This document shows, piece by piece, positions 1 through 64,000 of a stretch of DNA of 64,000 nucleotides. Positions within the stretch are counted from its first letter, which is position 1; the number at the start of each line of letters is the position of its first letter. Source of the DNA: a virus; the IMG/VR virus record IMGVR_UViG_3300028392_000029, positions 159,177 through 223,176 of that record; one strand, given 5' to 3'. The notes beneath the pieces were generated by a model, which worked only from the letters and a program-made list of their open reading frames with translations, was not told the DNA's origin and searched no databases. The position numbers and the translations under genes were made by a program.

Positions 1-395
1 TTATTGCCAACCAGTCGACCTAGAAAGTCTTGAGGATCATATGATCCAGCATGCCACAGGCCATGTGTAACTACTGGAATATTCAATAGCTCACTCATGT
101 ACTTTAAGTTGATGATGCCAGGGTGCCAAGCGTCAGTAAACAAAAAATGATCCCCAGGCTTAACTGCTCCGGAGCAAAATAAACGACCCATCTGCTCAAC
201 TTGACTAGCTTTATATATGTTAGTTCCACCAAAATTGAGAAAAGCGCCAGGGGTGGTAGCAGTCGGAATATCTGTAGGTCCGGAAATAATTTGAACATTG
301 TGTCCTGCCTTTTTAAGTAACGCAGGTACATGAGTCTTCCATTGACCCGTGTACCTTGTCTCAACTGATTCTAAGTCGACTAAGAATACGTTCAT
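1..395 (-). CDS. Conserved phage protein of unknown function, 3' end cut by window edge
   Basis: An open frame runs from an ATG at 395 to the window edge without a stop, giving at least 131 residues that begin MNVFLVDLESVETRYTGQW. The visible part alternates beta strands and helices (VFLVDLES near residue 3, NVQIISG near residue 34, HFLFTDAWHP near residue 84, PVVTHGLWHAGSYDP near residue 109), a Rossmann-like or glycosyltransferase-B-like pattern. I recognise it as a type common in T4-like cyanophages but know no assigned function. Its ATG overlaps the stop of the upstream gene (TAATG), so it is probably translationally coupled to it. The glycosyltransferase idea is inference only. Confidence 0.75.
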   Translation of the reverse strand, partial: MNVFLVDLESVETRYTGQWKTHVPALLKKAGHNVQIISGPTDIPTATTPGAFLNFGGTNIYKASQVEQMGRLFCSGAVKPGDHFLFTDAWHPGIINLKYMSELLNIPVVTHGLWHAGSYDPQDFLGRLVGN

Positions 396-646
396 TATTC
401 TACAGTAGCATACTTTGGATTTTTGCCCTGATATGGCTTGCGCTCACGAGAGCTGTCCAGACGTTTAGGTCTACGTGATTTTTCAAAGTTTCGCCATGCC
501 CAACTTTCTCTGTTATAAAGATGGGACTCATCAAACGGAAACATTTCCAACCGACAGAAATTGTGATATGCTTCTAGATCATCAAAGATCTTAACAACAT
601 CAGGACGGTTTTCGAAGTAAGCGTAGTCTTTGTAATTTTTAGCCAT
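395..646 (-). CDS. Small conserved phage protein, unknown function
   Basis: This 83-residue protein begins MAKNYKDYAYFENRPDVVKI and ends in a basic, Pro/Lys-rich tail. An in-frame upstream extension exists, but the ATG at 646 is the better start because it begins the conserved-looking sequence and leaves a normal gap to the neighbour. The middle is rich in aromatic and acidic residues (DDLEAYHNFCRLEMF), with no motif I can name. It lies between 666-1055 and the truncated first gene in a tight minus-strand operon. No function is proposed. Confidence 0.7.
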   Translation of the reverse strand: MAKNYKDYAYFENRPDVVKIFDDLEAYHNFCRLEMFPFDESHLYNRESWAWRNFEKSRRPKRLDSSRERKPYQGKNPKYATVE

Positions 647-665
647 GATAGCTTTCCTTGTATTT

Positions 666-1055
666 TTAATACTTAATAAATGAACCATTTTCTCCGTCTT
701 CGGAGACCTCAATCCAAACCTCACGGCCTGGATACTTGCTGGAAATAGTATCAAACAAATCGCCTGACATCATCTCGCAACTCTTGTAGTCTAGTTGGAG
801 TGTACCCTCTGCGTACAATTTTTCCAACCAGCGTTTAAACTGAATAAACTCAATATCGCGATCATCGTGGGTGACACTAATCCACACTTTGAAGTGGAAT
901 GTGTGGCGATGCGGATAGCCTAGAAAACTTACATCATATTCATCACCTGTAGCAAGTGCTGTATCTGTAAGTGCGGCTGGATATTTGTGAATACCTTCTT
1001 TCTGAAAGGTAACCCAAATCATTTTGTTAGGACGAATGTCTTGTTTAATAATCAT
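666..1055 (-). CDS. Conserved phage protein, possible T-fold relative
   Basis: This is a 129-residue protein. The start at 1055 is chosen because it forms a 4-base ATGA overlap with the stop of the upstream nuclease-like gene; a second Met at residue 12 (MIWVTFQKEG) is a possible alternative. The order of a long strand (HTFHFKVWISVTHDD, near residue 50), a helix (FKRWLEKLY), a second helix (SGDLFDTISSKYP) and a final strand (EVWIEVSEDGENG) recalls the T-fold of the QueD/6-pyruvoyl-tetrahydropterin synthase class, but the usual zinc histidines and catalytic Cys are not evident. Similar proteins are common in T4-like cyanophages without known function. The T-fold idea is inference. Confidence 0.72.
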   Translation of the reverse strand: MIIKQDIRPNKMIWVTFQKEGIHKYPAALTDTALATGDEYDVSFLGYPHRHTFHFKVWISVTHDDRDIEFIQFKRWLEKLYAEGTLQLDYKSCEMMSGDLFDTISSKYPGREVWIEVSEDGENGSFIKY

Positions 1056-1627
1056 ACAGTTTCTTCAAAGAGTGAGGTATAAGTTGATATAGCCATGTTT
1101 TCAAGTGTTTTCATATCTTCATCACTTAGTCTAAAAGAATAAGATTTAGACTTCGGTAAATGCACTTGTTCAAAATATCCGTAGAAACCTTCATAAGGTG
1201 TATACCCGATATTTTCATTCATTGTAATCAATGTTTTAGCATTGTTATATGCTTTTTCTATCAGTGCTTGAATGTGCGGAGCAGAAAAATCGTAAACTCT
1301 TGCTTCGATAATCACTCCGCCTTTAATTTTAATTCTTAACTGTTGTTGAAACTTTTTCCATACATGGGAATTCTTGTAGTCATTATTAATAATGTCTTCA
1401 GCATGCATATCTGCAATAGTTTGCGCACTAGTTGCATCAACATCTCGAGTTTTTACTTCAAGACCGTATACTAATATGTCTGCGCCATGACCTCGATTAA
1501 TAGGAACACCCATAGATTCAAGTAATGCTTCGACGGCTCTACCTGCATATCCGCCAGCACTTGCTGGTACTTTTTTGCCAATTAGTTGATCAGCAATTTT
1601 AAATACTTTTACTTTTGCCTTTATCAT
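1052..1627 (-). CDS. Putative PD-(D/E)XK-type endonuclease
   Basis: This 191-residue protein has a motif characteristic of the restriction-endonuclease fold: Asp50 (GHGADILVYG), then Glu57 and Lys59 in LEVKTR, preceded by a helix (GYAGRAVEALLESMG) with an acidic residue. That is the PD-x(n)-ExK arrangement used to bind Mg2+ in MutH, Sau3AI and phage-type nucleases. The spacing and the GADI...EVKTR wording resemble MutH/Sau3AI-like enzymes more than lambda exonuclease. It overlaps both neighbours by four bases (ATGA), so it belongs to the 2389-to-1 operon. Near a DpdA-like gene, a nuclease that discriminates modified from unmodified DNA is an attractive idea, but that is inference. Confidence 0.65.
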   Translation of the reverse strand: MIKAKVKVFKIADQLIGKKVPASAGGYAGRAVEALLESMGVPINRGHGADILVYGLEVKTRDVDATSAQTIADMHAEDIINNDYKNSHVWKKFQQQLRIKIKGGVIIEARVYDFSAPHIQALIEKAYNNAKTLITMNENIGYTPYEGFYGYFEQVHLPKSKSYSFRLSDEDMKTLENMAISTYTSLFEETV

Positions 1628-2148
1628 TTGATAACTTCATCGTTTTTATATTGAGACCAGTCTGTAAACTTACTTCTATCCATTAGCGTATGTAGACTGT
1701 GGGACCATACACCGGGATTAGTTGCCTTAAAATCTTTGTCATCTATTTTAAGCATTGTATTATAATTCCACAATTTAATGTAAGGAATTGGCACTCTTAT
1801 TTGCGGAATAAAGTTGTTGTAGTCATTCAATCCACCGTCATTAAACTCTTCTACAGCACTTAATGGAATATCTAGACTGCATATATAACCTTCTCCTAGG
1901 AAGTATTCAATCATTTCTTCCCATTTTTTCCAACCAGCATAGTCGTTGAATACTGGATTAAAACTGTGATTTGCACCAAAGAAAATATGCTCGCAATCAT
2001 TGTTCACTGCATGAAATGCAATTTGATCAATTTGTTGAATACCTGTAACAAACAAAGTTTTTAATCCGTATGCAGGAGTATGTTCAATTTCTGTGCCAAC
2101 AAAAAATGTCACTTGCTCGCTTACACCAGTTGTATAATCACGTTTCAT
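1624..2148 (-). CDS. Conserved phage protein of unknown function
   Basis: This 174-residue protein (MKRDYTTGVSEQVTFFVGTE) is of a type I associate with T4-like cyanophages. Visible features are strand-helix alternation (TLFVTGIQQIDQIAFHAV, HIFFGANHSF), a histidine in GANHSFNP, and an acidic segment (DIPLSAVEEFNDGG) that could form a small metal site. None is diagnostic. It overlaps the nuclease-like gene downstream by four bases and the BPSL0761-like gene upstream by eleven, so all three are probably translated from one message. No function is claimed. Confidence 0.7.
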   Translation of the reverse strand: MKRDYTTGVSEQVTFFVGTEIEHTPAYGLKTLFVTGIQQIDQIAFHAVNNDCEHIFFGANHSFNPVFNDYAGWKKWEEMIEYFLGEGYICSLDIPLSAVEEFNDGGLNDYNNFIPQIRVPIPYIKLWNYNTMLKIDDKDFKATNPGVWSHSLHTLMDRSKFTDWSQYKNDEVIK

Positions 2149-2389
2149 TCTTTTCTGCCTTCGATCGTTCGTACACTTTAAACATTCTAGTTACATCTTC
2201 TATACGTTCAGCAAAATGCTCAGGAGCACCTCGAGCCGCCGCTTTCATATCATATTCTTCGGGATAGTGTCTTAAACAAGCTCGAGCACCGTCTTTGATT
2301 GCTTTTGGAACTCGAGGAGTAGTCAGGATCTCTAATAGAAATCTTTTAGTTTGTACTACTGCTCGATATCTTTCATCTGGTAACGTCAT
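2138..2389 (-). CDS. BPSL0761-like small phage protein
   Basis: This 83-residue protein begins MTLPDERYRAVVQTKRFLLE and contains the Pro-Arg-Val-Pro, ACLRHYP and AARGAPEHF segments typical of the small BPSL0761 family found in phages and prophages of Gram-negative bacteria. Its function is unknown. It is the first gene of the operon running to the left edge. The ATG at 2389 follows a TATAAT hexamer (2396-2401) by only six bases, with no Shine-Dalgarno sequence, so the message may be leaderless. The family assignment is from recall of the sequence type. Confidence 0.75.
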   Translation of the reverse strand: MTLPDERYRAVVQTKRFLLEILTTPRVPKAIKDGARACLRHYPEEYDMKAAARGAPEHFAERIEDVTRMFKVYERSKAEKNET

Positions 2390-2395
2390 ATTTGT

Positions 2396-2420
2396 ATTAT
2401 ACAGTGATTGTAACTAAAAT
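2396..2420 (-). promoter_or_regulatory. Candidate sigma70-type promoter upstream of 2389
   Basis: On the minus strand a perfect -10 hexamer TATAAT occupies 2396-2401. The upstream region holds only a weak TTGATT-like -35. The predicted transcription start falls at or within a base or two of the ATG at 2389, which would make the transcript leaderless. Confidence 0.4.
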
Positions 2421-3640
2421 CAATCGTTTTGGCCAAGTTCGTCAAATATGAACGGCGAACCTTTAAAATAATTATATCCAAAAAACTCATCCATAATAGA
2501 TAAACTATGTGCTGAAAACAATATTGGGGGACCGTTTGCAGGTAATCCCATATCATATGCACGTTGGTTATAGGCCATTAGTTTTCTAAACTCGATATCT
2601 CCAGCTAGATTATCTTTTGAGTTTTGACTAGCTTGCCGCCAAAATTCTGTATCAAAATTACTACCACCGTGATAGATATAGTTAATAATACGTTCTAAAG
2701 TCTGTGCTAATCTAACTTGTTCAGCGTTGGCTTCTTCTTGATTCATTTGACCTGTAACATACTTAAAAATAATACCACATACGTTTGTATAGTGGTTAAT
2801 CGATGTTGCACTAATTGGTTCAAAGAATATAGCACGATTGCCGTTCTTGATAACTCTGTTATCAACTAATTTAGTAGTATAATAGGGTTTGAATTTATAC
2901 TCTTTAGTATCTAATTCGTCTATAGTTATTTTTAGCATTTCAGCCATGTCAGCTTTTGCATCTTCAACAGTAGTGATTGTGTCGTTAAACAAATAACCAT
3001 ATGTTTTTCTACTAGTTAACGGAATTCCAAACATCCATCCATTCTTGGTAGCAAAGTGTTCTGTGTACTGAATAGGATCAAATCTTTCAAAGCTATGTAC
3101 TAGACATCTGTTTAGAATACTGCAAGTACTCATATGATAGTCTTCAGAGTAGTCTGTAGGGAAACCTCTGCAATCTATAACATAATCAAATTCTTCATTG
3201 GTTCCATTTATTTCTACAATAGCTTTATCAGAATTATTAATAACATTAGTTACTGTGCCTTCAATTATGGAAAACTTTTGCGGCCAGCATAGAGCTAATC
3301 TTTCAAATACAAATTCTTTTAATTTAAAATTATTAAAATGTACAGCTACCCCGCCCTGTAGCAATGGGTTCAACCATTCCCACTTACGCCAGTTAATATA
3401 CTTTGTTCCAAATTTAAGTGTGCTATCTAATTTTGGAGTATCTTCAAGAGTTGTAAATCGTGTACCTTTTTCCAGTAAGCCAATAAATCCAGGATTAGTA
3501 CTTTCGCCAATTCCTAAAATAGGAATAGCTGGGTCATACAGTGAAACAATGTCCCATTCATTAGTAAGTGTTGAGCAAAGGTGCGACAATGTTAGCACCC
3601 CAGCACTACCTACTCCTAGTACACCAATACGTTTCTTCAT
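2420..3640 (-). CDS. Flavin-dependent (tryptophan-type) halogenase
   Basis: This 406-residue protein has the hallmarks of the FAD-dependent halogenase family. It has a dinucleotide-binding GxGxxG at residues 9-14, the GES turn at 45-47, a Lys in LKFGTKY (Lys76) at the place of the catalytic Lys that carries hypohalous acid in PrnA/RebH, and a Glu in FFEPISATS (Glu274) matching the conserved active-site Glu. The WxWxIP motif is altered to WMFGIP (202-207). Cyanophages are known to carry such enzymes (for example the VirX1 iodinase type). The ATG overlaps the stop of the DpdA-like gene (ATGA), so the two are translationally coupled. The substrate cannot be read from sequence; a free aromatic, a peptide or a modified base are all open. 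Confidence 0.85.
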   Translation of the reverse strand: MKKRIGVLGVGSAGVLTLSHLCSTLTNEWDIVSLYDPAIPILGIGESTNPGFIGLLEKGTRFTTLEDTPKLDSTLKFGTKYINWRKWEWLNPLLQGGVAVHFNNFKLKEFVFERLALCWPQKFSIIEGTVTNVINNSDKAIVEINGTNEEFDYVIDCRGFPTDYSEDYHMSTCSILNRCLVHSFERFDPIQYTEHFATKNGWMFGIPLTSRKTYGYLFNDTITTVEDAKADMAEMLKITIDELDTKEYKFKPYYTTKLVDNRVIKNGNRAIFFEPISATSINHYTNVCGIIFKYVTGQMNQEEANAEQVRLAQTLERIINYIYHGGSNFDTEFWRQASQNSKDNLAGDIEFRKLMAYNQRAYDMGLPANGPPILFSAHSLSIMDEFFGYNYFKGSPFIFDELGQND

Positions 3641-5262
3641 TTAACTTCTCCCTCTAGCTCGTCTAGTTTAGACATTTGATCTTCAGAAAACTCTCCATCT
3701 TCTACTTCAATCTCTGCTGTGCTTGTTCCTACTTCTTCAAACAAATTAGTAAACATTGATTGTGAGTTTAGTGTTTTCTTACCTGTAGCACCTCGAGTTC
3801 CAATAATACTCATCCAGAATCTGCTGTATTCTTCTACCACAGCATCTGCGGTGCCCCGGTCACTAGTTGCAAAGATAGCTTCGATTACATCTTTAAAATA
3901 TAATCTATCAAACTTTTCTTGTACTAGCATATTAGGACAACTGCCTAAATCATATTGTCGATTAGCTTCTTGTACTGCGTTCACATGCATCCAAACATTA
4001 TGACCCATCATAACAGCATAGGTAAAACTATCCCAACTTGTTCTATTACTGACTTTACCTAGTTTGTTAACGTCCGGCATTACTGTCCAGTGTGCGGGAT
4101 TATACGGATCTAGGATTGTTCCGGGTGGAACATTTGGATTTGGAGTACCAGCGTTGTAGATACAAATTTCATTCATAAGAACACCGTCCATAATTGGACT
4201 AGTTGTAAACTTAGGAAATATTTTATCCTGTATTACTGCGTCTTGGAAGAGTCTAGTATCTGTTGCGTATTTCTTGTCGTCAGCAGAAGCCTGCATACGG
4301 TAGACCCATTTTGTCCTATCGTCTGTTTCGACATTAGTATAGATTTGTCCGTTTGCTGTTGCAAGGAATGGACTTGCGCAGTCAAAAGAGATGGTAAAGT
4401 TTTCATTATGGTATTTCCTAACAGCACGTTGAATATCGGTTAAAAGAACTGCCCACTCTAACTTAGAGGTGCCTAGGAAGTGCATCCAATCATGTTGACC
4501 CTTTTCAAGGAGCCCATCGAATCGTAATGCCACTAATCTCTTTAGTACAAGGTGGATGTCACACATATTCTGCCCACCCATACCCCAACCGTTAAATGCA
4601 CGATCGCCGTATTGCGAGCGATCACAGTAACGTTTCATTCGTTGATACCAATCTTCGGCATCTGTATGCGTTTCACCTTGTAGTACGTTTAAGAACTTAC
4701 AGTTACCATTGCGATTATTAACAAAGTAATCGTTATTGATATATGTGCCTTGCACAGCCTCTGCATATGAACTAATGCCAGTTGCCGCAACACCTGCTGG
4801 ACTACGAGCAACCCAAGCTGGGATATCAAGACCCATGCCGTAGTCCATTAGTGTGTCCATCCAAGTAAGAACTTGCTGTCGCTTCTTCATAGCTTTAGGA
4901 CAGTTAGGATCTTTCCAGTCGGCTGGCCAAACACCTTTACCAATCTGGAATCCGCCTGAGTCACCTAATACCCAACTAGTACTACGATTACGATTTCGGA
5001 ACATGTCCTCGCTTTCATCTTGTTTATTCAAATCAAGATTAGCATGGCCTGCCGAATATAAACAGTGGTCATAATAAAATGCACCTTTATCTGGATCAAG
5101 ATAGTTAAGACTTTCAACACCGTTTTTAAAACTTTTAGGAATACGTGTAGGATCTACGTAATTGCTATAGCGTTGTTTTCCGATAAAGGTGCTATAAAAG
5201 CCGCTAGTTGCTGGCAAGAATACAGCATAGTCGTTTTGTGTTGCGGTAAGATTTCTATTCAT
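3637..5262 (-). CDS. dpdA: DpdA-like DNA-guanine transglycosylase (TGT superfamily)
   Basis: This 541-residue protein carries the signature of queuine/archaeosine tRNA-guanine transglycosylases. It has LGDSGGFQIGKG with Asp101, LQGE near residue 194, GMGG at 227-230, and SFDCASPF with Asp294 at the position of the catalytic nucleophile (TGT: FDCVLP). In phages this family includes DpdA, which swaps guanine in DNA for a 7-deazaguanine precursor. I prefer DpdA to a tRNA enzyme because the gene is phage-borne, longer than bacterial Tgt, and divergent. A QueD gene for precursor synthesis is present at 57159-57608. The acidic C-terminus (last ~30 residues) is unusual. It lies between a membrane protein gene and the halogenase, coupled to the latter. 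Confidence 0.82.
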   Translation of the reverse strand: MNRNLTATQNDYAVFLPATSGFYSTFIGKQRYSNYVDPTRIPKSFKNGVESLNYLDPDKGAFYYDHCLYSAGHANLDLNKQDESEDMFRNRNRSTSWVLGDSGGFQIGKGVWPADWKDPNCPKAMKKRQQVLTWMDTLMDYGMGLDIPAWVARSPAGVAATGISSYAEAVQGTYINNDYFVNNRNGNCKFLNVLQGETHTDAEDWYQRMKRYCDRSQYGDRAFNGWGMGGQNMCDIHLVLKRLVALRFDGLLEKGQHDWMHFLGTSKLEWAVLLTDIQRAVRKYHNENFTISFDCASPFLATANGQIYTNVETDDRTKWVYRMQASADDKKYATDTRLFQDAVIQDKIFPKFTTSPIMDGVLMNEICIYNAGTPNPNVPPGTILDPYNPAHWTVMPDVNKLGKVSNRTSWDSFTYAVMMGHNVWMHVNAVQEANRQYDLGSCPNMLVQEKFDRLYFKDVIEAIFATSDRGTADAVVEEYSRFWMSIIGTRGATGKKTLNSQSMFTNLFEEVGTSTAEIEVEDGEFSEDQMSKLDELEGEVK

Positions 5263-5613
5263 TTAGATCCAATGTTGTACTAGAACCATAAGACTTAACC
5301 AAGCCCACATGGTATTGAAACCGACTAGCGTTGGTAATGACTTTTTACGACTAGCCCAAATAAGTGTTACACTAGTTAACAAGGTTAGGTAGTATAATTG
5401 CCAGATTTGAATTCCAAAGATTAAACCTGGAATGATAATGATTGCCTTGGCCAGCCAACTGACAAATTCTACAGTATTGTAGCCAGTCCAATATTCTTTT
5501 GTAAACCACATCATATAGCAGTCACGCATATTTGCCCAACCGCTATGTGAGTAGCAAATTACCATTAACACTAGCCATACACCTACAGCTAATAAAATTT
5601 GATCAGTAGTCAT
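5263..5613 (-). CDS. Small multi-spanning membrane protein, unknown function
   Basis: This 116-residue hydrophobic protein has about four predicted membrane segments: residues 5-23, roughly 50-68, 70-87 and 98-114. It is rich in Trp and Tyr, with a basic loop (SRKKSLP) before the last helix, which suggests an inner-membrane protein. There are no motifs I can tie to a transporter. The C-terminal half vaguely recalls PnuC-type proteins, but the length and conserved residues do not support that. It sits tightly between the sliding clamp gene and the DpdA-like gene, with one-base contacts at both ends. Confidence 0.7.
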   Translation of the reverse strand: MTTDQILLAVGVWLVLMVICYSHSGWANMRDCYMMWFTKEYWTGYNTVEFVSWLAKAIIIIPGLIFGIQIWQLYYLTLLTSVTLIWASRKKSLPTLVGFNTMWAWLSLMVLVQHWI

Positions 5614-6344
5614 TATTTGCTTAGTGCAGGTAAAATATAATTGTATTCAGCAACACCGCTGTCTACAGTAATTTGCATGGCACCTGAGTCCGAAATCTTC
5701 ATAGTCAAATCTCCTGGCAATGCTAAAATACTTTGTACTTGTTGTACAGGCCATGACAATGTCTGACGCATTTTTCCAGTAATTCCAGATTGGAAAGTAA
5801 ATGATCCAGCATGTGTGCTTGCATCGCCGAAACTAAACACTAGATCGCTGCCGTCAGTTTTAACTTGGAAACTAGATTCTTCAGTATGAGCTGCCGCCTG
5901 GTATTTTAATTTTTGGATCGATGCGACTGTAGGTTGTACTTCGACATCCCAGCTAACACCTTTGAATTTGACGGTTTTAAGTTTTTCATTAATAACTTCG
6001 TTATTCATAAAACGATAATCGTTTTCAAAGTCACCGGTCGCATTTTGAAAATGCAAGCCTGTTGGAACTTCTTCACCGTTACGTTGTTGTTTAACAACTT
6101 TAATACCGGCGCCTTCTTTGTACTCCGGGCATTTCAAATGCAAATCTAATTTATTAAGTTGTGGCATTCCAAACACACCTTCGAAATTATCAACTGGGTT
6201 ATGTGTTTTTGCACTGAAAATAACTGAACGGTCTTCAGCCATTGATTCAATTGCGGTTTCTTTGTCGCTGGCACTTACTTTAACTAAAGGCAGGAAGCCC
6301 AGGTTGTGTGTATGTGCTACTAGGTCTTGTAAAAAGTCTTTCAT
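5613..6344 (-). CDS. 45: Sliding clamp, T4 gp45-like
   Basis: This 243-residue protein matches the T4-type sliding clamp, the trimeric ring that tethers the polymerase and also activates late transcription. The start at 6344 (MKDFLQDLVAHTHNLGF) is preferred over an ATG four codons upstream because GGAG lies six bases ahead of it. Segments such as GVFGMPQLNKLDLHLKCPEY and the beta-rich C-terminal half ending EYNYILPALSK fit the family. A perfect sigma70-type promoter lies just upstream (6365-6393). Late promoters of the T4 type elsewhere in the window agree with a gp45-dependent late programme. Confidence 0.9.
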   Translation of the reverse strand: MKDFLQDLVAHTHNLGFLPLVKVSASDKETAIESMAEDRSVIFSAKTHNPVDNFEGVFGMPQLNKLDLHLKCPEYKEGAGIKVVKQQRNGEEVPTGLHFQNATGDFENDYRFMNNEVINEKLKTVKFKGVSWDVEVQPTVASIQKLKYQAAAHTEESSFQVKTDGSDLVFSFGDASTHAGSFTFQSGITGKMRQTLSWPVQQVQSILALPGDLTMKISDSGAMQITVDSGVAEYNYILPALSK

Positions 6345-6364
6345 ATGATTCTCCATGTTTAATG

Positions 6365-6393
6365 ATTATACTTAGGTTTTTTGACTATGTCAA
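6365..6393 (-). promoter_or_regulatory. Consensus sigma70-type early promoter for the sliding clamp
   Basis: The minus strand reads TTGACA (6388-6393), 17 bases, then TATAAT (6365-6370), a perfect match to the bacterial housekeeping consensus. It lies 20 bases upstream of the clamp start at 6344, with GGAG between. Confidence 0.85.
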
Positions 6394-6396
6394 TGT

Positions 6397-7170
6397 TTAT
6401 TTTCTTATTTTGTTGTTGTATTTCACCACTTCTTCTACAACGGTTACAGGGGTATTTAGGTTTTTTGCATAATGTATGAAAGCATTTGTGTCTTTAGGAA
6501 AACACGCTCCGCCAAACCCAAACAATCCATCGGATCCAGGCACGTTCATATGGCTTAATCCAATTCTAGTATCTGCAGAGACTAACTGTTTGACTAATTC
6601 ATAGTCTGCACCGTTGGCCTGACATACTTCATAAATTTGATTAAAAAACGCTACCTTTGTACTTAAAAAACTATTAATTGAATATTTGATCATACTAGCT
6701 TCCGTAATACTACACGGGAGAAAGAATTCGCATTTTTTAAGAACAGATGAAAATAAGTTTTCCCAGAAACTATTGAAATCTTCTCCGCCGATAATCATAT
6801 ATTCTTGATTTAAGAAATCTTCATCAGCAGTTGCCGCACGTAGAAATTCTGGACTATAACAAATATGATGATTAGGATAATCGACTAATATTTGAGATAG
6901 CTGATCCGGGGGTATAGTTGACTTAATTAAAACTGGTAAATTATCCGGCGTATTTTCTAATACTGATCGTATCTGTGTGTCGTCACAACTACCGTTGGGC
7001 AAACTTGGTGTACCTACACATATGATAACACCTTCTCCTGTTTTGTAATCAGATACACTACTAGTGTTGATCTTTGGATCAACAATGTGAATAGTATGCT
7101 CAGCCGCCAATGCTAGACCAACCGCCTTACCTACAAATCCATAACCTGCAATTATAATTTCTTTTTTCAT
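6397..7170 (-). CDS. UDP-glucose/GDP-mannose dehydrogenase family protein
   Basis: This 257-residue protein begins MKKEIIIAGYGFVGKAVGLA, a classic NAD-binding GxGxxG turn (residues 9-14). It continues with ICVGTPS, YSPEFLRAA and MIKYSINSFLSTKVAFFNQIYEVC (read in parts), then GFGGACFPKDTNAF, where the Cys is the catalytic thiohemiacetal-forming residue of UDP-glucose 6-dehydrogenase. Cellular enzymes have ~390-450 residues. This one ends soon after the CFPKD motif, so the C-terminal nucleotide-sugar-binding domain is missing or reduced. The ATG at 7170 is used because the longer open frame overlaps the polymerase gene. It may alter host or phage glycans. The shortened length leaves activity uncertain. 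Confidence 0.82.
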   Translation of the reverse strand: MKKEIIIAGYGFVGKAVGLALAAEHTIHIVDPKINTSSVSDYKTGEGVIICVGTPSLPNGSCDDTQIRSVLENTPDNLPVLIKSTIPPDQLSQILVDYPNHHICYSPEFLRAATADEDFLNQEYMIIGGEDFNSFWENLFSSVLKKCEFFLPCSITEASMIKYSINSFLSTKVAFFNQIYEVCQANGADYELVKQLVSADTRIGLSHMNVPGSDGLFGFGGACFPKDTNAFIHYAKNLNTPVTVVEEVVKYNNKIRK

Positions 7171-7171
7171 A

Positions 7172-9841
7172 TTAGAACTCAAATAAACTGTTAAATGTGT
7201 TTTTTTCTTCTGTACTACGGACATCCCATTTAAGTACACCGATAAGATTTTCTAGTTTTTTATCTATAATGGCTTGTTCCATTTCAGTATGGTTAAAAGG
7301 CAAATCCTTAAACCATTGCGGCAATCTGAGCTCATCTACTGGATAAGCTACGCTTGTGAATCCCAAAGGATTGTCTTTAAGTTTGCAGACGATAACTTTT
7401 GCACCATCTGTAATAGCCATGCTATATTTGTCATCAAACATACGTTTAAGTGTGTTCCAATTAATGCTTGCACGAACATGCCCGGGCATATTAGCCTTAC
7501 CAGCCTTTACTTCCTTAGCCTGATATTCTGTAATGTTATTGGCACGTTTAGGACTACCTTTCTCCCAACCGGGACGAACTTTAAAACGTGTTCGGAATTC
7601 AGTGATGTGGGCTAGTACAGTATTTTCGTCAGCACCGGTTAGCACCAACTCAAGAACATCACTTAAAAAGTTTTGAATAAACTCAGGTGTATCACTACGC
7701 TTGAGATCCAGCCCCATGGCTTTGATCTTGCCAGGCTTGCCATCTACGTCTGCACGTTTGCCTTCTTTGTCATAATACAACACTGCATAGCGTTTCTTAG
7801 TAATAAACAGACCTTTAATTGCAACAATCTCACGACCAGCTTTGATAACTTCACCGCGTGACTTTGGCACATGGAATGTATCTAACATGAACTGTGGAAA
7901 GGTAGTATTAACTTCTTCACCAATCTGGTCATATAGCTGAACAACACTTTCTTTAGTCCAGGGAATAACTTTTGAATTGATATCTTTTTGCAGAGTTTTA
8001 TAAGCACTAAAATAGCACGAGTCTGTATCACCGTAAATAATAGCCTTGCCCCTGTAGTCATACTCGCCGGCCACAATCTCATTGACCTTGCCAGCCATGT
8101 GCTTGACAATTTGTCTGCCTGTCAGTGTGGTTGACTGCCCGATACGCTTGTCAAAGAATCTACAGCCACTATTAAGAATAGCACCATACAAACTGTTCAA
8201 GTTAATCTTCTTGACCAACTGACGTTTGTCCCAATATTCTTCTTCAATCTTGTTGCCTGCCTTGATAGCATCTTTTAGTTTGGCCTGCATCTCCTTACGT
8301 TCGGCATACCAACGTTTGAGCAAGCCGGGGATAATGCCTTCTGTTTCGTGTGTAAAGATAGTACCATTAGCACTTAACATCCACGGCTGATTGCTTTCAA
8401 ATATAAGTCTATAGACTTCCGCGGCACTGAGCACATCACTATCACCGTTTTGCCAATCAATAGTAATGTCTGTGCCAATTTGTTGTTCCATTACGGCTGT
8501 ATATTCTAGTGATCCGAAGATACCTTCCCATGCCGCCGCAAATGATTTACCTTTTCCAATTTGCGCTTCAATATAATCGTCAGTTAATGTCTGACGTAAT
8601 TGTCCAACAATAGTTTCCGGACCCATATTCAATGCACGAATGGCTGATGGGTAAAGACTATTAATATCTAGGGAACCAATCCAATCATGAATACCTTCTT
8701 TAGGGACAGCGACATACGCACCTGCGGCTCCTTCATTATCTTCTCGATCATCCATCTTAGTTCGATTGGGTACTTGGAATCCTCTTCGATGGGCTTCGTT
8801 GATAATTGCTTGCTCAGTTACAGCTACCGCACCCATTGTGGTCTGTAGCAACACAGTACACTCATGTGCCAGTGTGTTGGCAAGATCCATAAACTTTAGT
8901 TTCTTGTCTAGATCGTCAAGCAGTTTACAGTCGTTACGGTTGTACTCAATGAACGTTTTAAAGTCATTGTTGTATAATTGGTCGAGCGTACCTTCATATT
9001 GTGTTTTACGTTGACCTAGTTCATATTCCGCGATGGCGTCAAGTCTATAACTGTGGCGTTCTTCATACGTATACTTACGGTACAGCTCAAGATAGTCTAA
9101 GTGAACGCGACCAATGTAGTCATAGGTTACACTATCACGACCAAACTTTTCATATTCTCTGCGTTTAGGAAATTGGTCAAATAAACAAAAACGTCGGGTA
9201 TCTTCTTTGCTTAGTGCTTTAGTAACACGATTAGTTGTGTAGGGAATATCAAAACCTTCACTATTCCACCCACTTAGTACATCAGCATCTTTAATCAAAT
9301 CAAGAAAAACATCTAGCATTTCTGCTTCTGTTTTATAAAGCATTGTGTTAGGGAAGTCTTTAACTTGCTCTAACGCTTCTTCCATGGTAATAGTCTTTGG
9401 AGGAACTGCTAGACATACCATGGTTTCCATCCACTGTAGGTAGACAGCAATCGCAGTAATTGGCATGAACGCATCGTCTGGACTTGCATAGCCACGCTCT
9501 GGATCAAAGTCTACCTCAATATCGAAAAACGCTACGTTTAGTTTAGGAGCATCTTGATTAATGTAGTTTTCGCTTAGGCAAACAAAGATGGGATTAATAT
9601 CTGCTTCAAATAATTGCTTACCTGAATTAATTGCTTGTTCTTTGCGTAGTTCTTTTGTATTTTTACAGATAACCCTGTTAAGTGGGTCGCCGTAGATTGA
9701 TTGATATTTGCCCTTGGGGTCTTTGTAGTAAAACGTGTGTTTGACAGGTATGTCACGGAACTCACGCTCACCTTTCTTATTGCGTTCGACAACTTTAATA
9801 ACATCGTTATTACGGTCAAACCATGCATCTACATAGCTCAT
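7172..9841 (-). CDS. 43: DNA polymerase, B family, T4 gp43-like
   Basis: This 889-residue replicative polymerase has a 3'-5' exonuclease domain with FFDIEVDFD (Asp107, Glu109) and polymerase motif A SLDINSLYPSAI near residue 385-395. Motif B KKINLNSLYGAIL follows, and motif C IYGDTDSCYFS near residue 604 holds the two catalytic Asp residues. Length and order agree with T4 gp43 (898 residues). The C-terminal peptide (TFNSLFEF) is in the position where gp43 binds the clamp. The ATG at 9841 follows AAGGAG. Neighbours are dsbA upstream and the UDP-glucose-dehydrogenase-like gene downstream. No intein or intron interruption is seen. Confidence 0.95.
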   Translation of the reverse strand: MSYVDAWFDRNNDVIKVVERNKKGEREFRDIPVKHTFYYKDPKGKYQSIYGDPLNRVICKNTKELRKEQAINSGKQLFEADINPIFVCLSENYINQDAPKLNVAFFDIEVDFDPERGYASPDDAFMPITAIAVYLQWMETMVCLAVPPKTITMEEALEQVKDFPNTMLYKTEAEMLDVFLDLIKDADVLSGWNSEGFDIPYTTNRVTKALSKEDTRRFCLFDQFPKRREYEKFGRDSVTYDYIGRVHLDYLELYRKYTYEERHSYRLDAIAEYELGQRKTQYEGTLDQLYNNDFKTFIEYNRNDCKLLDDLDKKLKFMDLANTLAHECTVLLQTTMGAVAVTEQAIINEAHRRGFQVPNRTKMDDREDNEGAAGAYVAVPKEGIHDWIGSLDINSLYPSAIRALNMGPETIVGQLRQTLTDDYIEAQIGKGKSFAAAWEGIFGSLEYTAVMEQQIGTDITIDWQNGDSDVLSAAEVYRLIFESNQPWMLSANGTIFTHETEGIIPGLLKRWYAERKEMQAKLKDAIKAGNKIEEEYWDKRQLVKKINLNSLYGAILNSGCRFFDKRIGQSTTLTGRQIVKHMAGKVNEIVAGEYDYRGKAIIYGDTDSCYFSAYKTLQKDINSKVIPWTKESVVQLYDQIGEEVNTTFPQFMLDTFHVPKSRGEVIKAGREIVAIKGLFITKKRYAVLYYDKEGKRADVDGKPGKIKAMGLDLKRSDTPEFIQNFLSDVLELVLTGADENTVLAHITEFRTRFKVRPGWEKGSPKRANNITEYQAKEVKAGKANMPGHVRASINWNTLKRMFDDKYSMAITDGAKVIVCKLKDNPLGFTSVAYPVDELRLPQWFKDLPFNHTEMEQAIIDKKLENLIGVLKWDVRSTEEKNTFNSLFEF

Positions 9842-9915
9842 TAATTCTCCTTATGTCATTTTAGGCTGACAAATACCTAGTGTGCGGTTTATGGCCCGCC
9901 GACCCTCTATAGCAA

Positions 9916-9923
9916 TATTTATC
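9916..9923 (-). promoter_or_regulatory. Possible T4-type late promoter element
   Basis: GATAAATA on the minus strand overlaps the last codons of the dsbA gene and lies 75 bases upstream of the polymerase start. It matches the late -10 element (TATAAATA) in seven of eight bases. A late promoter before a polymerase gene is unexpected, so this may be chance. Confidence 0.35.
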
Positions 9924-10179
9924 AGATACGCTTAGTGATATCCAAAATTGCTTCAATCTCTTCCCAATCTTCATTGTAAGCCGCCCAATCGCCTTTGTGT
10001 GCAATCTTGATAGCTTTGTTAATGACACTTGGTTTGATCTGTAATTCTTCTGCTACTGCCTTAACTGTTTCTTTCAATCCTTCTTGCAAGTCTTCAACTT
10101 CGCGTAGTACTGTGCTACCTTCACTAATCAAACGCTCGAGTTTTGCCTTTTCTTCTGCACCGTATGAACGACCACCCAT
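9922..10179 (-). CDS. dsbA: DsbA-like double-stranded DNA-binding protein
   Basis: This 85-residue protein is rich in Lys and Glu (MGGRSYGAEEKAKLERLISE) and ends in AIKIAHKGDWAAYNEDWEEIEAI (given here in fragments: KIAHKGDW, EDWEEIEAIL). It has the size and pattern of T4 DsbA, a small dsDNA-binding protein that binds near late promoters and modulates transcription. A helix-turn-helix-like stretch is visible around VAEELQIKPSVINKAI. It has its own promoter (10205-10233) and a good GGAG before the ATG. It lies directly upstream of the polymerase gene. Confidence 0.8.
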   Translation of the reverse strand: MGGRSYGAEEKAKLERLISEGSTVLREVEDLQEGLKETVKAVAEELQIKPSVINKAIKIAHKGDWAAYNEDWEEIEAILDITKRI

Positions 10180-10204
10180 TGTAAATCTCCTAATGTATAA
10201 GCCT

Positions 10205-10233
10205 ATTATATACTAGTTATCCGGTAAATGCAA
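10205..10233 (-). promoter_or_regulatory. Sigma70-type promoter for dsbA
   Basis: The minus strand has TATAAT at 10205-10210 and TTGCAT at 10228-10233 with a 17-base spacer. The -10 is perfect; the -35 keeps only the TTG. The AGGAG site and ATG (10179) follow. Confidence 0.7.
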
Positions 10234-10255
10234 CCACTAAGAAATTTTAGAGGTG

Positions 10256-10282
10256 AAAATGGCAGAACTAGTCTGCCATTTT
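10256..10282 (-). terminator. Hairpin terminator after the 12089-10296 gene
   Basis: An 11-base-pair perfect inverted repeat (10256-10266 and 10272-10282) encloses a 5-base loop; the minus-strand 3' arm ends in TTTT. It lies 13 bases past the stop of the low-complexity virion-type gene, so it closes the 18807-10296 operon and separates it from dsbA. Confidence 0.75.
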
Positions 10283-10295
10283 GTTGCATAACTAA

Positions 10296-12089
10296 TTACG
10301 GTGCTGGAGCCGGCGCCGCCTTTGGAAGTGAATCAATAGCAGTTTGTGCGGATTGTAATGCGGCGTTAATGCCGGCATCGTTGCCGTCATCTGGTAATTG
10401 AGCCATGATTTTTCTAATCTCGTCAACCATTGCTGTTTGTTCCGGTGTTGGTCCAACTGGCACTACAGGAGCTACTGGTTTGTTTGGATCTACTACTGGT
10501 TTATTTGGATCAACTGGTTTATTTGGATCAACTGGTTTATTTGGATCAACTGGTTTATTTGGATCAACTGATGGATCTGGACCTTGTCCTTTATTTGGAG
10601 TTAACGCAAGACCAGCGGCACCTCCTAATGCTGCCGCACCTAATGCAGTTTTAACTGGGTTCTTTGCAATTGCTGAACCTACGCCCATTCCTTTAAGTGC
10701 CGCATTTGAAGGAGCTCTTTCAGCGCCAGCTTTTGCCATTGCTTGCACCTGGGCAGGCGTATACTTTGCTACTTTGTTTGCTCCACGGCCAGTAGTTTGC
10801 GCCGCTAATTTGTCAGCTGACTTTTGAAAGGCAGCTTTGTCTACAGTATTAGCTAATCCTGGTTGGCCTTTCAACCCCTTCCAAGCCGCACTACCAAAGT
10901 CTGCTATATCACCAAAGATACCTTCATCTAGTGTTAATGGTTTGTTCTTTACACTTTCCCAGATGTGTTTTACTGTTGTAGTGTCTGTAACTAAGTCACC
11001 GTTGGTTCTATAAAAATTACCATCAGTGCCTAAGAAATATTCTTTGTCTAATGTTGACATAGCTTCTAACATTTCTAAACGATTGCGTAGACGAACAATA
11101 GACTCGGCAGCAGATTCTGCGGCAGGCATTGTGACTCCATATTGCTTCATAGCGGCTTGAGTCATCGGACCCATTTTGCCATCAGCTTTAATCTTAGCAC
11201 CTTTCTTGATTAGTTCATTTTGTACAGCAAATACTTTAGCATCTCCACCAGGTGGAACTGCAGGTTTACTATCAAACTCACCATGTTTGTAATCACGAGC
11301 TAAGTTGGCGGCATCTAATCCTAATGATGCGGCAGTGCCAATTCCTGGAACTAAACTAGCTAGACCACTGGCACCAGCCATACCGGCACCTAACCAATCA
11401 CCTTTCTTAGCGCGATTATACGCATCGGCAGCACCGAATGCTAAACCAACACCAGGGATAGCTTTGCCTAACATTTTACCAACACCTTTAGCGCCAGCGT
11501 ATGTTGCGCCACCGACGGCAGCTTGTTGTGCTAGGCTTGCTTCGCTTTCAGTTTGATAACCAAAACTCTCAATCAATCTACGCGAGTTAAAAGATTCCTT
11601 AACGGCTGCAGGAGTTTTTAATGATGCTTGTAATTTTTGTACTAGATCTGCCAACTTAGTCATGTTGGCTTGATTTTGCTCGTTACTGTTTAGTGTAGCA
11701 TTAGTTCTATCGCTTTGTGTTTGTACATCCTTGTCGTACTTACCACCACTTACGCCAAACAGTCTACCAAGGAATGAACTCTTGTTTGCATTCTTAGGAA
11801 CTAGACCTAAATTAGCTAATTTTTGGTCATCTTCTTTGCTAGCAGTAGTACTGATACGTGCTGTTGGCTGTCCGCCGTCGCTAGCCGGGTTTAATACAGC
11901 AGAAACATAGTTACCGCTTACTGGATCATACAATCCTGGCAAGCCGTTTTTCTCAGCCATCTGTTGTAGTGTAAGTGAACGAGCTTGTTCATTACTAGCA
12001 CCTTGTACGGCAGCTTCTACATCTCGCAATCTAATACCTTCGGATAGTTCGATTGCATCTAGTTTGTTCATTAATTCACGAATGTTCAT
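10296..12089 (-). CDS. Putative internal virion protein with peptidoglycan-binding-like domain and DPNKP repeats
   Basis: This 597-residue protein starts at 12089 (MNIRELMNKLDAIELSEG), with a TTTCCTTT-derived AAGGAAA upstream. The N-terminus fits a T4-like capsid-targeting peptide with a possible gp21-type cut after LSE17. Residues ~225-270 form a Gly/Ala-rich hydrophobic stretch (GKAIPGVGLAFGAAD, SLVPGIGTAASLGL) that could insert in membranes. Residues ~283-320 resemble a PG_binding_1 domain (VQNELIKKGAKIKADGKMGP). A second Gly/Ala-rich segment precedes a run of DPNKPV repeats (~503-536) and an Ala/Pro tail. It has no enzyme motif. Its composition suggests an ejected or internal head protein; that role is inferred. 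Confidence 0.7.
   Translation of the reverse strand: MNIRELMNKLDAIELSEGIRLRDVEAAVQGASNEQARSLTLQQMAEKNGLPGLYDPVSGNYVSAVLNPASDGGQPTARISTTASKEDDQKLANLGLVPKNANKSSFLGRLFGVSGGKYDKDVQTQSDRTNATLNSNEQNQANMTKLADLVQKLQASLKTPAAVKESFNSRRLIESFGYQTESEASLAQQAAVGGATYAGAKGVGKMLGKAIPGVGLAFGAADAYNRAKKGDWLGAGMAGASGLASLVPGIGTAASLGLDAANLARDYKHGEFDSKPAVPPGGDAKVFAVQNELIKKGAKIKADGKMGPMTQAAMKQYGVTMPAAESAAESIVRLRNRLEMLEAMSTLDKEYFLGTDGNFYRTNGDLVTDTTTVKHIWESVKNKPLTLDEGIFGDIADFGSAAWKGLKGQPGLANTVDKAAFQKSADKLAAQTTGRGANKVAKYTPAQVQAMAKAGAERAPSNAALKGMGVGSAIAKNPVKTALGAAALGGAAGLALTPNKGQGPDPSVDPNKPVDPNKPVDPNKPVDPNKPVVDPNKPVAPVVPVGPTPEQTAMVDEIRKIMAQLPDDGNDAGINAALQSAQTAIDSLPKAAPAPAP
10474..10571 (-). repeat. 18-base tandem repeat encoding DPNKPV
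   Basis: About four to five copies of an 18-base unit (TGATCCAAATAAACCAGT on the coding strand) encode successive VDPNKP hexapeptides, with one diverged copy at each end. The copies are nearly identical at DNA level, so the tract is probably young and prone to length change. Confidence 0.85.
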
Positions 12090-12090
12090 T

Positions 12091-13170
12091 TTATTTTCCT
12101 TTATTTGGTACACAGTTAGGTACTGACTTGCTGCCTTTTTTCTTTGTACCAACCATTTTATAACCTTTCCAGCACGGATCATTCATCATTTCATCTATGC
12201 CAGCAGGTATGTTTCTGCTGTTTGAGCCGCCGGCTCGACGTTTAGCACCCAATTCTCCTAGACCATGACTAATTTGTTCAATATTCATAGCAAGTTCGGG
12301 GAACAGCTTAGTAATATGTTGCCATATTCTAGGATCATCACTTTGAGCCTGTTCTGCTAGATCTTTTAATTGTCTACGAGCTCGCATAATGCGATACTCG
12401 ATACTACCTGGATTCGCACCTTTATGACTGTGAATAGTACTGGACATAGGGTTTTCACGATCAAAGTCTAATGGAGTTTCTGCCACATTACCTTGTAGAC
12501 CAGGGCCGCCTGGCCCAGGTTTAAATCCCATGTTGTCAGATAACCCTTCTTGCATGGTCTTTAACAGCTCTTGGGCTTTTTCAATGCTAATCATATAACG
12601 GCCGAGTCTGTTTGGATCAGCGGCTTTTTCTAACCACTCTTTACTATAACCAGTTGGTGCTGGAGTTGGAGCCGCCGACGGCACGACTGGTTGTTTACCT
12701 TGTTCTCTTGCTGTTAGTTCAGCCTGCGCATCAGCTACACTAACCATGTATCTTCCAAGTCTGTTTGGATCGGAGGCTTTGCGCAACCATTCTGTATCAA
12801 ACCCACTTAAATCGGCACCTTCTTTTATACGTTGCGTCGACTCTCTCATTAAGACACGTTCAGCAATAGTCTGAGCGTATTGTTTATACATTGTATTTTT
12901 TTGTGTCAATCTTTTGGTAGCATCTGTTTCAGCTTGATCAAAATACTTTCTGATACTCGATTCACGAGTAATATTTGAAACAGGAGTAGTAATAGGTTGG
13001 CCAACAACAGGTTGCTGATAGTGTTGCATTGCCATTTGTACTGGCAATGTTACTTTGTGTGGATTGCTGCCTTCGTTGATAATAGAAAGAAACTTGGACA
13101 TGCTATCAACGCCTTCCACAGGCTTCGAAGATGCCCCATCCATCGCCTGTAGAATACGTTTCATGTCCAT
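12091..13170 (-). CDS. Putative internal virion protein with duplicated DPNRLGRYM motif
   Basis: This 359-residue protein (MDMKRILQAMDGASSKPVEG) contains SKFLSIINEG near residue 26-35, another candidate T4-type prohead-protease site (I-N-E-G). A ~27-residue motif is present twice, near residues 123 and 180: W-L-[RE]-K-A-[SA]-DPNRLGRYM[VI]S-[IV]-x-[KD]-AQ. A Pro/Ala-rich linker separates the copies. The C-terminus has DPCWKGYKMVGTKKKG...VPNCVP, a Cys-containing motif I associate with marine T4-like phage proteins. It has no catalytic signature. It is part of the 18807-10296 operon, between two other low-complexity genes. Confidence 0.7.
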   Translation of the reverse strand: MDMKRILQAMDGASSKPVEGVDSMSKFLSIINEGSNPHKVTLPVQMAMQHYQQPVVGQPITTPVSNITRESSIRKYFDQAETDATKRLTQKNTMYKQYAQTIAERVLMRESTQRIKEGADLSGFDTEWLRKASDPNRLGRYMVSVADAQAELTAREQGKQPVVPSAAPTPAPTGYSKEWLEKAADPNRLGRYMISIEKAQELLKTMQEGLSDNMGFKPGPGGPGLQGNVAETPLDFDRENPMSSTIHSHKGANPGSIEYRIMRARRQLKDLAEQAQSDDPRIWQHITKLFPELAMNIEQISHGLGELGAKRRAGGSNSRNIPAGIDEMMNDPCWKGYKMVGTKKKGSKSVPNCVPNKGK

Positions 13171-13174
13171 TGTA

Positions 13175-14710
13175 TTAACCTAATAGACGCTTTGTTAATG
13201 CACGAATGCTAGCAACTTCACCTGATTCAGCAACCATAGTTCGCTCGTTTTGATTTAAACGACCTGTTAGTTCGCGCATACGTGATAAGTCAGAGGATTC
13301 GTTAGTGCCAATTGGATCTTTTTTGCCTGCTGGTGCTGGCATCATTGCTCCTAACTTCTTGGCTTCTTCAGCATCCTTAGCACCTGATGGATTTGGAACA
13401 ACGGTCAAATTCTCGTCTGTAATCTTTTCTTTCTTTTTCTTTTCAGCTAGATACGCTTGAGTTTCTTTGATGTTCTTCCACATAGCGGCAGCGGCAACCT
13501 TCTCACCTTTCTCACCGCCACCAGCAGCCTTGGCCACTTTGTCAAAACTCTTACCTGGCTTACCAATGTCGCCACCTGCTTTAGCTTTCTTAACTACAGC
13601 AGATTTTTTCTCTTTGCTTAGACCTGCGCTTGGTTTTGCGGCTTCCTTAACAGACTTTCCGCCTTTTTCATCTTTGCCAAGACGTCCGGCGATAACATCA
13701 CCACGTGTTACTTTGTCGTATGGTTTAGCGTTGTTGGCCAAGTTGCCATCGCCTTTCTTTTTAGCTTCGTCTAATTCAACTTCTTTTTCTTTCTTTGGCT
13801 TAGCAGGTGCACCGTCACGATTGTCAAACTTCTCGCTATCCTTCATACCCCATGTCTTAGCACTTTTAGGAGACATCTTTTGTGCAGGAGCTTTTTCTTT
13901 TTTCTCTGCGGCCGACTGCGATTTAGCATGGGTCTTAATACCCTTACCTGATTTAGCGTTCGAAGAGATTTCGTCGCCGTCGTCGTGATACGTAGTATTG
14001 GTATGCTTCATACCGGTATCAGTTTTAGTTGCTACACCTGTGCGTGTTTTAAATGTATCACCAGTCTTTGATTTGTCGGTAAATTCTTCATCTAAGTCTT
14101 CTTCACTGTCAGGAATACCATTGTGATTTTTATCTAAACGCTTGTGAGCGGCATGCATAGCTTTAGTTTTGCGATCGTAATCACCAGCCATTTTCTTAAC
14201 ATGATCTGGAATTGGCATCGCTTCGACATATACCATACCAGTACCACCACACTCTGTACATTGTTGCTCACCACCGCGCAACGGACCTTCCATTACTTTT
14301 TTATCTTTGGCTTTTTCAGCTTGAGTCTTTTTAAGATCTTTCATCTTAGATTTAGCTTCTGAAAGCAATTCTTTAATTTTCATACGTTGTCCTTCGCTTA
14401 ATGTATCGCTGTTATCTAAGTGTTTACCATATTCACTAAATTTCATCTCATATTCTAAGTAGTGGTATACTGATGCAATATAATCAGCGGCCTTAGTGAT
14501 CTTAGCTTGCACCCATGCTTCTAACTGATCATCGTCATGAACTTGTTTGAACAATTTCATGCTATAGTTAGCTAGTTTGTATAGATCAGCTTTGGCCATT
14601 GCGCCTTCGTGATCTAATTCATCACTGTGCAAGCCTACTACTGCTGACTGTTCAGTTGGGCTACTTTGTGGTTCCATTTCTGGGTTCATTTGGTCTAAAT
14701 CTGCTGGCAT
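13175..14710 (-). CDS. Low-complexity Lys/Ala-rich virion-associated protein
   Basis: This is a 511-residue protein. Residues ~35-95 form a helical domain (AKADLYKLANYSMKLFKQV, KITKAADYIASVYHYLEYEM) of a type I recall from T4-like cyanophages. This is followed by a CTECGGTGM DnaJ-zinc-like knuckle near 150, an EF-hand-like loop (DKNHNGIPDSEED near 193-205) and a long Lys/Glu/Ala/Gly-rich disordered region. Several [L]-x-E sites (TLSEG, LLSEA, YLAEK) could be prohead-protease targets. GGAG precedes the ATG at 14710, and a late promoter element (14734-14741) overlaps the previous stop codon. Its likely role is a scaffold or internal head protein, inferred from composition and neighbours. Confidence 0.7.
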   Translation of the reverse strand: MPADLDQMNPEMEPQSSPTEQSAVVGLHSDELDHEGAMAKADLYKLANYSMKLFKQVHDDDQLEAWVQAKITKAADYIASVYHYLEYEMKFSEYGKHLDNSDTLSEGQRMKIKELLSEAKSKMKDLKKTQAEKAKDKKVMEGPLRGGEQQCTECGGTGMVYVEAMPIPDHVKKMAGDYDRKTKAMHAAHKRLDKNHNGIPDSEEDLDEEFTDKSKTGDTFKTRTGVATKTDTGMKHTNTTYHDDGDEISSNAKSGKGIKTHAKSQSAAEKKEKAPAQKMSPKSAKTWGMKDSEKFDNRDGAPAKPKKEKEVELDEAKKKGDGNLANNAKPYDKVTRGDVIAGRLGKDEKGGKSVKEAAKPSAGLSKEKKSAVVKKAKAGGDIGKPGKSFDKVAKAAGGGEKGEKVAAAAMWKNIKETQAYLAEKKKKEKITDENLTVVPNPSGAKDAEEAKKLGAMMPAPAGKKDPIGTNESSDLSRMRELTGRLNQNERTMVAESGEVASIRALTKRLLG

Positions 14711-14733
14711 GAGTATACTCCGTTATCTTTATA

Positions 14734-14741
14734 TATTTATC
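14734..14741 (-). promoter_or_regulatory. T4-type late promoter upstream of 14710
   Basis: GATAAATA on the minus strand, followed by TATAAAG, matches the late -10 consensus in seven of eight bases and lies 24 bases ahead of the ATG at 14710. It overlaps the stop codon of the preceding gene. Confidence 0.6.
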
Positions 14742-15213
14742 GTTTGATGCTTCCGCCAGTCATTAGATTCACATCTATATCTAGGGCGTTTTTAGCTGTG
14801 CCGTCTTTGTTTTTAGGCTGTTTTACTGGTTTATTCTTATATACCGGGCCTACTGATACATTAGCGGCACTGGTTGCTCCAGCGGTTGCTGATTCTGACA
14901 CATCTTCGGGTTTACCAAACGGATGTACTTCAATCCACTTGCCGCCTTCATTTTTAATCCATTTTTCCTGATGAAACTTACTTTTGACAATGCCGTGCAT
15001 TTTTAATGCCTGTTCAGGACTATCTCTAAATCCCTGTTGGCGAGCTTCATGTTCGCGATGGTTACTGATCATAGCTTGATGTAACCTACCATCTTTAAAA
15101 ATGTATAATAGATTTGATTCGTCTTCTGCAGGATTGCGGCGCTGACTACTAAATCCTGTGCGATTGTTATCGTAATTGTTATAGTGACCTTCGTCAAGTT
15201 CGTGCATTTTCAT
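14737..15213 (-). CDS. Small virion-type protein with capsid-targeting-like N-terminus
   Basis: This 158-residue protein begins MKMHELDEGHYNNYDNN; LDE-G at residues 6-9 fits the [L/I]-x-E cleavage rule of the T4 prohead protease. The middle (LLYIFKDGRLHQAMISNHRE, QALKMHGIVKSKFHQEKWIK) is basic and His-rich. The last third is low-complexity Ala/Ser/Lys and ends in LMTGGSIKR. AGGAAAATAAA precedes the ATG. It lies in the middle of the cargo-like operon. Function is unknown. Confidence 0.68.
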   Translation of the reverse strand: MKMHELDEGHYNNYDNNRTGFSSQRRNPAEDESNLLYIFKDGRLHQAMISNHREHEARQQGFRDSPEQALKMHGIVKSKFHQEKWIKNEGGKWIEVHPFGKPEDVSESATAGATSAANVSVGPVYKNKPVKQPKNKDGTAKNALDIDVNLMTGGSIKR

Positions 15214-15214
15214 T

Positions 15215-15508
15215 TTATTTTCCTACAGGTTTTTCGCCAGTTAAGTACGGCTTACTAAACCACAGTTGAAACCATTCTGGGGTTCCGGGACGAATATGAT
15301 GCTTACGCTCTAGCTCTTGTTTGCTCATACCAGTAACACTGATATTACTGCCTTGATTAGCACGGTATTCGTGTAGTCTAGCTTCGCCACCTAACCCGCC
15401 TAGTCCTGCTAGTGCTTTCATTTCGTGTATAGGATCACTCGGATCTAAATAGCAGTCATCTGAACTATCTTGATTTAAATCCTGCGTAGTAATTCTATAC
15501 TGTTTCAT
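15215..15508 (-). CDS. Small phage protein, unknown function
   Basis: This 97-residue protein starts at 15508 (MKQYRITTQDLNQDSSDDCY). This ATG is chosen because it makes an ATGA overlap with the Dps stop and has GAGG nine bases upstream; the open frame itself begins eight codons earlier. It contains a short Gly-rich stretch (ALAGLGGLGGEARLHEY) and the sequence HHIRPGTPEWFQLWFSKPYL, where the aromatic-rich tail may bind a partner. It is translated together with the Dps-like gene. No function is known. Confidence 0.65.
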   Translation of the reverse strand: MKQYRITTQDLNQDSSDDCYLDPSDPIHEMKALAGLGGLGGEARLHEYRANQGSNISVTGMSKQELERKHHIRPGTPEWFQLWFSKPYLTGEKPVGK

Positions 15509-15945
15509 TTTAAACTTGACCTCAGCATCCAACTGTGCTTCTTATGTGCATCCTGTCGATCAGCTAAGAAATTACTCAGCCCGTGGTCACCATGCGCTTC
15601 AGCCATATCAAACGTAATGCGAAATATCTCAGCCATTCTGTCACTATCTGTTAATAATTCTTTTAGCATACCGCTCCAATCTGGTACATGATTTTCATCT
15701 TCTACCACAGTCAGCATACTGAATTTTTGTAAACTAGCCGGTGTATAAATCTGTAGAGCACGTAGATGTTCCGCAAACGGATCAATTGCACCATATACTT
15801 CCTCGTATATGGTTTGAAACAGTTCGTGTAACTGACCAAACAACGGTCCTTCTACATTCCAGTGAAAGTTATGCGCTTTTAGATAAAAACTAAATTCACT
15901 AGCAAAAGCTGTTTTTAATGATAAGTGATATTTGTCGTGTTCCAT
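15505..15945 (-). CDS. dps: Dps-like ferritin (DNA-binding protein from starved cells family)
   Basis: This 146-residue protein has the Dps/ferritin four-helix pattern: FYLKAHNFHWNVEGPLFGQL, then YEEVYGAIDPFAEHLRAL, and a C-terminal helix GDHGLSNFLADRQDAHKKHSW. The intersubunit ferroxidase ligands of Dps are present: His28, His40, Asp55 and Glu59. Dps proteins form 12-mers that oxidise Fe(II) with H2O2 and protect DNA. The Lys-rich N-terminal DNA-binding tail of E. coli Dps is lacking. It sits in an operon of putative capsid cargo but has no capsid-targeting-like N-terminus itself. With SOD and a haem peroxidase in the same window, an oxidant-protection role is likely. Confidence 0.87.
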   Translation of the reverse strand: MEHDKYHLSLKTAFASEFSFYLKAHNFHWNVEGPLFGQLHELFQTIYEEVYGAIDPFAEHLRALQIYTPASLQKFSMLTVVEDENHVPDWSGMLKELLTDSDRMAEIFRITFDMAEAHGDHGLSNFLADRQDAHKKHSWMLRSSLK

Positions 15946-17240
15946 TATATACCGTATTTGTTTCTTTTGGCTTTATTTACAGGGCTAGTTTTGTTAGTGT
16001 CAGCGGGCTCTTCGCTCTTGCTAAACTTGCTAATTGTTTTTCCATCAGTGGGGACAGTTTTCATAGCCGATCGAATCTTATTATCGTCTTCTTTGGTGTA
16101 AGGATGATGTGTATTATACTTTTCAGCCCAGGTATCTTGCGGACTGTCTACAGCTTTTATACTCTCGCCGTCGGCCATGGCCATGGCCATCATCATGCGA
16201 TTCATGTGATAGATACGATCGTACCCGCCGATATCGCGTGTTCGAATTACGCCCAGGCTGGCGGCATCGTGGTGGGGGTGTCGATGACTAGTTTTACCTT
16301 CGCGTACAAATTCGTTAGCTTTCATTTCTCTTAATACCCTGTTAGCTTCTTTAATCAAATTAAAGGCTTTTAAATTCTTTTTTGGTGTACTACTATTTAC
16401 ATCAACTGTACTATTCTGTTTTGTAATAGTGCCGACCCCGGCAGCTTCTTCGTCAGTTTTAGTATATACTTGTTGCGGTTTTTTATGCCCCTCACCTCGT
16501 TCCATTTTATCAGGATCTTTGGATTTTTCTTTTTCAAAGTACTTGCGCATTTCTTCTGCACTGGTCGTTGGCTTAGCTTTAACAGGTTTAGTCATGAATC
16601 CCATTAAGCCTTCATCAGTTACTGGTTCTGCTACAGGTTTTTCTTTTTTAGCTCGTTTTACTTTTTCAGGATGTTGGCCTACTGCGGCTACTACTGTATC
16701 AAAATAGTGTTGACCATTTACTTCTAGATTAGGATCTGTACCAGCGGCTCGATAAAATGCGTCCATGTTACCAGCACGAGCCGCATTGCGTAGATCAGTT
16801 GCTGAGCTTACTCTGGGACTTGGTATATGGATGATTTTAGCAAAGTTAAAATAACCATGTGTACTTTCCTTGCCATTGTATTGATTTAATAATTTTCCAG
16901 CCCATGCCCAGTCAGTTGCATCAGTTATATAAGCTACAGTTGCACCATCTCCAACTTCTGCATAAATCTTAGAGGCCAGTGTGATAACTGTAGATTCACC
17001 TAACACATGTCCTTCAATGCTGGGATCAATTGCAGACATCCATGCTGCCTTAACATCAAACGGCAACGGATCGTTGGTGCCGGTTGTACTAGGATTAGTA
17101 CCTATGTACCATTGATGACCTGCATGTTTAACAGCTTCCCAAACTTTGGCATGCCCTTGATGCGGTGGATTGAACCGACCAAAGCAGAATGCCGCAGTTA
17201 CCTTAGTATGAGTTGATTCAAAAAGTTCACGTAAATTCAT
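15945..17240 (-). CDS. Nucleotidyltransferase (cytidylyl/NMN-adenylyltransferase superfamily) with long C-terminal extension
   Basis: This is a 431-residue protein. The N-terminal ~165 residues are a nucleotidyltransferase domain: GRFNPPHQGH (HxGH at 27-30), a central DATDWAWAGK segment, and RVSSATDLR near 146-152, the ISSTxxR motif. The enzyme class transfers NMP to a phosphorylated partner (NMN, phosphopantetheine or sugar phosphates); the substrate is not predictable. The remaining ~260 residues are charged and low-complexity, with a His-rich patch (SHRHPHHDAAS). The N-terminal MNLRELFES fits a capsid-targeting peptide (LFE-S). The start codon overlaps the stop codon of the ligase-like gene upstream. 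It is possibly a packaged enzyme. Confidence 0.78.
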   Translation of the reverse strand: MNLRELFESTHTKVTAAFCFGRFNPPHQGHAKVWEAVKHAGHQWYIGTNPSTTGTNDPLPFDVKAAWMSAIDPSIEGHVLGESTVITLASKIYAEVGDGATVAYITDATDWAWAGKLLNQYNGKESTHGYFNFAKIIHIPSPRVSSATDLRNAARAGNMDAFYRAAGTDPNLEVNGQHYFDTVVAAVGQHPEKVKRAKKEKPVAEPVTDEGLMGFMTKPVKAKPTTSAEEMRKYFEKEKSKDPDKMERGEGHKKPQQVYTKTDEEAAGVGTITKQNSTVDVNSSTPKKNLKAFNLIKEANRVLREMKANEFVREGKTSHRHPHHDAASLGVIRTRDIGGYDRIYHMNRMMMAMAMADGESIKAVDSPQDTWAEKYNTHHPYTKEDDNKIRSAMKTVPTDGKTISKFSKSEEPADTNKTSPVNKAKRNKYGI

Positions 17241-18433
17241 TATGGTGTCCAGGCTGGTATAGTTCCAGACGGAGTTTCGATACTACTACGCGGAACTAGT
17301 TTAATATGATCATCACCTTTTTTATCGTAGTGTACCCAGCCCTCTGGGTTGGTTACTTTAATCTCACCGGGATCTTTATCTAATTGTGCAATTACACTGT
17401 TCTTCAATTGCATAATATCGTCAAACAAATTAAACATTGCAGGTAGTGCTCCTGGGAACATCTTTGCACGTTCTTGTACCTTAGCCAACTGTGTTGGACT
17501 TACAATTGTTGGATTAGATTCCATCCACATCATAAAATTATGACCGACATTGTGTAATTGTCCTTGCTTACTCATAGTATTAACATATCTGTAAACAATA
17601 TTTTTAAATCCACTTACTCCGGGTAGTGGTGATAAGAATTGATCAATTTCAGCTGAATGTTTTTTAATTTCTGCTTCAACAATAGATATAGCTTGAGAAT
17701 CAACTTCCGGCTGCATCTGGGTATAGTATGGACCTAGTACGATCAGTTGAGATGTTGAATTAAACTCTTCAAAACTGTCTTTGGGTTGTTGCGTATGGTC
17801 GGCGTCTCCGAATGTTTCAAATATGCCATGACCAACAACCATTGCATGCGCTGTAGAAATTTGTTGTCCTAGATCAGTATCCTGTGCAATATGATAAACT
17901 GTTCCGCTTTTTGGATTTGGATGTAAATTATATATTCCATCAGCATCTGGGGTTGGTTGCCCTAAGAATAACCCATCGGCGTAGACAAATCCTCTAAAAT
18001 CTTCAGGGGTAGCTTTTTCAAACACTGGATGTAAGAAACTAAATTCTCTAGCAAACTCTTTACGTTGCTCTTGTTCTTCGGGGGTCTTTGGATTACCACT
18101 CTTGTTAAGAATAAAATTATAAATTCCTTGCTGTGTGGTAAACTCGTCTAATGTACTTGTACCAGTGCCGCCACGCAACCAACCATTGTGGTTAGTCAAT
18201 ATAAATGTACCATTCTCATCTCTGCCCCAATACACTTGCGGAGCACCGTCCCACTTGTATCGAACACCCTTGGCATTTTTGCCTATGGCTTTGATATGTT
18301 CCAGCGCCTTAATTGCACCAGCACTGCCATTTAAAAATGTTAGATCCTCTGGATGATTGAATGCCCTACCTACTTTTTTCTTAACTTCTTCAGCGGCTGG
18401 GGCTTCTCTTAAAAATAATTCTCTTAGTAACAC
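17240..18433 (-). CDS. Ligase/nucleotidyltransferase-like protein (KxDG motif), DUF6267-like
   Basis: This 397-residue protein begins at a GTG (18433) preceded by AAGGA. Residues 59-63 read YKWDG, the KxDG motif I of ATP-dependent DNA/RNA ligases and capping enzymes (Lys60 would be adenylated). DGLFLG near 155 could be motif III-like. EGWV (364-367) and IKLV (377-380) match motifs IV and V (EGxV, xK). Such proteins are frequent in T4-like cyanophages and are usually left unnamed. The N-terminus MLLRELFLREA resembles a capsid-targeting peptide with LRE-A as a possible cut. I read it as a candidate end-joining or nucleic-acid-repair ligase carried in the virion; activity is unproven. Confidence 0.6.
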   Translation of the reverse strand: MLLRELFLREAPAAEEVKKKVGRAFNHPEDLTFLNGSAGAIKALEHIKAIGKNAKGVRYKWDGAPQVYWGRDENGTFILTNHNGWLRGGTGTSTLDEFTTQQGIYNFILNKSGNPKTPEEQEQRKEFAREFSFLHPVFEKATPEDFRGFVYADGLFLGQPTPDADGIYNLHPNPKSGTVYHIAQDTDLGQQISTAHAMVVGHGIFETFGDADHTQQPKDSFEEFNSTSQLIVLGPYYTQMQPEVDSQAISIVEAEIKKHSAEIDQFLSPLPGVSGFKNIVYRYVNTMSKQGQLHNVGHNFMMWMESNPTIVSPTQLAKVQERAKMFPGALPAMFNLFDDIMQLKNSVIAQLDKDPGEIKVTNPEGWVHYDKKGDDHIKLVPRSSIETPSGTIPAWTP

Positions 18434-18435
18434 GA

Positions 18436-18807
18436 TTAGTCCTTATACTTGCCATCGGCAACGTGCTTACAAGTTTCATCGTGTATTTTTTTACATACTT
18501 TACTGCAAAGTTCCTCATCTAATTCGTCTGGTAGTTCGCGAATCGGAAATTTTTTAATGTACAATTTATAGCTAGCCTGTACAGGCACCTTAAACATATT
18601 TGGATGTGTTGCACGATCAGCTTTCAAACGGTCTATGCACTTGGAAATAACTGGATGGACATGACGTCGATACGATCTGTCATCGTTATGCATAAAATGA
18701 ATTAAATCATCCGGAAGGTCGTAGTTAATCTCTCTGCCGTCATTCTTTGGCGAGACAAAGTCTAAATCTTTGAAGATGGTGCCTTCTAATAGCTCATTTA
18801 TGCGCAT
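18436..18807 (-). CDS. Small virion-type protein with capsid-targeting-like N-terminus
   Basis: This 123-residue protein begins MRINELLEGTIFKDLDF; LLE-G at residues 6-9 fits the T4 prohead-protease rule. The body is mixed, with HFMHNDDRSYRRHVHPVISK in the middle and a C-terminal Cys/His pattern (ELCSKVCKKIHDETCKH) that could bind a metal ion. It is the first gene of the 18807-10296 operon, 47 bases downstream of a late promoter element. Function is unknown. Confidence 0.68.
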   Translation of the reverse strand: MRINELLEGTIFKDLDFVSPKNDGREINYDLPDDLIHFMHNDDRSYRRHVHPVISKCIDRLKADRATHPNMFKVPVQASYKLYIKKFPIRELPDELDEELCSKVCKKIHDETCKHVADGKYKD

Positions 18808-18853
18808 TGTTAAATCCGTTTTTATAGACCAGCAGAATAAACTACGGTTAGAG

Positions 18854-18861
18854 TATTTATC
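18854..18861 (-). promoter_or_regulatory. T4-type late promoter for the cargo-like operon
   Basis: GATAAATA on the minus strand lies between the 18880 gene and the ATG at 18807. One late promoter here would drive the whole 18807-10296 block as one message. Confidence 0.65.
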
Positions 18862-18879
18862 GATTTTGGAATCAACACC

Positions 18880-19509
18880 CTATGCTTTAACGATACGTTC
18901 AATCTTTGTTATTACGCCACCGAGATGCATTTTAGTCAACAGTAGTGTATTGTCGCCTGTTACATAGAAGTGTGTTCCGCCCCAACTTCTTGATTTTCCT
19001 AGCTCTTTTTTGCAACTTTTAGTCAGTTTTAGTTTGTCACGGCCAGCCGCCCATTCAACAAACGCTTGATAATCTTGGTTAGTTTTACCTAAAGTCACTC
19101 GATAATCGTAATTTGTTTTAGGCATTATTATAGTATTAGCCGCTAGAGGTGAATCTTTTGGTGGCTCAGATATATATTTCACATTGCTACTATCTAATTT
19201 AGACAGCAGAGTAACATAATCAAGGTTGTTAGTATATACGCTGACCCACGGAGATTCTACCCTAATTTCTATATCCTTCATTTTCTTCAAGGCAGTTGCA
19301 AGTCTAATAGCATAATCTAGCTGATCTTGAGTTTTGATATTATTAATACGCCACACATCGTCGGGCTTTTGAAGTAAAGAAGTTTTACTTAGTAGTTTTA
19401 ATGCAGTTTCCATATCACCGCTTCTAAACGAACTAGCGCCAGAACATATCAACACAATTTTGTATTGATATGTTCCTTTAAATAAACTTCTAGTTGTTTT
19501 GTACAACAT
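18880..19509 (-). CDS. Phage protein of unknown function
   Basis: This 209-residue protein overlaps the end of the ClpA-like gene by 20 bases. The first ~15 residues (MLYKTTRSLFKGTYQYK) may not be translated in the native protein; the well-ordered part starts near IVLICSGASSFRSGDMETAL. After it come alternating helices and strands (EIRVESPWVSVYTNNLDYVT, HFYVTGDNTLLLT) and a basic patch (KSCKKELGKSRSWGG). No motif is recognised. An 11-base inverted repeat (19442-19475) lies inside its 5' end. It is the last gene of the dnaJ-def-clpA operon. Confidence 0.65.
   Translation of the reverse strand: MLYKTTRSLFKGTYQYKIVLICSGASSFRSGDMETALKLLSKTSLLQKPDDVWRINNIKTQDQLDYAIRLATALKKMKDIEIRVESPWVSVYTNNLDYVTLLSKLDSSNVKYISEPPKDSPLAANTIIMPKTNYDYRVTLGKTNQDYQAFVEWAAGRDKLKLTKSCKKELGKSRSWGGTHFYVTGDNTLLLTKMHLGGVITKIERIVKA
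19442..19475 (-). promoter_or_regulatory. Stable hairpin within the 5' end of the 19509 gene
   Basis: Perfect 11-base arms (19442-19452 and 19465-19475) flank a 12-base loop whose edges can also partly pair. It begins 34 bases into the open frame. It could sequester an internal start or mark an RNA-processing site. It lacks a following T-run, so it is not a standard terminator. Confidence 0.4.
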
Positions 19510-21763
19510 CTTCTAAGTTGCTCTCAATAGCCAGTAATGCAATTTTAGATACTTTTGGTTTAGCAATTAACGAAATTGCATCGCCATCAACACTAATAGT
19601 GACCCAGCCGCCATTTTTAAGATCTCCAAACAACATCAATCGAGCAAGGTCGCGTTTAATTTCCTTGTCAATAACACGCTGTAACGGACGAGCACCCATC
19701 TTAGGATCAAAGCCTTTTTCGATGAGCCAATTAACTGCTTCCTTATCGATCTTAACTCGGATACCTTTATCTTTAACTTGGTCTTTAAGTTGATCTATAA
19801 ACTTATTAACAATTTTTATCATTGTTTCTTTTCCAAGTTTATTAAATGTAACAACACCATCTAAACGATTGCGGAACTCCGGAGTTAAGAATTTCTTCAA
19901 ATCAGCATCGCTATAGTCTTTATCTTGCTTACCAAATCCAATAGCATTTTTGTCTGCTGATTGTGCTCCGGCATTAGTAGTAAGGATAAGAACAATATTA
20001 CGGCAGTCAGCTTTTTTGCCATTTGATCCGGTAATAAATCCGTTATCCATAAGCTGTAGCAATACAGTTATTACATCTGGATGCGCTTTTTCAATCTCAT
20101 CTAGCAACAGTACAGCATTAGGTGCTTCTTGAATACTGGTAATTAGTTGACCCGCATTTTCTTCAAATCCAACATAACCGGGAGGGCTGCCGATCAACTT
20201 ACTGATACTGTGTTTTTCTTGATATTCACTCATATCAAAGCGCAGTAACTTAACACCCAAGTTTTTAGCAAGTGACTTAGCAGTTTCGGTTTTACCAGTA
20301 CCAGTCGGCCCCATGAATACAAACGATCCAACGGGTTTATTTTCTGTTTTAAGTCCAGCCTGTGCAACAACAATCTTATCAACGATTTCGGTGATAGCAA
20401 GTTCTTGCCCATACACTTCTGTTTCAAGTTTAGTTTGTAAACTAATTAAATTAACACTTTCAGTTTCTGAAACTTGCTCTTCCGGCATATTGACCATCTT
20501 AGCTAGTTCGAATTGAATTTCACGCTCGCCGATAATGCGCTCATCAGCTAGTTTGAGATTGAAGCGTGAGCAAGCTACATCAATTAAATCAATGGCCTTG
20601 TCCGGAAGTTTTTTATCTGTTTGATACTTAACTGACAATTTAATTGCCGCATCAATTGCATCGTCCTTGATCTTAACATTATGGAATCCTTCGTAGTATT
20701 TCTTAATACCTTTAAGGATCTGTTTAGTAACTTCTGTTGTAGGCTCGTCAACAGTAATGCGTTGGAAACGACGCATGAGCGCACGATCCTTTTCGAAGTG
20801 CTTACGATATTCTTCCCAGGTAGTCGATGCTACAACTTTAATATTGCCTTTGCTTAGTGCAGGCTTCATCATGTTGGCAAGATCGTTCGCTGAATTGCTT
20901 GCCGACCCAGCACCACTAATCATGTGTGCTTCGTCAATAAACAAGACAGTCTTACCTTTCTTTTGTAGGGCTTTAATAACATGCTTAAAGCGTTCTTCAA
21001 AGTCTCCGCGATATTTAGAGCCAGCTAACATAGCACTGATGTCTAGATTATAAACTGTATACTCTTTCAAGAAATCAGGAACAGCACCATTTACAATATT
21101 ATGAGCCATGCCCTCGGCGATCGCAGTCTTACCTACACCAGGGTCACCAACTAAGATCACGTTGTTTTTGCTACGACGACCTAGTGCTAACGCAATATTT
21201 TCTAATTCGTCAACTCTGCCAATAACTGGATCGATTTTGTTTTTCTTAACTTCTTGATTCAGATTAGTAGTAAATGCCTGAAGGGCTTTATCACTATGCG
21301 AATCAGCTGGGCTATCGTCCGGACCATTTTCCATATTATTATTTAAATATTCAGCAAATTTATCTTTATCGATATTAGCTTGTGCAACAAAAAAGTGCGC
21401 CCAACTACGTTTCTCGCCCATCATAGCCAAGAATACATCCGTTGGTTCAATACGCTGTCGCCCGTTGAATAGGACTTGAGTAAACGCCCTATTAAGTACA
21501 CGCTCTACACTTTGAGTTTTCTTAGGTTTAACCACTACATCTGGTACTGTAATTTCACTACATTTATTATGTAGATAATCTTGTAGGTTTGTTTTAAGGG
21601 AATTAGCATCAGCGCCGAATCCTTGAATACAGTTAGTAAACCCATCTTCTGCAAGCATAGCAAACAACAGATGTTCTATTGTTAGATATTCGTGATGAAG
21701 TTTTTTAGAAGTTTCTATAGCTCTTTCAAAGACTGCTTGAAGATTATCGCTAGGTTCGACCAT
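19490..21763 (-). CDS. clpA: ClpA-like AAA+ unfoldase (Clp protease ATPase subunit)
   Basis: This 757-residue protein has the full ClpA layout. It has an N-domain (residues 1-145, EYLTIEHLLFAMLAE), a first AAA+ module with Walker A GDPGVGKT (~204) and Walker B TVLFIDEAHMI, and a second module with Walker A GPTGTGKT (~486), LLLDEIEKAHPDV and a sensor region. The loop near residue 607, KNAIGFGKQD, keeps the IGF/IGL tripeptide that docks on ClpP, so the protein probably feeds host ClpP. That makes it ClpA-type, not ClpB, which lacks the loop and has a long middle domain. A phage-borne ClpA could redirect host proteolysis. It begins at the base where the def stop ends. Confidence 0.92.
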   Translation of the reverse strand: MVEPSDNLQAVFERAIETSKKLHHEYLTIEHLLFAMLAEDGFTNCIQGFGADANSLKTNLQDYLHNKCSEITVPDVVVKPKKTQSVERVLNRAFTQVLFNGRQRIEPTDVFLAMMGEKRSWAHFFVAQANIDKDKFAEYLNNNMENGPDDSPADSHSDKALQAFTTNLNQEVKKNKIDPVIGRVDELENIALALGRRSKNNVILVGDPGVGKTAIAEGMAHNIVNGAVPDFLKEYTVYNLDISAMLAGSKYRGDFEERFKHVIKALQKKGKTVLFIDEAHMISGAGSASNSANDLANMMKPALSKGNIKVVASTTWEEYRKHFEKDRALMRRFQRITVDEPTTEVTKQILKGIKKYYEGFHNVKIKDDAIDAAIKLSVKYQTDKKLPDKAIDLIDVACSRFNLKLADERIIGEREIQFELAKMVNMPEEQVSETESVNLISLQTKLETEVYGQELAITEIVDKIVVAQAGLKTENKPVGSFVFMGPTGTGKTETAKSLAKNLGVKLLRFDMSEYQEKHSISKLIGSPPGYVGFEENAGQLITSIQEAPNAVLLLDEIEKAHPDVITVLLQLMDNGFITGSNGKKADCRNIVLILTTNAGAQSADKNAIGFGKQDKDYSDADLKKFLTPEFRNRLDGVVTFNKLGKETMIKIVNKFIDQLKDQVKDKGIRVKIDKEAVNWLIEKGFDPKMGARPLQRVIDKEIKRDLARLMLFGDLKNGGWVTISVDGDAISLIAKPKVSKIALLAIESNLEDVVQNN

Positions 21764-22248
21764 TATTTAAATTTCCTTTGTTTTTTCTGTGCCATTTTTA
21801 ATTTCAAATCACTTACATATTCTGTAAATGTTATTCCATCTAAGTGATCTAATTCGTGTTGAAAACAACGAGAGTCGATTCCTTCAAGTTCTATTATACA
21901 TTGTTTTCCTGCGCTGTCAAGATACATGGCAGTAATTTTGTCACTTCTTTTGACTTTAAGCCAGAGATTTGGAAAACTTAAACACCCTTCGTCAGCTTGT
22001 ACATCTGCGTTGTCGCCGACTAGAATAGTAGGATTGAAAACCCCAAGTTCTCTACCGTCTTGTAGTTTCATCACAAATACTCTACGCAACAACCCAACTT
22101 GATTGCCAGCAAGTCCGATACCGTTATGTGCTCGCATGAGTTCAAGCATTTCTCTTTCTATAACATCCGCATTAACATGGTTTTTAAAATCCCAACGTTC
22201 TGCTTTTTGTTTAAGAATTGGATCAGGATCTTGAATTAATTTCAACAT
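21763..22248 (-). CDS. def: Peptide deformylase
   Basis: This 161-residue enzyme removes the formyl group from nascent N-terminal Met. All three motifs are present: GIGLAGNQVG (motif 1, GxGxAAxQ type), EGCLSFP (motif 2, the metal-binding Cys) and QHELDHLDG (motif 3, HExxH). The final helix is shorter than in bacterial Def but Lys-rich (LKLKMAQKKQRKFK). Phage deformylases are known from marine cyanophages, where they favour D1 turnover. Here the enzyme is in an operon with dnaJ (26-base overlap) and clpA (one-base overlap). Confidence 0.94.
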   Translation of the reverse strand: MLKLIQDPDPILKQKAERWDFKNHVNADVIEREMLELMRAHNGIGLAGNQVGLLRRVFVMKLQDGRELGVFNPTILVGDNADVQADEGCLSFPNLWLKVKRSDKITAMYLDSAGKQCIIELEGIDSRCFQHELDHLDGITFTEYVSDLKLKMAQKKQRKFK

Positions 22249-23080
22249 CTAGTGCTTTAAGTTTTTCTATTAATGATGGATCTGTAATTGCCGGTGTTTT
22301 AATATTTACAACAATTACTAGCCGACCTTTCTGACCAGTATTAATATTAGGGAATCCGTGCCCAGAGCTTGCAAATTCAGATCCAGCTTCAATACCTGGA
22401 CGAATATCAAGATCTATTTTTTGGCCGGTTATAGTTTTAACACCTTTACTACAACCGATCATAGCCTCGATCGGTGTTATGTACACTGTAGTATACATAT
22501 CGTCTCCGGCACGCCTAAAGTTGCTATCAGGAAGCACAATAATAGTTACATTTAAATTTCCTCTCGGAGCATTAGGAACACTATCGTCACCTAATCCATT
22601 ATATCGTATAGTTTCACCATGACTTATTCCAGCCGGAACATTAATAACTACAGTCTGCGTTTGCCCGCTCGGCATTTTATAATTTGCTTCTAGTTGTTTT
22701 CCTAGATAGCTGTCTAATATTGAAACTTGACATTGGATGTTTAGATCTCGATTTCTGCGCATCTGCGCATGTCCGCCGCCGAACATGCTAGTAAATGGGT
22801 GCCCTTGCGGGAATCCTTGTCCAAACATCGCGCCAAATGGATCAAATCCATCTGTAGTAAATCTTACTTGCGGGCCACCTCCGAACATACGTTGTTGGTC
22901 GTATTCAGCTTTCTTTTGTGGGTCGCTTAGGTTATCGTATGCAACGCTAATATCTTTGAATTTGGCTTGATCACCACCCTTGTCCGGGTGATGTTTATTA
23001 GCCAAGCTTCGGTATGCTTTTTTAATTTCATCTGGGCTAGCGTTTTCGCCAACACCTAGTGTTTGGTAATAATCTGTCAT
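22223..23080 (-). CDS. DnaJ-like J-domain co-chaperone (CbpA type)
   Basis: This 285-residue protein has a J domain at residues 1-65 with HPD at 31-33, a Gly/Phe/Met-rich linker, and two C-terminal beta domains (DLNIQCQVSILDSYLGKQLE, VVINVPAGISHGETIRYNG). It lacks the four CxxCxGxG zinc repeats of DnaJ, so it is CbpA/DjlB-like (type II). It should recruit host DnaK. It is the first gene of the dnaJ-def-clpA operon and follows a perfect sigma70 promoter (23112-23140), implying early expression. Confidence 0.9.
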   Translation of the reverse strand: MTDYYQTLGVGENASPDEIKKAYRSLANKHHPDKGGDQAKFKDISVAYDNLSDPQKKAEYDQQRMFGGGPQVRFTTDGFDPFGAMFGQGFPQGHPFTSMFGGGHAQMRRNRDLNIQCQVSILDSYLGKQLEANYKMPSGQTQTVVINVPAGISHGETIRYNGLGDDSVPNAPRGNLNVTIIVLPDSNFRRAGDDMYTTVYITPIEAMIGCSKGVKTITGQKIDLDIRPGIEAGSEFASSGHGFPNINTGQKGRLVIVVNIKTPAITDPSLIEKLKALDVEINSRS

Positions 23081-23111
23081 AGTCGTAAAAAAGGCTCCAG
23101 TAATAGCATTA

Positions 23112-23140
23112 ATTATACTATCTTAACTGAAGCCTGTCAA
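23112..23140 (-). promoter_or_regulatory. Consensus sigma70-type promoter for dnaJ-def-clpA
   Basis: The minus strand reads TTGACA (23135-23140), a 17-base spacer, then TATAAT (23112-23117), a perfect match. The dnaJ ATG follows at 23080. Confidence 0.85.
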
Positions 23141-23148
23141 GTTTTTGA

Positions 23149-23328
23149 TTACTTCTTCTTGCTGTCTGGAACTTTATCGCCCTCGACTTTTTTGTGAACT
23201 TTGATAGTTTTGCAAACTTCTTTCTTTGTTTTTGGATCAGTGTTGCAAACCTTCTTTGATTCACCGCCGGCAAATGCTGGGCTAGATAATGCTAAACATA
23301 GTCCTGCTACAAATATATAATTTTTCAT
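23149..23328 (-). CDS. Small secreted or periplasmic protein
   Basis: This 59-residue protein starts at 23328, with AAGGAAG upstream. Its signal peptide is MKNYIFVAGLCLALSSPAFA, with a likely cut after AFA. The mature part of ~39 residues is Lys-rich with two Cys (KKVCNTDPKTKKEVCKTIKV) that could form a disulfide. It lies directly after the holin-like gene at the end of the lysis block, with ten bases between. A role in lysis or envelope change is possible by position only. Confidence 0.65.
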   Translation of the reverse strand: MKNYIFVAGLCLALSSPAFAGGESKKVCNTDPKTKKEVCKTIKVHKKVEGDKVPDSKKK

Positions 23329-23338
23329 TTTAACTTCC

Positions 23339-23917
23339 TTAAATTGCTGGTTGACCAAAATCTGGTACAATCTTTTTACCGCTTGCAGTTGTGCCTACTG
23401 TTGGGGTTGATCCCCAGCTTGCTGGCGGTGTGAAACTGCTTGAGCTGTTGCCGCCGAGTGGTACTGAACCAAAACCTGTGCTGGGGGCACCGAAGCTGCC
23501 TGTTTGAGGTACGCTAGGTGCTGTTGACCCACTCGCAAATCCTGTTGTTGGTGCTGTTGTTGTGCCATTTCCAAATCCTCCGCTGACCGGTGGTGTATAT
23601 GTTGTACCTGAGCCTAAGCTAAGACCTCCATTGTTTGCGCCGCCCAGCTTTTCTTGTGTACGCCCATATGCTGAAATACCAATAACAGCACCCATCGCAA
23701 TGTGGAATAATCCAGCACCTTGCAAGGTTAATGGTTGCCATTGTGTATTGACTGATCCATGACTTAGGGATTGTAATAAACTCCATAGGATTGGGAATCC
23801 TACAAAGTCCATAGTACACACCAGCATATACATCCAACCCATCATGGGACGCCATTTGCTGTTCATCCAATCTTCTTTCTTTAGTTCGCTTGCGCTCTTG
23901 ACTTCTTCGTCTGCCAT
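23339..23917 (-). CDS. Holin-like membrane protein (3TM holin type) with Gly/Ser/Thr-rich tail
   Basis: This is a 192-residue protein. Residues 19-100 hold two to three membrane segments (WRPMMGWMYMLVCTMDFVGF, WQPLTLQGAGLFHIAMGAVI) in the style of the three-TM phage holin family, where WRPxxGW precedes the first helix. Residues ~105-192 are a Gly/Ser/Thr/Pro-rich disordered tail. It sits downstream of endolysin and spanin genes, which fits lysis. The ATG at 23917 has GGAG upstream, and a late promoter-like element (23945-23952) precedes it. Confidence 0.75.
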   Translation of the reverse strand: MADEEVKSASELKKEDWMNSKWRPMMGWMYMLVCTMDFVGFPILWSLLQSLSHGSVNTQWQPLTLQGAGLFHIAMGAVIGISAYGRTQEKLGGANNGGLSLGSGTTYTPPVSGGFGNGTTTAPTTGFASGSTAPSVPQTGSFGAPSTGFGSVPLGGNSSSSFTPPASWGSTPTVGTTASGKKIVPDFGQPAI

Positions 23918-23944
23918 GGTTCGCTCCTGTTGGCTTAATAGTAG

Positions 23945-23952
23945 TATTTATT
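23945..23952 (-). promoter_or_regulatory. Possible late promoter for the holin-like gene
   Basis: AATAAATA on the minus strand differs from TATAAATA at one base. It overlaps the stop of the lipoprotein gene and lies 28 bases ahead of the holin ATG. Confidence 0.45.
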
Positions 23953-24220
23953 TGATACTGTCAAATATTTTCTTTTGCTCAATATACCACTCTATCCATG
24001 CGTTATATCGCTCACGTAATTCGTAATATTTGCCAGCATTTTCGTTGGCATTTTCTATAATATCGCTTAATTCTATTTTTTTACTAGTATCCAACGGTGA
24101 TAATTTTCCAGCAGGTACTTTAAGTGCTTCTGGTACTTCTGGGAATTTTATTACTACCGGAGCAGTTGTACTACATGCAGTTAGTGCAGAAATGAAAATA
24201 ATTAGTAATAGTCTTTTCAT
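23948..24220 (-). CDS. Outer-membrane lipoprotein, o-spanin candidate
   Basis: This 90-residue protein has a lipoprotein signal (MKRLLLIIFISALTAC) with lipobox LTAC, giving lipidation at Cys16. A Pro/Val segment (FPEVPEALKVPAGK) follows, then a helical C-terminus (ELSDIIENANENAGKYYELR). Its four-base overlap with the coiled-coil inner-membrane protein upstream matches i-spanin/o-spanin pairs, which fuse inner and outer membranes at the end of lysis in Gram-negative hosts. The assignment rests on lipobox and position. Confidence 0.75.
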   Translation of the reverse strand: MKRLLLIIFISALTACSTTAPVVIKFPEVPEALKVPAGKLSPLDTSKKIELSDIIENANENAGKYYELRERYNAWIEWYIEQKKIFDSIK

Positions 24221-24675
24221 TTGTTAACCTCGGTTGGATCGCTTACTGCTTTATTATAAAGTTCTATGGCAATGTCATTTATTTTACATTCAGCATTAAT
24301 AACTTCTCGTTGAATTTCTATTTCTTTTTTAACAACTTCGACCTTCTTCTCTACAATTTTAACACGTTCTACAACCTTAGTTTGTATTACAGTATTAGCT
24401 TCTTGTGATTTAGTTTCGGCTGCTTTAACTTTAGCTTCTAATTCGGCTACACGTTCTAGCCAGGCTTTTTGAACACCATGCCCACCATAAAAATATGCAC
24501 CGACTACTAGTAATATAACTCCGATGATTTCTGAAGGAAATTTGTATTGCCCCATCATGGGGATCCATTTTACTAGTTTGCTAGCAATATACAATACGAT
24601 ACCTGCTGTCAGCATGATATAGTATATTAGTATAAAAATACTATCAGGTACAAGGCTTAAAACCCAACCAAACAT
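24217..24675 (-). CDS. Inner-membrane coiled-coil protein, i-spanin candidate
   Basis: This 152-residue protein has two hydrophobic segments (~8-32 and ~48-65) followed by a long coiled coil (WLERVAELEAKVKAAETKSQ through VEVVKKEIEIQREVI). Spanin inner-membrane subunits usually have one membrane helix, so the second is unusual. The periplasmic coiled coil plus the partner lipoprotein downstream make the i-spanin role likely. It lies between the endolysin and o-spanin genes. Confidence 0.72.
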   Translation of the reverse strand: MFGWVLSLVPDSIFILIYYIMLTAGIVLYIASKLVKWIPMMGQYKFPSEIIGVILLVVGAYFYGGHGVQKAWLERVAELEAKVKAAETKSQEANTVIQTKVVERVKIVEKKVEVVKKEIEIQREVINAECKINDIAIELYNKAVSDPTEVNK

Positions 24676-24676
24676 A

Positions 24677-25303
24677 TCAGCCTCCTAGGACTTGTAGTGC
24701 GTGTTGATAATGCTTTTGACGATCTTCAAGGCCTAGTGTGCCACCGTTAATACGTTTGGTCATGGTTAGGATGTCACCTGAATCTGCATACTGATTTAGG
24801 TTATTAGCTTCCCAGAACCAAGCCGCTGATTGTACACAACCCTCAAAAGTTGACAGATGTTCGCTGGCTTCGTCTAAACTTTGTTCGGTTGCTTGTGCAT
24901 AACGGGTATAGTTATCTTTACCAGTTAACTGGATAAGTCCGCGTCCGCAAAACTTCCAACCGTCGCCTGATGCTTCGTTACCGTTGCCCATGCGGTTAGC
25001 ATAAGCTCGATTGGCAATTTTTTCTGGTTGATGAGCATAGTCATTGGCATTGCCTGCATTAAAATATTTAGGCCATACTTTGCATAGACTTTCTGCTTTG
25101 TAATTTAGATTTTCTTTGATTGCAGTATATCCGCCTGATTCGTGTGCTGTCTGTGCTAGAAAGGCTGCAACACGTTCCACAGTATCAATATCATAGTCTG
25201 GAAGTGTTTCACTCAATGCTTCGAACCAATGATCGGCATAAGGATTATTACCAATAATTGCTTTGAATTTCTCTAATGTAAAATCAAATTTAAAGTCGCT
25301 CAT
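24677..25303 (-). CDS. Endolysin, GH19 chitinase/lysozyme-like
   Basis: This 208-residue enzyme matches the glycoside hydrolase 19 family used as endolysin by many phages of Gram-negative bacteria. AHESGGYTAIKENLNY carries the two catalytic Glu (55 and 64), and GDGWKFCGRGLIQLTGKDNY is the family signature. SAAWFWEANNLNQYAD and the final TKRINGGTLGLEDRQKHY complete the fold. It has no signal peptide, so it needs the holin for release. It is first in the lysis block. Confidence 0.92.
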   Translation of the reverse strand: MSDFKFDFTLEKFKAIIGNNPYADHWFEALSETLPDYDIDTVERVAAFLAQTAHESGGYTAIKENLNYKAESLCKVWPKYFNAGNANDYAHQPEKIANRAYANRMGNGNEASGDGWKFCGRGLIQLTGKDNYTRYAQATEQSLDEASEHLSTFEGCVQSAAWFWEANNLNQYADSGDILTMTKRINGGTLGLEDRQKHYQHALQVLGG

Positions 25304-25304
25304 C

Positions 25305-26039
25305 TTATTTCCTTTCTAGTGCAACGGCCCAGCCGTTGTTTTCAAATATAAATTTGTTACTAATCTTAGTAATATTATAGTTACCGATTATTTTAGTTAA
25401 GAATAATACTTCTGAAATATCTTTACCTTCTAGCATAATAGGACCACTGATACTATTATAAACTTCTGCCCTAGGTCCACTATTAACTATATTAAACTTA
25501 ATTTGTTCACCGTAGACTCTTTTAAATGTAATAGACTCGTCTATTAATTTTAATTCTTCTGCATAACTATTTTTAAAAAACTCACTAAAGTTATTTAATT
25601 TATGCTCTTCGGTTGCGATTGCATATGCATTTCTATCAGTGGGAACCACTGCTGATATATTTTCTTCGTTAGCAACTTCACTTTTAAAACTTTTAAAATA
25701 TCTAAATCGCATGTATTCTAAACCAGTTAGTAATATTATGCCATCTACGATTTCCATTATTTGTCTAGCCACATGCCGATTGCGTTCAAGTTCTACGTAT
25801 ACACGATAGTTGCCATCGTCAGTCTCACCTGGAGTAGCATCGGCATCTAGAACAAATTCATAGCCCATCTCGATAAAGTTTTCTAAATCTTTAGCGGCAT
25901 CTTCTTGATCTACAGTAAAACTCAACACAACAATATCTTCATCGTCGCCAGTTTTACTTTTAAATGAATCAATCTCAAACACTTTTTTAACTAAGTGTTC
26001 TAAATCACCTGCTCTAAGATTTTCTGTAATGTATGTCAT
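25305..26039 (-). CDS. Conserved T4-like phage protein, possibly virion-associated
   Basis: This 244-residue protein starts at 26039 (MTYITENLRAGDLEHLVKKV). An in-frame extension upstream would be inside the previous gene's Ala/Pro tail and is not credible. Notable stretches are FEIDSFKSKTGDDEDIVVLS and LENFIEMGYEFVLDADATPG, a pattern I recall from many marine T4-like phages with no known function. It follows the 26601 gene by one base, so the pair is probably one unit. No motif supports an enzyme. Confidence 0.7.
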   Translation of the reverse strand: MTYITENLRAGDLEHLVKKVFEIDSFKSKTGDDEDIVVLSFTVDQEDAAKDLENFIEMGYEFVLDADATPGETDDGNYRVYVELERNRHVARQIMEIVDGIILLTGLEYMRFRYFKSFKSEVANEENISAVVPTDRNAYAIATEEHKLNNFSEFFKNSYAEELKLIDESITFKRVYGEQIKFNIVNSGPRAEVYNSISGPIMLEGKDISEVLFLTKIIGNYNITKISNKFIFENNGWAVALERK

Positions 26040-26040
26040 A

Positions 26041-26601
26041 TTATGCTGCCGGTGTAGGTGCCGCTCCTGCCGCCGGTGCGCCGGCTGCCGGTGCCGCCGC
26101 TGGTGCTCCTGCCGGTGCTCCACCCGGAGGCGGCGCCGCTGTACTTGGAGATTGTGATTCTTTATATTCGTTCTTCATCTTGTCCATGTAACCTTTGTAT
26201 ACATCAAATGCTAGTTTTTTTGGCATTTTAATTTCTACAATCCAAATAGGATGGCGATCTAATTTACCTTTTTTACTATTGGGTCTTAGATCTTCTTTCG
26301 TTCGTATTTTACGGGGCTCTACTAAGAAATTCTTTTGATAGGAAATTTTACATCCTAAATCAGTTAATCGCTTGCCACCGATGGGATCGGGCATCTTTTC
26401 TTCAGGCCACATGAATCCCACGGTAATCCAATGACGATCTACTTCAGGCCCATAGGCCAATTCGCCTTCTTCCCAGTTTTTGTAAACATACACATCTAGT
26501 TCGTCCAACACCCGTTCGAAATCTTTCAAAACAGCTAAACTACTGTTGTTTTCGTATAGATCCTGTATATTTTGTATAACGTCTAATATGTCGTGGTGCA
26601 T
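26041..26601 (-). CDS. Conserved T4-like phage protein with Ala/Pro/Gly tail
   Basis: This is a 186-residue protein. Residues 1-150 form a globular domain (DLYENNSSLAVLKDFERVLD, DVYVYKNWEEGELAYGPEVD, RHWITVGFMWPEE) seen in marine T4-like phages. The last ~40 residues are Ala/Pro/Gly only (PPPGGAPAGAPAAAPAAG), GC-rich in DNA and unlike the surrounding base use. The tail may be a flexible tether. It is paired with 25305-26039. Function is unknown. Confidence 0.7.
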   Translation of the reverse strand: MHHDILDVIQNIQDLYENNSSLAVLKDFERVLDELDVYVYKNWEEGELAYGPEVDRHWITVGFMWPEEKMPDPIGGKRLTDLGCKISYQKNFLVEPRKIRTKEDLRPNSKKGKLDRHPIWIVEIKMPKKLAFDVYKGYMDKMKNEYKESQSPSTAAPPPGGAPAGAPAAAPAAGAPAAGAAPTPAA

Positions 26602-26767
26602 GAGTTGATCCTAGAGTCTTCTACACTTATTTAGCTGGTTTAAATCCATAACGTATCAGTTTATAATTCTGTAGATCCGTTAAATAATAGTGTAGGACCT
26701 CTGTAGTTATCAAGGCCGGTCACTACAAGTTCTACTTTTATTACAGTAAGAGTAGGAGCACAACTAG
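26602..26767. other. Divergent intergenic region between phoH and the 26601 gene
   Basis: This 166-base gap separates divergent transcription units and must hold the promoters for both. I see no perfect sigma70 or TATAAATA element; the nearest is CTAAATAA on the minus strand near 26628-26635. A start-less open stretch on the minus strand ends at 26661, with another short frame ending at 26627 (see findings). No tRNA-like structure is visible. Confidence 0.5.
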
Positions 26768-27487
26768 ATGAGTAAACAACGAGTGAAAAAGCGTTTTACA
26801 TCAGAAGTTAACATAATTGACTTTCAACCATATCTTCCTCAAAAGAAACAGCGTGTGAGTCTACATGCACGAAATCCAAATCAAAAAGTATACCTTGACA
26901 AGCTACAAGATGAAACTAAAAGTATCATTTTAGCTATCGGGCCAGCAGGCACGGGTAAAACTATGTTGGCAGTGCAAGTAGGAGTTAAGCTGTATCAAGA
27001 AGGTATTGTTGATAAGATAATTGTAACAAGACCCGCCGTCAGTGTAGATGAAGATTTAGGATTTTTACCAGGTACGCTAAATGAAAAAATGGCACCTTGG
27101 ACTCGTCCTATATTCGACGTTCTAGGAGAGTATTACCAGCAAAAAGACATAGCTAAAATGCTAGAGGATGGAACCATTGAAATAAGCCCACTCGCGTACA
27201 TGCGTGGACGCACATTTAAAAACGCATACATTGTTGCAGATGAATGCCAGAACACCACAGTCAATCAAATGAAAATGTTACTAACTCGTTTAGGCGATGG
27301 TAGTAAGATGGTTGTTACGGGTGACTTGGCTCAGGCTGATCGTGTTAGTGATAATGGTTTAATAGATTTTTGTAACTTACTCTCATCTAAACCTGCTCTA
27401 AAACATATCGACATAGTACAATTTGAAGCTAAAGACATTGAACGCCATAATGCCGTGAAGGAGGTGTTAGCGGTTTATGGAGACTAA
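26768..27487 (+). CDS. phoH: PhoH-like ATPase
   Basis: This 239-residue P-loop ATPase has GPAGTGKT at residues 58-65 and the Walker-B-like IVADECQNT near 156-164, followed by LTRLGDGSKMVVTGDLAQAD. This is the PhoH/PhoL domain common in marine and other phages and host-derived in origin. Its role in infection is unknown; ATPase or RNA-linked roles are proposed for the family. It is one of only three plus-strand genes in the window. AGGAG lies 12 bases ahead of the ATG. It is followed by a bidirectional terminator. Confidence 0.93.
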   Translation: MSKQRVKKRFTSEVNIIDFQPYLPQKKQRVSLHARNPNQKVYLDKLQDETKSIILAIGPAGTGKTMLAVQVGVKLYQEGIVDKIIVTRPAVSVDEDLGFLPGTLNEKMAPWTRPIFDVLGEYYQQKDIAKMLEDGTIEISPLAYMRGRTFKNAYIVADECQNTTVNQMKMLLTRLGDGSKMVVTGDLAQADRVSDNGLIDFCNLLSSKPALKHIDIVQFEAKDIERHNAVKEVLAVYGD

Positions 27488-27488
27488 A

Positions 27489-27514
27489 AAATAGGAGCAT
27501 GGACGCTCCTATTT
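27489..27514. terminator. Bidirectional terminator between phoH and the 28289-27534 gene
   Basis: A perfect 10-base-pair stem (27489-27498 with 27505-27514) has a 6-base loop. On the minus strand it is followed by six T. On the plus strand the T-run is only the TTT inside the arm, so termination should be stronger for leftward transcription. The genes on both sides converge here. Confidence 0.8.
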
Positions 27515-27533
27515 AGAATGTTATAGCAATTTG

Positions 27534-28289
27534 TTACTTGATGGGAAGTTCTATATCGTGGACATCAACGGTATAGGACTTCTTCTCTCTTATGTGACGT
27601 ACCCAACTAGTAAAAGACATTTCTTTAAGATAAGACAGTGAGTTATGTCGTTTGATCATGGATTGTGTAAGCTCGCCTGAAAATGCAGTAATCTCTTCTC
27701 GTTTAAGAGGGATAACTTGTACTAACGGTTCGCCCATCTTGATGACAGTTGTTTTAGGTTGCTTCAACATAATATTAATAGGTTGAATCAATGGTACCTT
27801 ATCATGATCAATGATCCCGGGAATAGCTTCCCAGTTACGTGAGTCGTCATAATAATACATAGGTTGCCAAAACAAACTGTAACCCTTTGCCGCCCACACA
27901 GTCCATGGATTATCAAGTTTAACTGGAGTGCCAAACTTAAATTTATTACCCATGAATCCCTGTAGGGCATCTTTAGGTTGAGCACCTTCTTTATATTTAG
28001 GATGGCTATAGCGGGTAACTACTCTGCCATTCGGACCCGGTTCAATTTCAATATCACACCATGCAGGAATAACAAATCCAGTACTACAGTAATCAATAAT
28101 TCCAGGGCACGATTTAACAGTTTTATCACTGTCAATGGGCTTTGCAGATTTCTTGTAGTACAGCGCCATGTCCTTAAATGCAGGCGGTAAAAACTCGCTT
28201 GCTGGACGGATTGGTGCATGGTGTCTAATAGCCCACTCGTCGCAGGCAAAGTAAATCTGATGCTCAAGTTTTTTCTTAAATGGCCACAT
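27534..28289 (-). CDS. Conserved phage protein of unknown function
   Basis: This 251-residue protein begins MWPFKKKLEHQIYFACDEWA. It contains KSCPGIIDYCSTGFVIPAWC and a Trp-rich segment (NPWTVWAAKGYSLFWQPMYY), ending near HIREKKSYTVDVHDIELPIK. The overall look is of a beta-rich protein that recurs in T4-like marine phages, often close to halogenases or oxygenases. I know no proven function. It lies two bases after the clamp loader gene and ends at the bidirectional terminator. Confidence 0.68.
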   Translation of the reverse strand: MWPFKKKLEHQIYFACDEWAIRHHAPIRPASEFLPPAFKDMALYYKKSAKPIDSDKTVKSCPGIIDYCSTGFVIPAWCDIEIEPGPNGRVVTRYSHPKYKEGAQPKDALQGFMGNKFKFGTPVKLDNPWTVWAAKGYSLFWQPMYYYDDSRNWEAIPGIIDHDKVPLIQPINIMLKQPKTTVIKMGEPLVQVIPLKREEITAFSGELTQSMIKRHNSLSYLKEMSFTSWVRHIREKKSYTVDVHDIELPIK

Positions 28290-28291
28290 GA

Positions 28292-29206
28292 TTACAGATG
28301 TCCGAGTCTAATTAGTGTTGCGGCTAGGTTAATCTCTGGATCCATGACTAGTGTATGATCCACAAGACCTTGCTTGATAATGAGAATAGCTTTATCTTGC
28401 TTATCTTCTGCACCAAAGATTTCTACATTGTCATACAGCCAGCGATAAATTTCTTCCATTTCTTCTGGACGAGCTTGACTGCATACAAGTTTACGTGCTT
28501 CAGCAATTTTTCCTGCGGTAAACAATGCTACCATTTCGACCCGATAATCAGTACTGTCAGCCGCTGTTTCTACAATCTTTAGTCTACCGTCCATACTGTT
28601 CATCTGAGCATTATTGATTGTTTTACGCAGGTCTGGATAAGTTGCTTTAACATAGATGTCTAATGTATCTAGATCAAATTCTACATTCTCTTCTACAAGG
28701 ATTGTAGCAACACGAGCTGTAAACTCAGTCAAGTCAGTTTTTTCAATATGCATCTTCTGGCACCTGCTGTGCAACGCCGGAAGTATCTTATTAGGATAGT
28801 TGCAAGTTAGGATAAATCTAACAGAGTTACTGTAGTCTTCCATTAGATTACGTAGTGCAGGTTGTACTGAATTTGGATTCATGAAATCTGCTTCGTCAAT
28901 TAGTACAACTTTAAAATCGCCAAATGGCATAGTTTGACAAAATCCAATCAGTTTGTCGACCCACTCAACCTTACGTGCTTCTTTACTGCCGTTAGCATAT
29001 AGCACATCACAATCTTGCACACCTAACTTGTTAAGCAAAATTTTAGCCAGTGTAGTTTTACCTACACCTGCATTACCACTGAACAATAAGTGAGGAATAC
29101 TTCCTTCCTTGAGCCAACTTTCAATTTGATCACGTTGATGGTCATCTTTGAATACATAACCGTCTAAGGTATCTGGTCGATATTTTTCAACCCATAATTC
29201 TTTCAT
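28292..29206 (-). CDS. 44: Clamp loader ATPase subunit, T4 gp44-like
   Basis: This 304-residue AAA+ protein has FSGNAGVGKTTLAK (Walker A, 43-56), VVLIDEADFMNP (Walker B, DEAD) and the arginine-finger SRC in LHSRCQKMHIE. The start at 29206 (MKELWVEKYRPDTLDGYVFK) follows GAGGAACTAGT and makes an ATGA overlap with the upstream gene. The family loads the gp45 clamp with a small subunit (gp62); no gp62 homologue is recognised in the window. Its length is close to T4 gp44 (319). Confidence 0.92.
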   Translation of the reverse strand: MKELWVEKYRPDTLDGYVFKDDHQRDQIESWLKEGSIPHLLFSGNAGVGKTTLAKILLNKLGVQDCDVLYANGSKEARKVEWVDKLIGFCQTMPFGDFKVVLIDEADFMNPNSVQPALRNLMEDYSNSVRFILTCNYPNKILPALHSRCQKMHIEKTDLTEFTARVATILVEENVEFDLDTLDIYVKATYPDLRKTINNAQMNSMDGRLKIVETAADSTDYRVEMVALFTAGKIAEARKLVCSQARPEEMEEIYRWLYDNVEIFGAEDKQDKAILIIKQGLVDHTLVMDPEINLAATLIRLGHL

Positions 29207-29466
29207 ACTAGTTCCTCGGCAATGCCTAATACTTCTGCTACTACTAACAACCACCCGGCCGCTTGTAGATAAGGATTCATTTCTAACCAGCCACCGCCAG
29301 CAAGTGCTAGCCCAGCGGCGATTCTAACGCCACTTTTAATTAGGCTAATATATAAATGTTTTTTTGGATCTGGGTGTGATGATTTAGGACTTTCTGTTGT
29401 ATCAACAGAATCCAAAGCTTCTACTGCTTTTTTAATATCTTCAACTGCTTCAGCATGTGTACTCAT
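29203..29466 (-). CDS. Small membrane protein upstream of the clamp loader gene
   Basis: This 87-residue protein starts at 29466, with AAAGGAGATGTCAA ahead. It has an acidic N-terminus (STHAEAVEDIKKAVEALDSV) and a hydrophobic C-terminal half (SGVRIAAGLALAGGG, AAGWLLVVAEVLGIAEEL) with one or two membrane segments. Its stop overlaps the gp44 start (ATGA). It is expressed from the promoter at 29486-29514. Function is unknown. Confidence 0.65.
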   Translation of the reverse strand: MSTHAEAVEDIKKAVEALDSVDTTESPKSSHPDPKKHLYISLIKSGVRIAAGLALAGGGWLEMNPYLQAAGWLLVVAEVLGIAEELV

Positions 29467-29485
29467 TTGACATCTCCTTTTGTGT

Positions 29486-29514
29486 AGTATAAAGGAAAAA
29501 TCAGGATCTGTCAA
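29486..29514 (-). promoter_or_regulatory. Sigma70-type promoter for the small membrane gene and clamp loader
   Basis: The minus strand reads TTGACA (29509-29514), a 17-base spacer, then TATACT (29486-29491). The -35 falls in the loop of the terminator at 29500-29524. Confidence 0.8.
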
Positions 29515-29524
29515 GGATCCTGAT
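29500..29524 (-). terminator. Terminator after the GroES-like gene, overlapping the next promoter
   Basis: Nine-base-pair perfect arms (29500-29508, 29516-29524) with a 7-base loop are followed on the minus strand by TTTTT. It lies 11 bases past the stop of the GroES-like gene. Confidence 0.85.
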
Positions 29525-29534
29525 AGTCAAATAG

Positions 29535-29927
29535 TTACAAACCGGCGGATGGCGGACGGAAGTCGAATTCCGGCGGACTTAGGTCGATAGCAGTCAACCC
29601 AGATGTTATATCGTTTGGCTTTTCATCAGCTGACATTAACATACACTTAATATCAACCCTGTGTATCTTACGCTTGGTTCCATCGGGCTCGACTATTTCA
29701 ATAGCTCTAGTCCAACGACCGTGTTCAAGCAAGATCCATTCACCAACTTTCACATCTTTTTGATCTTTTCCAATAGCGTAGACACGACCCCAACGAGGTT
29801 TGATCCCGCTATCTTTACCATCATCGCTAGGTATGTAAATACCACCGGCGCTGACTTGTTCATCGAAACTCATATCACTGACAAATACATTGTCGCGAAT
29901 AGGAACAATTTTGCCGTAAACAGCCAT
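29535..29927 (-). CDS. GroES-like co-chaperonin (T4 gp31 analogue)
   Basis: This is a 130-residue protein. Residues 5-105 follow the GroES pattern: IVPIRDNVFVSDMSFDEQVS, then the mobile-loop and Gly-Gly-Ile region (SAGGIYIPSDDGK), GRVYAIGKDQKDVKVGEWIL, and the EPDGTK turn. The GroES-type mobile loop IYIP tripeptide would bind GroEL. A ~30-residue C-terminal extension (PPEFDFRPPSAGL) is not in bacterial GroES. T4 gp31 replaces GroES for capsid folding; this protein may do the same. It overlaps the stop codon of the gene before it by a base and ends before a terminator. Confidence 0.83.
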   Translation of the reverse strand: MAVYGKIVPIRDNVFVSDMSFDEQVSAGGIYIPSDDGKDSGIKPRWGRVYAIGKDQKDVKVGEWILLEHGRWTRAIEIVEPDGTKRKIHRVDIKCMLMSADEKPNDITSGLTAIDLSPPEFDFRPPSAGL

Positions 29928-30253
29928 TATTCTTTCCCTTCAGGGTCCATGTCTGCAATATTTTTTACAGTAGTAGCTGTTACAGGTGCAGTTACTTTTG
30001 ACGTAGTTGCTATTTCAGGTGCGGGAGCTGTTCGAACATTAATTTGATCAGGAACACCTACACTAGACTCACGCAACACATCTTCGCGTTTTTTAATGAT
30101 CTGTCCGCCCGGCCCGATCTTGTCGCCACGGGCATTAACACCCATGTTGCCAACAGCTATAGTCATTTCATTTTGGTTGATAAGTTTGTTCATATCAACG
30201 ATTTTACCTTGCATACTGCGATGCACTGTTTTTGGGGCTTCTTTCATTGCCAT
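29927..30253 (-). CDS. Conserved small phage protein, unknown function
   Basis: This 108-residue protein begins MAMKEAPKTVHRSMQGKIVD, with GAGGAGA before the ATG. It contains NEMTIAVGNMGVNARGDKIG and a Gly-rich turn, then a Thr/Ala/Val-rich C-terminus. Such proteins are seen in T4-like cyanophages without function; the composition suggests an extended, perhaps virion-associated chain. TATAAT-like sequence upstream (near 30267-30272) may be a promoter with a weak -35. Confidence 0.65.
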   Translation of the reverse strand: MAMKEAPKTVHRSMQGKIVDMNKLINQNEMTIAVGNMGVNARGDKIGPGGQIIKKREDVLRESSVGVPDQINVRTAPAPEIATTSKVTAPVTATTVKNIADMDPEGKE

Positions 30254-30279
30254 ATTAATCTCCTCGATTATACTAGTAC

Positions 30280-30786
30280 TTATCTCAGGAATTCCTGCCA
30301 GTCCAAATTATATTTGACAGAATCCACTTGGTGTACACCTAACACATATAATACATAACTAGCTACGCTAGACCCACGTCCTACACCTCGAACAATATTA
30401 TTAGCTTCGCAAGTGTCAACAAAATACTTTAACCAGCGTAATAAATCTAGCATGTTTCTAGATTTGTATTCTGCCATTTCTTGCATGGCCCTAACAGTGG
30501 ATATTTGAGTCAAACACTTTGAATATACAAATTGTTCAATATCTAGGGTTTTATATTCTTCGGGCATAAACCAGTTTGACTGGCAAGCCTTGTCATAGTC
30601 AGCAACTTCAAAATGGGTTTCATACGGTTCTAAGAATTTAAAACCCAATTGTACTTCTAGTTGTTTAACAGCGTCTGTACGTTCAACGAGTAATGTGTCG
30701 TCGACATTAAATCCGTAATCTTTATATAAAGAATCAAACAGATCTTGTTCTGTAAAAATGGGATTATTATATTTGTCTAAGTGCAT
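30280..30786 (-). CDS. DnaE-like DNA polymerase III alpha fragment protein
   Basis: This 168-residue protein starts at ATG 30786 (a TTG two codons earlier is an alternative). Its C-terminal half, LDLLRWLKYFVDTCEANNIV then RGVGRGSSVASYVLYVLGVH and VDSVKYNLDWQEFLR, matches the bacterial PolIII alpha segment GPGRGSAAGSLVAYxLGITxxDPLxYxLLFERFLN. In DnaE this precedes the catalytic Asp motif (PDIDIDF), which is absent here; the protein ends exactly before it. It is either a repurposed conserved domain or a remnant. It is not a working polymerase by itself. Confidence 0.72.
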   Translation of the reverse strand: MHLDKYNNPIFTEQDLFDSLYKDYGFNVDDTLLVERTDAVKQLEVQLGFKFLEPYETHFEVADYDKACQSNWFMPEEYKTLDIEQFVYSKCLTQISTVRAMQEMAEYKSRNMLDLLRWLKYFVDTCEANNIVRGVGRGSSVASYVLYVLGVHQVDSVKYNLDWQEFLR

Positions 30787-30796
30787 ATACAACAGT

Positions 30797-31027
30797 TTAA
30801 CTGATATTAATTAGTTTGTCAAGACCTTTATCTCGACTGTTCATCATTTTGTCGTATTCTGCCGCTTTGCGTTTGCTCAATTCTTCTCGATAAGAATCAA
30901 GTATACTGGACATTTGAGCTTTGACTCCCGGATTAGGAGTCATAAAATACTTACGAGTTAGTTCATTAATTTTGTTTTCTAACTCGGAATCTTTTATACC
31001 GCTCAAATCGTTAACTAACGGATGCAT
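30797..31027 (-). CDS. Small helical phage protein, unknown function
   Basis: This 76-residue protein (MHPLVNDLSGIKDSELENKI) is almost entirely helical and charged, with a likely coiled coil over residues 15-60 (INELTRKYFMTPNP, KAQMSSILDSYREELSKR). It is of a type found next to structural genes in T4-like cyanophages. It begins one base after the stop of the 31613 gene and ends 10 bases before the DnaE-like gene. No function is known. Confidence 0.65.
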   Translation of the reverse strand: MHPLVNDLSGIKDSELENKINELTRKYFMTPNPGVKAQMSSILDSYREELSKRKAAEYDKMMNSRDKGLDKLINIS

Positions 31028-31028
31028 C

Positions 31029-31613
31029 TTAGTATTCGCCGCTCAGTTTGATATATACGTTAGCTCCGGCATCAACAGACCATGCTTCAATGACTTCAAG
31101 TTTAGTTGAACCAATTGCACCAACTGTGAATGGGCTAAATCCAGTTGCAAAACGCACAACTCCGCCGTTGGCAGTGGCAAATACTGGTGTTCTAACAGCA
31201 ATAGTGTCGCCTTTCAAAATAACTCTAATAATTCCGTATGCAGGTACCGCAGGCCAGCCGGTAAAAGTTAATGTAGCATTTCCTGCGAGTGTAAATTGTT
31301 GTATAGATCCGTTGGCCAAGTTAATATTTGCAGTAGTAGATACAGTTCCACCGGGGTAGAATATACCGTAAAATTGATTATGTGTACCGTTTGTGATAGA
31401 ACTTTGTAACAGATTATTTACTACAGGAGTGGTACCAGTTGCTAGATCTGCTTTTAATAGTGTATTAGTTTGTAGTGCAGTAATTTCAGACTTGGCTACT
31501 CCTAATCCCGCTGAAATAGCAGTAAAGTTGTTACGAAATCCCTGACTATCGTTGTCCTGCCCTGCTACAGGGTAAGTTGTGTTAATTGAGATATAGTTTA
31601 TTTGACTTGTCAT
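31029..31613 (-). CDS. Tail or fibre-associated structural protein
   Basis: This is a 194-residue protein. The N-terminal YPVAGQDNDSQGFRNNFTAI is a version of the module present at the start of three other fibre proteins here ([G/N]-x-D-[S/G]-x-[G]-[D/F]-x-[R]-x-x-F-x-x-[V/I/A]-N). The C-terminal half is a beta-rich Gly/Thr/Ala sequence ending in EAWSVDAGANVYIKLSGEY, like phage fibre tips. It lies directly downstream of the peroxidase fusion gene and has its own late promoter (31644-31651). Confidence 0.75.
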   Translation of the reverse strand: MTSQINYISINTTYPVAGQDNDSQGFRNNFTAISAGLGVAKSEITALQTNTLLKADLATGTTPVVNNLLQSSITNGTHNQFYGIFYPGGTVSTTANINLANGSIQQFTLAGNATLTFTGWPAVPAYGIIRVILKGDTIAVRTPVFATANGGVVRFATGFSPFTVGAIGSTKLEVIEAWSVDAGANVYIKLSGEY

Positions 31614-34600
31614 ACGGTTATCCTATCATTTCTAAATATAAGGTATTTATCGCCTAGATAACCACTGACAGAATCTATTGTATATCTGTCTACAGTATAA
31701 TCTAATACTTGAAAATCAAATTTACTAAATTTGATGTTTAGCAAAATATCGTTAGCAGTTCCTACTTTACAGAAGCAGATAGGAATAGCTAGGGTATACC
31801 CTTGTTCTTGTTTTTGCCCAGTTTGTATAGTTCTCATCCAAAGCGGCAAATAATTGCGCTCACTTAGTCCTACACCGGATAATCTTGATTGCCAGTTTGC
31901 TATACTATTGGGGAATATCGTATTTGGATTAGGATTAGAGACTTCGTATCCTGTACTGTCGGCTGTTATTATAGGCTCTGGTCGAACAGAATTTGGAGCA
32001 TCTAGATTTAAGACTGCGGCAGAGTTATTCCAGAAATTATTGCTACTATCAACTGTTATAGCATCTGAACTTATTCCAAATTTATTAATTATCTTATTTG
32101 GAAGTTTTCCACTCGCTGGACTTAGCGGGTCTATCATGTTTATATAAATTACTTCGTATAGATCCAACCCTGTAGCAGGATCTACAGCCCTTGACGATGA
32201 CACAGAGCCAAACTGGAATCTTTTACGTTTGTGATTCAATCCCATAGCCCCAATATATGCCGCTGCCTCTTTAGTTTCAATCCCGCCATATACTAGCATT
32301 GATAATGATGATTGAATACCAAAGTTTTGATCATTTATTCTATAAATGCTACTGGGTGTAAAGATGGTTGAGTCATTAATAAATCCCTTCCATATGGCTC
32401 TTTGGTCTTGTTTTAAGAATGGTCGAACTACTATGTTACTATAAGAAGTAGTATTAGGTGTATCAATGGTCAACGTAAATGTTCTAGTACGGGAGCTGTA
32501 ACCAAATTGATCTCGAGCTTCAACAGTAAACTTATACGTATAGTCAAACGTTGCGATACCTTTATCAAACGTAGTGGCACTGGTATCAAATCTAATCAAA
32601 CCCAATGAACCGTTTAACGGATTATAATACTGATTAACTTTACCAATAATTTCTCCGTCAAGATTTAATGTTAGTCCAGGCGGTAGTGCTCCGTCTACGA
32701 TAGAATAGATTACAATAGAATTAGGAACAGATGATACTGCGCTGATGTTTAATGTTGAATAGTAATCTGCATGCAATGTTTCTAAAATACTATTAGTTTT
32801 CCACGTAACAGTACTGTCAATCTCACCGATGATGGTTACTGTAAATGTTTTATATGCAACTGTAGTTTCGCCTTTCTCTCCAATTCTTGTAGCAGTCAGT
32901 GTAAAAGTATAGAGCTTGCTGATAGCAGGTTGATATGGAACTATGCCATATACCTCGCCAGTGCCTGCATCAAATGTAGTACCTGGCGGAAGTTTGCTTA
33001 ATGATCCCATATAAAACGGAACCATATCGGGAAGTGTCATTACTAGCCCAGTTGTTAGAGTTAATCGATATGCGCCACCGCCTAAATCAGCTACTACGGA
33101 AATTCTATATAGTTCACCAGTTGCATTTGGAATATAGTTTGCAAAACTAATGTATTGACCAAATAGCGGCGGACTTGATGCGTTAGTAATAGTTAGACTA
33201 TGACTGCCGATAGTGTTATCTAGATTAGTTAGTTGCTTTGTAATTGCTCGTATTTCTTGATTTGTTGGAGAAAGATTAAAAATAACATTACTATTGTCGT
33301 ATAAGACAATTGGCAGGGTGATATAGTTGTTTGCTCTAAGAACACCTAAGTTTGAATCATTAATCCATACTGGTTCGCGTAAGTATGTTGCATCAGCAGT
33401 AAAATTCCCAGCGCCACCGTCTAACGTTGTTGAGTCTGCACGGAATTGATCTGTACCTACAACAAATATTTTAAAAATTCGTTGAGCATAATTGACACCA
33501 TCAGTTAGTGTTACACGAAATTGATAATTAGAATTGATACTGTTTGGCGGATGTAACGGACTATTGTAGTCATAAAACACTCCATCATACTGATAACTGT
33601 CAAAACCGTCATTGGAAGTAGTACCAAAATCAAATGCCACGCCATCGTAATAGCCATCGTCGTATGTGCCTGAGCCGTCGATCGCTGTGATTTTATAAGT
33701 AGGTAGTATAAATCCCGATAGTCGTCCTGAACTTGACAGCGTAAGTCCTTTAGGTAGTACTCCGTCATCACTGGCTATAAAGTATGTTAGTTTACTACCG
33801 ACTACAGTGTTCAAATCAAATGCTTCAATTTGATAATCAACATGTGTATCGTCAAGTACATATAATTGCTGGTGGACTCCGATCGGCAATGGTCCAGCGG
33901 CAGTTACAAAAACTGGTATATTAGAACCTGTAATAGTTATAGTAAAAGTTCTATCGGCTATATCTGTTCCGTTTGTAGCTCTGATACAAAATTTATAAGT
34001 TGTATCGTTACTAACAATGTATGGACTTCCAGTAATTGTGCTACTTTGTAGTATCAATCCAGGCGGTAATGATCCACTAATCACTGTAAATGTTATTCCA
34101 GCAGTATCGGACAATGGAGGAGGACTAGTGCTAGGTGATCGAGCAACTATGCTTGGAACAGCGCCTGAAATAAGGTCTGCACGTTCTACTGCTACAAATG
34201 CATCAGCCTGCATGTGTACTGTATCAGTATTGCGTAAAATTATATCAGATAAGGTAGCACTATTAATCCAAGTTAAATCTGTTGGATTCCATGGTTGATT
34301 TTGATACCAAGATTGATCACCATCTCGTAATCGAATCATTTGATCTGCTATGATAGCACGGAATGTCGGGCCTACCATTGCTCCTGGATAGCGATCCTCT
34401 GCAAGACCACCAACCCATAGATCTATGTCATTGATATTAACATAAGCTGACTGTAATGCATTGGCTACAGTTACATCGCTAGTAATTTGACTAAAGCTAG
34501 TATATGCTGAAAATCCTAATGCTATACGCATTTGATTTAAACTTGGAAGACCTAAGTCACGCCCACGCTGTATATTTGTTGCGGCAAGATCTAATGCTGC

Positions 34601-35803
34601 CGGAGGATCGTTAAGCAAGTTACGTAAGTCTTCAATAATATATACATCTAATTTGTTAGATATATCGCTGGCTAATTTTCTTAAGAATCCGTTTGCGCCA
34701 CCGTTGCGTTCATACTGTGCAGGTGTTAAGAAAAACGCTTGTCCTAAAGTTAAAGATTCTGTAATGTTGCCTGCTTCATCTACACGATCTTGTGCGCCAG
34801 ACACTATGCTATGGCCAAAGCGTAGTGCCGCGGCAGCAAATTCTATTTTTATACTTGCATCGACTTCAGGTTTAAATCCAGTGTAAGCAGATATCGCATC
34901 ATTACCGATAATCTTTGGTAACCATTCTTTGTAAGTAATGACTTGTTCTTCTGCAATAACAATATTGCGGGCACGTTGATATAACTGTTCACCCGTCCAA
35001 GATGGATTAGCCGCACGTAGTCGATCTACATGCCAGTTATGTTCTCGTATAAACAGTGTCTGAATTGAAGTTAAATCTGGATTTTCAGTTCCACGGGGAT
35101 CGCCGAACAAAAATGATCCATTAACGATGGGACCATATTGTCCGTTACTAGATGTTAACAATTTGCCAGTAGTGGCGATCGAACCGCCTTCTCGTAATAA
35201 TACTGGATTAGTAAATCCACTAACAGGCGCAACACCGGGAGGGTATGCAATACCATAAACTACACTACCATCGATCCACCCTGTTACGTCATTGATCGGC
35301 AGTGCGGCAATCCCATTGATACCTGTACCGGGTGCAACTTGCGCACGAGTTACCGGTATGTGACTACCCGGTGTTAAATTAGTGTCGCCTGCTGGAACTA
35401 TAACATCAATATTAGCACCGCCAGTTCTTTCACTAGCCAGCTCATGAGTTATAAATTGACCCCATGCGTACATAAATCCACTATAGCCAGTTGGATCAGC
35501 AGTTTCACCTTCATTTACTTGATCCCATACTACTAAATTACTAACTGTGCGAGCATTGGCTAGATCAGTACGCATGGCATGTAAGCCATCTGTATAGCTG
35601 TTTACTGGGTATCGGGCAAATGCACTACCAGCAGAATTTCTTAATGGTACTGTTGGGTGATGACCTGTGCCGTCATATGACGGTGGAGGAACACCGTTAA
35701 ACGCCGCCGGAGGTATTAACGGTAATGGTAAGTTAACCGATACTTGTTCAGGGAATGATCCAAGACTGTAACCAGAACGTTGAGTCCAGATGTTTAGTGA
35801 CAT
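31610..35803 (-). CDS. Animal-type haem peroxidase fused to Ig-like repeats, virion fibre-type protein
   Basis: This is a 1397-residue protein. Residues ~60-530 are a complete animal haem peroxidase (peroxidasin/myeloperoxidase class) domain. Distal His120 sits in WGQFITHEL (Gln116), and GDPRGTEN supplies catalytic Arg237 and a haem-linking-type Glu240. LFIREHN is at 251-257, and proximal His331 is in ALRFGHSIV. NIQRGRDLGLP (410-420) holds the Asn that pairs with it, and RLRDGDQSWY closes the domain. The Asp that forms the second haem ester in MPO is Thr119, and the Met that forms the sulfonium link is Asn241. From ~560 on there are about four putative-Ig (He_PIG) modules, such as GSLPPGLILQ and GALPPGLTLN. 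It lies in the fibre block, so I infer it is exposed on the particle. It has no signal peptide. Confidence 0.88.
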   Translation of the reverse strand: MSLNIWTQRSGYSLGSFPEQVSVNLPLPLIPPAAFNGVPPPSYDGTGHHPTVPLRNSAGSAFARYPVNSYTDGLHAMRTDLANARTVSNLVVWDQVNEGETADPTGYSGFMYAWGQFITHELASERTGGANIDVIVPAGDTNLTPGSHIPVTRAQVAPGTGINGIAALPINDVTGWIDGSVVYGIAYPPGVAPVSGFTNPVLLREGGSIATTGKLLTSSNGQYGPIVNGSFLFGDPRGTENPDLTSIQTLFIREHNWHVDRLRAANPSWTGEQLYQRARNIVIAEEQVITYKEWLPKIIGNDAISAYTGFKPEVDASIKIEFAAAALRFGHSIVSGAQDRVDEAGNITESLTLGQAFFLTPAQYERNGGANGFLRKLASDISNKLDVYIIEDLRNLLNDPPAALDLAATNIQRGRDLGLPSLNQMRIALGFSAYTSFSQITSDVTVANALQSAYVNINDIDLWVGGLAEDRYPGAMVGPTFRAIIADQMIRLRDGDQSWYQNQPWNPTDLTWINSATLSDIILRNTDTVHMQADAFVAVERADLISGAVPSIVARSPSTSPPPLSDTAGITFTVISGSLPPGLILQSSTITGSPYIVSNDTTYKFCIRATNGTDIADRTFTITITGSNIPVFVTAAGPLPIGVHQQLYVLDDTHVDYQIEAFDLNTVVGSKLTYFIASDDGVLPKGLTLSSSGRLSGFILPTYKITAIDGSGTYDDGYYDGVAFDFGTTSNDGFDSYQYDGVFYDYNSPLHPPNSINSNYQFRVTLTDGVNYAQRIFKIFVVGTDQFRADSTTLDGGAGNFTADATYLREPVWINDSNLGVLRANNYITLPIVLYDNSNVIFNLSPTNQEIRAITKQLTNLDNTIGSHSLTITNASSPPLFGQYISFANYIPNATGELYRISVVADLGGGAYRLTLTTGLVMTLPDMVPFYMGSLSKLPPGTTFDAGTGEVYGIVPYQPAISKLYTFTLTATRIGEKGETTVAYKTFTVTIIGEIDSTVTWKTNSILETLHADYYSTLNISAVSSVPNSIVIYSIVDGALPPGLTLNLDGEIIGKVNQYYNPLNGSLGLIRFDTSATTFDKGIATFDYTYKFTVEARDQFGYSSRTRTFTLTIDTPNTTSYSNIVVRPFLKQDQRAIWKGFINDSTIFTPSSIYRINDQNFGIQSSLSMLVYGGIETKEAAAYIGAMGLNHKRKRFQFGSVSSSRAVDPATGLDLYEVIYINMIDPLSPASGKLPNKIINKFGISSDAITVDSSNNFWNNSAAVLNLDAPNSVRPEPIITADSTGYEVSNPNPNTIFPNSIANWQSRLSGVGLSERNYLPLWMRTIQTGQKQEQGYTLAIPICFCKVGTANDILLNIKFSKFDFQVLDYTVDRYTIDSVSGYLGDKYLIFRNDRITV
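31644..31651 (-). promoter_or_regulatory. T4-type late promoter for the 31613 gene
   Basis: GATAAATA on the minus strand, inside the 3' end of the peroxidase fusion gene, lies 31 bases ahead of the ATG at 31613 and before an AGGA site. It matches seven of eight bases. Confidence 0.55.
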
Positions 35804-35806
35804 TGT

Positions 35807-35884
35807 TTAATATCCAAATCTTGTTTTGTAAGTTGCGTACAATGACTGAACGTCGGCTAGCGTTACTGCTACTGCACCTGTCAT
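35807..35884 (-). CDS. Possible 25-residue minicistron between fibre gene and peroxidase fusion
   Basis: ATG at 35884 opens MTGAVAVTLADVQSLYATYK and stops at 35807 (25 residues). It begins one base after the fibre stop codon and ends three bases before the peroxidase ATG, filling the gap almost exactly. AGGA lies about ten bases upstream. It may be a real small protein or a coupling leader that feeds ribosomes to the peroxidase gene. The evidence is positional only. Confidence 0.45.
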   Translation of the reverse strand: MTGAVAVTLADVQSLYATYKTRFGY

Positions 35885-35885
35885 A

Positions 35886-38600
35886 TTATGTTAGTCCTGT
35901 TCCGTTGATGTACCACGTTGTGGCTGCCACTTTAACTGCGGTGGCCATACCATGTGCGGCCAATGTGCGTGTACCAGTTGTACCTGTACCTGCTAGATAC
36001 ATAGTGTCTGTGGTAATAGCAATACTGACTGTGGTAGCACTTGGACCAGCTATGAATGTAAGTGTAGTTCCTATTGGATAGGCCACTGTTCCATTTGCTG
36101 GAATAGTCATAGTCTGACTTGCTGTATTCACATAAATGTGTTTGCCAGAATCACCTATGGCCAATGTAGCACTAGTGTTGGTAGCACTTTGTGGAAGTCC
36201 TAGATACCCTAGGCTAGAAGCTGTACTTGATGTAGTAGCAGTTGCCGCAAAGCCAGTGATAGGTGCACCGCTTGCACCTATGTTCAATGCTGTGGTAGCA
36301 CTACCAGCAATGGTAACTGAAGTTTGACTTGCATCGTTTAGCACACTAGTGGCCGTTAATACATCAACGTTGTTGATTTTATATTTCTTGCCTGAAGCAA
36401 TGTTCCAATGTTCACTTGCAGTCCAGTTGGTATTGGCATTGTCCCAGACTATGGTTTTATCAGTGGTACCTTTGAGAGTAATACCGCCGCCGTTGGCAGT
36501 TACATCAGTTGCACCTGTTGTTGTAATATTGGTAACTGAGCCAGCAACTGGTGTTGTACCGCCAGTTGCCGTATAAGTTAAACTTGTACCATCAATAATG
36601 CTAGCAACAATATAAGCTCCAGACCCACCTAAACTTCCCGGAGCACCATTAGTAGCAGAAATTGCACTGCCGACAATTAGATCAGTAGTGGTCGTCATGC
36701 CGGTAATAGTTGCGGCCCATGGACTTCCTAGTGCTGTAGCCACAGTTAGTGTTAAACTATTTGAGCCTAATAGGCCGCCTAATACCGCACCTGAAATAAG
36801 AATGGTGTCGCCGATCGCATACCCACTTCCCGGAGTAGCTACAGTGATAGTCGTGAATCCAGCGTAACTGGTTCCGGATCCAGTTTTTGTAATATTAAAT
36901 GTTGCACCTATGCCTGTACCACTGGTAGATAGCTGACTTACACCTGAATAAGTTCCGGCTGCGGAAACACTAGTACCGCTAGCTGTAAAAGTAGTTGAGC
37001 CTTGTAGTAGTGCGCCCTTGATAGAGCCAACAGTTCCTGTAGCACTAACTGTTTGAGATGCCACACTGCCTAGTTCAATATTTTTGTCATCAACGGTAAC
37101 AGTAGTTGAATTAATGTTTGTACTTGTTCCTTGTACAGTTAAGTTGCCACTGATAACTACGTTGCCGGTATGCGATAATGTAGAGTCATTGCCAATTTTT
37201 GTAGCCAGTGTTAGTACACCGAGGCTGTTTGTTACATAGAATGTTAAACTTCCCGGAGTCTTTCCGGCTGCTACTGTACCGTCAACAGATGATTCAATTT
37301 TTGCAGTGTACTGCAAATTAGTTCCATCATATGATCTAAATGCTATCTGTCCAGTCATGTCTCCAAAAATTAAAGTTGTTGGAGTAGCAATAGTTCCCCT
37401 GTATTTTCTTAATGATAGTATTGCTGGATTGTTATCACTAAAGTAATTGCTTACCCTTAAGATCGAACTGTTGCCGCCGGCAGTTGCGGTAACATCTAAA
37501 CTACCGCTACCTCCGTCGTTAGTAAAAAACGGACCAATAGTCACCCTGCCTACACCTGTCGCTCGTAATACTGAATTTATATTACCGTTGATATCTTGAA
37601 CATTCATGGTCAAGCTACCGGGCATGTTACCTTCGATATATCCTGCGACTGTCTGAGGGCCTAGGGTGCCAACTAGTGCATACTGCACTTGGGTAGTAGT
37701 CGGAGTTCCTGTAATGACGAAAGTTCCATTGAATGCAGTTGGGGTAACTCCAGCAACTAGAATAGTTTGACCTGTAACAAAACAAACACTAGGTTGCGCG
37801 GCAAAAGTTAAAGTAGCAGTTCCGCCAGATGCAAATGCCGCGGTGATAGCTATTCTAGGATTAACTACAGGTCTAACAGTTGTTGCTCGACCAGCAACAA
37901 CACTAACGTTATTATCTATAACTTCTGCTCTTATATTTGCGACAAGCTGAAATTGATTACCGGTGTGTCCTGAAAACGCTAGGTATCCTATATCATCAAA
38001 ATAAGATAGTGACGTCGGTACAATACTTGTTCCTCGTCCTCGTCTAATAGAAATAGAATTGCCAAGACTGTCATTATTATATGTGTCAGATAACAGTACA
38101 CTTCTACCACTAGATGATGCAACAATTCGGAATGTACCGTCAGTATTGGTTAGAATATTATCGACTTCGCCCCAGACAAGATTTTGTGATGCCGCTATAG
38201 TATTTCCAGCCGCTGGCCAATAAGCCAGCGAGCCTGCTATGCCGGTAGGTATGACATTCAGTGTTAGCGTACGAGTAACACTATTATATGAGATTGTAAT
38301 GCCTTTTGTTGTTGCAGTTGTTAATAAGGCAGCAGCCGCATCTTTTGTTCGATTTGTTGTAAAGTAAGTATTATAGGTACCTTCGTTGACGTTGTCAGTA
38401 GTTAGGGCAACATTGCCTATTTGGCCGTTAACAGTTTGTACAGGTGCTAGAGAAATGCCCCCGGCAACTAAACTGCCAGTGCCCCCAGTCTTACCTCCAA
38501 CATACAATAAATTAGTATCAGTTGTATAGAGTAATTCACCTTCTGCAGGAGTAATCCCAGTTCGTTGACTGTTGGTGCCTCTTCTTATTTGTAATGTCAT
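35886..38600 (-). CDS. Tail fibre protein
   Basis: This is a 904-residue protein. The N-terminus (MTLQIRRGTNSQRTGITPAE, GELLYTTDTNLLYVG) matches the short domain common at the start of phage tail-fibre and receptor-binding proteins. The rest is Gly/Ser/Thr/Ala-rich beta repeats with segments such as GNLTVQGTSTNINSTTVTVD, typical of trimeric fibre shafts. The C-terminus is YPIGTTLTFIAGPSATTVSI. GGAGAATAG precedes the ATG. It is in the fibre block, upstream of the minicistron and the peroxidase fusion. Confidence 0.85.
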   Translation of the reverse strand: MTLQIRRGTNSQRTGITPAEGELLYTTDTNLLYVGGKTGGTGSLVAGGISLAPVQTVNGQIGNVALTTDNVNEGTYNTYFTTNRTKDAAAALLTTATTKGITISYNSVTRTLTLNVIPTGIAGSLAYWPAAGNTIAASQNLVWGEVDNILTNTDGTFRIVASSSGRSVLLSDTYNNDSLGNSISIRRGRGTSIVPTSLSYFDDIGYLAFSGHTGNQFQLVANIRAEVIDNNVSVVAGRATTVRPVVNPRIAITAAFASGGTATLTFAAQPSVCFVTGQTILVAGVTPTAFNGTFVITGTPTTTQVQYALVGTLGPQTVAGYIEGNMPGSLTMNVQDINGNINSVLRATGVGRVTIGPFFTNDGGSGSLDVTATAGGNSSILRVSNYFSDNNPAILSLRKYRGTIATPTTLIFGDMTGQIAFRSYDGTNLQYTAKIESSVDGTVAAGKTPGSLTFYVTNSLGVLTLATKIGNDSTLSHTGNVVISGNLTVQGTSTNINSTTVTVDDKNIELGSVASQTVSATGTVGSIKGALLQGSTTFTASGTSVSAAGTYSGVSQLSTSGTGIGATFNITKTGSGTSYAGFTTITVATPGSGYAIGDTILISGAVLGGLLGSNSLTLTVATALGSPWAATITGMTTTTDLIVGSAISATNGAPGSLGGSGAYIVASIIDGTSLTYTATGGTTPVAGSVTNITTTGATDVTANGGGITLKGTTDKTIVWDNANTNWTASEHWNIASGKKYKINNVDVLTATSVLNDASQTSVTIAGSATTALNIGASGAPITGFAATATTSSTASSLGYLGLPQSATNTSATLAIGDSGKHIYVNTASQTMTIPANGTVAYPIGTTLTFIAGPSATTVSIAITTDTMYLAGTGTTGTRTLAAHGMATAVKVAATTWYINGTGLT

Positions 38601-38614
38601 TCTATTCTCCTACC

Positions 38615-39085
38615 TTAAAAGGTTCCTAAATCGTATGTACCTATTGGGTTGGCAAATGTGCCTTGATCGCCAATAGTGCCGCTTAATAATGTTTGTACTT
38701 GGGTATTTAATGTTCGTATATCAAAACCCCAAACTGTGGTTTGTATGTCACCCGTGCCCGTTATGTTGTGATTATTTAAATTTAAATTACCACCTAATCT
38801 TGGAACCGGGTCGCTTTGTACAGCACCTAACGCATTGATATTAACTGTGGTCGGGGTACTTGTAACAGTAACTCCGCTACTGCCTGTTATGGTTTTAAAC
38901 TGTAGTACGCCGTTGGTATCTACTGAAAATAACCCAGCTCCTGATCCAATGTTCTGTCCGTTTATACCGGCAATTTGTGCTGATAAAAATACAAAATTAT
39001 CATTAGCTTTGGTAAAAGCCGTGCGTAAATCATCGCCTGTACCGTCATTCGCGTATGAACCTAATTTAATCTGTTGAATTGCCAT
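38615..39085 (-). CDS. Fibre-associated structural protein with shared N-terminal module
   Basis: This 156-residue protein begins MAIQQIKLGSYANDGTGDDL RTAF (continuing KANDNFVFL). The NDGTGDxLRTAFxKxNxNF module is shared with the fibres at 39116-41863 and 41863-53667. The C-terminal part (LGGNLNLNNHNITGTGDIQ) is a short trimeric fibre repeat. It could be a connector between a fibre and the baseplate or another fibre, because it is mostly just the shared module. Confidence 0.78.
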   Translation of the reverse strand: MAIQQIKLGSYANDGTGDDLRTAFTKANDNFVFLSAQIAGINGQNIGSGAGLFSVDTNGVLQFKTITGSSGVTVTSTPTTVNINALGAVQSDPVPRLGGNLNLNNHNITGTGDIQTTVWGFDIRTLNTQVQTLLSGTIGDQGTFANPIGTYDLGTF

Positions 39086-39115
39086 GGTCTATTCCGTTTA
39101 GTATATTTACCGTAA

Positions 39116-41863
39116 TTAGCTAATGCTTACTCTGTGTATAGTCAGTCTACAGCCGCTGGCAAGATCGATATTTGCTCCGCTAGCATTCCTTAAAACAAAA
39201 CAATGAATGGTGTCCCCGGCGGTGGCTTGAACCACAGTTGAATAGTGTAGATATCGCCCCGACCATGCATCCTGCATGATTGTGACTGTTTTAGCACCGT
39301 CACTGCTGTCTATGAGGAAAAAGCTACCTGAGTTTAATGTCACTGATGTTGAGAAATATATTGACACATTGAATTGATAGTATCCTGTATATGGTGCTGT
39401 GAATACACCATTGGCGTATGCATTAGCAGTGTCCACTGTTTCAGTAAACAGAATGTAGGCGGCACTTGCTTGATCTATGATTGTTCTTGTAGTTGATGTT
39501 TGGGCAATCACTGTGACAGGTTTGTAACTGGCAATAACACTGGCATCTGGTAATGTTATCTGGCCACTACTTCCAAAAATATAATTGTTACCGCCCACTT
39601 GTAGTGTAATGGCATTTGATAAAGTATTTGACAGCGTGTCTCCACTGAACGCAAAATTACCCAAACTTGGTGCGGATCCGTAGGTAACTTCTTTAGTTGT
39701 GGTGTTGTAATATAACACATTGGATGTTGCTGTGGCAGTTCTAATTGGTGCCACATAGAAACTGTTGGGTTGTTCGGCAACACTATTGACTATAACACCG
39801 CTGGCATTTAATATGATGGTGTTGGCCGCTTGGTTGTTGTCTCCCGCCCTATAACCGATTGCTATGGCATTGGCACCTTGGCCGCCTAGGCCGGCTTGCT
39901 TACCAATGGCCACGCTGTTTACACCTTGTAAGTTATACCCAGCACCAAAGCCCACAGCCACTGCACCTTGACCTTGCACGGATATTCCAGCCAAGGCACC
40001 AATGGCCACTGTTTCAGTTCCTTGGTCACTATTACCCGCTTGTGTGCCAATGGCCACTGCATTGGCACCTTGTGAGGTTGTTCCGGCATCTTCACCAAAT
40101 ACCACACTATTACCCGCAGTGTCTTTTATCACTGCACCGTTGGGCAATGTCAATGCACCATCCGTGCCAAATGTAAAATTATGTGGAACTGTGCTTGAGG
40201 TTGAAAAAGATACACTACGGATACCCGTATTGTTAGGCAGTGTGCCGTCTACTCTACCACTCACACGCTGCCAGGTTGGATGTGCTGGATCGTATTGTCC
40301 TTGAGTTGTGAACGCCTGTGTTATGGTGCCAGTAAACAAATTAGGCTGGCCACCGGATGTTTCATACACCACACCCATACCCGTGCCCAGAGCCAGTCCA
40401 GTCACATAGGTCACAAACGCAGGGGTTCCGAACAGGGCAAACTCAATCTGTGACGGATTGCGTTGATACCATCCCTGTATAAATGTGCCGTTTACTGTTA
40501 TGTCTCTTGAGAAGGCTTGCGCATTGTTATAGGTCGGACTGGTGGTAACCACTGTTTCCTGAGTGGTAACTGCAAGCGCAGTGTCTACCGCAGATTTAAT
40601 GGTGTTGCTGGGAAATGTCAATACACCAGTTGAAGCAAGACTCAATGTGCTGCCACCGTTGACCAAACTACTCACACTGCCAGTCCAGGCTGTGGTCTGT
40701 ACAGAAGCGTCTGGGAATGTTAAGCTACCATCTGTGCCAAGACTCCACTGTTTAACACCACCAGAAGTTTGTGTTTCAATTTGCAACACTTTGTTAAGAT
40801 CAGCGGTTATAGTAGAGTAAGGCGTGCCATTTTTCCGAAAGGTGAGTCCTGACGGCAATGTTAAGACGCCACTAGAACTAAGGCTCACAGTTTGTGTGCT
40901 GTTGACTAATGTGCTTACACTGCCAAGCCAGGCTGTGGTTTGTACCGTGGCATTGGGGAATGTTAAATTACCATTCTTGCCAAAGGTCCAGATACTGTTT
41001 GTTGCCCCAGGCTTATAAAAACTCCAAGATGAAACGCCAAAAGTATCGCTAGCACCTGTGAAGTCGTCAGTACTTAAAGTTATACGCCATTCCCCAATAT
41101 TAGCGTCAGGAGCAGCCACAGCAGTTATTTGCATTACACATGTTCTACTAATCACATAGTCACCAACAGCGACTACGGTTGCCCAATTGGGTGCTGAAGA
41201 AATTGAGAACACTAGGGTAAAAAAATCACTGTAAAGAGCACTAAGGTTAGATAGGTAATAAGCGCCAGTTTGTATTTTTATATCCAATGCTGATTTTATT
41301 TTTGACCCAACTCCAGCCATGATATCAAAATTTGGCAATGTTACTGTGCCATCCGAGCCAAGGCTCACTGTGCGAGCACCGTTGACTAATGTGCTTACAC
41401 TGCCACTGCTGGCAGTAACAACGCCACTGCCATCTATACTTAGGCCAGTGCCAATTTTGATACCACCCAATATGGATGCGGATGCTGTGGGCAATGTGTA
41501 AGCACTGGGTATGGTGGGCTTGTTGGTCAAGTCTGTATATGAACCACTGAACAATGTGGGTTTGTTCAGTATAACTCCTAATCCACTAGATGCAGTCCAG
41601 TTGCTTTGTACCTGTGCCGCCGCCCCAGTTAGTAATATTTTGTTATTGGCATCATCATAGGTCACCGTGATGTTGGTGTGACTGGCATGTGTGAACAAGG
41701 GTGCCGCATAGTCCTGTGCCAGTTCAATCAAAGCCGCACTTGAACCGCCAGTTAAGGCATACAGTTCTGTGAAGTTTGCATTTACTTTTATAAACGCATT
41801 ACGAAGTGTATCACCGCTTTTGTCGTTGGCACTAGCACCAACTAGGATATTTTGTTTAGACAT
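39116..41863 (-). CDS. Tail fibre with YadA-like repeats
   Basis: This 915-residue protein begins with the shared module (ANDKSGDTLRNAFIKVNANF). Four to five ~30-residue repeats around residues 590-675 (ANAVAIGTQAGN, GTETVAIGALAG, VNSVAIGKQAGL, ANAIAIGYRAGD) match the head repeats of YadA-type trimeric adhesins. Repeats of VSTLVNGARTVSLGSDGTVT earlier in the chain form shaft sections. The C-terminal ~120 residues (ITVIAQTSTTRTIIDQASAA and beyond) resemble a C1q/TNF-like tip (YTGYYQFNVSIYFS). It is probably a receptor-binding fibre. Confidence 0.86.
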   Translation of the reverse strand: MSKQNILVGASANDKSGDTLRNAFIKVNANFTELYALTGGSSAALIELAQDYAAPLFTHASHTNITVTYDDANNKILLTGAAAQVQSNWTASSGLGVILNKPTLFSGSYTDLTNKPTIPSAYTLPTASASILGGIKIGTGLSIDGSGVVTASSGSVSTLVNGARTVSLGSDGTVTLPNFDIMAGVGSKIKSALDIKIQTGAYYLSNLSALYSDFFTLVFSISSAPNWATVVAVGDYVISRTCVMQITAVAAPDANIGEWRITLSTDDFTGASDTFGVSSWSFYKPGATNSIWTFGKNGNLTFPNATVQTTAWLGSVSTLVNSTQTVSLSSSGVLTLPSGLTFRKNGTPYSTITADLNKVLQIETQTSGGVKQWSLGTDGSLTFPDASVQTTAWTGSVSSLVNGGSTLSLASTGVLTFPSNTIKSAVDTALAVTTQETVVTTSPTYNNAQAFSRDITVNGTFIQGWYQRNPSQIEFALFGTPAFVTYVTGLALGTGMGVVYETSGGQPNLFTGTITQAFTTQGQYDPAHPTWQRVSGRVDGTLPNNTGIRSVSFSTSSTVPHNFTFGTDGALTLPNGAVIKDTAGNSVVFGEDAGTTSQGANAVAIGTQAGNSDQGTETVAIGALAGISVQGQGAVAVGFGAGYNLQGVNSVAIGKQAGLGGQGANAIAIGYRAGDNNQAANTIILNASGVIVNSVAEQPNSFYVAPIRTATATSNVLYYNTTTKEVTYGSAPSLGNFAFSGDTLSNTLSNAITLQVGGNNYIFGSSGQITLPDASVIASYKPVTVIAQTSTTRTIIDQASAAYILFTETVDTANAYANGVFTAPYTGYYQFNVSIYFSTSVTLNSGSFFLIDSSDGAKTVTIMQDAWSGRYLHYSTVVQATAGDTIHCFVLRNASGANIDLASGCRLTIHRVSIS
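39850..40095 (-). repeat. YadA-like head repeat array in the 39116-41863 fibre
   Basis: Around 80 residues contain at least five copies of [N/T]-x-V-A-I-G-x-x-A-G separated by 14-17 residues. The same class of repeat forms the left-handed beta-roll head of trimeric autotransporter adhesins. Confidence 0.85.
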
Positions 41864-44800
41864 TATGATCTCCCTACTGCAACTTCGATTACGCCCACAC
41901 TATCGTAGTCTTTGTCCTGGATAGCCTTACCAATAATACTGCCAATCTGTGGATTAGTTGACTTGACTGCGCAACCCTCTACAGCTGATGTTGTTAGTAA
42001 ATCACCCTTCTTAACTCGACCAACTACTCGGCACGGAATACGACCTGCTAGTGCTAGACAGACCTTGATGCCCTGTTGTCCTTCGTTCATTACATAAGCC
42101 GGGTTAGTTGTTACTACACCTGCTAATCTAGTGTCGTTAAATGTAGTAGTTGAAGTAACTTCTTTGTCACCACCAAACACTAACACCCAACCTTCTGGAT
42201 ATTCTTGATCACCTTCATAGAACTCAGCCAAGTCAGCATATGTACTGCGTAGTTGACTACCAGTTGTTAAACTCCAGTTACCATCAATAGTACCAGCGGC
42301 TGTACTTGATCCAGCTGTTAAGTTATTTGATTTTAATATACCTAGGCTAAAATCAAACTGGCTACTAGCCGTCAAGTACCACTGACCCTCCATTGATCCA
42401 CCAGTAGCAGGTGCACCAGCAGTAAATGTTGTAGCAACTAATGTTCCGTTGCTGGTATTTAAAGTACCCTGTGTAGTAATAGTAGTGTTACTGCCAGTAG
42501 TACCAACAGCAGTCATGTAGTAGAATGGAGTTGCTTGAACTATACCACCTGGGGTACTATGTTGTACAGTAGTTCCGCTAGTTGATAGTACTGTGAAGCC
42601 TCCAACTTTTAAGTTAGCAACGTCGGCACTTCCATCAACCCCAGTTTTAAGTATTTGATTAGCACCACGAGTTGAAGTAATACCAACTACAGTATATGAA
42701 TTATTTGCACTGTTAGATCCGTCATAGCCTACGACCATAGCACCACTTGCGCCAAACGATCCATTACTAATACCACCGGCAGCATTTAAAATCTGTGTTG
42801 GTGTTACTTCTGACGGACTAGCGGCGCTGGCAGTTAAATTACCAAGCACAGTTCCAACACTCATCTGTTGTATTTTACTATAGGTAATACCGGTTATAGC
42901 ACTAGTACTGGTTAATAAATCAATCCAACCGTTGGTACTGCTAAATGACGAGCTGTTAAAACTAGCTATACCTAAATCAGCTTGCGCAATTCCAGTGTAG
43001 TTAGCTCGAGTCGTAGCCGCAGTCATTGCCAGCTTGCTTTGCGCGATTGCCGCGCTAGCATTAACATCGGCGTTGACAATTGCTCCGGCATTGAGGTTGG
43101 TAACTATAGTGCCGGTGCCCGAGTTGTAGGTGATCGATAAATCACCTGTAGGAGCCGCAACGTTTTTCCACTTACCCAACCCGACATCGTACACTAAGAA
43201 CGATCCCGATGACACAGCATTTAAGAAGAATATAGTTCCACTTGGGTTGCTGTTCGGATATGTTCCTAGAGTAATTGTGGCAACACCTGCGCCGCTGATA
43301 CTCACACTTTGAACGATCTGAGTACCGTCAAATCCAGTACCATACACTGCTAACCCGCTAGTAATACTTCCACTGATGTTGTTAACTGTTAACACATAGC
43401 TAATACTACTGCCGCTTAGATACAGGCCCCTGCCAGCGGCAATGCCCACATCTAGCAATTTGAATATCGAGTTTAATGCAATCAAACTTTGGTCAACATA
43501 ATCTCTGTTAGCCCCGTCATACTTGCTAGTACTGGTACTTGGCATTGTTAAATTACCAATACTAAAGTTACCTAAATTTAAATTACCCTTCATGGCTAGT
43601 GTGCCGTTAAGTGCTAGATATCCTGGGCCGATCAAACTAGTTGTAGCTACTGGACTACCGCCATAGTCTAAACCTAATCTGTTGTCAATGAAACTACGAG
43701 TAGCACTTTGTACCGGAACAATGTCCGGTGCGTTATCAGTCATTGTAGGATCAGTTGAGAATTGAGTAACAACAACACCGCGTTTAAATCCTAAACCGTC
43801 CAAGTTACTAAGGGCAATACTTGCTGAGAATGTAACAGTACCAGTGCCCTGGTCAACGCTGAAGAATCGACCTACACGGAATATACCGTTTTCGTCTGTG
43901 GTCACATAGAACACACGACCTACTGTTTCTTCTTTAACTTGATTACTACCGTTTGACTGTATTGCCGGATTACCGTAAATTTGTACAGGATAGTTAGTAG
44001 TAACATACCCGCCAGTACCGATATCTAAGAAGTCATGTCCCGTAGCTCGGCAAGTACTAATACGTGTGGTAATTTGAGCCGCTGATCCAGCTGGTCTACC
44101 TAGACGCAGGGTAGCACTGGTAAGAGTACTAAATGGTCTTCCAATACCTAGCGTATTGCTAGAGCCACTAGTTACTTCTAAAGTCACAGTAGTATTAAAC
44201 GCTGTACTCCATGTACCCGGATCTTGAGGATATGTTAGTGTAATAGTTGTGGCGCTACTTGCACTGCACAAATAGAATCCGTTGTACAATGGATTGTTGT
44301 TACCCGAAACAAGATAATAGCTTCCTGTAACGGGCGCAGTTGTTGTGGCAAAATTCAATACCACACTGTAAGTCGGGCCAGTACCGATGATAGTCTTACT
44401 TGTAAATCCAGTACTAGCATCAACTGCAAGACTTGTACCATATCCGTAGTTTGGAGAATACAATGACAACAGAGTTCCTACACTAACACTACCAGACGAT
44501 ACGGTTATATCGCTTCCACCTAATGAAGTAGCAATACCGATAGATGTTCCTGCTACTTTGTTAATGTAGTACAATGTATTTGGAGAAACTCCGTTAACTG
44601 GCGTTAAGATGGTCCCAGTTCCAAATGCCGAGCCACTGAATGTAATCTGTTGTCCAGCATTTAATCCGGTAGCCGATGCAACTGTTAATAGATTTGCCAG
44701 CCCTGAAATACTAGTACTGGAAACAGTTTGACTTGCACTAACTGTGTAACTGGTACCGACAATACCAATATTAATTCCGTTAGTAGCCGCACCACTGAGT

Positions 44801-47800
44801 GTGAACGGGCCGGTGCCACTGGCAATATATGTTCCGGTAGGTATACCGGTCCCCACCAACACCATACCAATACTTGGAGCAGTACCTGATACAATAGTTA
44901 ATGTAGTTGTACTTGTAATAGTTCCAACAAACGTTGCACTATTAACAGCAGTAATATAAGTTCCAGTAGTTACTCCAGATCCGGATAATACCATACCGAG
45001 GACAGGAGTGCCAGATGCTACAGTAGTTAAACTTAATGTAGTACCTGTAATCCGTCCAGTAGAACTTAATGTGCTATTAGTAGTTGCAGTAACATTTGAA
45101 TTTGCTCCCGGGTCGGTTGGATACAACAATGACATGGTCACAGTATTTGTACCAGCACTGGCTGTTGTAGCAACGGTAGCTGTTGATGTTAGCACTGGTG
45201 TAAGCAATACGCTACCCAATGCAGGTGTTACTGTAATAATAGGTTGAGAAGTGTATCCGTATCCTGGACTCACTAACACATAGGCTACGATACTACCGTT
45301 GGCAATAGTTACTGTTGCAATGGCTTGACTTGTCGCACCACCGCCTGAGAACACAACGGTTGGAGGATTTGCTGGATCAAATCCACTACCACCATTGGTA
45401 ATTGTAATACTTTGTACGGTAGCTACTAAACTAGAACTTACTATACTGCCCGATGGAATCCAAACAGCAGGAGCCACTGTAAATTTAGTTGTACTATCAA
45501 TACTTTGGATAATAGTTCCACTAGGAACATATGCGCCAGTGCTGGTAGATGATACTACCATGCCTACAGATAAACTAGAAGTAGATGATACTGTTAGTTG
45601 ACTGCTGTTAACAATGCCAGCAATCTGCTTGCTTCCGTTATAACTAGTATTACTGTTATTTGCTATGGTAATATAACTGTCGACCGCAGGTAACTGTGCC
45701 GTCGGACTGTATGGAATATTAAATGTTACAATCTTAGCAGTTGTACTACCTGTTTGCAGTACACTACTAGCATAGGTCATGGAATTGATAACAGTTCCAT
45801 CGGCCGCTAAGTTGCTTATTGGGTTAGGGTCAACACTTAAATATCCGTTGGCTGTAACACCAAATGTAACAGTGCCAGTTGGAGGGTTAACTGTAGCCGC
45901 GCTACTCAAGGTGATTGTTGCTGTATTTACACCACCAGAATTAGATATAACAACAGTTGATACAGTTTGTGTTCCGTTGAATCCTGTACTACTGCCAGTA
46001 CTTGTTAAGATTTGACCTTGACTAATTGTACCTGCAAGACCGTTAACTACTAGTGTATAAGTTGGCCCAGCTGTTACAGTATAGCTTACAAACAACCCTG
46101 TTGAAATAGTCAGTGGCGCAGTATAACTAATAACTCTATGTGTACGACCACCCCAGCCAACTACATAAGTTCCTTTGTTAATTTGATTAATGGTTGATGC
46201 CGAACTAACGGCTAACACAGCAATTTTGTTATCTCCAACCTTACTACCTTGAGTTTTAGTAGCGTCAGTTGGATCCAATTGCGTTATATTATTACCATCG
46301 GTTGTAAATTTATAATAGCTAAAGCTAGCATCAGTTTGTAACACTGATATGTTTGCACCTAAAGTTTCTCCAGTTGCCTCAGTTAACCCATATGCAATTA
46401 CTCGATAAATTTCAGATAAATTGTCAACATACTGTAACGCAGTACTTGGACGTACAGGTTTAACGTTATCAATATTATTGAATTTTATAGCTTGTAATAC
46501 TCTAAAGGTCACAGTTTGACCGTCATATAATGCGTATTGTAGTCCAGTGCTTGAAGTACTGTCAGTGCCTGCGGTACTAAGAGTTACAGATAATATGTTT
46601 TTACCATTGATAGTAACAGTGGTGTGTGCAATTGTTGATATTAGATATCGAACAATGCCGCCACTCTGTACACCGTGATCAATTTCCAGTTCGCTGGCAG
46701 TGTATGGAGCATATGAGTATCCGGTAATGTATAGAGTGACAGACTGTTTAGTTGAAGTTGGAGTCATCTCATTAACAAACAAACCTTGCTTGTATATACG
46801 AGCTACCTGAACCATATCATAGGATAAGTTTACACTATCGGGCAATTCTGTTACGTCGTATCCTGTAGCACGTAAACCATAAACACCGTGTGAGTTAGAA
46901 CCAGCAATACTTCGAACTTGACCGCCATTGTTGGCCCAGTAGCCTGTGTAACAGTAATATGAGAATGTAGATACTTGTTCAGTCAATCCACCGTTGGTTG
47001 CAAATACACCATAACCTAAATCGTTAATTTGTGTAAAGTCGTTAGCCAACATGGACTTATTACCGCCCATTTCAATATTGATACCTAGACCGGCACCACT
47101 GTTTAAGTAGGCAACTGATCCAGATAACAATGTAGATTTCAATCCCTGTAATGTAGTGTAATCACTAGATCTAGTTTGACTTGAATACCATGATTGACTT
47201 GCAGGGGTAGTACGTGTAGTTGGCGTATCAAAATCACCATCTGCAACATAGTCAGTTAGAATTGCAATCTCGGTGTTTACTAATCCTGCTTCAGTTGCGG
47301 TTGCCACAGGCAAACTTATATTTTGAGTATATGGATTACCAGCAGATTTACTTACAGTTTGATTTTGAACAACCTGTTGCATAACAGTATTCAATCGACC
47401 GTATGCCGCAACGCAGTAAGATTCTTCTCCTAAGATTTGACTCACACCGCTGCCGTAATAACTTAGCGATACATCATAGATGGCGCTATTACCACCATAC
47501 ATAATATCGTAACAGATAGCATCAATAATAAATCCTGTATCTCTTTGAGATTTAAGGGCGTTATAATTAGGAATAGTGTTTACGTTATATGTACTAGCAA
47601 TCCAAGCAGACACTTCCTGTTGTAAGAATATTCTGTTAGCTTGTAAAATATTTTTTGCCTTAACAGCATTAGGATTGTTATAAGTACCACCCGGTGTTGG
47701 GAAGGTAGTCGCTGGCACGGTAGTAACACCGTTATTGATCATGTTAGTAATTGTAAGCAAACTTGCCGCAATTGAATTCTTGCCAGTAGTTGATACACTA

Positions 47801-50800
47801 CCTAAATTAGAATTAACATATGCTAGACCTTGAGTTGTAAACAATGTAGCTAAAACAGTTAAACTATTCTGTGGGAACAAATATGTATAACCTGAGAACA
47901 AACTCTTATAGTTAGAACCAGTTACCATGTCTAGACCAATATTGTCTATAACACCACCCAACGCAGTTGTAAATTTAGTTGTGTTGTAAAAATTAGGCGG
48001 ATAGAAAGGTGTACCAGTATCAATTGTTAGCACCACTGTATAGGTTGCCGCATTAAAACTTACAACATCGTTAACTTGGAAGCGATTACCTTGTATATAG
48101 AAAGCGCAAGGAGTTTGTGGAGCACGAATATCAAGTCCGCTGTTAACACTTCCAACAACGGTAATTTGTGTACCATTAACACCTGCAATATTTTGTTCTA
48201 CCCTAGTAATTTTACCAAACAAACGTCCAGTGAATCCATCAATGAATTGACCGCCAGCAAATCGTTTGTAATTGATACTTTGACTAAAGCTACCGCTCTC
48301 TTGAGCATAAGGTGATTTAGTTTTAATTTGTCCTTCTGGATCAAGTACCATGGCAAATCCGCCGTGTCCTTGCATGCTGATCATTCTAACACGAGTAGCA
48401 TCATTACATAAGAACACATCCATTAATCTATTGTTTAGCGGAGTACTATTAATATCTAACGGATCAGTTAAGTAGTGTCTTCCGTAATTAATTGTACTGT
48501 ACAAATGCCAAGCGCCAACAGCATATGTTGTTGCGGCAGCAAAAGGATAAATCACTGTTAAGTTTAACACATTACCACTGATAGTGCTAACAACAGCTTT
48601 ACCCGGAGTTCCGGTACCGCTAGTGCTGTCAGTGAATACTAATCCTAGCCAACTTGCCGGTGCTTGACCAGTACCTAGTGTAGCTGTGATTGATCCTGTT
48701 ATACCGCTGAGTGTAATAGTTGATCCAGTAGTGGCAGCATAATCGGTACCACTATAATCAATAATACCAGTCTGTATGCCGTCAATGACACTGTCTCTAT
48801 AAAAGAACACACTGCGCCATGGGCTTTGACTTACACGATCTAATGGACGTACAATAACACGTCGGAAGTCATCACCAGAAATTGTTACGTTTGCAGATAA
48901 TTTGATTGGGTAATCTTCATAGTAGGTACCGCTTTCAACACAGATAGCAATGTTTTGTTCCGGAACAGTTTCACCGTAGTCTATTTCTTCCCCTACTCTA
49001 AAGAATCCTGGACGAACCATCCTTACTGTGATAGTGTCATATGAAGTAGTTACACCTGGAGTGTATGTTACAATTTGGCCGTATGCATTGCTAGTTCCAC
49101 CGACTAGTATTTTGGCAGGAATAATGTGTACCGCACCTGGTATACCTTGGTCTACAAATCCGTTACCGCCGTTGTCAAATGTAATAGTATACAAGCCCGA
49201 GCCAAATGTAGGGGTTGGAGCCGCACCATATCCATTTGTAATAATACTAATTAAAGTATTCATGTTTGTGGTAAATGTAGTTTTTGCAGGAGTACTTGGC
49301 GACTTTGCAACACCATTCACCGTTGTTTGTTGTCTTACTAGATCTTGGAATCGTGTTTGCTGGGTTTTATTAAGTACCTGAATACCGAGATTTTTAGCAA
49401 ACACAATACCGTCTAATGTTTCACGTAACTGAGATCCAATGGCAATAGCTTTTGCTGATGCATTTTTATAATAGCTTTTACCAGCATTGACGCTTTGATA
49501 AGTTCCGCCTGTTAGTATATCAATAATCATTGCATCAATGATGTATCCAATATCTCGATAACAAGTTGCTTCATTATAATTAAACCCGCCTGGATATGTA
49601 ACAGCGAGGTATGCAGTAGTTGCGTTTCCTATAGTATCTTTACTGTTATTTAAAATTACTTGTGCAGCCTGGGGAATACTTGCATAAATTGTTAAGTCTG
49701 GAAGAGATTGGGTATAGGTTGTATCGTTAGCAACAATATCTGTAACATAATTGAACAATGCATTAATGTCTCCGGCTGCCGCGGCACCGTCAACCCATAC
49801 TGCGTTTCTTACCTGTACAGCACTGTTACCAGTTGCAGGAGTCACTACTGAATTTGACGACACAAGAATAGCAACCGCCTGTGCATGAGTAATTGCTGCC
49901 ACTGTTGCAGTTACTTCATTGCTGGCGATTTGTCTAGTGCCACCGGCCCAATATTGATATGCGGCTCTCAGTGTTGCTGAATTACCACCATATGTTAGAT
50001 CGTAACAGACTGCTTCTAATATAGATTTCACATCTCTACTGCAAGTGGTGTTACTATATACTAAAGATGGGTAATTGGTATTAATCCAAGCAATAGTATC
50101 TGCGGCAATAAAATCAATATTGGCCAATATGGCCGAACGTGCGTGAGCAGTTGTAACTGTTATCGATGGCGGGTCAATAAATGTTGGAACAGACCTACTG
50201 GCAATACCAGCTGTTAATAAGTTAGTAATAATCCCAAACAAACTTGTAATTGTAGAACTGACGGTCACATTATTGATTACTGAGAATGTTGAATTGATAT
50301 AGCTAATCTCAGCTGACTGGATTGCAGATTTCTTCGCAATAATTGCAGTTCTAGCAGTATTCAAAGTAGCACTGGCATTGGCTGTCGTTGGCCCGTACAC
50401 TACTGGATTAGGTGTACTTACACTATTAACGATCCCGGCAATCGTTGCTATGTTGTTTGATATTGATGTGCTGACAATTGTTGAGCCGCCCAATGTTTGA
50501 TTGATATACTGATATACACTCAATTGATACACAGTAGTAGTCGAAACATTATTAATGATCGCTTGACACAATGTATTAATATAATTAATTGCGGCGACGG
50601 TGGCAGTTTTTTCATACTGAGCAATTTGTAAAGTATTGCCTATCCAATATTGAAGTCCAGAGTAAACACTGTTACTGTTACCACCGTACATAAAGTCGTA
50701 GATCAAACTCCATATAATATATTTTACATCTCGCTTACATGTGGCAGAACTGTAGCTTAGTGTTGGATAGTTTGCTAATAAGAAAGCAATAATCTCTGCT

Positions 50801-53667
50801 TGGATAAATGATAGGTTGTTCAGCAACAAATCTCTAGCACTTAGTACACCAGTGTTCGACTGATATGTTTCTATCAAGAATAAAATTACATTTGACTGTA
50901 TAGTTGATAGGCCATTTAAGATAGTTGTTCTTGATGTACCGTTGCTTGCGTAAGTTGTACCAGTGCTGTATATTGGGTTGATAGCAGTAGGCCCTGAAGC
51001 AACACCACCGTTGATAACAGTAATTACAATATTAACTAATGTACTAGCAGCCGCATTAGCAGTTCCGGTTCCTGCGCTTACTGATTGTGTGGTAGTATTG
51101 CCTGTAGTTCTAGTGTATAAATTGCCTTGAATGACTGAAGTCATTACGGCATTTAAGTGCGTATATGCGGCTGTAACTGGAACAAGTTCTGTAGCAATAG
51201 TGTTTACGTTAGTTCCTGTAAAGTATGCATCAGCTGCCGCAATGGTAGCAGTATTACCTCCATAGATCAAGTCAAAGGTTATAGCATCGATAATATATCC
51301 GGTGTCACGTCGACAATTTCCTTCGTTGTATAATGAAATAGTTCCTGGATTCAAGTTAGCATTAATGTATGCAATAGTTTCATCAATTAAAAATTGACGA
51401 TTATTTTGTAATTGTCGGGCGCTGATGTTTACACCAGAAGATGAATTGTTATAAGTCCATGTTACGCTAGGTGCACCGTTAGTACTAACATTGTTAATAA
51501 TAGTTGTGATTACATTCATGCTGGCAGTAATGGCAGCAATGGCAGCGGTATTAGTTGGAATTAATCCAATTACTTCATCTCTAGCTAGATTAATACCAGC
51601 AATGGTTTGAGCCTTTTGGCTTGATGTTACTACAGAACTGTAACTTCTAATGTAGGCAAATGCGGCAGTTATAGAACGATAATTAGTTCCAAAGATCAAA
51701 TCATCTAGTACAGCATTAACAATGATTCCCACGTCTCGACTGCATTTTGCTTGATTAAATGTAAATGTTGAACTAGCATTGGTTGTCGGTAAAGCACCAA
51801 ATACTACGCTAGGCAGACTTCCACCTGAAATAATTTTTTCTATCAATGCAGTATTAGCTTTGATATTGGCAACAGCTGATGGTAAATTTGCAAATGCCGC
51901 ATCTGACACTATGGTATTTGCAAGATCGTTTAGTGTTGCCGCTGCCTGACTTATTCCAGTTGTTTTCACAGACATAATACCAGCATGAGTTGTAACCGCA
52001 AATGGATCGCCCCCGGCTACTAGACTAATTTTAATAGTTGTGCTGTCTACTACACTGTGGATAAAATAAATGGTTCCGATAGTAATATTTCCAAAACCAG
52101 TACCGGAAAATGTAATCGGACTTCCTACCAGCATGCCAACGCTTGAATCTACAGTGATGGTGTTTACAATTGAAGTAGTACCCACAGTAGTAGTATTAAC
52201 AACCGTAGGGGTTGTTTCTAGCCCAGTAGATGCTGTGCTAAATGATAAAGCAACCTGTATACTTCTTAAATTTGAACCAAATATCAAATCATATAACAAT
52301 GCATCAATTACTTGACCTAGATATGTTTGAGTATTAGCGGTACTATACGAGAAATTTAAAACTTGATCTCTAGCATAGTTAACTGCATCGATTATTTGAG
52401 TTAAATTATTTTCAACAATATCTGAGTTATAAGCATTGAATAATATAGATGCTTGAGTTGTGGAATTAAAAGTTGTACCTAATACCGTATCATATCCTAC
52501 AGCATCTACGATATCTGAAATTATACTGCCCCATCTAGCTTTATCAAATGTAAATGTGTTTACATATTTTTTGTTAATGTATGCAATAGTTTCAGCTTGG
52601 ATGAACGATTTGTTTGCTGTTAACAAATCAGCGGCATCAGTATAGCCTATAACTCCGCTATTGCCGCCGCCGAGCGTGACACTTTGAATTGTACTAAAGG
52701 TCTGAGTAGGGCCAACTGTGTAGGCAATTCTTTGACGATATGGGCCAGGTTCTACAGTTGATAGCGCAATAAGATTTTGGGCCTGGAGCGCGGCAGCTCC
52801 AATAGTCTTATAAGCATACGCCCACGAACGACCTTCTCGACCGGGGGGAGTGTTTGTTTGTAAATCGTCACCATTAGTCTTAACATATAGATTTGTCGCG
52901 CTATAGCTAGTATTATTGTCAACATAAAATTTTGTTGCGGCTTGTAGATCATCAGCACCATTAGGTGTACCAAATCCTGCCATTGGTGACGGATGGTCGT
53001 TGAGAGCAAGCGGCCCAGTCATAGTATCGCCGCCACGGTAAACAGTATACTTGCGTTGCATTGCTTCTGTGCTTACATAGTTGCTAGACAATGTTGCGTC
53101 ATAGTCTTTATCACTAGTTTGCGGATTAGCTGGCTCGTCACGGACTCTTAATGCTTTTGAAACTGTGCCGTTATAAGTGGCCACGTAGGTATTATCGGCA
53201 TAATTTTTACTAATTGCCAGCTGTCCTAGAGTGGTAGTAATATTTTGAGAAGCGTACAGAGTATTAAACTGATCAACTAGGGCTTGGCTTGGATCTCCTA
53301 AATTACCAATACTAAATTGATTAGCGTTGATACTGGCACTTAACGATGGTTGCGGGTCGTTGTTTAGTCGAGCACTTAAGGCTGCAATTGTGAGTTTAGT
53401 AGGATCAGAGGTAGTAATACCAATACCTGTTCCAGCTACAATAGTTCTAGCAGATAATGCCCCGCCTGTAGTGTTTGCCATGATAACTTGGTTAGCACTA
53501 TACGTAGATGGTGCATCGGACAAGTTGGTAAATCTGATAGTTCCTCCAGCTCCAAAAATAGCGTATAACTCATTAAAGTTGCTGTTTACTTTTTGGAAAC
53601 TTGTACGGATACTATCGCCAGTTCCGTCATTACCTTGTACGCCAATGTCAATTACTTGTTGTGTCAT
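41863..53667 (-). CDS. Giant tail fibre/adhesin, 3934 residues
   Basis: The N-terminus has the shared module (GNDGTGDSIRTSFQKVNSNF). Residues ~370-2070 hold nine or so copies of a ~180-residue unit with the core [KR]-RD-x-GYIIDAxxYDLxYGGNS. Later parts are Gly/Ser/Thr beta repeats, including GTGxxIxxVxSxTFxGTxxS runs. The last ~125 residues (YADLAEFYEGDQEYPEGWVL, DTRLAGVVTTNPAYVMNEGQ, GRVKKGDLLTTS) match the C-terminal domain of phage fibres linked to intramolecular chaperone or self-cleaving folding domains. The gene occupies 18 per cent of the window. Its role is host contact; it is not known which parts bind. Confidence 0.85.
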   Translation of the reverse strand: MTQQVIDIGVQGNDGTGDSIRTSFQKVNSNFNELYAIFGAGGTIRFTNLSDAPSTYSANQVIMANTTGGALSARTIVAGTGIGITTSDPTKLTIAALSARLNNDPQPSLSASINANQFSIGNLGDPSQALVDQFNTLYASQNITTTLGQLAISKNYADNTYVATYNGTVSKALRVRDEPANPQTSDKDYDATLSSNYVSTEAMQRKYTVYRGGDTMTGPLALNDHPSPMAGFGTPNGADDLQAATKFYVDNNTSYSATNLYVKTNGDDLQTNTPPGREGRSWAYAYKTIGAAALQAQNLIALSTVEPGPYRQRIAYTVGPTQTFSTIQSVTLGGGNSGVIGYTDAADLLTANKSFIQAETIAYINKKYVNTFTFDKARWGSIISDIVDAVGYDTVLGTTFNSTTQASILFNAYNSDIVENNLTQIIDAVNYARDQVLNFSYSTANTQTYLGQVIDALLYDLIFGSNLRSIQVALSFSTASTGLETTPTVVNTTTVGTTSIVNTITVDSSVGMLVGSPITFSGTGFGNITIGTIYFIHSVVDSTTIKISLVAGGDPFAVTTHAGIMSVKTTGISQAAATLNDLANTIVSDAAFANLPSAVANIKANTALIEKIISGGSLPSVVFGALPTTNASSTFTFNQAKCSRDVGIIVNAVLDDLIFGTNYRSITAAFAYIRSYSSVVTSSQKAQTIAGINLARDEVIGLIPTNTAAIAAITASMNVITTIINNVSTNGAPSVTWTYNNSSSGVNISARQLQNNRQFLIDETIAYINANLNPGTISLYNEGNCRRDTGYIIDAITFDLIYGGNTATIAAADAYFTGTNVNTIATELVPVTAAYTHLNAVMTSVIQGNLYTRTTGNTTTQSVSAGTGTANAAASTLVNIVITVINGGVASGPTAINPIYSTGTTYASNGTSRTTILNGLSTIQSNVILFLIETYQSNTGVLSARDLLLNNLSFIQAEIIAFLLANYPTLSYSSATCKRDVKYIIWSLIYDFMYGGNSNSVYSGLQYWIGNTLQIAQYEKTATVAAINYINTLCQAIINNVSTTTVYQLSVYQYINQTLGGSTIVSTSISNNIATIAGIVNSVSTPNPVVYGPTTANASATLNTARTAIIAKKSAIQSAEISYINSTFSVINNVTVSSTITSLFGIITNLLTAGIASRSVPTFIDPPSITVTTAHARSAILANIDFIAADTIAWINTNYPSLVYSNTTCSRDVKSILEAVCYDLTYGGNSATLRAAYQYWAGGTRQIASNEVTATVAAITHAQAVAILVSSNSVVTPATGNSAVQVRNAVWVDGAAAAGDINALFNYVTDIVANDTTYTQSLPDLTIYASIPQAAQVILNNSKDTIGNATTAYLAVTYPGGFNYNEATCYRDIGYIIDAMIIDILTGGTYQSVNAGKSYYKNASAKAIAIGSQLRETLDGIVFAKNLGIQVLNKTQQTRFQDLVRQQTTVNGVAKSPSTPAKTTFTTNMNTLISIITNGYGAAPTPTFGSGLYTITFDNGGNGFVDQGIPGAVHIIPAKILVGGTSNAYGQIVTYTPGVTTSYDTITVRMVRPGFFRVGEEIDYGETVPEQNIAICVESGTYYEDYPIKLSANVTISGDDFRRVIVRPLDRVSQSPWRSVFFYRDSVIDGIQTGIIDYSGTDYAATTGSTITLSGITGSITATLGTGQAPASWLGLVFTDSTSGTGTPGKAVVSTISGNVLNLTVIYPFAAATTYAVGAWHLYSTINYGRHYLTDPLDINSTPLNNRLMDVFLCNDATRVRMISMQGHGGFAMVLDPEGQIKTKSPYAQESGSFSQSINYKRFAGGQFIDGFTGRLFGKITRVEQNIAGVNGTQITVVGSVNSGLDIRAPQTPCAFYIQGNRFQVNDVVSFNAATYTVVLTIDTGTPFYPPNFYNTTKFTTALGGVIDNIGLDMVTGSNYKSLFSGYTYLFPQNSLTVLATLFTTQGLAYVNSNLGSVSTTGKNSIAASLLTITNMINNGVTTVPATTFPTPGGTYNNPNAVKAKNILQANRIFLQQEVSAWIASTYNVNTIPNYNALKSQRDTGFIIDAICYDIMYGGNSAIYDVSLSYYGSGVSQILGEESYCVAAYGRLNTVMQQVVQNQTVSKSAGNPYTQNISLPVATATEAGLVNTEIAILTDYVADGDFDTPTTRTTPASQSWYSSQTRSSDYTTLQGLKSTLLSGSVAYLNSGAGLGINIEMGGNKSMLANDFTQINDLGYGVFATNGGLTEQVSTFSYYCYTGYWANNGGQVRSIAGSNSHGVYGLRATGYDVTELPDSVNLSYDMVQVARIYKQGLFVNEMTPTSTKQSVTLYITGYSYAPYTASELEIDHGVQSGGIVRYLISTIAHTTVTINGKNILSVTLSTAGTDSTSSTGLQYALYDGQTVTFRVLQAIKFNNIDNVKPVRPSTALQYVDNLSEIYRVIAYGLTEATGETLGANISVLQTDASFSYYKFTTDGNNITQLDPTDATKTQGSKVGDNKIAVLAVSSASTINQINKGTYVVGWGGRTHRVISYTAPLTISTGLFVSYTVTAGPTYTLVVNGLAGTISQGQILTSTGSSTGFNGTQTVSTVVISNSGGVNTATITLSSAATVNPPTGTVTFGVTANGYLSVDPNPISNLAADGTVINSMTYASSVLQTGSTTAKIVTFNIPYSPTAQLPAVDSYITIANNSNTSYNGSKQIAGIVNSSQLTVSSTSSLSVGMVVSSTSTGAYVPSGTIIQSIDSTTKFTVAPAVWIPSGSIVSSSLVATVQSITITNGGSGFDPANPPTVVFSGGGATSQAIATVTIANGSIVAYVLVSPGYGYTSQPIITVTPALGSVLLTPVLTSTATVATTASAGTNTVTMSLLYPTDPGANSNVTATTNSTLSSTGRITGTTLSLTTVASGTPVLGMVLSGSGVTTGTYITAVNSATFVGTITSTTTLTIVSGTAPSIGMVLVGTGIPTGTYIASGTGPFTLSGAATNGINIGIVGTSYTVSASQTVSSTSISGLANLLTVASATGLNAGQQITFSGSAFGTGTILTPVNGVSPNTLYYINKVAGTSIGIATSLGGSDITVSSGSVSVGTLLSLYSPNYGYGTSLAVDASTGFTSKTIIGTGPTYSVVLNFATTTAPVTGSYYLVSGNNNPLYNGFYLCSASSATTITLTYPQDPGTWSTAFNTTVTLEVTSGSSNTLGIGRPFSTLTSATLRLGRPAGSAAQITTRISTCRATGHDFLDIGTGGYVTTNYPVQIYGNPAIQSNGSNQVKEETVGRVFYVTTDENGIFRVGRFFSVDQGTGTVTFSASIALSNLDGLGFKRGVVVTQFSTDPTMTDNAPDIVPVQSATRSFIDNRLGLDYGGSPVATTSLIGPGYLALNGTLAMKGNLNLGNFSIGNLTMPSTSTSKYDGANRDYVDQSLIALNSIFKLLDVGIAAGRGLYLSGSSISYVLTVNNISGSITSGLAVYGTGFDGTQIVQSVSISGAGVATITLGTYPNSNPSGTIFFLNAVSSGSFLVYDVGLGKWKNVAAPTGDLSITYNSGTGTIVTNLNAGAIVNADVNASAAIAQSKLAMTAATTRANYTGIAQADLGIASFNSSSFSSTNGWIDLLTSTSAITGITYSKIQQMSVGTVLGNLTASAASPSEVTPTQILNAAGGISNGSFGASGAMVVGYDGSNSANNSYTVVGITSTRGANQILKTGVDGSADVANLKVGGFTVLSTSGTTVQHSTPGGIVQATPFYYMTAVGTTGSNTTITTQGTLNTSNGTLVATTFTAGAPATGGSMEGQWYLTASSQFDFSLGILKSNNLTAGSSTAAGTIDGNWSLTTGSQLRSTYADLAEFYEGDQEYPEGWVLVFGGDKEVTSTTTFNDTRLAGVVTTNPAYVMNEGQQGIKVCLALAGRIPCRVVGRVKKGDLLTTSAVEGCAVKSTNPQIGSIIGKAIQDKDYDSVGVIEVAVGRS
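47450..52570 (-). repeat. Repeat array of a ~180-residue module in the giant fibre
   Basis: About nine diverged copies centre on a Cys/Arg/Asp start and a YGGNS end, for example CRRDTGYIIDAITFDLIYGG, CKRDVKYIIWSLIYDFMYGG, CSRDVKSILEAVCYDLTYGG and SQRDTGFIIDAICYDIMYGG. Most are helical by appearance, unlike the beta-rich rest. I know no named domain for them. Confidence 0.8.
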
Positions 53668-53673
53668 ATTATT

Positions 53674-53997
53674 TTAAACTCCAAAGCTAGAACCGCAACC
53701 GCATGTTGTCTGTGCGTTGGGATTCTTTATGCTGAATGTACTGCCCATTAATTCTTCTTTATAATCTATTTCAGCACCTGTGAGATACTGCATACTCATT
53801 GCGTCTACAAGCACTCGAAATTCGTCTAGGGGGATCTCAAAATCATCTTCGTTGATTATTTCATCAAAGGTAAAACCATAGCTAAAGCCGCTACAGCCGC
53901 CACCTTGAACAAAGGTACGTAATGATAAGTTAGGGTTACCTTCTTCGTATAGAAGATCTTTGATTTTTGTCTTTGCTGATTCGGAAATAGTGATCAT
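53674..53997 (-). CDS. erpA: A-type Fe-S cluster carrier, ErpA/IscA family
   Basis: This 107-residue protein has the three conserved cysteines of A-type carriers: Cys35 in [13 protein letters not shown] and Cys99/Cys101 in [11 protein letters not shown] at the C-terminus. The length and the [13 protein letters not shown] start fit ErpA/IscA. The family hands [4Fe-4S] or [2Fe-2S] clusters to target proteins and is known from some aquatic phages. A late promoter (54015-54022) and GAGGG site precede the ATG. It might support the radical SAM enzyme in this window, or repair host Fe-S enzymes under oxidant stress; both are inference. Confidence 0.92.
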
Positions 53998-54014
53998 GAT
54001 AGCCCTCGATTGAG

Positions 54015-54022
54015 TATTTATC
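54015..54022 (-). promoter_or_regulatory. T4-type late promoter for erpA
   Basis: GATAAATA on the minus strand lies 18 bases upstream of the erpA ATG (53997) in a 59-base divergent gap. Confidence 0.6.
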
Positions 54023-54056
54023 CAATATATTTTATAACCTTAATGTAAATACAGTT

Positions 54057-54344
54057 ATGTATATTGGAACTGAATTTCGAGAAAACCACTATGTGCGCAC
54101 CAGCAATCGTGGTAAGACACACACCTATAGTCGTAAAAAAACCGTACTGGTATTACGGTGTGATTGCTGTGGAGAAGTATTTAATCGAGACAAGGGCAAT
54201 ATGGACCCTAATCGATTAAGCAACAACTATTATCATGTGTGTGGTAATTGTGATGCTAAAAAGTTTGCTCAAAGCAAAGGGATTGAAAGTAAGCATGTTT
54301 GGGACATGCCTGTAAGCAGTCTTAAGACGCTAGGCCAACTCTAG
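54057..54344 (+). CDS. Zinc-ribbon-like small protein
   Basis: This 95-residue protein has two cysteine pairs, LRCDCCGEVF near residue 34-38 and HVCGNCDAKK near residue 61-66. The arrangement (CxCC, ~24 residues, CxxC) suits a zinc ribbon or zinc knuckle and could bind nucleic acid. The N-terminus (NHYVRTSNRGKTHTYSRKK) is basic. No HNH or nuclease motif is visible. It reads on the plus strand and overlaps the end of the SOD gene tail-to-tail by 23 bases. Confidence 0.7.
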   Translation: MYIGTEFRENHYVRTSNRGKTHTYSRKKTVLVLRCDCCGEVFNRDKGNMDPNRLSNNYYHVCGNCDAKKFAQSKGIESKHVWDMPVSSLKTLGQL

Positions 54345-54882
54345 CACTGATTACATTCCAGTTGATAATTTTCCACTGATTAGATAGATAGCTTTTTTTA
54401 TCGGCTTGGTAGTCTAGAGCCCAGGCATGCTCCCACCAATCTACCAGCAATACAATATCCTGTCTGATTTCGTGATTTTTGATAGTCTTAATTTTTCCGT
54501 CACGAGCCAAATACACCCATCCTGAACCTTGGATTTTCATAGCTTCTTTTTCAAAGGCATCAATAAACTTATCAAAATTTTTAAAGTGTTTATCGATAAA
54601 TTCACCGGACGACCCGCTAGGCTCGTTTGATCTTGTAGGTTTCTGAAATTGCGTAAAGTATATATTATGCAAAAAAGCCCCAGCTTCGTTGAAGTCAGGA
54701 TCCCCTTCTCCTTTATTAAAACGCTTAACATATCCGCCGTACAGTTCACTATAGTGATAGTCTATGGTTTCTTCACTCATGCTGGGTTCTAAATCATCTC
54801 TTGCATAGGGCAACTTGGTATGAACCAACGTCTTGGGGGTTTTACCCTCGTTCAGCGTGATGTGTTTAATAAAGTTGTACAT
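54322..54882 (-). CDS. sod: Fe/Mn superoxide dismutase with N-terminal extension
   Basis: This 186-residue protein has all four metal ligands of Fe/Mn-SOD: His43 (EETIDYHYSEL), His72 (AGAFLHNIYF), Asp148 and His152 (LLVDWWEHAWALDY). The LPYARDDLEPSMS start of the SOD fold lies at residue 24, so ~20 residues (MYNFIKHITLNEGKTPKTL) precede it. That leader ends in LNE-G, a T4 prohead-protease-like site. The message is probably leaderless: the late element GATAAATA (54888-54895) lies only five bases ahead of the ATG. The enzyme converts superoxide to H2O2. A phage SOD with a capsid-targeting-type leader would be unusual. Confidence 0.9.
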   Translation of the reverse strand: MYNFIKHITLNEGKTPKTLVHTKLPYARDDLEPSMSEETIDYHYSELYGGYVKRFNKGEGDPDFNEAGAFLHNIYFTQFQKPTRSNEPSGSSGEFIDKHFKNFDKFIDAFEKEAMKIQGSGWVYLARDGKIKTIKNHEIRQDIVLLVDWWEHAWALDYQADKKSYLSNQWKIINWNVISARVGLAS

Positions 54883-54887
54883 AATGG

Positions 54888-54905
54888 TATTTATCAGTAT
54901 AAATA
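54888..54905. promoter_or_regulatory. Back-to-back T4-type late promoters
   Basis: GATAAATA on the minus strand (54888-54895) and TATAAATA on the plus strand (54898-54905) are two bases apart. The first serves the SOD gene, the second the 54925 gene. The plus element is a perfect late consensus, 19 bases ahead of its ATG with GGAGG between. Confidence 0.75.
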
Positions 54906-54924
54906 CTCTGGAGGATAATATACC

Positions 54925-55188
54925 ATGTTAAAATTTATCAAAAGTTTTTTTAAGAAATCAGATCCAGTAGTGGCAGAGCCAGTTCCATATAAAGTCGAAG
55001 TTGCTCCGGTAGCAGAACTAGCACCAGTTGCTGTTCAAGCTGTAGAAGCAATGGTAGAGTCTATTATGCCAGCTGGGACAGAAGCATCAATGGCCGCACC
55101 TGTTACTAAATCTAAGAAAGCACCTGCGGCTAAGAAAGCACCAGCCGCAAAAAAGCCACGTGCTCCTAAAAAGCCTAAAGCAGAGTAA
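54925..55188 (+). CDS. Small Lys/Ala/Pro-rich protein, histone-H1-tail-like
   Basis: This 87-residue protein has an N-terminus (MLKFIKSFFKKSDPVVAEPV) with an amphipathic helix, an acidic/Val/Pro-rich middle, and a C-terminal ~25 residues of KKAPAAKK-type repeats typical of histone H1 tails and bacterial Hc1-like proteins. It could bind DNA in the head or nucleoid. It is driven by a perfect late promoter with a strong GGAGG site. Its 3' end overlaps the uvsE end by 14 bases. Confidence 0.72.
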   Translation: MLKFIKSFFKKSDPVVAEPVPYKVEVAPVAELAPVAVQAVEAMVESIMPAGTEASMAAPVTKSKKAPAAKKAPAAKKPRAPKKPKAE

Positions 55189-56200
55189 GTCGTTTAGCTT
55201 GCTCGTATAAGGCAAAACTTGCAAGATTTTTGCCTTTGCTTTCACACATAATATCGTGTGTGCTTAGAAAGCTCAGTGCCCATTCATTAACTTTTGTATT
55301 CCAATAAAAGTCTGAATGTGCTCTGAGCTTTTGCTTTTTGTATCCTGTTTCAAGTAACGCCGAGTGATTTGGGATTATATCAGTGTCATGATCCACAAGA
55401 TAGTCTTCACGAGATACTGAATAATGCATAGTAGGGCGCAGACCGCGCCAACTGTCCACGACACGCATAACACGGCTATCTGTGTTGCTGATGTATTGCC
55501 CTTCACGTATCCAGTGATGGTGTACGTCAAGCACAATAGGAATGATATCGCTAATAGTAAGACAGTCATCTAGCCCCCATGAGTTTTCTTCGTTTTCGAT
55601 TGTAATTGTATTTCGAGCTTCAGGTGATAGTCGCTGGTAAGCCCTGCGTATGCCTTCGGGGCCTTGGCGGCCTGATATGTGTACATTAATTTTAATGTCT
55701 TGGAAAGATTTACCATAGCCCATATATCGTGCCATGTCTGCGTGATATTCAAATTCTTCTATACTGCGCTGAACAATACCTTCATTATCACTAGCCAACA
55801 CAGTAAACTGGCCAGGATGAAAACTAAGGCGGACGTTGCGATCCTTAGCAATTCGACCAACGGTTCCAAACTGTTTTTCGCAATATTCAACCACATCGCT
55901 ACGTTGCCAAAAATAAGACCAGTCAGCGTGAGTATACACAGGCAGGATATCACTACTAATACGTACCATACGAAGGTTATCATCTAAATCTCCTACTCTC
56001 TCTACAAGTTTGCGGGTGGATTCGATGTTCTGAACCATTAGGTCCCATAGTTTTTGTTCTGCCACTTCTTTAGTTTGGCGTCGAAGCCAGCTGACAGTTG
56101 TACTACCGGTGTTATACTGTTTAGCATCATCTTTTGTATTAATGCCATTAACTTGATCTGCATGATCGATCCATTTACATGCGAAGCCTATACGTTTCAT
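55175..56200 (-). CDS. uvsE: UV-damage endonuclease (UVDE/UvsE)
   Basis: This is a 341-residue TIM-barrel enzyme. The start at 56200 (MKRIGFACKWIDHADQVNG) follows AAGG, and a TAATG overlap with the preceding 56-residue gene. Family features are RISSDILPVYTHADW, LSFHPGQFTVLASDNE, NVHISGRQGPEG, ITIENEENSWGLDD, IVLDVHHHW and HYSVSREDY. The His, Glu and Asp residues there form the three-metal site. The enzyme nicks 5' to cyclobutane dimers and 6-4 products. It is a phage alternative to T4 DenV. Confidence 0.92.
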   Translation of the reverse strand: MKRIGFACKWIDHADQVNGINTKDDAKQYNTGSTTVSWLRRQTKEVAEQKLWDLMVQNIESTRKLVERVGDLDDNLRMVRISSDILPVYTHADWSYFWQRSDVVEYCEKQFGTVGRIAKDRNVRLSFHPGQFTVLASDNEGIVQRSIEEFEYHADMARYMGYGKSFQDIKINVHISGRQGPEGIRRAYQRLSPEARNTITIENEENSWGLDDCLTISDIIPIVLDVHHHWIREGQYISNTDSRVMRVVDSWRGLRPTMHYSVSREDYLVDHDTDIIPNHSALLETGYKKQKLRAHSDFYWNTKVNEWALSFLSTHDIMCESKGKNLASFALYEQAKRLTLL

Positions 56201-56370
56201 TACCAATGCCTTATGACGCTTGCGATTATAAAAATGTTTGTAAGTACATATGATAACACAATTACAGCACGAATGCAAGCAATTCGATCCGATTCCTCGT
56301 CCGTACTGCCTGATTTTTCACCTAATGATTTTGCCCAAAGTCGCCAAAAATTACGGAAGTAAGTTCCCAT
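56200..56370 (-). CDS. 56-residue single-pass membrane protein
   Basis: ATG at 56370 opens MGTYFRNFWRLWAKSLGEKS followed by an acidic stretch and a membrane segment (IRAVIVLSYVLTNIFIIASV) near residues 33-53, ending RHW. Its stop overlaps the uvsE ATG (TAATG), and its first 20 bases overlap the methyltransferase 3' end. Such short proteins (FRxFWK...RHW) occur near similar genes in cyanophages. Function is unknown. Confidence 0.65.
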   Translation of the reverse strand: MGTYFRNFWRLWAKSLGEKSGSTDEESDRIACIRAVIVLSYVLTNIFIIASVIRHW

Positions 56371-57148
56371 TAGTCTTCTGCCAAATTCCTGTATGGATTA
56401 AGAGATCTTTGTGCCAACCTGGTATATTTTCCCAATAATGATGTTCATACCCATTATGCCCCTTTGTTACAAAATGGTCTTTATAAGACATTCTGATAAT
56501 AGTCTTAAATTTGGAATTCAGTAATTCTAAAGGATTATCGATGTCGATAATCGGGTGAAGAAATAATAATCCGTTATTGGCTAGCATATCATTAACTTTG
56601 TCAACGTACTTACTTAATGGATAATGCCACCCCCACGAAGCGCATGATATGACCAAGTTGACCGGAATTTGACTCCACACGGGTTGTTTATAATCTACAT
56701 TTATAAAATGAGATTGTGTACACCCATTAAGATTGATACATCTATATACCTGATCCCAATTGTTGTAAGGTGCATGATCTAACGAGTACATAGTGTTCGA
56801 ATTATCATTTACCTCGTTACCATCAACTAGCATAAATCTAGCATTGTTTATATTTTTTGATTGAAAAAATTTGTAAAGAATGATGTCGAAAATACTATTT
56901 CCGCATCCAACATCAAGAACAACGATTTGCTTATTTTGATCTGCAAAATTTTTAAAATATTCTAATACCTTCGGAGTTAACAAATCTTTTAATTTAGATG
57001 AATACCTATCTGATAACTCTTTTAGATATATATCGGGACTTAATCCGACCATTCCGTTTTGAATTAAAAGCATATCAATAAAATCCCCATCCGGTAGGAA
57101 TATGTCTATAGTTCCGTTGTTGGGTGTTTCAATTGCCAGTCTATTCAT
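56351..57148 (-). CDS. SAM-dependent methyltransferase-like protein
   Basis: This is a 265-residue protein. The start at 57148 (MNRLAIETPNNGTIDIF) is used because the longer frame overlaps queD. Motif I IVVLDVGCGNSIFDIIL near residue 75-90 is the class I methyltransferase SAM-binding loop, and LVISCASWGWHYPLSKYVD is a motif IV-like strand and helix. NNGLLFLHPIIDIDNPL is motif VI-like. No catalytic NPPY/DPPY is present, so a base N-methylase is less likely. The target is unknown. It lies ten bases after queD. Confidence 0.75.
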   Translation of the reverse strand: MNRLAIETPNNGTIDIFLPDGDFIDMLLIQNGMVGLSPDIYLKELSDRYSSKLKDLLTPKVLEYFKNFADQNKQIVVLDVGCGNSIFDIILYKFFQSKNINNARFMLVDGNEVNDNSNTMYSLDHAPYNNWDQVYRCINLNGCTQSHFINVDYKQPVWSQIPVNLVISCASWGWHYPLSKYVDKVNDMLANNGLLFLHPIIDIDNPLELLNSKFKTIIRMSYKDHFVTKGHNGYEHHYWENIPGWHKDLLIHTGIWQKTNGNLLP

Positions 57149-57158
57149 AATTTTATTT

Positions 57159-57608
57159 TTAGCCTTCGTATGTAGCCGAGTTAGCACCATGTTCTGCACA
57201 TTCTACCCTTACACAATAGCAACGATTATTAGTCTTTTCTCTTATTAATTGATCAGCAAAATTAAAAGCATGTTCAGCAAACTTCTCTGCACCTACGCCA
57301 TCAAAGATGCGAATCTCTGCTAGACCTAACATTTCCAATTCTAAAAACTTTGACAAATATGGATCACTTTTATCCAATGCTAGTTTGTGATCAAAGTGAT
57401 CTTCCAGCCATGCCTTGAGCAACTTAAGACCGCCAAAGTCTACTGCCCAGTTTTTATTGTCTAATGTTTCACAACCAAAGGTAAACGTAAATGCTAGACT
57501 ATAACCATGTAGCAAATGACAGTGACTGTGATCTGCGTTTGGTTGACGGAATACAGCACTTAGTCCAATGTTGTGTCCATAGTGTTTTGTTGAGTAAAAT
57601 TTTGCCAT
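57159..57608 (-). CDS. queD: QueD-like 6-carboxy-tetrahydropterin synthase
   Basis: This 149-residue T-fold protein has Cys30 in HSHCHLLHGYSLAF, matching the catalytic Cys and the first metal-binding His of QueD, then VDFGGLKLLKAWLEDHFDHK and the C-terminal EHGANSA. The usual LHGH is LHGY here, so one zinc ligand is changed; nearby His27, His29 or His31 may compensate. QueD makes carboxy-tetrahydropterin on the path to preQ0, the deazaguanine that DpdA enzymes insert in DNA. QueC, QueE and FolE are not in the window. It has its own promoter (57683-57710). Confidence 0.85.
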   Translation of the reverse strand: MAKFYSTKHYGHNIGLSAVFRQPNADHSHCHLLHGYSLAFTFTFGCETLDNKNWAVDFGGLKLLKAWLEDHFDHKLALDKSDPYLSKFLELEMLGLAEIRIFDGVGAEKFAEHAFNFADQLIREKTNNRCYCVRVECAEHGANSATYEG

Positions 57609-57682
57609 TGTTATCTCCTAAGATTAAGCAATGGCATGCAGAGTTTATATTGCGGGATGAATGCCTAAGTCCGCATAGTATA

Positions 57683-57710
57683 ATTATACACTTTTATGCG
57701 TCTAGGTCAA
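57683..57710 (-). promoter_or_regulatory. Sigma70-type promoter for queD
   Basis: The minus strand reads TTGACC (57705-57710), a 16-base spacer, then TATAAT (57683-57688). It leaves an untranslated leader of about 70 bases before the queD ATG, with a GGAGA site. Confidence 0.7.
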
Positions 57711-57712
57711 GT

Positions 57713-59734
57713 TTATTGATTAGCAATCATGCCAAACCCTAACCATTGACCAGGATTGCCAGACACTGTGCATACCCAGCCAACATAGCTGTTTGCTCTT
57801 GGCTCAGTATTCCAGCAGACATCACCTGCATTGTAAGTTCCTACTGTTGGAAAACTTGTATTATTTGTGAATCGTTTATTGCCAATACTAACATCACCGT
57901 TGACAGCAAAACTTAAACTTGGATCTGGATTATTAACCCCTACAGTCAGTGCTCCGAAAACCTTAACAGTTTTACGTGTGTTAGATTTATCACCTAGTAC
58001 AATCTGTGTTGAATCACTACTAAGTACATTTGACTGCTGATTAGTGATTGATACTACTCCACCGAAGTTAATGTTAGCTGTAGTAATATCTATACTGTTT
58101 GTGCCGTCATTTAGTAGTAGTGACTTAACTTTAACATTACCCTGGCTTGCATCGATGTCATCTAAAAATGTACTATGTCCCGATACTGATAATGAATTTA
58201 ATGTTCCAAGAGCAGTTAAGTTACTATTAACAATACTAGATCCTAACCCTGTGGCAGTGACAGCAACTCTGCTGCCAATGTAATAGCTTTGATCAGCATG
58301 CAGATCTATACTTTCACTGCTGTATAACCTGTCAGGGCCAGCCATCATAATCAACTGTCTTGGCGCACCCGTACCAGACCATACCAAACCTAGACCGTAT
58401 ATGCTAGTATCTGTAGTTGCTTGGAATTGCATTGGACTTGTTCGGTCTATTCTAGTGTCAGCCACTAGATTGCTAACATGCAATGTACCATAAATATTCA
58501 CCACAGCATTTTGACCAGCGGCGTTACCAAAGTTTACTTCTCCGCTATTCTTTACAGTGATACGTGCAATATTGTCTGTAGTAATTTCGAGATCGTGATT
58601 ACTGTGTGTTCCAATAGAGGCTACATTAGTTCTCTGACTCCCGATACCGATTTCAACATTGTTATCAACAATACTGAAACTAGCATTAGGCTCGTCAGTG
58701 CCAATACCAATTCTGTTGTATGTACTATTAATAAAGACAAACTCTCCAAGGGCAGTATCGCCTGATACTGACAAACTTTCCAAAGTTCCAACAGTTTTTA
58801 AATTACTATTAACAATAGTGGATCCTAAAGTACCATTGGATAGTACTGGTACATTGTCGATCCTAAAACTAGAGTTTACATCTAAGTCTAAATGGCTGTT
58901 AGTCCACAATCTAGAACCGTTTCGATATACTAGCATGTTGTCGCTAGTACCAGTTACCCAATGTATGCCCTGTCCGTTTAATTGTTGTTCAGTGTTGGCA
59001 GTAAAGTTTCCTAACTCAAAAGCCGCACCCGATTCAGTAATTACTTGACTAGCTTTAATTGTTTGAGCAGTTAGAGTGCCGGTAATTGTAACAGGGCCGT
59101 CAATCTCAACCGAGTTATTGAATTTAGTAAGTCCGTTAATTTCAGTAAGTCCGTCTACTGTTAACGACTGTAATCGACCTAGGGTTTTTAAATTACTACT
59201 AGTAACTCCTGTACCTAGTGCCGTATGCGATAGTACAGGTGAGCCACTGATGTGATAGCTTTGGTCTACACCCAAATCTATTTCTAGAGTAGATGCTAGT
59301 CGACCATTTCTGTAAAGTAATGAACTAACGACAGTTGGTCCAACTTTCCAAACAAGCCCCTTTCCATTTAAATCAGCATTTTGCATGCCTGTGAATGTTA
59401 ACGGCTCTCTAGTTTCTTGTGTTACATCTGCGATTAAGTTAGCAACGGTAATTGTATTTGCACTAATATTACCAGATATGATTAAATCTTTAAGAAATCT
59501 TGTATCTTCCGAAACACTAATAGTGCCGTCAACTGTTAAGTTTCCAGCAACTTGTACGTTTCCGTCTAGCTTCTTTGTTCTAATGGTGTCAACAGTAGCC
59601 ATACCGTTAGAAACAATAAGACTAGTTTGACCAGCTAGATCTTGTATGCCGGTACTTTGGAATTGCGTGATTACGCCGCCGGAAACCTTGTTTCCACTTA
59701 TAGAACCGTCTGGTATAATTGTATTGTCAGCCAT
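57713..59734 (-). CDS. Modular fibre-like structural protein
   Basis: This 673-residue protein has at least three copies of a ~140-residue unit. Each has a GLVWxxGxxxxxLLYRNGRL segment, then xxDLGVDQSYxIxGxPVL, and ends in SSNLKTLGxLxSLTVDG. The first copy begins near residue 115, the last near 435. Between units lie short GNLTVDGTISVS beta repeats as in phage fibre shafts. The C-terminus (NTEPRANSYVGWVCTVSGNP) is a fibre-tip-like domain. It belongs to the virion and is read from a late promoter at 59756-59763. Confidence 0.82.
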   Translation of the reverse strand: MADNTIIPDGSISGNKVSGGVITQFQSTGIQDLAGQTSLIVSNGMATVDTIRTKKLDGNVQVAGNLTVDGTISVSEDTRFLKDLIISGNISANTITVANLIADVTQETREPLTFTGMQNADLNGKGLVWKVGPTVVSSLLYRNGRLASTLEIDLGVDQSYHISGSPVLSHTALGTGVTSSNLKTLGRLQSLTVDGLTEINGLTKFNNSVEIDGPVTITGTLTAQTIKASQVITESGAAFELGNFTANTEQQLNGQGIHWVTGTSDNMLVYRNGSRLWTNSHLDLDVNSSFRIDNVPVLSNGTLGSTIVNSNLKTVGTLESLSVSGDTALGEFVFINSTYNRIGIGTDEPNASFSIVDNNVEIGIGSQRTNVASIGTHSNHDLEITTDNIARITVKNSGEVNFGNAAGQNAVVNIYGTLHVSNLVADTRIDRTSPMQFQATTDTSIYGLGLVWSGTGAPRQLIMMAGPDRLYSSESIDLHADQSYYIGSRVAVTATGLGSSIVNSNLTALGTLNSLSVSGHSTFLDDIDASQGNVKVKSLLLNDGTNSIDITTANINFGGVVSITNQQSNVLSSDSTQIVLGDKSNTRKTVKVFGALTVGVNNPDPSLSFAVNGDVSIGNKRFTNNTSFPTVGTYNAGDVCWNTEPRANSYVGWVCTVSGNPGQWLGFGMIANQ

Positions 59735-59755
59735 GGATAAACACTCTCTTTTGAG

Positions 59756-59763
59756 TATTTATC
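59756..59763 (-). promoter_or_regulatory. T4-type late promoter for the 57713-59734 gene
   Basis: GATAAATA on the minus strand, 22 bases ahead of the ATG at 59734, matches the late -10 in seven of eight bases. Confidence 0.6.
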
Positions 59764-59776
59764 CACGGACTGGTGC

Positions 59777-60979
59777 TTAACTAGATGCTTTAAGAATAAT
59801 GATTTCTTCGTTTAAACGACCATTTAGGCGTGTATCAGTAGCATTGATATCGTCTAAGAACTTACGTAACTGCACCTTACCTGCCGCTTTGAACTCTTTA
59901 AGTTTCTCTTCGGGCTTGCGTAGTGTTTTCTGGACACTAGTAGACTCGTTGAAGTTAACAATACTTGCACCCTTAACACCTAGTTCTTTGTACTCTTCTG
60001 CAATATAGCGTCCGAGCTTTCGGCTCTTAGTGTTGTAAGTCCATACTTCCTTAGCACCGATGATGTCTGTAGGATTAATACTAACAAGTTTTAAAGGTTC
60101 GCAAGATTTCATGTACTTGAGTTTAGCAACAATCTTTTCTTTAGGCTGTGCCTTTTTAGCACGTGGAGCGCGATTAACCTTAGCCTCTTGTGCTAACATA
60201 TCACATGCACTTGCAATTTCTTGATAGAACGCAATTAGACTGCGAATTTGCTTTTTAGTACGATGGCTGTATGCTTCTTTCAATTGCTCGTCACCGTTAC
60301 CACTAGCAAGTTCTTCTAGCTCGGCTAGATCTCTAGCATATAGGTTTTTAATAATACGAGCATGTGCGGCTTTGACTTCTTTGCCTTTGAGCAAGTTCAA
60401 AACCTTAAATGCTTTTGGATCAAACGACTCTGGATCGTTTTGAAAACCTTCGATAGCATCCTCTAATTCTTCAGTCATGCGGAACGAAGCTTCACGAACC
60501 CGATCCTGTATACTAGGTTGCGGAATTACAGGCTTGGCTGCTTCAGCGGCCTTTGCTTCATCTTCGTCAACATCATTTTTACCATCAGCGATAACCTTGA
60601 CAATCTCTGCTCGCAACCAAGCACTAGTATCTCGCCCGTCATTAAAATCTGCGCGAACTGCTGGCATCCCACGAAGTAAACAGCTGGCAATAGCACCCAT
60701 GGTTGAGTTACAACGATTGTCTTTAGTTTTCTTAAAGGCGGCAATGTCTTCCTTAGTGCAACCCACAGTAGCCATCCATTTAAGCACAGCAGGCTTCAAA
60801 TCTTTGCCGTTGAATTCTAAGCGATAGTATTCCATAGCATGATGCCAGTGACGCAAAAATTGCGAAGCGTCCATAGACTCTACATTATCCCAAACTGGGC
60901 TATGATCTTTAGCCGCTTTGGTGCGATGAGCAGTTACCTGCTTTTTGGTAACTCTAGTTTTGGTTGCCACTTTAGCCAT
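59777..60979 (-). CDS. Early Lys/Ala/Glu-rich protein of unknown function
   Basis: This 400-residue protein begins MAKVATKTRVTKKQVTAHRT, a basic tail, then a helical part (ASQFLRHWHHAMEYYRLEFN). A central Lys/Glu-rich coiled region follows (ARIIKNLYARDLAELEELAS), then a Pro/Lys linker (NRAPRAKKAQPKEKIVAKLK) and a folded C-terminal part (LVSINPTDIIGAKEVWTYNT). I recall this type in marine T4-like phages without a name. It has the only perfect sigma70 promoter in the right third of the window, so it is likely strongly early-expressed. A host-takeover or DNA-binding role is possible. Confidence 0.72.
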   Translation of the reverse strand: MAKVATKTRVTKKQVTAHRTKAAKDHSPVWDNVESMDASQFLRHWHHAMEYYRLEFNGKDLKPAVLKWMATVGCTKEDIAAFKKTKDNRCNSTMGAIASCLLRGMPAVRADFNDGRDTSAWLRAEIVKVIADGKNDVDEDEAKAAEAAKPVIPQPSIQDRVREASFRMTEELEDAIEGFQNDPESFDPKAFKVLNLLKGKEVKAAHARIIKNLYARDLAELEELASGNGDEQLKEAYSHRTKKQIRSLIAFYQEIASACDMLAQEAKVNRAPRAKKAQPKEKIVAKLKYMKSCEPLKLVSINPTDIIGAKEVWTYNTKSRKLGRYIAEEYKELGVKGASIVNFNESTSVQKTLRKPEEKLKEFKAAGKVQLRKFLDDINATDTRLNGRLNEEIIILKASS

Positions 60980-61010
60980 TTTTCACTCCTGTGTGTTAAA
61001 CAATATACAT

Positions 61011-61039
61011 ATTATAGCACCGTTGGAGGTAGTTGTCAA
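61011..61039 (-). promoter_or_regulatory. Perfect sigma70-type promoter for the 60979 gene
   Basis: The minus strand reads TTGACA (61034-61039), a 17-base spacer, then TATAAT (61011-61016). The -35 overlaps the last codon region and stop of the SGNH-like gene. An AGGAG site precedes the ATG. Confidence 0.88.
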
Positions 61040-61923
61040 CCTGTAGATCTATTTAAGATTTTGATTTCTATACTTTTGGCTAGTCTATCTGCAACTCTAC
61101 GATTCCAGGTTTCCCCAAAATGCAGACCATCTCGTGCCATATTTTCGGGTAGCATCTCGCCGGCAGATAGATTTGCCCAAATTATATCATCAAATTTGAT
61201 ATTTAATTGTTCTTCCCACATGGTATCATAAGTCCATTGGTATACCGGAATACCGGCCAGTCGCCATAATAGTATAGTCGAGTGATACATCATAAGAGCA
61301 TTATAAGAGTCTGATTTATGCTTGATCATACAGCTATAAAATTCTGTTAGATTTGGACTACCTTTGGGAAAGTTTGCGTAACTTTCATCTAACTGCCAAG
61401 GGCCGAGCATACCATATGCTTCTAAATTTTTATACATCATCCTACAGGTTTGAGGCCATTGTATTACTACAAATTTTGGTCTGATGCTAGATGTGTTTTT
61501 TAAAAATAACAAAGAGTTAAGATAAACTAATTCTGCACTTCCGCCGCCCTTGGCATGATTAATTACAGGTATATTTAATTTGTCGCTAAGGATATTCGCC
61601 CACATTTCGTCTTCAGCTAATCCTTCGCCCTCCGTGAAACTGCAACCAAACACCATAAAGAAATTGTTATCAGTAACATCGGATAGGTCTTTGCTACGGT
61701 ATCCTAATGAGTTTTTTGCATATGAAATTTGCTTAGTAGCATATCGCCATGATGGTCCCATAATCTTTAGATTTTTAAAATAAAGTTTTTCAGTATCAGT
61801 ACCATTAGGACTAAAAGTAGTTGGGGCGGTGCGGTCTGAGAAATTAACAGCAATGCTATTGTATGAGTCAACTCTATCAATAATTCGTCCCAAGTTATGT
61901 TTATTAACAGTAAGATTATTCAT
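61036..61923 (-). CDS. SGNH/GDSL-hydrolase-like protein
   Basis: This 295-residue protein has VFGCSFTEGEGL with Ser95 as nucleophile, HAKGGGSAELVYLNS as the Gly block, and ARDGLHFGETWN with Asp265 and His268 as the DxxH pair near the end. This arrangement is the SGNH hydrolase family (esterases and acetyltransferase-like enzymes acting on sugars or lipids). The Asn block is not obvious. It overlaps the radical SAM gene by eight bases. A surface-glycan or capsid-decoration substrate is plausible. Confidence 0.75.
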   Translation of the reverse strand: MNNLTVNKHNLGRIIDRVDSYNSIAVNFSDRTAPTTFSPNGTDTEKLYFKNLKIMGPSWRYATKQISYAKNSLGYRSKDLSDVTDNNFFMVFGCSFTEGEGLAEDEMWANILSDKLNIPVINHAKGGGSAELVYLNSLLFLKNTSSIRPKFVVIQWPQTCRMMYKNLEAYGMLGPWQLDESYANFPKGSPNLTEFYSCMIKHKSDSYNALMMYHSTILLWRLAGIPVYQWTYDTMWEEQLNIKFDDIIWANLSAGEMLPENMARDGLHFGETWNRRVADRLAKSIEIKILNRSTG

Positions 61924-63277
61924 TTTCTTTTTCGCATATTTGATAAAATCCAGTCATTTCTGGAAATGTTTTTTTAAAATCTGTATTTCGCCTATGATCA
62001 TGTTCAGCGAACCATGCATGGAAGTCTTTGCGGCCTTCTCTTAATTTATTATCGGAGTAAAAAGTAGTCTCCATATAGTTGACTACTCTACGAAATTTTT
62101 CATATTCCAACTCTGAAAATGTACCAGCAGTGAGTCCGATATTGTCTTTTATAAAATTTAAACTAGCATGCATATATGGCATAAATTCTTCTTTAGGTAA
62201 GATATTTATATCGTACTGTAAAGGTTCTTTAAGATACGGAGTATCAAATCTAATTCTGTGCTGATTAATATGTGCGTACCACCCATATAGTCTACGCCAT
62301 TCTAACAGTTTTTGCAAGAGTGTCTTAAATCCGGTCACTGACAATATATTGAATGTTATCATAAATGTAATTGGATTTTTAGTCTTTAACATATATGTAT
62401 GGAAATTGTATTCCCAAGATTTCAAATCTAGTCCAGTGCGTATGTATTCTGCCGGAGCGCCCCAAGTATCTAAACTAGTGAACAGTTTAAATCCTTTTAT
62501 CTTTTTCTCAGCTCTGAGTTTTTCAACCTTTTCTGCTAGGCGTTCAACTAAAATGGGTTTAACACCTAGGTTACTGTTAATGTTTAGTTCTAAGTTTGGC
62601 AACGGGTTTTTATCTAAATCTTCTAGCAGTCGCCATGTCGATTTTTGCAATAAAGGCTCGCCGCCGGTGATGCGTAAAATATTTAGAGTTCTACTTACAG
62701 TTGGCCACCACTTCCACCATGCATCCACATACGGATTCGATTCTTCTTCGTAGATAACAAGTTTGTCTATACCAAAGTGGTGATTCTTGACTGGGTATGG
62801 GCCGTGTTGTTTTATTTCTTTGTAGTAGGCACTAGACGCTTTTGGATGACAGTACCCGCATTTAAAATTGCACTCATTTCCAAAACTTACTTCAATGTAT
62901 TCTGGATTAACATTAAAGTCAGGGCCTTGCGTAAGTATCTCATTAAATCGATGGTCTGTGTATATACTGGCATTGCGTTCGTGGCGATCGCTGATGTAAT
63001 CATCGCCCATTGCTTCAATGTTCCAACAGTACTGGCATCCACTGGGTTTTTCACCGTTTAACATTTCTAAACGCTGTGTCTTTTTTTCGTTGGTATTATG
63101 TATCGCACTAGGATTACTTTTAATCTCTTCCAGCGGGATAGTATGTGGGGCAGGGTGATAACAACTGTGTGTTTCACCTGACTGCAAGTAGATAGTAGTA
63201 TGATGCCATTTAGCAAGACAAAATGTTTTACTAGCTGTATCTGTTATATCTTTTATTTCAAATATCCGTTGTTTCAT
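61916..63277 (-). CDS. Radical SAM protein with extra cysteine cluster
   Basis: This is a 453-residue protein. CNFKCGYC (Cys136, 140, 143) is the CxxxCxxC radical SAM motif, and LRITGGEPLLQ is the GGE motif. NINSNLGVKPILVERL is an adjacent strand. The N-terminal 130 residues have Cys20, Cys39, Cys81 and Cys84 (SGCQYCWNIE), which could hold an auxiliary cluster of the twitch/SPASM type in an inverted position. It is in tight overlap with an oxygenase and an SGNH protein, so the three probably act on one substrate. It is not QueE-like: its length and the cysteine pattern differ. Confidence 0.85.
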   Translation of the reverse strand: MKQRIFEIKDITDTASKTFCLAKWHHTTIYLQSGETHSCYHPAPHTIPLEEIKSNPSAIHNTNEKKTQRLEMLNGEKPSGCQYCWNIEAMGDDYISDRHERNASIYTDHRFNEILTQGPDFNVNPEYIEVSFGNECNFKCGYCHPKASSAYYKEIKQHGPYPVKNHHFGIDKLVIYEEESNPYVDAWWKWWPTVSRTLNILRITGGEPLLQKSTWRLLEDLDKNPLPNLELNINSNLGVKPILVERLAEKVEKLRAEKKIKGFKLFTSLDTWGAPAEYIRTGLDLKSWEYNFHTYMLKTKNPITFMITFNILSVTGFKTLLQKLLEWRRLYGWYAHINQHRIRFDTPYLKEPLQYDINILPKEEFMPYMHASLNFIKDNIGLTAGTFSELEYEKFRRVVNYMETTFYSDNKLREGRKDFHAWFAEHDHRRNTDFKKTFPEMTGFYQICEKENE

Positions 63278-63849
63278 TTATCTTTCATAATGTAGTGTAC
63301 ACCAATGCTTATCCTTAATGGACTGTTTTTAGGTGCTTCTGCTTTATGATGGATATTGGCTGGAAACAAAACTGCTCGACCTTTTTTATACTGACATCTA
63401 AATATTTCAGTAGTATGATCAGTGTCGTAAAACACAGTATCGCCGTCACTGTCGTTTACATAATAAACTAATACCCAGGCAATTGGGTCTGGATAATCAA
63501 TATGAGGATTAAGATCAAACCCACGCAATGTTCCATTGAACCGCACCCGTGCAAGTCTAACCACTTCTAAGTCTGGCAGTGCTTTGGGTATTACATCAAT
63601 AGTTAGTGCATCATTCAGCAACTTGGTAATACTGTGGAACTCATTAACTTCTCTGTTGGTAATATCGAACACCATGTAGCTCAATGCCCATTCTTTCCCA
63701 GCATTGTGCATGGCATCAATTTCAATCCAACTCCACGGTATGCCTCTGCTGATTTTATCTATGTAAGTTTCAAACCATGCGGGAAACGCATTATCGAGTA
63801 CGATAATTTTACTAGTATCCACCTCGTCTTTTAATTTTCTCAAGTCCAT
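63274..63849 (-). CDS. 2-oxoglutarate/Fe(II)-dependent oxygenase
   Basis: This 191-residue protein has the HxD...H iron triad with His116 and Asp118 in NPHIDYPDP, and His167 or 168 in NIHHKAEAP. Arg179 in LRISIGVHY would bind 2-oxoglutarate. Small 2OG oxygenases of this type are frequent in cyanophages and act on unknown substrates. It ends in an ATGA overlap with the radical SAM gene. Together with the SGNH gene this makes a three-gene modification set. Confidence 0.87.
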   Translation of the reverse strand: MDLRKLKDEVDTSKIIVLDNAFPAWFETYIDKISRGIPWSWIEIDAMHNAGKEWALSYMVFDITNREVNEFHSITKLLNDALTIDVIPKALPDLEVVRLARVRFNGTLRGFDLNPHIDYPDPIAWVLVYYVNDSDGDTVFYDTDHTTEIFRCQYKKGRAVLFPANIHHKAEAPKNSPLRISIGVHYIMKDK

Positions 63850-64000
63850 AAACTATCACGGGCCTTGATCAATCGGATCATCATGGCTTCATCTTCTGCT
63901 TCGTAGGCCGCTTCAATTTCTTGTAGTAGCTTGTGTGACTTATTGCTCATTTCTTCAAGTTCAGGACTCCTGTCATTTCTAAAACTTAGCTTGCCACCGT
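63840..64000 (-). CDS. Unknown protein, 5' end beyond window edge
   Basis: A frame open at the right edge gives about 52 residues ending AAYEAEDEAMMIRLIKARDS then LWT and a TGA at 63840. The visible part is helical and acidic (ELEEMSNKSHKLLQEIE). Its 3' end overlaps the oxygenase start by ten bases. It is too short to name. Confidence 0.55.
   Translation of the reverse strand, partial: GGKLSFRNDRSPELEEMSNKSHKLLQEIEAAYEAEDEAMMIRLIKARDSLWT

Follow-up and report, generated by a model that had tools for sequence, protein, structure and literature searches.

A divergent, probable DpdA-like transglycosylase in the proposed deazaguanine module of a large freshwater phage, with a halogenase-family gene as its probable optional cargo

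The closest described relatives of the locus reported here are found in Vibrio phage nt-1, in the PA5oct group of Pseudomonas phages and among cyanophages. For mycobacteriophage Bipper, in which only QueC is missing, Hutinet et al. proposed 7-carboxy-7-deazaguanine (CDG) as a possible precursor (PMC6884629). The jumbo-phage survey of Iyer 2021 reported that PA5oct has a system for the synthesis and incorporation of deazaguanine, and suggested that the halogenase clusters of cyanophages make or decorate metabolites or capsule (PMC7824862).

Here, we analysed a stretch of 64,000 bases from a large freshwater phage (the window), which covers positions 159177-223176 of a linear virus record of 223,176 bases. 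A sequence-only reading had proposed that a flavin halogenase (HAL) and a DpdA-like DNA transglycosylase (DPD) are linked in function through a 4-base overlap of their genes, with QueD in the same genome for the precursor. Both ORFs and the ATGA overlap lie on the minus strand at the positions given there, and QueD is indeed encoded in the genome. The features discussed below are:

1-395, minus strand: 3′ part, with the stop, of a glycosyltransferase-like gene (whole gene at 158474-159571 of the parent record)
1624-2148, minus strand: DN174, a 174-aa conserved protein of the DPD module
2138-2389, minus strand: conserved 83-aa gene, directly after DPD where HAL is missing
2420-3640, minus strand: HAL, 406 aa, ATG start, a short phage protein of the flavin-dependent-halogenase family
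3637-3640, minus strand: ATGA stop/start overlap of DPD and HAL
3637-5262, minus strand: DPD, 541 aa, ATG start, TGT fold, putative DpdA-like DNA transglycosylase
5263-5613, minus strand: 116-aa predicted membrane protein, variably present among relatives
5613-6356, minus strand: sliding-clamp/PCNA-like protein (phrog_12062)
6397-7239, minus strand: UDP-glucose dehydrogenase-like protein, variably present among relatives
7172-9841, minus strand: family B DNA polymerase (PolB)
57159-57608, minus strand: QueD (6-carboxytetrahydropterin synthase; PTPS 6e-14, QueD-like PHROG 3e-39)
Parent record 153015-153860: QueE, outside the window on its left side
Parent record 154581-155318: FolE, outside the window, 4 to 6 kb beyond the left edge together with QueE
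Parent record 156587-157078: guanine/xanthine-type phosphoribosyltransferase (PRTase)

Elsewhere in the window, an ORF among tail-fibre-like ORFs (31610-35803, minus strand) encodes a 1397-aa protein that combines a haem peroxidase domain of the animal type, matched over its full length (PF03098, E 3e-114), with Ig-like He_PIG domains, which is unusual for a phage. An Fe/Mn superoxide dismutase (54322-54882), a Dps/ferritin-like protein (15505-15945) and a UvdE UV endonuclease (55175-56278), all on the minus strand, are a set against oxidative and UV damage.

No family model of Pfam, PHROGs or NCBIfam matches DPD, a profile search of the PDB returned no match and a PF01702 search of the genome found no tRNA-guanine transglycosylase (TGT). 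The blank with PF01702 is no argument against DPD as a TGT, since DpdA2 of nt-1 likewise has no Pfam match. An AlphaFold2 model of DPD based on a 56-sequence alignment reached a mean pLDDT of 88.7, compared to 51.5 for an earlier model based on 18 near-identical sequences; deeper sampling thus raised the quality. The top PDB matches of the model are all TGTs (Foldseek E 8e-8), and 305 residues align with 2ash (VIA-align Z 20.6, rmsd 4.4). In a viral structure library, the model matches R9TGF0 of Vibrio phage nt-1 (E 1e-9), which is its sole nt-1 match and has 464 residues, the same length as DpdA2. The model also matches a protein of Motura phage that carries the name tRNA guanine transglycosylase. 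By its modelled fold, DPD is a TGT-fold protein.

Two residues, D101 (GDSGGFQ) and D294 (SFDCASPF), are invariant across the 56 DPD sequences, and both motifs align with nt-1 DpdA2. Based on what is known of TGTs, we take them to be the catalytic aspartates, with the FD of the D294 motif holding the nucleophile. The CxCxxC zinc motif of TGTs was not seen in the DPD sequence or alignment, where a single Cys (C367) and an HNV motif remain. An hhalign comparison of DPD with DpdA2, for which the template was a single sequence, gave a probability below 3%. Since sequence profiles by themselves do not join DPD to DpdA2, we describe DPD as a divergent DpdA-like family rather than as an established member of a named subfamily. 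The label DpdA-like itself is well supported by the fold, both aspartate motifs, the likeness to nt-1 DpdA2 and the conserved block of genes around DPD.

This block comprises PolB, the sliding clamp, DPD, DN174, the glycosyltransferase, FolE, the phosphoribosyltransferase and QueE. For 139 distant DPD loci, each sharing 27-56% identity with its own query, we inspected flanks of 7 kb (a redundant set, with some records present twice). Among the matches listed, the clamp is found at 131 of the 139 loci, PolB at 127, DN174 at 125, a GT4 glycosyltransferase at 99, FolE at 65, PRTase at 47 and QueE at 30, while HAL is found at none (0/139). The contig frequencies here and below describe related, partly redundant contigs among the matches listed (best 80 kept) and are no census. 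DN174 has no family or PDB match.

The block extends to cultured phages. In Pseudomonas phage PAC2 (PA5oct group), the order is DNA polymerase, PCNA, DPD, GT4, PRTase and QueE; the gene at the clamp position is annotated as proliferating cell nuclear antigen, and the glycosyltransferase of the window phage is 44% identical to the PAC2 GT4 protein. In Vibrio phage 2.275.O, QueF, QueC and FolE are found near DPD.

In L110 (7477-9257) and in about 60 other contigs among the matches listed, the 83-aa gene and DN174 are separated by two paired genes, one for a Gfo/Idh/MocA-like oxidoreductase and one like zinc alcohol dehydrogenases; this pair may be part of the base-modification module. In QueE of the window phage, the third cluster cysteine is set apart from the second by a long insert (CNFKC ... 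GCDS). Synechococcus phage BUCT-ZZ01 (L105, 14844-17624) encodes FolE, QueD, PRTase and QueE in a single operon, and a DPD-family profile search of this phage gave no match, which leaves either another transglycosylase or a different route for its deazaguanine genes.

FolE, QueD and QueE are all present in the parent record of the window. A PF06508 search for QueC found no match in the 223 kb of this record, a linear fragment that may be incomplete. QueC is also missing from 14 of the 15 further long records with DPD, which reach 383 kb in length, the lone match among the 16 being partial and weak, and was not found in PAC2 or Phosso either. With QueC missing, the predicted phage-made precursor is CDG and not preQ0 or preQ1. 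Nonetheless, QueC may have been overlooked in the linear fragment, or may be supplied by the host.

In the mechanism that we propose, FolE, QueD and QueE would convert GTP to CDG. DPD, which is encoded beside the DNA polymerase and the clamp, would then replace guanine in newly made DNA by CDG or a compound derived from it. DN174 and the glycosyltransferase may process the base further and, as we infer, the guanine-type phosphoribosyltransferase may salvage the released guanine.

DPD shares its fold with the tRNA TGTs, so a role in tRNA modification of the queuosine or archaeosine type has to be weighed. We consider it quite improbable: in most of the loci among the matches listed, the genes for DNA polymerase and clamp are close neighbours of DPD, the structural likeness extends to nt-1 DpdA2, QueC, which both tRNA pathways require, was not found, and the zinc motif of the TGTs was not seen in the sequence. 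The TGT fold, the aspartate motifs and the presence of FolE, QueD and QueE in the same phage agree with the DpdA-like transglycosylase claimed earlier, and this very divergent protein probably exchanges guanine for a 7-deazaguanine in phage DNA.

HAL also belongs to the family first assigned to it, the phage flavin halogenases, with matches to Pfam Trp_halogenase PF04820 (4e-30) and phrog_2928 (2e-71). It has the flavin motif GVGSAG, of which G9, G11 and G14 are invariant in the family alignment, and a variant of the WxWxIP motif (GWMFGIP). Copies of HAL that are 89% identical show a dN of 0.07 and a dS of 0.93, and the gene is under purifying selection rather than dead.

In the flavin halogenases PyrH, Thal and PrnA, Lys79, Glu358 and Ser359 are common, and Lys79 of Thal is irreplaceable (PMC7948982). 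K76 of HAL corresponds to Lys79 of PrnA, and this catalytic Lys is invariant in 83/83 short relatives from phages. Where PrnA and Thal have their catalytic Glu (Glu346 and Glu358, respectively), the residue is Ser277 in HAL and Ser in every HAL found directly after DPD (slot HALs); in the wider short phage set, it is Ser in 38, Glu in 27, Phe in 13 and Thr in 3. With 406 aa compared to 538 in PrnA, HAL is the shorter protein by about 130 residues, and its local matches omit much of the Trp-binding parts. Accordingly, tryptophan is an unlikely substrate, and since HAL has neither the catalytic Glu nor much of the region that binds Trp, even halogenation is no more than a putative activity.

These features raise the possibility that HAL is a flavin oxidase or monooxygenase and no longer a halogenase, which would be compatible with a passenger role. 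We regard this as a tentative, minority option. All slot HALs have Ser in place of the Glu, and about two thirds of the short phage family have Ser, Phe or Thr there; the change of Glu to Gln has been reported to inactivate a halogenase (PMC8407142), and the protein is short with its Trp-binding parts largely outside the local matches. Against this stand the catalytic Lys, which is invariant in the family and irreplaceable in Thal, and the role assigned to the Glu, deprotonation of the indole NH, which may be needless for other substrates. Longer forms are also found: in L117, L122, L124 and L127, the HAL-like ORFs reach 641-657 aa through fusion to an additional C-terminal part.

The overlap of the two genes had been taken as a sign of linked function. 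An overlap of exactly 4 bases occurs in 20 of the 178 adjacent same-strand ORF pairs of the genome. Of 131 HAL-less contigs among the matches listed, 68 show a 4-base overlap of this kind between the 3′ end of DPD and another gene, and cyanophage homologues of HAL overlap by 4 bases with gp33 or talC. The ATGA overlap of DPD and HAL does not exceed what chance would give in this genome and is the default state of the junction. We therefore dismissed it as evidence of linked function.

Among 144 related contigs with a complete DPD-to-DN174 stretch, HAL directly follows DPD in 13 and is absent there in 131 (among the matches listed). The 13 contigs represent four lineages (the window type, 89-100%; L108; L109; and L110 with its near-copies). 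The pair thus occurs in at least four lineages and not in this genome alone. Contigs without HAL have one of several genes next after DPD: the 83-aa gene, an 88-aa gene, DN174 or an oxidoreductase pair.

On the DPD tree, at least four gains or losses of HAL are needed, and starred branches force every one of them. The slot HALs, by contrast, form a single clade on one side of one branch with 100% support. For this reason, we read HAL as mobile cargo: a single HAL lineage has entered or left the same DPD junction repeatedly. HALs of this clade are located only directly behind DPD among the matches listed. Relatives at <=53% identity sit in contigs without DPD, and 25 of the 26 HAL-bearing records searched have no DPD, the exception (L108) being a slot case. 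Recombination between conserved flanks is enough to explain the constant position of HAL; nonetheless, a dedicated partner would also occur only directly after DPD. A tie of HAL to the DPD subtype with an insertion was considered and dismissed, because most such contigs are without HAL.

Other halogenase-family genes are found in related records. In L207 and L208 (9725-11266), the oxidoreductase pair is followed, within the same block, by a different gene of the Trp-halogenase family, which is full-length (513 aa, E 8e-99). L134 and L135 encode a QueE that is 79-89% identical, with a HAL relative about 3 kb away, and the neighbourhoods of L115, L117, L119 and L122, judged by eye, contain full-length halogenases and 2OG-Fe(II)-oxygenase-like genes. 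The L065 (G008) record has four consecutive halogenase-family genes (495-536 aa) at 14.7-25.8 kb, more than 90 kb from DPD by the coordinates of that record.

The C7 of 7-deazaguanine is nucleophilic, pyrrole-like and open to electrophilic halogenation. HAL could thus be an optional tailoring enzyme that halogenates C7, for example with replacement of the CDG carboxylate, or oxidises the base before or after its insertion by DPD, and that is gained and lost as a variable decoration against host restriction. Several observations are consistent with such a role: among the matches listed, the HALs of one clade are confined to the junction behind DPD, where at least four lineages have them with a constant overlap; another halogenase lies within the same block in L207 and L208; a HAL relative is encoded about 3 kb from QueE in L134 and L135; the catalytic Lys is invariant (83/83); and decarboxylative bromination has a precedent in the flavin halogenase Bmp5 (PMC8407142). 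On the other hand, HAL is missing from more than 90% of the close and all of the distant DPD loci among the matches listed, the junction also accepts an unrelated 88-aa gene, recombination between the flanks accounts for the constant position, and Ser replaces the catalytic Glu. Taken together, we consider a tailoring role unlikely.

The most specific form of this idea is that HAL halogenates the deazaguanine 7-position, perhaps on CDG by a decarboxylative reaction, and that DPD inserts the product to give 7-halo-7-deazaguanine in phage DNA. We give it very little credence. We know of no halogenated DNA base, and a literature search on phage halogenases and DNA modification found nothing relevant. 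A halogenated DNA base in the HAL phage is possible but not supported.

We favour the reading, with a probability of roughly 0.6, that DPD is the transglycosylase of a 7-deazaguanine DNA-modification module and that HAL is an optional mobile passenger outside its core. The HAL clade would move between related phages into the junction of DPD and the 83-aa gene, probably through recombination in the flanks. HAL and DPD would be co-translated only because the genes at this junction are packed with 4-base overlaps. HAL itself would most likely halogenate or oxidise, by flavin-hydroperoxide chemistry, some molecule of the host or the phage that is not the DNA base.

Of the initial hypothesis, the DpdA-like transglycosylase, the halogenase family and the recurrence of the pair in at least four lineages stand, while the linked function is not supported and preQ0 and preQ1 are not the predicted phage-made bases. 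The transglycosylase is the more interesting half of the finding; the HAL half is optional cargo, with an overlap that carries no weight, and illustrates how misleading a 4-base overlap can be as a guide to function. The transglycosylase family is invisible to Pfam, PHROGs and NCBIfam, is widespread among aquatic and jumbo phages, and adjoins replication genes together with FolE, QueD and QueE and without QueC. The DNA of DPD phages is accordingly predicted to contain a carboxy-, plain or further-decorated (possibly glycosylated) deazaguanine, a prediction that is directly testable in the isolates PAC2 and PA5oct. Were the halogenated-base reading true, some phages would carry 7-halo-7-deazaguanine and their sister phages would not.

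Compared to known systems, the HAL of this phage resembles VirX1 of cyanophage Syn10 (6QGM) in being a phage-encoded member of the flavin-dependent halogenase superfamily. The match is weak (37 bits), VirX1 has 531 aa compared to 406, and its activating Glu, named in a review (PMC8407142), is Ser in HAL. Closer in length class are the short 'tryptophan halogenases' of the Kyanoviridae (S-SSM5, S-MS29 and S-ShM2; 31-38% identity). Like HAL, they have an ATGA overlap with the upstream gene; unlike HAL, they adjoin gp33 or talC, with no DPD nearby. The catalytic Glu is retained in S-SSM5, S-MS29, S-ShM2 and S-RIM4, whereas it is Gln in S-SSM7 and Ser in HAL.

DPD is like nt-1 DpdA2 (Hutinet 2019, PMC6884629) in its TGT fold, its DSGG.Q and SYD/SFD motifs and its invisibility to the Pfam TGT model, and both phages have deazaguanine genes in their genomes. 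The two proteins share about 22% identity, with an uncertain alignment, and nt-1 has QueC, whereas DPD sits in a PolB-clamp-GT4 block without it. The PA5oct/PAC2 protein is a true homologue of DPD (36% over 81%) and likewise stands beside PCNA, a glycosyltransferase, PRTase and QueE. Unlike the window phage, PAC2 has no HAL at this locus, and its DPD homologue is annotated as hypothetical.

Follow-up and report, generated by a model that had tools for sequence, protein, structure and literature searches.

A putatively late gene block of a freshwater T4-related phage in which unrelated proteins, enzymes among them, carry putative capsid-targeting peptides

Introduction

A short N-terminal peptide recurs on otherwise unrelated proteins encoded in one gene block of a freshwater, bacteria-infecting virus with a 223-kb genome. 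This raises the question of whether the peptide directs these proteins, including enzymes, into the capsid. In T4, gp21 cleaves after L/I-x-E, and the IPIII tag alone suffices for packaging (PMC9026906). The N-termini MKTYQEFIAE/A of IPII and IPIII and MELITELFDE/D of Alt were used as the T4 yardstick (here and below, a slash marks the expected cleavage site). Metabolic and defence enzymes appear in the virion proteomes of cyanophages with no account of how they enter the particle. If the tag reading is true, a readable N-terminal tag would explain the enzymes in the particles of relatives, and sequence alone would predict which proteins a T4-like phage brings into its host. As argued below, this T4-related aquatic phage very probably expresses the block late, as a cargo operon in which unrelated proteins bear T4-like capsid-targeting sequences.

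Composition of the gene block

The block consists of nine ORFs, g166-g174, on the minus strand at positions 10296-18807 of the window, that is, of the whole stretch of 64,000 nucleotides that was analysed. Its features, with their basis in brackets, are given below.

18436..18807, minus strand: g174, 123 aa, MRINELLE/G, small tagged protein, predicted to be mostly helical; first gene of the operon (alignment, model)
18784..18807, minus strand: capsid-targeting-type peptide of g174, residues 1-8 (alignment)
17240..18433, minus strand: g173, 397 aa, DUF6267 (PF19782) KxDG ligase-like nucleotidyltransferase, MLLRELFLRE/A, GTG start (profile, alignment, model)
18404..18433, minus strand: capsid-targeting-type peptide of g173, residues 1-10, predicted to be a short helix with a disordered linker after it (alignment, model)
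18245..18256, minus strand: KWDG of g173, nucleotidyltransferase motif I, residues 60-63 (K, D and G invariant in the family alignment)
15945..17240, minus strand: g172, 431 aa, HxGH nucleotidyltransferase (PF01467, NMNAT/cytidylyltransferase-like) with a C-terminal cargo module, MNLRELFE/S (profile, sequence)
17217..17240, minus strand: capsid-targeting-type peptide of g172, residues 1-8 (sequence)
16299..16325, minus strand: second, internal tag-like peptide of g172, MKANEFVRE/G, residues 306-314 (sequence)
15505..15945, minus strand: g171, 146 aa, Dps/ferritin-like, untagged internal negative control (0/31 tagged)
15215..15508, minus strand: g170, 97 aa, untagged according to the pattern used and serving as an internal negative control (3/36 tagged)
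14737..15213, minus strand: g169, 158 aa, MKMHELDE/G (sequence)
14860..14898, minus strand: residues 106-118 of g169, a SESATAGATSAAN segment that corresponds to ...AESATAGATSAGN in gp23 of this phage (sequence)
13175..14710, minus strand: g168, 511 aa, charged core-like protein without an N-terminal tag (sequence)
12091..13170, minus strand: g167, 359 aa, tag-like MSKFLSIINE/G at residues 24-33 (sequence)
10296..12089, minus strand: g166, 597 aa, MNIRELMNKLDAIELSE/G N-terminus (sequence)

All of the N-terminal peptides quoted in a first-pass annotation (those of g166, g169, g172, g173 and g174) were found in place on the minus strand, and its SIINE-G motif was traced to g167. That annotation had spoken of five products of a consecutive block; the block holds five tagged N-termini and the site ending at residue 33 of g167, but g168, g170 and the Dps-like g171 lack such an N-terminus. 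The tags of the operon proteins are 8-17 residues long, g167 having a 33-residue propeptide instead, and they fit the pattern of a T4-type capsid-targeting sequence (CTS), in which roughly 10-19 N-terminal residues with L/I-x-E at their end precede the mature protein. Small tagged proteins run on after the E with TATAGATSA, and gp23 does likewise at its expected site, E/SATAGATSA; g169 also holds an internal copy of this mature-capsid N-terminal peptide (SE/SATAGATSAAN). In g166, the tag leads into a glycine-rich hydrophobic segment and a segment also found in g47. The C-terminus of g167 is a mobile DPCWKGY...PNCVP module.

Occurrence of the peptide in the genome and in related loci

A strict site, defined as [LI]xE/[AGS] within 17 residues of the start, was found in 5/9 operon genes versus 7/200 other genes of the genome (Fisher p=2.8e-5), and its rate in internal windows was 2.2%. 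A pattern built on the ligase-like and g174 families matched 4/9 and 1/200 genes, respectively (p=8e-6). Because the peptide had been noticed before testing, these p-values are partly post hoc. Independent replication was provided by the operon gene families in 57 related loci and by application of a T4-internal-protein pattern to the proteome of another phage. In the related loci, where many tags start MxLREL-like, the g174 family was tagged in 41/50 cases, compared with 0/32 for DnaJ, 0/31 for Dps, 2/52 for g175, 7/49 for ClpA and, by the pattern used, 3/36 for the g170 family.

In a g174 family of 32 sequences, M1, I3, L6 and E8 were invariant; a structure search with the predicted g174 model gave no fold match. 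The cyanophage GC198 family has a like peptide (MKFDELNE/G), but its profile does not match that of g174 (0.4%), and for this reason the two are not called homologues.

The tag also occurs elsewhere in the genome, on the unlinked genes g51, g98 and g199, each of which has its own late-promoter motif. The peptide of g98, MKIYEIISE, is retained in relatives at about 26% identity. The third gene encodes a protein that exceeded the cut-offs of both PF00081 and PF02777.

54322..54882, minus strand: g199, Fe/Mn superoxide dismutase tagged with MYNFIKHITLNE/G, with a late-promoter motif to itself; further candidate cargo (profile, motif)

Protease, capsid protein and late-promoter motif

The same genome encodes a prohead protease of the gp21 family (S77), with PF03420 over the cut-off and a PHROG assignment as head maturation protease, and also gp23 (PF07068). 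A motif was found upstream of the first operon gene.

18853..18860, minus strand: late-promoter-type motif ATAAATAC within GATAAATACT, 53 nt before the start codon of g174

Of the 19 copies of ATAAATAC in the genome, 17 lie no more than 150 nt upstream of a gene on the same strand, and a looser form, GATAAATA, also precedes the DNA polymerase gene. The annotation had proposed that one late promoter upstream could drive all the genes. The T4 consensus TATAAATA, which occurs in the window less often than chance would give, was rejected for this role in favour of ATAAATAC. The motif itself is present, and the operon would be expressed late from it if it is active as a promoter.

Conservation and fold of g173 and g172

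The enzyme identities proposed initially, a nucleotidyltransferase and a ligase-like enzyme, held up: g172 is an NMNAT-like nucleotidyltransferase, and g173 a KxDG protein with a predicted ligase-like fold. The score of g173 against DUF6267 was 59.2 bits (Pfam gathering cut-off, 27). When the N-termini of its orthologues were aligned, as the annotation had recommended, the first seven residues hardly varied: among 52 DUF6267 sequences, the mean entropy of columns 1-7 was 0.09 bits, and E10 was 96% conserved. The body of the same sequences had 1.38 bits, and much of the linker had about 2-3 bits plus indels. In relatives at identity down to 38%, the first seven residues were still near-constant, with the linker free to change. 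The site is looser than the L/I-x-E of T4, since L or I stands two residues before the E in only about 60% of the family, F or Y taking this place in the other members. According to the predicted model, residues 2-9 form a helix and residues 10-21 are disordered, the folded body coming after them.

The g173 family shows no variation in the KxDG motif, in an EGxV-like motif or in a late lysine. Nearly all of the top structural matches of the model were ligases, among them the ATP-dependent RNA/DNA ligases Naegleria RNA ligase, T4 Rnl1 and Rnl2, and Trl1 (Z 5-7; best Foldseek E, 0.1). Unlike these enzymes, g173 has a long helical insertion, and it has no match to them at the sequence level. Since Z is below 8, ligase activity is not established, and g173 is called ligase-like by its predicted fold.

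The annotation had named, as evidence against the capsid-targeting reading, orthologues that lack the peptide while keeping the body. Such proteins were found among distant homologues only: the DUF6267 homologues of Syn9, S-RIM8, Syn30, S-SM1, S-PM2, P-HM1, ACG-2014f and XaC1 begin at the body. A tblastn search with g173 and with its farthest relative gave no match among deposited phages.

For g172, the score against PF01467 was 25.4 bits (cut-off, 21), and the HxGH-type motif GRFNPPHQGH is present. Over the catalytic domain, its best deposited matches reached about 30% identity. Cyanophages were reached only via a relative, the route from the operon being the nucleotidyltransferase and phage Melnitz.

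Tagged proteins in published virion proteomes

In S-CREM2, the T4-type 10-mer pattern matched 6/219 proteins, five of which were in the virion (p=0.003). A looser site pattern, ignoring the upstream peptide, separated virion from other proteins weakly (odds ratio 2.5, p=0.025), and a loose pattern with a set P1' residue did not separate them in this phage (p=0.89). In S-SCSM1, one of the two T4-type matches (SSCSM1_30) was undetected in the virion.

In S-SM1, S-CREM2 and S-SCSM1, the nucleotidyltransferase has a tag and was found in the virion; in S-PM2 and PA5oct, it has no tag and was not found there. For S-SM1 and S-PM2, the virion data are those in the main text of the proteome papers. Where virion data exist, the untagged form was undetected. 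The PA5oct superoxide dismutase is tagged (MNDSIKKYISIAE/A) and is marked ESI-MS/MS.

Taken together, the invariant peptide with its free linker, the difference between cargo families and their neighbours, the gp21-family protease and gp23, the late motif and the enrichment in S-CREM2 support the initial reading of T4-type capsid-targeting sequences, here on a mobile cargo set. The tag appears modular, having been gained, lost and shifted in front of different bodies. The tagged operon enzymes are probably sent into the capsid and then, with the DNA, into the host. By this scheme, late transcription would start at ATAAATAC; the peptide, probably a short amphipathic helix, would dock on the prohead scaffold core as in T4; the gp21-family protease, whose gene is present, would cut after the E and release the mature protein inside the head; and the proteins would exit together with the DNA when a cell is infected and work early on, for instance in the metabolism of NAD or nucleic acids. 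The cargo would comprise the KxDG ligase-like nucleotidyltransferase and the NMNAT/cytidylyltransferase-like enzyme, together with several proteins that are small or charged.

It is unlikely, though the best of the alternatives, that the tagged proteins are instead parts of the prohead core or scaffold, mostly removed or structural. T4 gp22, gp67 and gp68 act in this way; g168 is highly charged and has several internal [LI]xE sites, including MKIKELLSE/A at residues 110-118; and in the scaffold-like g92, such sites exceed expectation more than anywhere else in the genome (8 against 1.5 expected). However, conserved catalytic motifs mark g172 and g173 as enzyme-like, and in the proteome sources available, nucleotidyltransferase homologues persist in the mature virions of three phages.

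Less probable still is an indirect link between tag and virion, in which abundant late proteins were merely co-purified. The authors of the S-CREM2 study considered co-purification of abundant enzymes with virions possible, and the virion proteins flagged in S-SCSM1 also include the translational repressor. Against this, tagged and untagged forms of one enzyme differ in detection across phages, and in PA5oct the tagged dismutase is detected and the untagged nucleotidyltransferase is not; the numbers are small, and the first comparison draws partly on main text. Finally, the MxLREL-like start of many tags would permit a binding partner other than the scaffold, but another role for the peptide, such as acting as a degron, binding a partner as a helix within an enzyme complex or affecting translation initiation, with the E coincidental, is very improbable given that it is missing from same-operon neighbours, is present on unlinked g51, g98 and g199 with their late motifs, is kept by distant g98 relatives and marks virion-packaged S-CREM2 proteins.

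Comparison with known systems

Capsid targeting by such a tag is already known from T4; here, judging from the genes, it seems to be spread over more enzymes. As in T4 IPI, IPII and IPIII, a short N-terminal peptide ending in [LI]xE stands in front of unrelated bodies, and a gp21-family protease and gp23 are encoded in the same genome. Unlike the small basic T4 proteins, the putative cargo takes in a nucleotidyltransferase along with a ligase-like protein and a dismutase, mostly from one operon, and the peptide is MxLREL/MRAKEF-like rather than MKTYQEFIAE. The T4 Alt ADP-ribosyltransferase is a head-carried, injected enzyme whose MELITELFDE is close to the MNLRELFE of g172; none of the operon proteins was identified as an ADP-ribosyltransferase, however, and the activities would differ.

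In aquatic T4-like phages, a mobile tag might serve as a general enzyme delivery code for ligase-like and NMNAT-like proteins and superoxide dismutase and, in S-CREM2, also for a SAM lyase, a protein resembling kinases and one annotated as Cas9, a proposal that is put forward tentatively. The tag, so read, would point to early-infection activities such as NAD or nucleotide chemistry, strand sealing and superoxide removal. As part of this code, g172 may be a tagged polyprotein that the prohead protease splits at the internal tag into two cargo proteins, which is conceivable rather than expected. The internal peptide sits at the junction with the C-terminal module, which other phages encode as a tagged protein in its own right; used alone as a query, it matched no deposited phage.

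The literature search, in which subscription journals were mostly outside the range, yielded for the peptide in cyanophages a passing mention in a review only, and the available parts of the cyanophage cytidylyltransferase papers name no targeting peptide. The cyanophage virion cytidylyltransferase/NMNAT-like protein (T4-GC190) belongs to the superfamily of g172, to which it is remotely similar. It has a tag of its own, MKKFSAFLxE/A, and in the sources available, it is virion-detected in S-SM1, S-CREM2 and S-SCSM1. Its gene lies in a late head-protein block between replication genes.

Tag peptide in operon g166-g174

The whole record (223,176 bases) was read stretch by stretch, the window being positions 159177-223176, and simple ORF calling over it gave 209 genes. 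The features considered were as follows (window coordinates unless marked G000, a stretch of the same phage genome; a slash marks the expected cut).

10296-18807, minus strand: operon g166-g174, nine ORFs
54322-54882: g199, Fe/Mn superoxide dismutase, tag-like N-terminus MYNFIKHITLNE/G, late-promoter motif directly upstream
G000 91805-92980: gp23 capsid protein (PF07068)
G000 94110-94736: gp21-family prohead protease (PF03420)

All peptides quoted in the first-pass annotation were found in the operon. An [LI]xE site followed by A, G or S occurred within the first 17 residues of 5/9 operon proteins versus 7/200 other genes (p=2.8e-5; background, 2.2% of internal windows). The peptide had been spotted ahead of these tests, which makes the operon p-values partly post hoc. 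The equivalent peptide of g167, MSKFLSIINE/G, is at residues 24-33. Among the operon proteins inspected, no N-terminal tag was found on g168, g170 or the Dps-like g171. Tests on relatives and on the proteomes of other phages were independent of the window.

Conservation of the tag

Relatives of g173 were gathered from IMG/VR (52 sequences, effective number approximately 20). In their alignment, the mean entropy of columns 1-7 was 0.09 bits and column 10 was E in 96%; columns 11-23, directly after the tag, were largely at approximately 2-3 bits with indels, and the body averaged 1.38 bits. In several relatives the length was altered within the peptide, but E beside a small or polar residue was kept (MLLRELFRENA, MRLRQLFKEAD, MRLRELFYEAK). 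In the g174 family (32 sequences), M1, I3, L6 and E8 were invariant.

At 57 loci, the strict [LI]xE pattern recognized the tag in 41/50 members of the g174 family and 29/48 members of the ligase-like family, in which most of the others have F/Y instead of L/I, whereas the comparison families were rarely tagged (DnaJ 0/32, Dps 0/31, g175 2/52, ClpA 7/49, g170 3/36). These counts indicate that the tag is a property of particular genes; proteins of these phages do not generally start in this way.

Prohead machinery and comparison with T4

A scaffold-like protein encoded between the protease and gp23 genes contains 8 [LI]xE/[AGS] sites versus 1.5 expected. The single late promoter postulated before the operon would correspond to a late-promoter-type motif, ATAAATAC, located 53 nt upstream of g174; the 8-mer occurs 19 times in the genome, and 17 of these occurrences lie ≤150 nt ahead of a gene on the same strand. 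The ATAAATA core is also found 12-25 nt upstream of three unlinked genes encoding tag-like N-termini, g51 (MKSFKQYLTE), g98 (MKIYEIISE) and g199.

In T4, gp21 cleaves after L/I-x-E, propeptides span 7-65 residues, and ten IPIII residues suffice for packaging of foreign proteins (PMC9026906). In the deposited T4 genome, IPII and IPIII start with MKTYQEFIAE/A and Alt with MELITELFDE/D. A 10-residue pattern derived from T4 internal proteins was applied to all 219 proteins of the cyanophage S-CREM2, whose virion proteome table lists 52 (PMC10665884). Six proteins matched, five of them virion members (SAM lyase MKDFDSFLEE, kinase-like MKRFDAFLTE, cytidylyltransferase MKNFSSFLTE, gp13 and gp136); the p-value of 0.003 is only a guide since the virion-protein N-termini were known before the pattern was fixed. 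A looser site pattern performed poorly. In S-SCSM1, the T4-derived pattern matched two annotated proteins, one of which is in the virion.

Conservation of the tag, the gp21-family protease with gp23, and the S-CREM2 pattern support the capsid-targeting reading of the first-pass annotation. The putative mechanism, with packaging, cleavage and injection of the candidate cargo, is the same as that of T4; this phage differs in cargo, operon and peptide variant.

The S-CREM2 virion protein annotated as Cas9-like (gp12, 7704-10313 of the S-CREM2 sequence L108) has a tag-like RFASFMAE/A at residues 18-25, preceded by a CTG codon and by no ATG, GTG or TTG start. The Cas9 label appears doubtful because no Pfam match was obtained for gp12 in this analysis.

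Enzymes fused to the tag

The nucleotidyltransferase identity assigned to g172 was borne out by its GRFNPPHQGH motif and PF01467 score. Tagged nucleotidyltransferases were detected in virions of S-SM1 (MKKFSAFLNE/A), S-CREM2 and S-SCSM1 (MKSFLQFLKE/A). That of S-PM2 (record of a spontaneous deletion mutant), in the same frame downstream of an untagged DUF6267 body, is absent from the proteins detected in virions. The PA5oct enzyme (start MSILTSILNN) has no mass-spectrometry note, unlike its neighbours; the PA5oct superoxide dismutase, MNDSIKKYISIAE/A, has one. Tag and virion detection agreed in every case, but the cases are few and non-detection is weak evidence.

The body of g173, a DUF6267 family member, is predicted to be ligase-like in fold. 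In the predicted model (pLDDT 87), a helix (2-9) and a disordered segment (10-21) precede a folded body whose structural matches were nearly all RNA/DNA ligases; the highest Z was 7.0, across 184-188 residues, and Foldseek values were weak. Three elements do not vary within the family: KxDG, an EGxV-like motif and a late lysine. We take g173 as a putative ligase-type nucleotidyltransferase, which is a fold-level assignment and not a specific reaction.

Absence of the peptide from a retained body, regarded initially as contrary evidence, was observed in distant DUF6267 homologues starting at the body (Syn9, S-RIM8, Syn30, S-SM1, S-PM2, P-HM1, ACG-2014f and XaC1), whereas close g173 relatives kept the peptide. 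At that distance the tag is dispensable, which fits an add-on signal but also implies that the same body may be cargo in some phages and not in others.

Modularity and shared segments

Residues 306-431 of g172, its C-terminal part, occur in other phages as a stand-alone protein starting with MRAKEF[LIV]xE. A tag-like peptide is kept at the fusion junction in g172 and several relatives (MKANEFVRE, MRAKDFINE, MKLRELFRE) but is absent in other fused relatives. Protease cleavage at such a junction would allow a single gene to supply two cargo proteins.

In small tagged proteins of relatives, TATAGATSA immediately follows E, and the same words follow E in gp23 of this phage (E/SATAGATSAGNV), so that the expected cleavage position coincides in the two. 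SATAGATSAGN, after the expected cleavage site of gp23, recurs in g169 (internal copy, 14860-14898) and after the tag in the small proteins of relatives.

The g167 C-terminus (12106-12180) carries DPCWKGYxxVGTKKKxGKxVPNCVP, which is also found in L018 and relatives, is present on several cargo proteins and matches five different PHROG families at differing positions; it is a mobile C-terminal module. ENLTVxPNPSGAxxxEEAKxLGAMxP is common to the candidate head proteins g168 (13379-13414) and g50 (G000 32082-32693). The tagged g166 has a glycine-rich hydrophobic segment (11319-11507) that matches PHROG families annotated as endolysin and may interact with the membrane during ejection.

Superoxide dismutase g199

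Approximately 600 g199 relatives were found in viral contigs. Among 50 distinct relatives, almost all kept the tag; farther dismutase matches align only from approximately residue 24. The untagged Dps/ferritin-like g171 (15505-15945), retained in the cargo operon of many relatives, could work alongside the dismutase against oxidative stress.

Follow-up and report, generated by a model that had tools for sequence, protein, structure and literature searches.

The window analysed here is a 64,000-nt stretch that forms the end of an IMG/VR virus record of 223,176 bases. It encodes a fibre-type protein into which a haem peroxidase domain is nested (Table 1). The protein has an An_peroxidase match (Pfam accession PF03098) that covers residues 42–536 and positions 3–530 of the 530-position profile (E 3.2e-114, 382.9 bits; the Pfam cut-off is 25 bits). 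This E value and the He_PIG modules in the same open reading frame together exclude a match by chance. In a sequence search of solved structures, the top match is the cyanobacterial peroxidase 8s6c (E 8e-82), and the other best matches are Dictyostelium peroxinectin A, eosinophil peroxidase, dual oxidase, myeloperoxidase (MPO) and lactoperoxidase (LPO). A sequence-only reading of the locus had described a phage fibre-type protein with an entire haem peroxidase domain of the animal type, and the near-full-length profile match and the existence of peroxidase-free versions of the fibre bear this description out. The motifs it had listed are all present (as QFITHE, GDPRGTE, REHN, RFGH, NIQRGRD and RLRDGDQSWY) and align with those of solved peroxidases and of 62 bacterial relatives.

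Table 1. Features of the peroxidase-fibre gene and its surroundings, in window coordinates.
Feature	Position	Strand	Basis or remark
Fibre-type protein with nested haem peroxidase	31610..35803	-	ATG start, open ORF, 1397 aa
N-terminal strand of first Ig-like (He_PIG) module, residues 1–28	35720..35803	-	near-identical to L011
Animal-type haem peroxidase domain, residues 42–536	34196..35680	-	PF03098 and AlphaFold2
Cassette with linkers	34031..35716	-	1686 nt extra versus 74 nt in L011 (blastn)
Distal helix WGQFITHE: Gln116, Thr119, His120, Glu121	35441..35464	-	73-row alignment
GDPRGTE: catalytic Arg237 and haem-ester Glu240	35084..35104	-	R and E in 73/73
RFGH: Arg328 and proximal His331	34811..34822	-	73/73
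NIQRGRD: Asn410, hydrogen-bond partner of proximal His	34556..34576	-	72/73
Remainder of first He_PIG module, residues 559–625	33929..34129	-	Pfam, profile positions 28–96
Second He_PIG Ig-like module	33668..33862	-	
Further He_PIG-like stretch	32834..33094	-	under curated cut-off
Last He_PIG-like module	32465..32734	-	equivalent loop holds peroxidase in L304–L307
Conserved C-terminal module, residues 1087–1397	31613..32545	-	24% identity over 304 aa with Atu_ph07 gp329, E 1e-14
Downstream fibre gene	31029..31613	-	its ATG overlaps the peroxidase-fibre stop (ATGA)
Upstream fibre/baseplate block	35886..53667	-	ORFs of 904 (Mtd_N), 156, 915 and 3934 aa

The rest of the protein had been taken to consist of Ig-like modules. 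This holds for the He_PIG modules, whereas residues 1087–1397 form a distinct C-terminal module that is no Ig repeat and that has invariant residues across relatives. Residues 1–28 are common to the window fibre and to peroxidase-free fibres.

The gp23-type capsid protein of this virus is closest to those of jumbo phages (Sinorhizobium phage Phosso, 73%; Vibrio phage 2.275.O, 70%; Pectobacterium phage CBB, 68%). Open reading frames of the block upstream of the peroxidase-fibre gene match tail fibre, baseplate wedge and virion structural proteins (PHROG and Pfam). The 3934-aa open reading frame of this block (window 41863–53667, minus strand) has PHROG matches to tail fibre and short tail fibre proteins and no Pfam domain. 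The T4-type late promoter motif TATAAATA has two matches in the window, neither of them at the peroxidase-fibre gene.

A gene pair of the Agrobacterium jumbo phage Atu_ph07, gp329–gp328, matches the peroxidase-fibre gene and its downstream neighbour. The downstream gene is 44% identical to gp328 over the N-terminal 62 aa. Like the window fibre, gp329 combines the C-terminal module with Ig-like modules and carries an enzyme. The two differ in that the gp329 enzyme is a protease, a subtilisin (Pfam accession PF00082) located at the N-terminus in the syntenic slot, whereas the window peroxidase is nested inside an Ig module. The Pfam and PHROG assignments of the neighbouring genes and this synteny support the setting in a fibre gene block that had been read from the letters of the window. 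The shared Ig and C-terminal modules and the synteny also place the window protein in a phage fibre family with He_PIG modules.

Three gene clusters, CDS 284–329 among them, encode most of the proteins that mass spectrometry found in Atu_ph07 virions (PMC6102473); gp329 is the last gene of the CDS 284–329 cluster, at its border. By analogy, the peroxidase fibre is likely located in the virion. As the peroxidase is slotted into a fibre-type protein, the particle probably delivers an oxidising enzyme of its own to the bacterial surface. A fibre function is itself suggested by genomic context and by one distant relative. Because the C-terminal module is common to the peroxidase and protease versions, it is the best candidate for a virion anchor, and we infer that it may attach the protein to the particle such that the Ig modules and the enzyme are displayed.

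Several observations indicate that the peroxidase is a mobile cassette within this fibre. We identified two loci that encode the same fibre without a peroxidase (L011 and L012). L011 is 97.8% identical to the window over 9030 nt on one side of the cassette and 91.7% identical over 120 nt on the other (blastn), and these flanks enclose 74 nt in L011 and 1686 nt in the window. The He_PIG match of L011 starts at residue 18 and profile position 14, and that of the window protein starts at residue 559 and profile position 28. The He_PIG profile is thus intact in L011 and split in the window, which shows that the peroxidase is nested in a loop of the first Ig-like module. In a second group of loci (L304–L307, for example the L305 open reading frame 6300–10508), the cassette instead occupies the loop of the last Ig-like module and the first module is empty. 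Finally, the peroxidase of L003 is 98% identical to that of the window, as against ~50–60% for the rest of the fibre. This contrast and the second insertion site show that the domain moves by itself between phages. Phage by phage, the domain is 73–98% identical and the surrounding fibre ~40–73%, with the higher value falling to the domain in each phage compared.

The insertion site in the first Ig-like module also accommodates other inserts of ~60–160 aa (L068, L078, L088, L095, L098, L100, L101, L104 and L107). The L098 insert (L098:5722–8571) resembles a CBM5/12 carbohydrate-binding module, slightly under the Pfam cut-off, and the other inserts gave no Pfam name where scanned. At least 578 stretches of viral contig sequence encode fibre relatives, and 32 IMG/VR loci encode relatives of the window protein. 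A peroxidase is present in 13 of 104 distinct complete fibre open reading frames inspected, a sample that was partly seeded with the peroxidase protein and so gives no frequency; most of the fibre relatives inspected are without the domain. A genome scan with phage-only patterns gave no matches, and a scan with a mixed alignment succeeded.

Fold prediction and a structure search, which had been proposed as a check on the domain assignment, returned a mostly alpha-helical peroxidase fold. An AlphaFold2 model of the domain built from a shallow phage-only alignment had a pLDDT of 34.6. Modelling was redone with bacterial relatives added (input of the window domain, 10 other phage sequences and 62 bacterial sequences) and gave a pLDDT of 94.7 and a pTM of 0.94. 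Foldseek TM scores of this model are 0.92 against 8s6c, 0.88 against MPO and LPO, and 0.85 against Dictyostelium peroxinectin A (DdPoxA, 6erc). The nearest solved structure, 8s6c, is a peroxidase of Cyanobacterium TDX16 that has the superfamily fold and the pocket residues in common with the phage domain.

The haem pocket was assessed in an alignment of 73 rows (11 phage and 62 bacterial). Gln116, His120, Asp178 (the Asp of the Ca2+ site), Arg237, Glu240, Arg328 and His331 are invariant in all 73 rows, and Asn410, the partner of the proximal His, is kept in 72. Within the distal helix, Gln116 is the halide-site Gln and Glu121 occupies a Ca2+ ligand position. A distal Gln/His/Arg set and a proximal His–Asn pair define the pocket motif of these enzymes (PMC4420034). 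It follows from the alignment and the predicted fold that Gln116, His120, Arg237, Glu240, His331 and Asn410 should meet at one haem.

Two positions set the phage enzymes apart. Directly before the distal His, 11/11 phage rows have Thr and 62/62 bacterial rows have Asp, and Thr is found at position 119 in all 24 distinct fibre-fused open reading frames with an intact motif. The Asp of the distal motif normally makes one of the two haem esters (PMC4420034). Asn241, which lies at the position of the sulfonium-forming Met243 of MPO, is likewise Asn in 11/11 phage rows. Both replacements had been read correctly from the window alone. With Glu240 present and the ester Asp absent, one covalent haem bond is expected; this agrees with the earlier proposal of at most one such bond, and the universality of Thr119 would extend it to the phage fibre family. 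Without the Asp ester, a lower redox potential and weaker halide chemistry are to be expected. DdPoxA is also without this Asp (Ile in DdPoxA, Thr in the phage domain) and keeps the ester Glu, which shows that the superfamily tolerates the loss.

Profile, fold, distal and proximal residues and the ester Glu make the domain a member of the peroxidase–cyclooxygenase superfamily (PF03098). Narrower assignments do not apply. A cyclooxygenase or alpha-dioxygenase identity is rejected as the residue three before the proximal His, which we take to be the position of COX Tyr385, is Arg328 and not the catalytic Tyr in 73/73 rows. Membership in the chordate peroxidases (MPO, EPO, LPO and TPO) is rejected as the second-ester Asp of GQxxDHD is Thr119, and the domain is no myeloperoxidase proper, as Asn241 stands at the Met243 position.

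The bacterial relatives are 35–42% identical to the window domain and belong to Planctomycetota, Pseudomonadota, Verrucomicrobiota and Bacteroidota. They have the ester Asp, whereas the fibre-fused phage copies have Thr, lack a signal sequence and are nested in a fibre. The fibre-fused copies form one clade (SH-aLRT 100) apart from the bacterial peroxidases. In this tree, rooted at the midpoint only, the sister of the clade is a free-standing 482-aa peroxidase (L317:7869–9317, plus strand) that keeps the ester Asp and has Asp instead of the Asn partner of the proximal His. Other genes of the L317 contig, read by eye as DNA polymerase III alpha, ThyX, a MazG-like open reading frame and a helicase, are phage-like. 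It is plausible that a bacterial peroxidase was captured as a free gene and was later fused into a fibre, with loss of the ester Asp. Pairwise omega between phage peroxidase copies is 0.06–0.19, indicative of purifying selection, which argues that the domain is kept for its sequence. We also noted more distant peroxidases (22–31% identity) on other IMG/VR contigs (L320–L335), several with signal-like N-termini; these could be viral or misassigned host DNA.

We consider it reasonably probable that the protein is a virion-borne, single-ester peroxidase cassette that uses H2O2 to oxidise thiocyanate, iodide or organic donors at the host surface. Under this model, phages acquired an animal-type haem peroxidase, which became a swappable cassette in an Ig-module loop of the fibre. 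The protein would fold in the host cytoplasm and take up host haem b, with at most one covalent haem bond made autocatalytically through Glu240, and would then be built into the virion, held by the conserved C-terminal module. When the particle meets a cell, H2O2 from that cell, from its neighbours or from sunlit water would generate compound I, which would oxidise thiocyanate, iodide or exposed phenolic or aromatic groups. The resulting oxidant burst would be very local and would modify or loosen the surface layer that the phage must cross.

Cytoplasmic folding and loading with host haem fit the observation that the peroxidase domain contains no cysteine and that no signal sequence is seen at the fibre N-terminus; an upstream hydrophobic stretch is present in 45 of the 62 bacterial relatives. 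Neither psbA nor a Cu/Zn superoxide dismutase gene was found in the 223-kb record, which may be incomplete, and thus nothing points to a cyanobacterial host or to peroxide made by the phage.

The choice of substrate follows DdPoxA, which its authors describe as the only member with a single Glu ester to have been studied (PMC5787809). In DdPoxA, chloride is unreactive, bromide reacts at ~15 M-1 s-1, and iodide and thiocyanate react at >1e8 M-1 s-1 (PMC5787809). These single-ester kinetics make thiocyanate, iodide or organic donors likelier substrates than chloride, and chloride oxidation by the phage enzyme appears unlikely by the same analogy. Of the products originally proposed, hypohalous acid would accordingly need changing in favour of the products of these donors. 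DdPoxA differs from the phage domain in being a secreted, glycosylated, disulfide-bonded eukaryotic protein that is not part of a virion, and the two are 29% identical in the structural match. A second characterized enzyme, RbMPO of Rhodopirellula, uses I-, SCN-, Br- and Cl- as substrates and is lethal to E. coli, showing that bacterial enzymes of this superfamily can be antibacterial (PMC10204396).

The phage may benefit in adsorption or penetration, through protection or through cross-linking, and we place local surface oxidation first. A protective virion peroxidase would remove H2O2 or organic hydroperoxides that harm the particle or are released by the host, with oxidant products as a side effect. 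Consumption of H2O2 is inherent to peroxidases, and a low redox potential, as suggested by the single-ester site, would suit peroxidase over halogenation chemistry (a correlation reported in PMC5787809). However, a soluble catalase or peroxiredoxin would suffice for this purpose without display on a fibre, and the presence of a protease (Atu_ph07) and possibly a carbohydrate-binding module (L098) in the same slot points to a surface-acting role. We regard a protective role as doubtful.

It is unlikely that the domain serves in cross-linking, in which tyrosyl radicals or hypohalite-type intermediates would attach the fibre or the phage covalently to polymers of the host, or would make the fibre harder as it is assembled. 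Peroxidasin cross-links collagen IV. In part of the superfamily, for example in the multidomain peroxidasins, a peroxidase domain is typically joined to structural proteins (PMC3533774), and the phage pocket is intact. Yet a near-identical phage has the fibre without the domain, so hardening must be inessential, and we identified no particular Tyr-rich target. A role of the domain in binding or as a spacer, with catalysis dispensable, is very unlikely: one haem-ester residue is replaced family-wide, but all other catalytic residues are invariant in 11/11 phage rows, and both the low omega values and the higher conservation of the domain than of the surrounding fibre speak against it. An assembly chimera or contaminating cellular DNA is extremely improbable and is refuted for the family, since, although same-lineage contigs (L001 and L027) stop inside the peroxidase region, complete and continuous fibre–peroxidase open reading frames occur on many independent contigs the phage copies form a single clade, and the nearest bacterial sequences are only 35–42% identical.

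Surface oxidation by a fibre-borne peroxidase would have its closest functional parallel in tailspike and fibre depolymerases. These enzymes are lyases, hydrolases or esterases, and the likeness, predicted here from sequence, lies in the display of an enzyme on a tail-type protein for action at the cell surface. The difference is that the window fibre carries a haem oxidoreductase, with no polysaccharide-cleaving domain found. Among viruses, the Orpheovirus haem peroxidase and the Yasminevirus alpha-dioxygenase have the same fold (23% and 16% identity, respectively); they belong to giant viruses of eukaryotes and are the only named virus-encoded relatives of the fold in BFVD, where no phage protein convincingly matched the domain. 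No PHROG family matches the window protein, a search of 50,697 phage records gave no peroxidase-domain match even at E values up to 1, and a plasmid search returned only cellular peroxidases. A literature search of open-access journal papers found no phage, virion or viral haem peroxidase of this type. The fold and enzyme-bearing fibres are thus both already known, and it is their combination that appears to be new.

Phages may, as we tentatively suggest, display a myeloperoxidase-type oxidative weapon in an interchangeable slot of a virion fibre, turning host peroxide into oxidants at the point of entry. If so, this would be, to our knowledge, the first haem oxidoreductase that is a component of a bacteriophage virion and a redox counterpart of the depolymerases. 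The phage entry enzymes known to us are hydrolases, lyases, esterases and proteases, and an enzyme that acts by oxidation during entry or attack would broaden the chemistry with which viruses breach bacterial surfaces. A fold whose best-known role is in innate immunity would then also serve the attacker. The occurrence of occupied and empty sites in near-identical phages makes the proposal directly testable, and the slot, with a peroxidase, a subtilisin and possibly a carbohydrate-binding module among its occupants, lends itself to use as a display platform.

Other enzyme-like genes were noted in the window, all on the minus strand. A tryptophan halogenase-like gene (2420–3640; Pfam accession PF04820, E 4e-30; phrog_2928) is present, with no evidence linking it to the peroxidase. 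The remaining genes encode a cytidylyltransferase-like protein (15945–17240), a radical-SAM-like protein with a sub-threshold match (61916–63277) and a 2OG-Fe(II) oxygenase-like protein (63274–63849).
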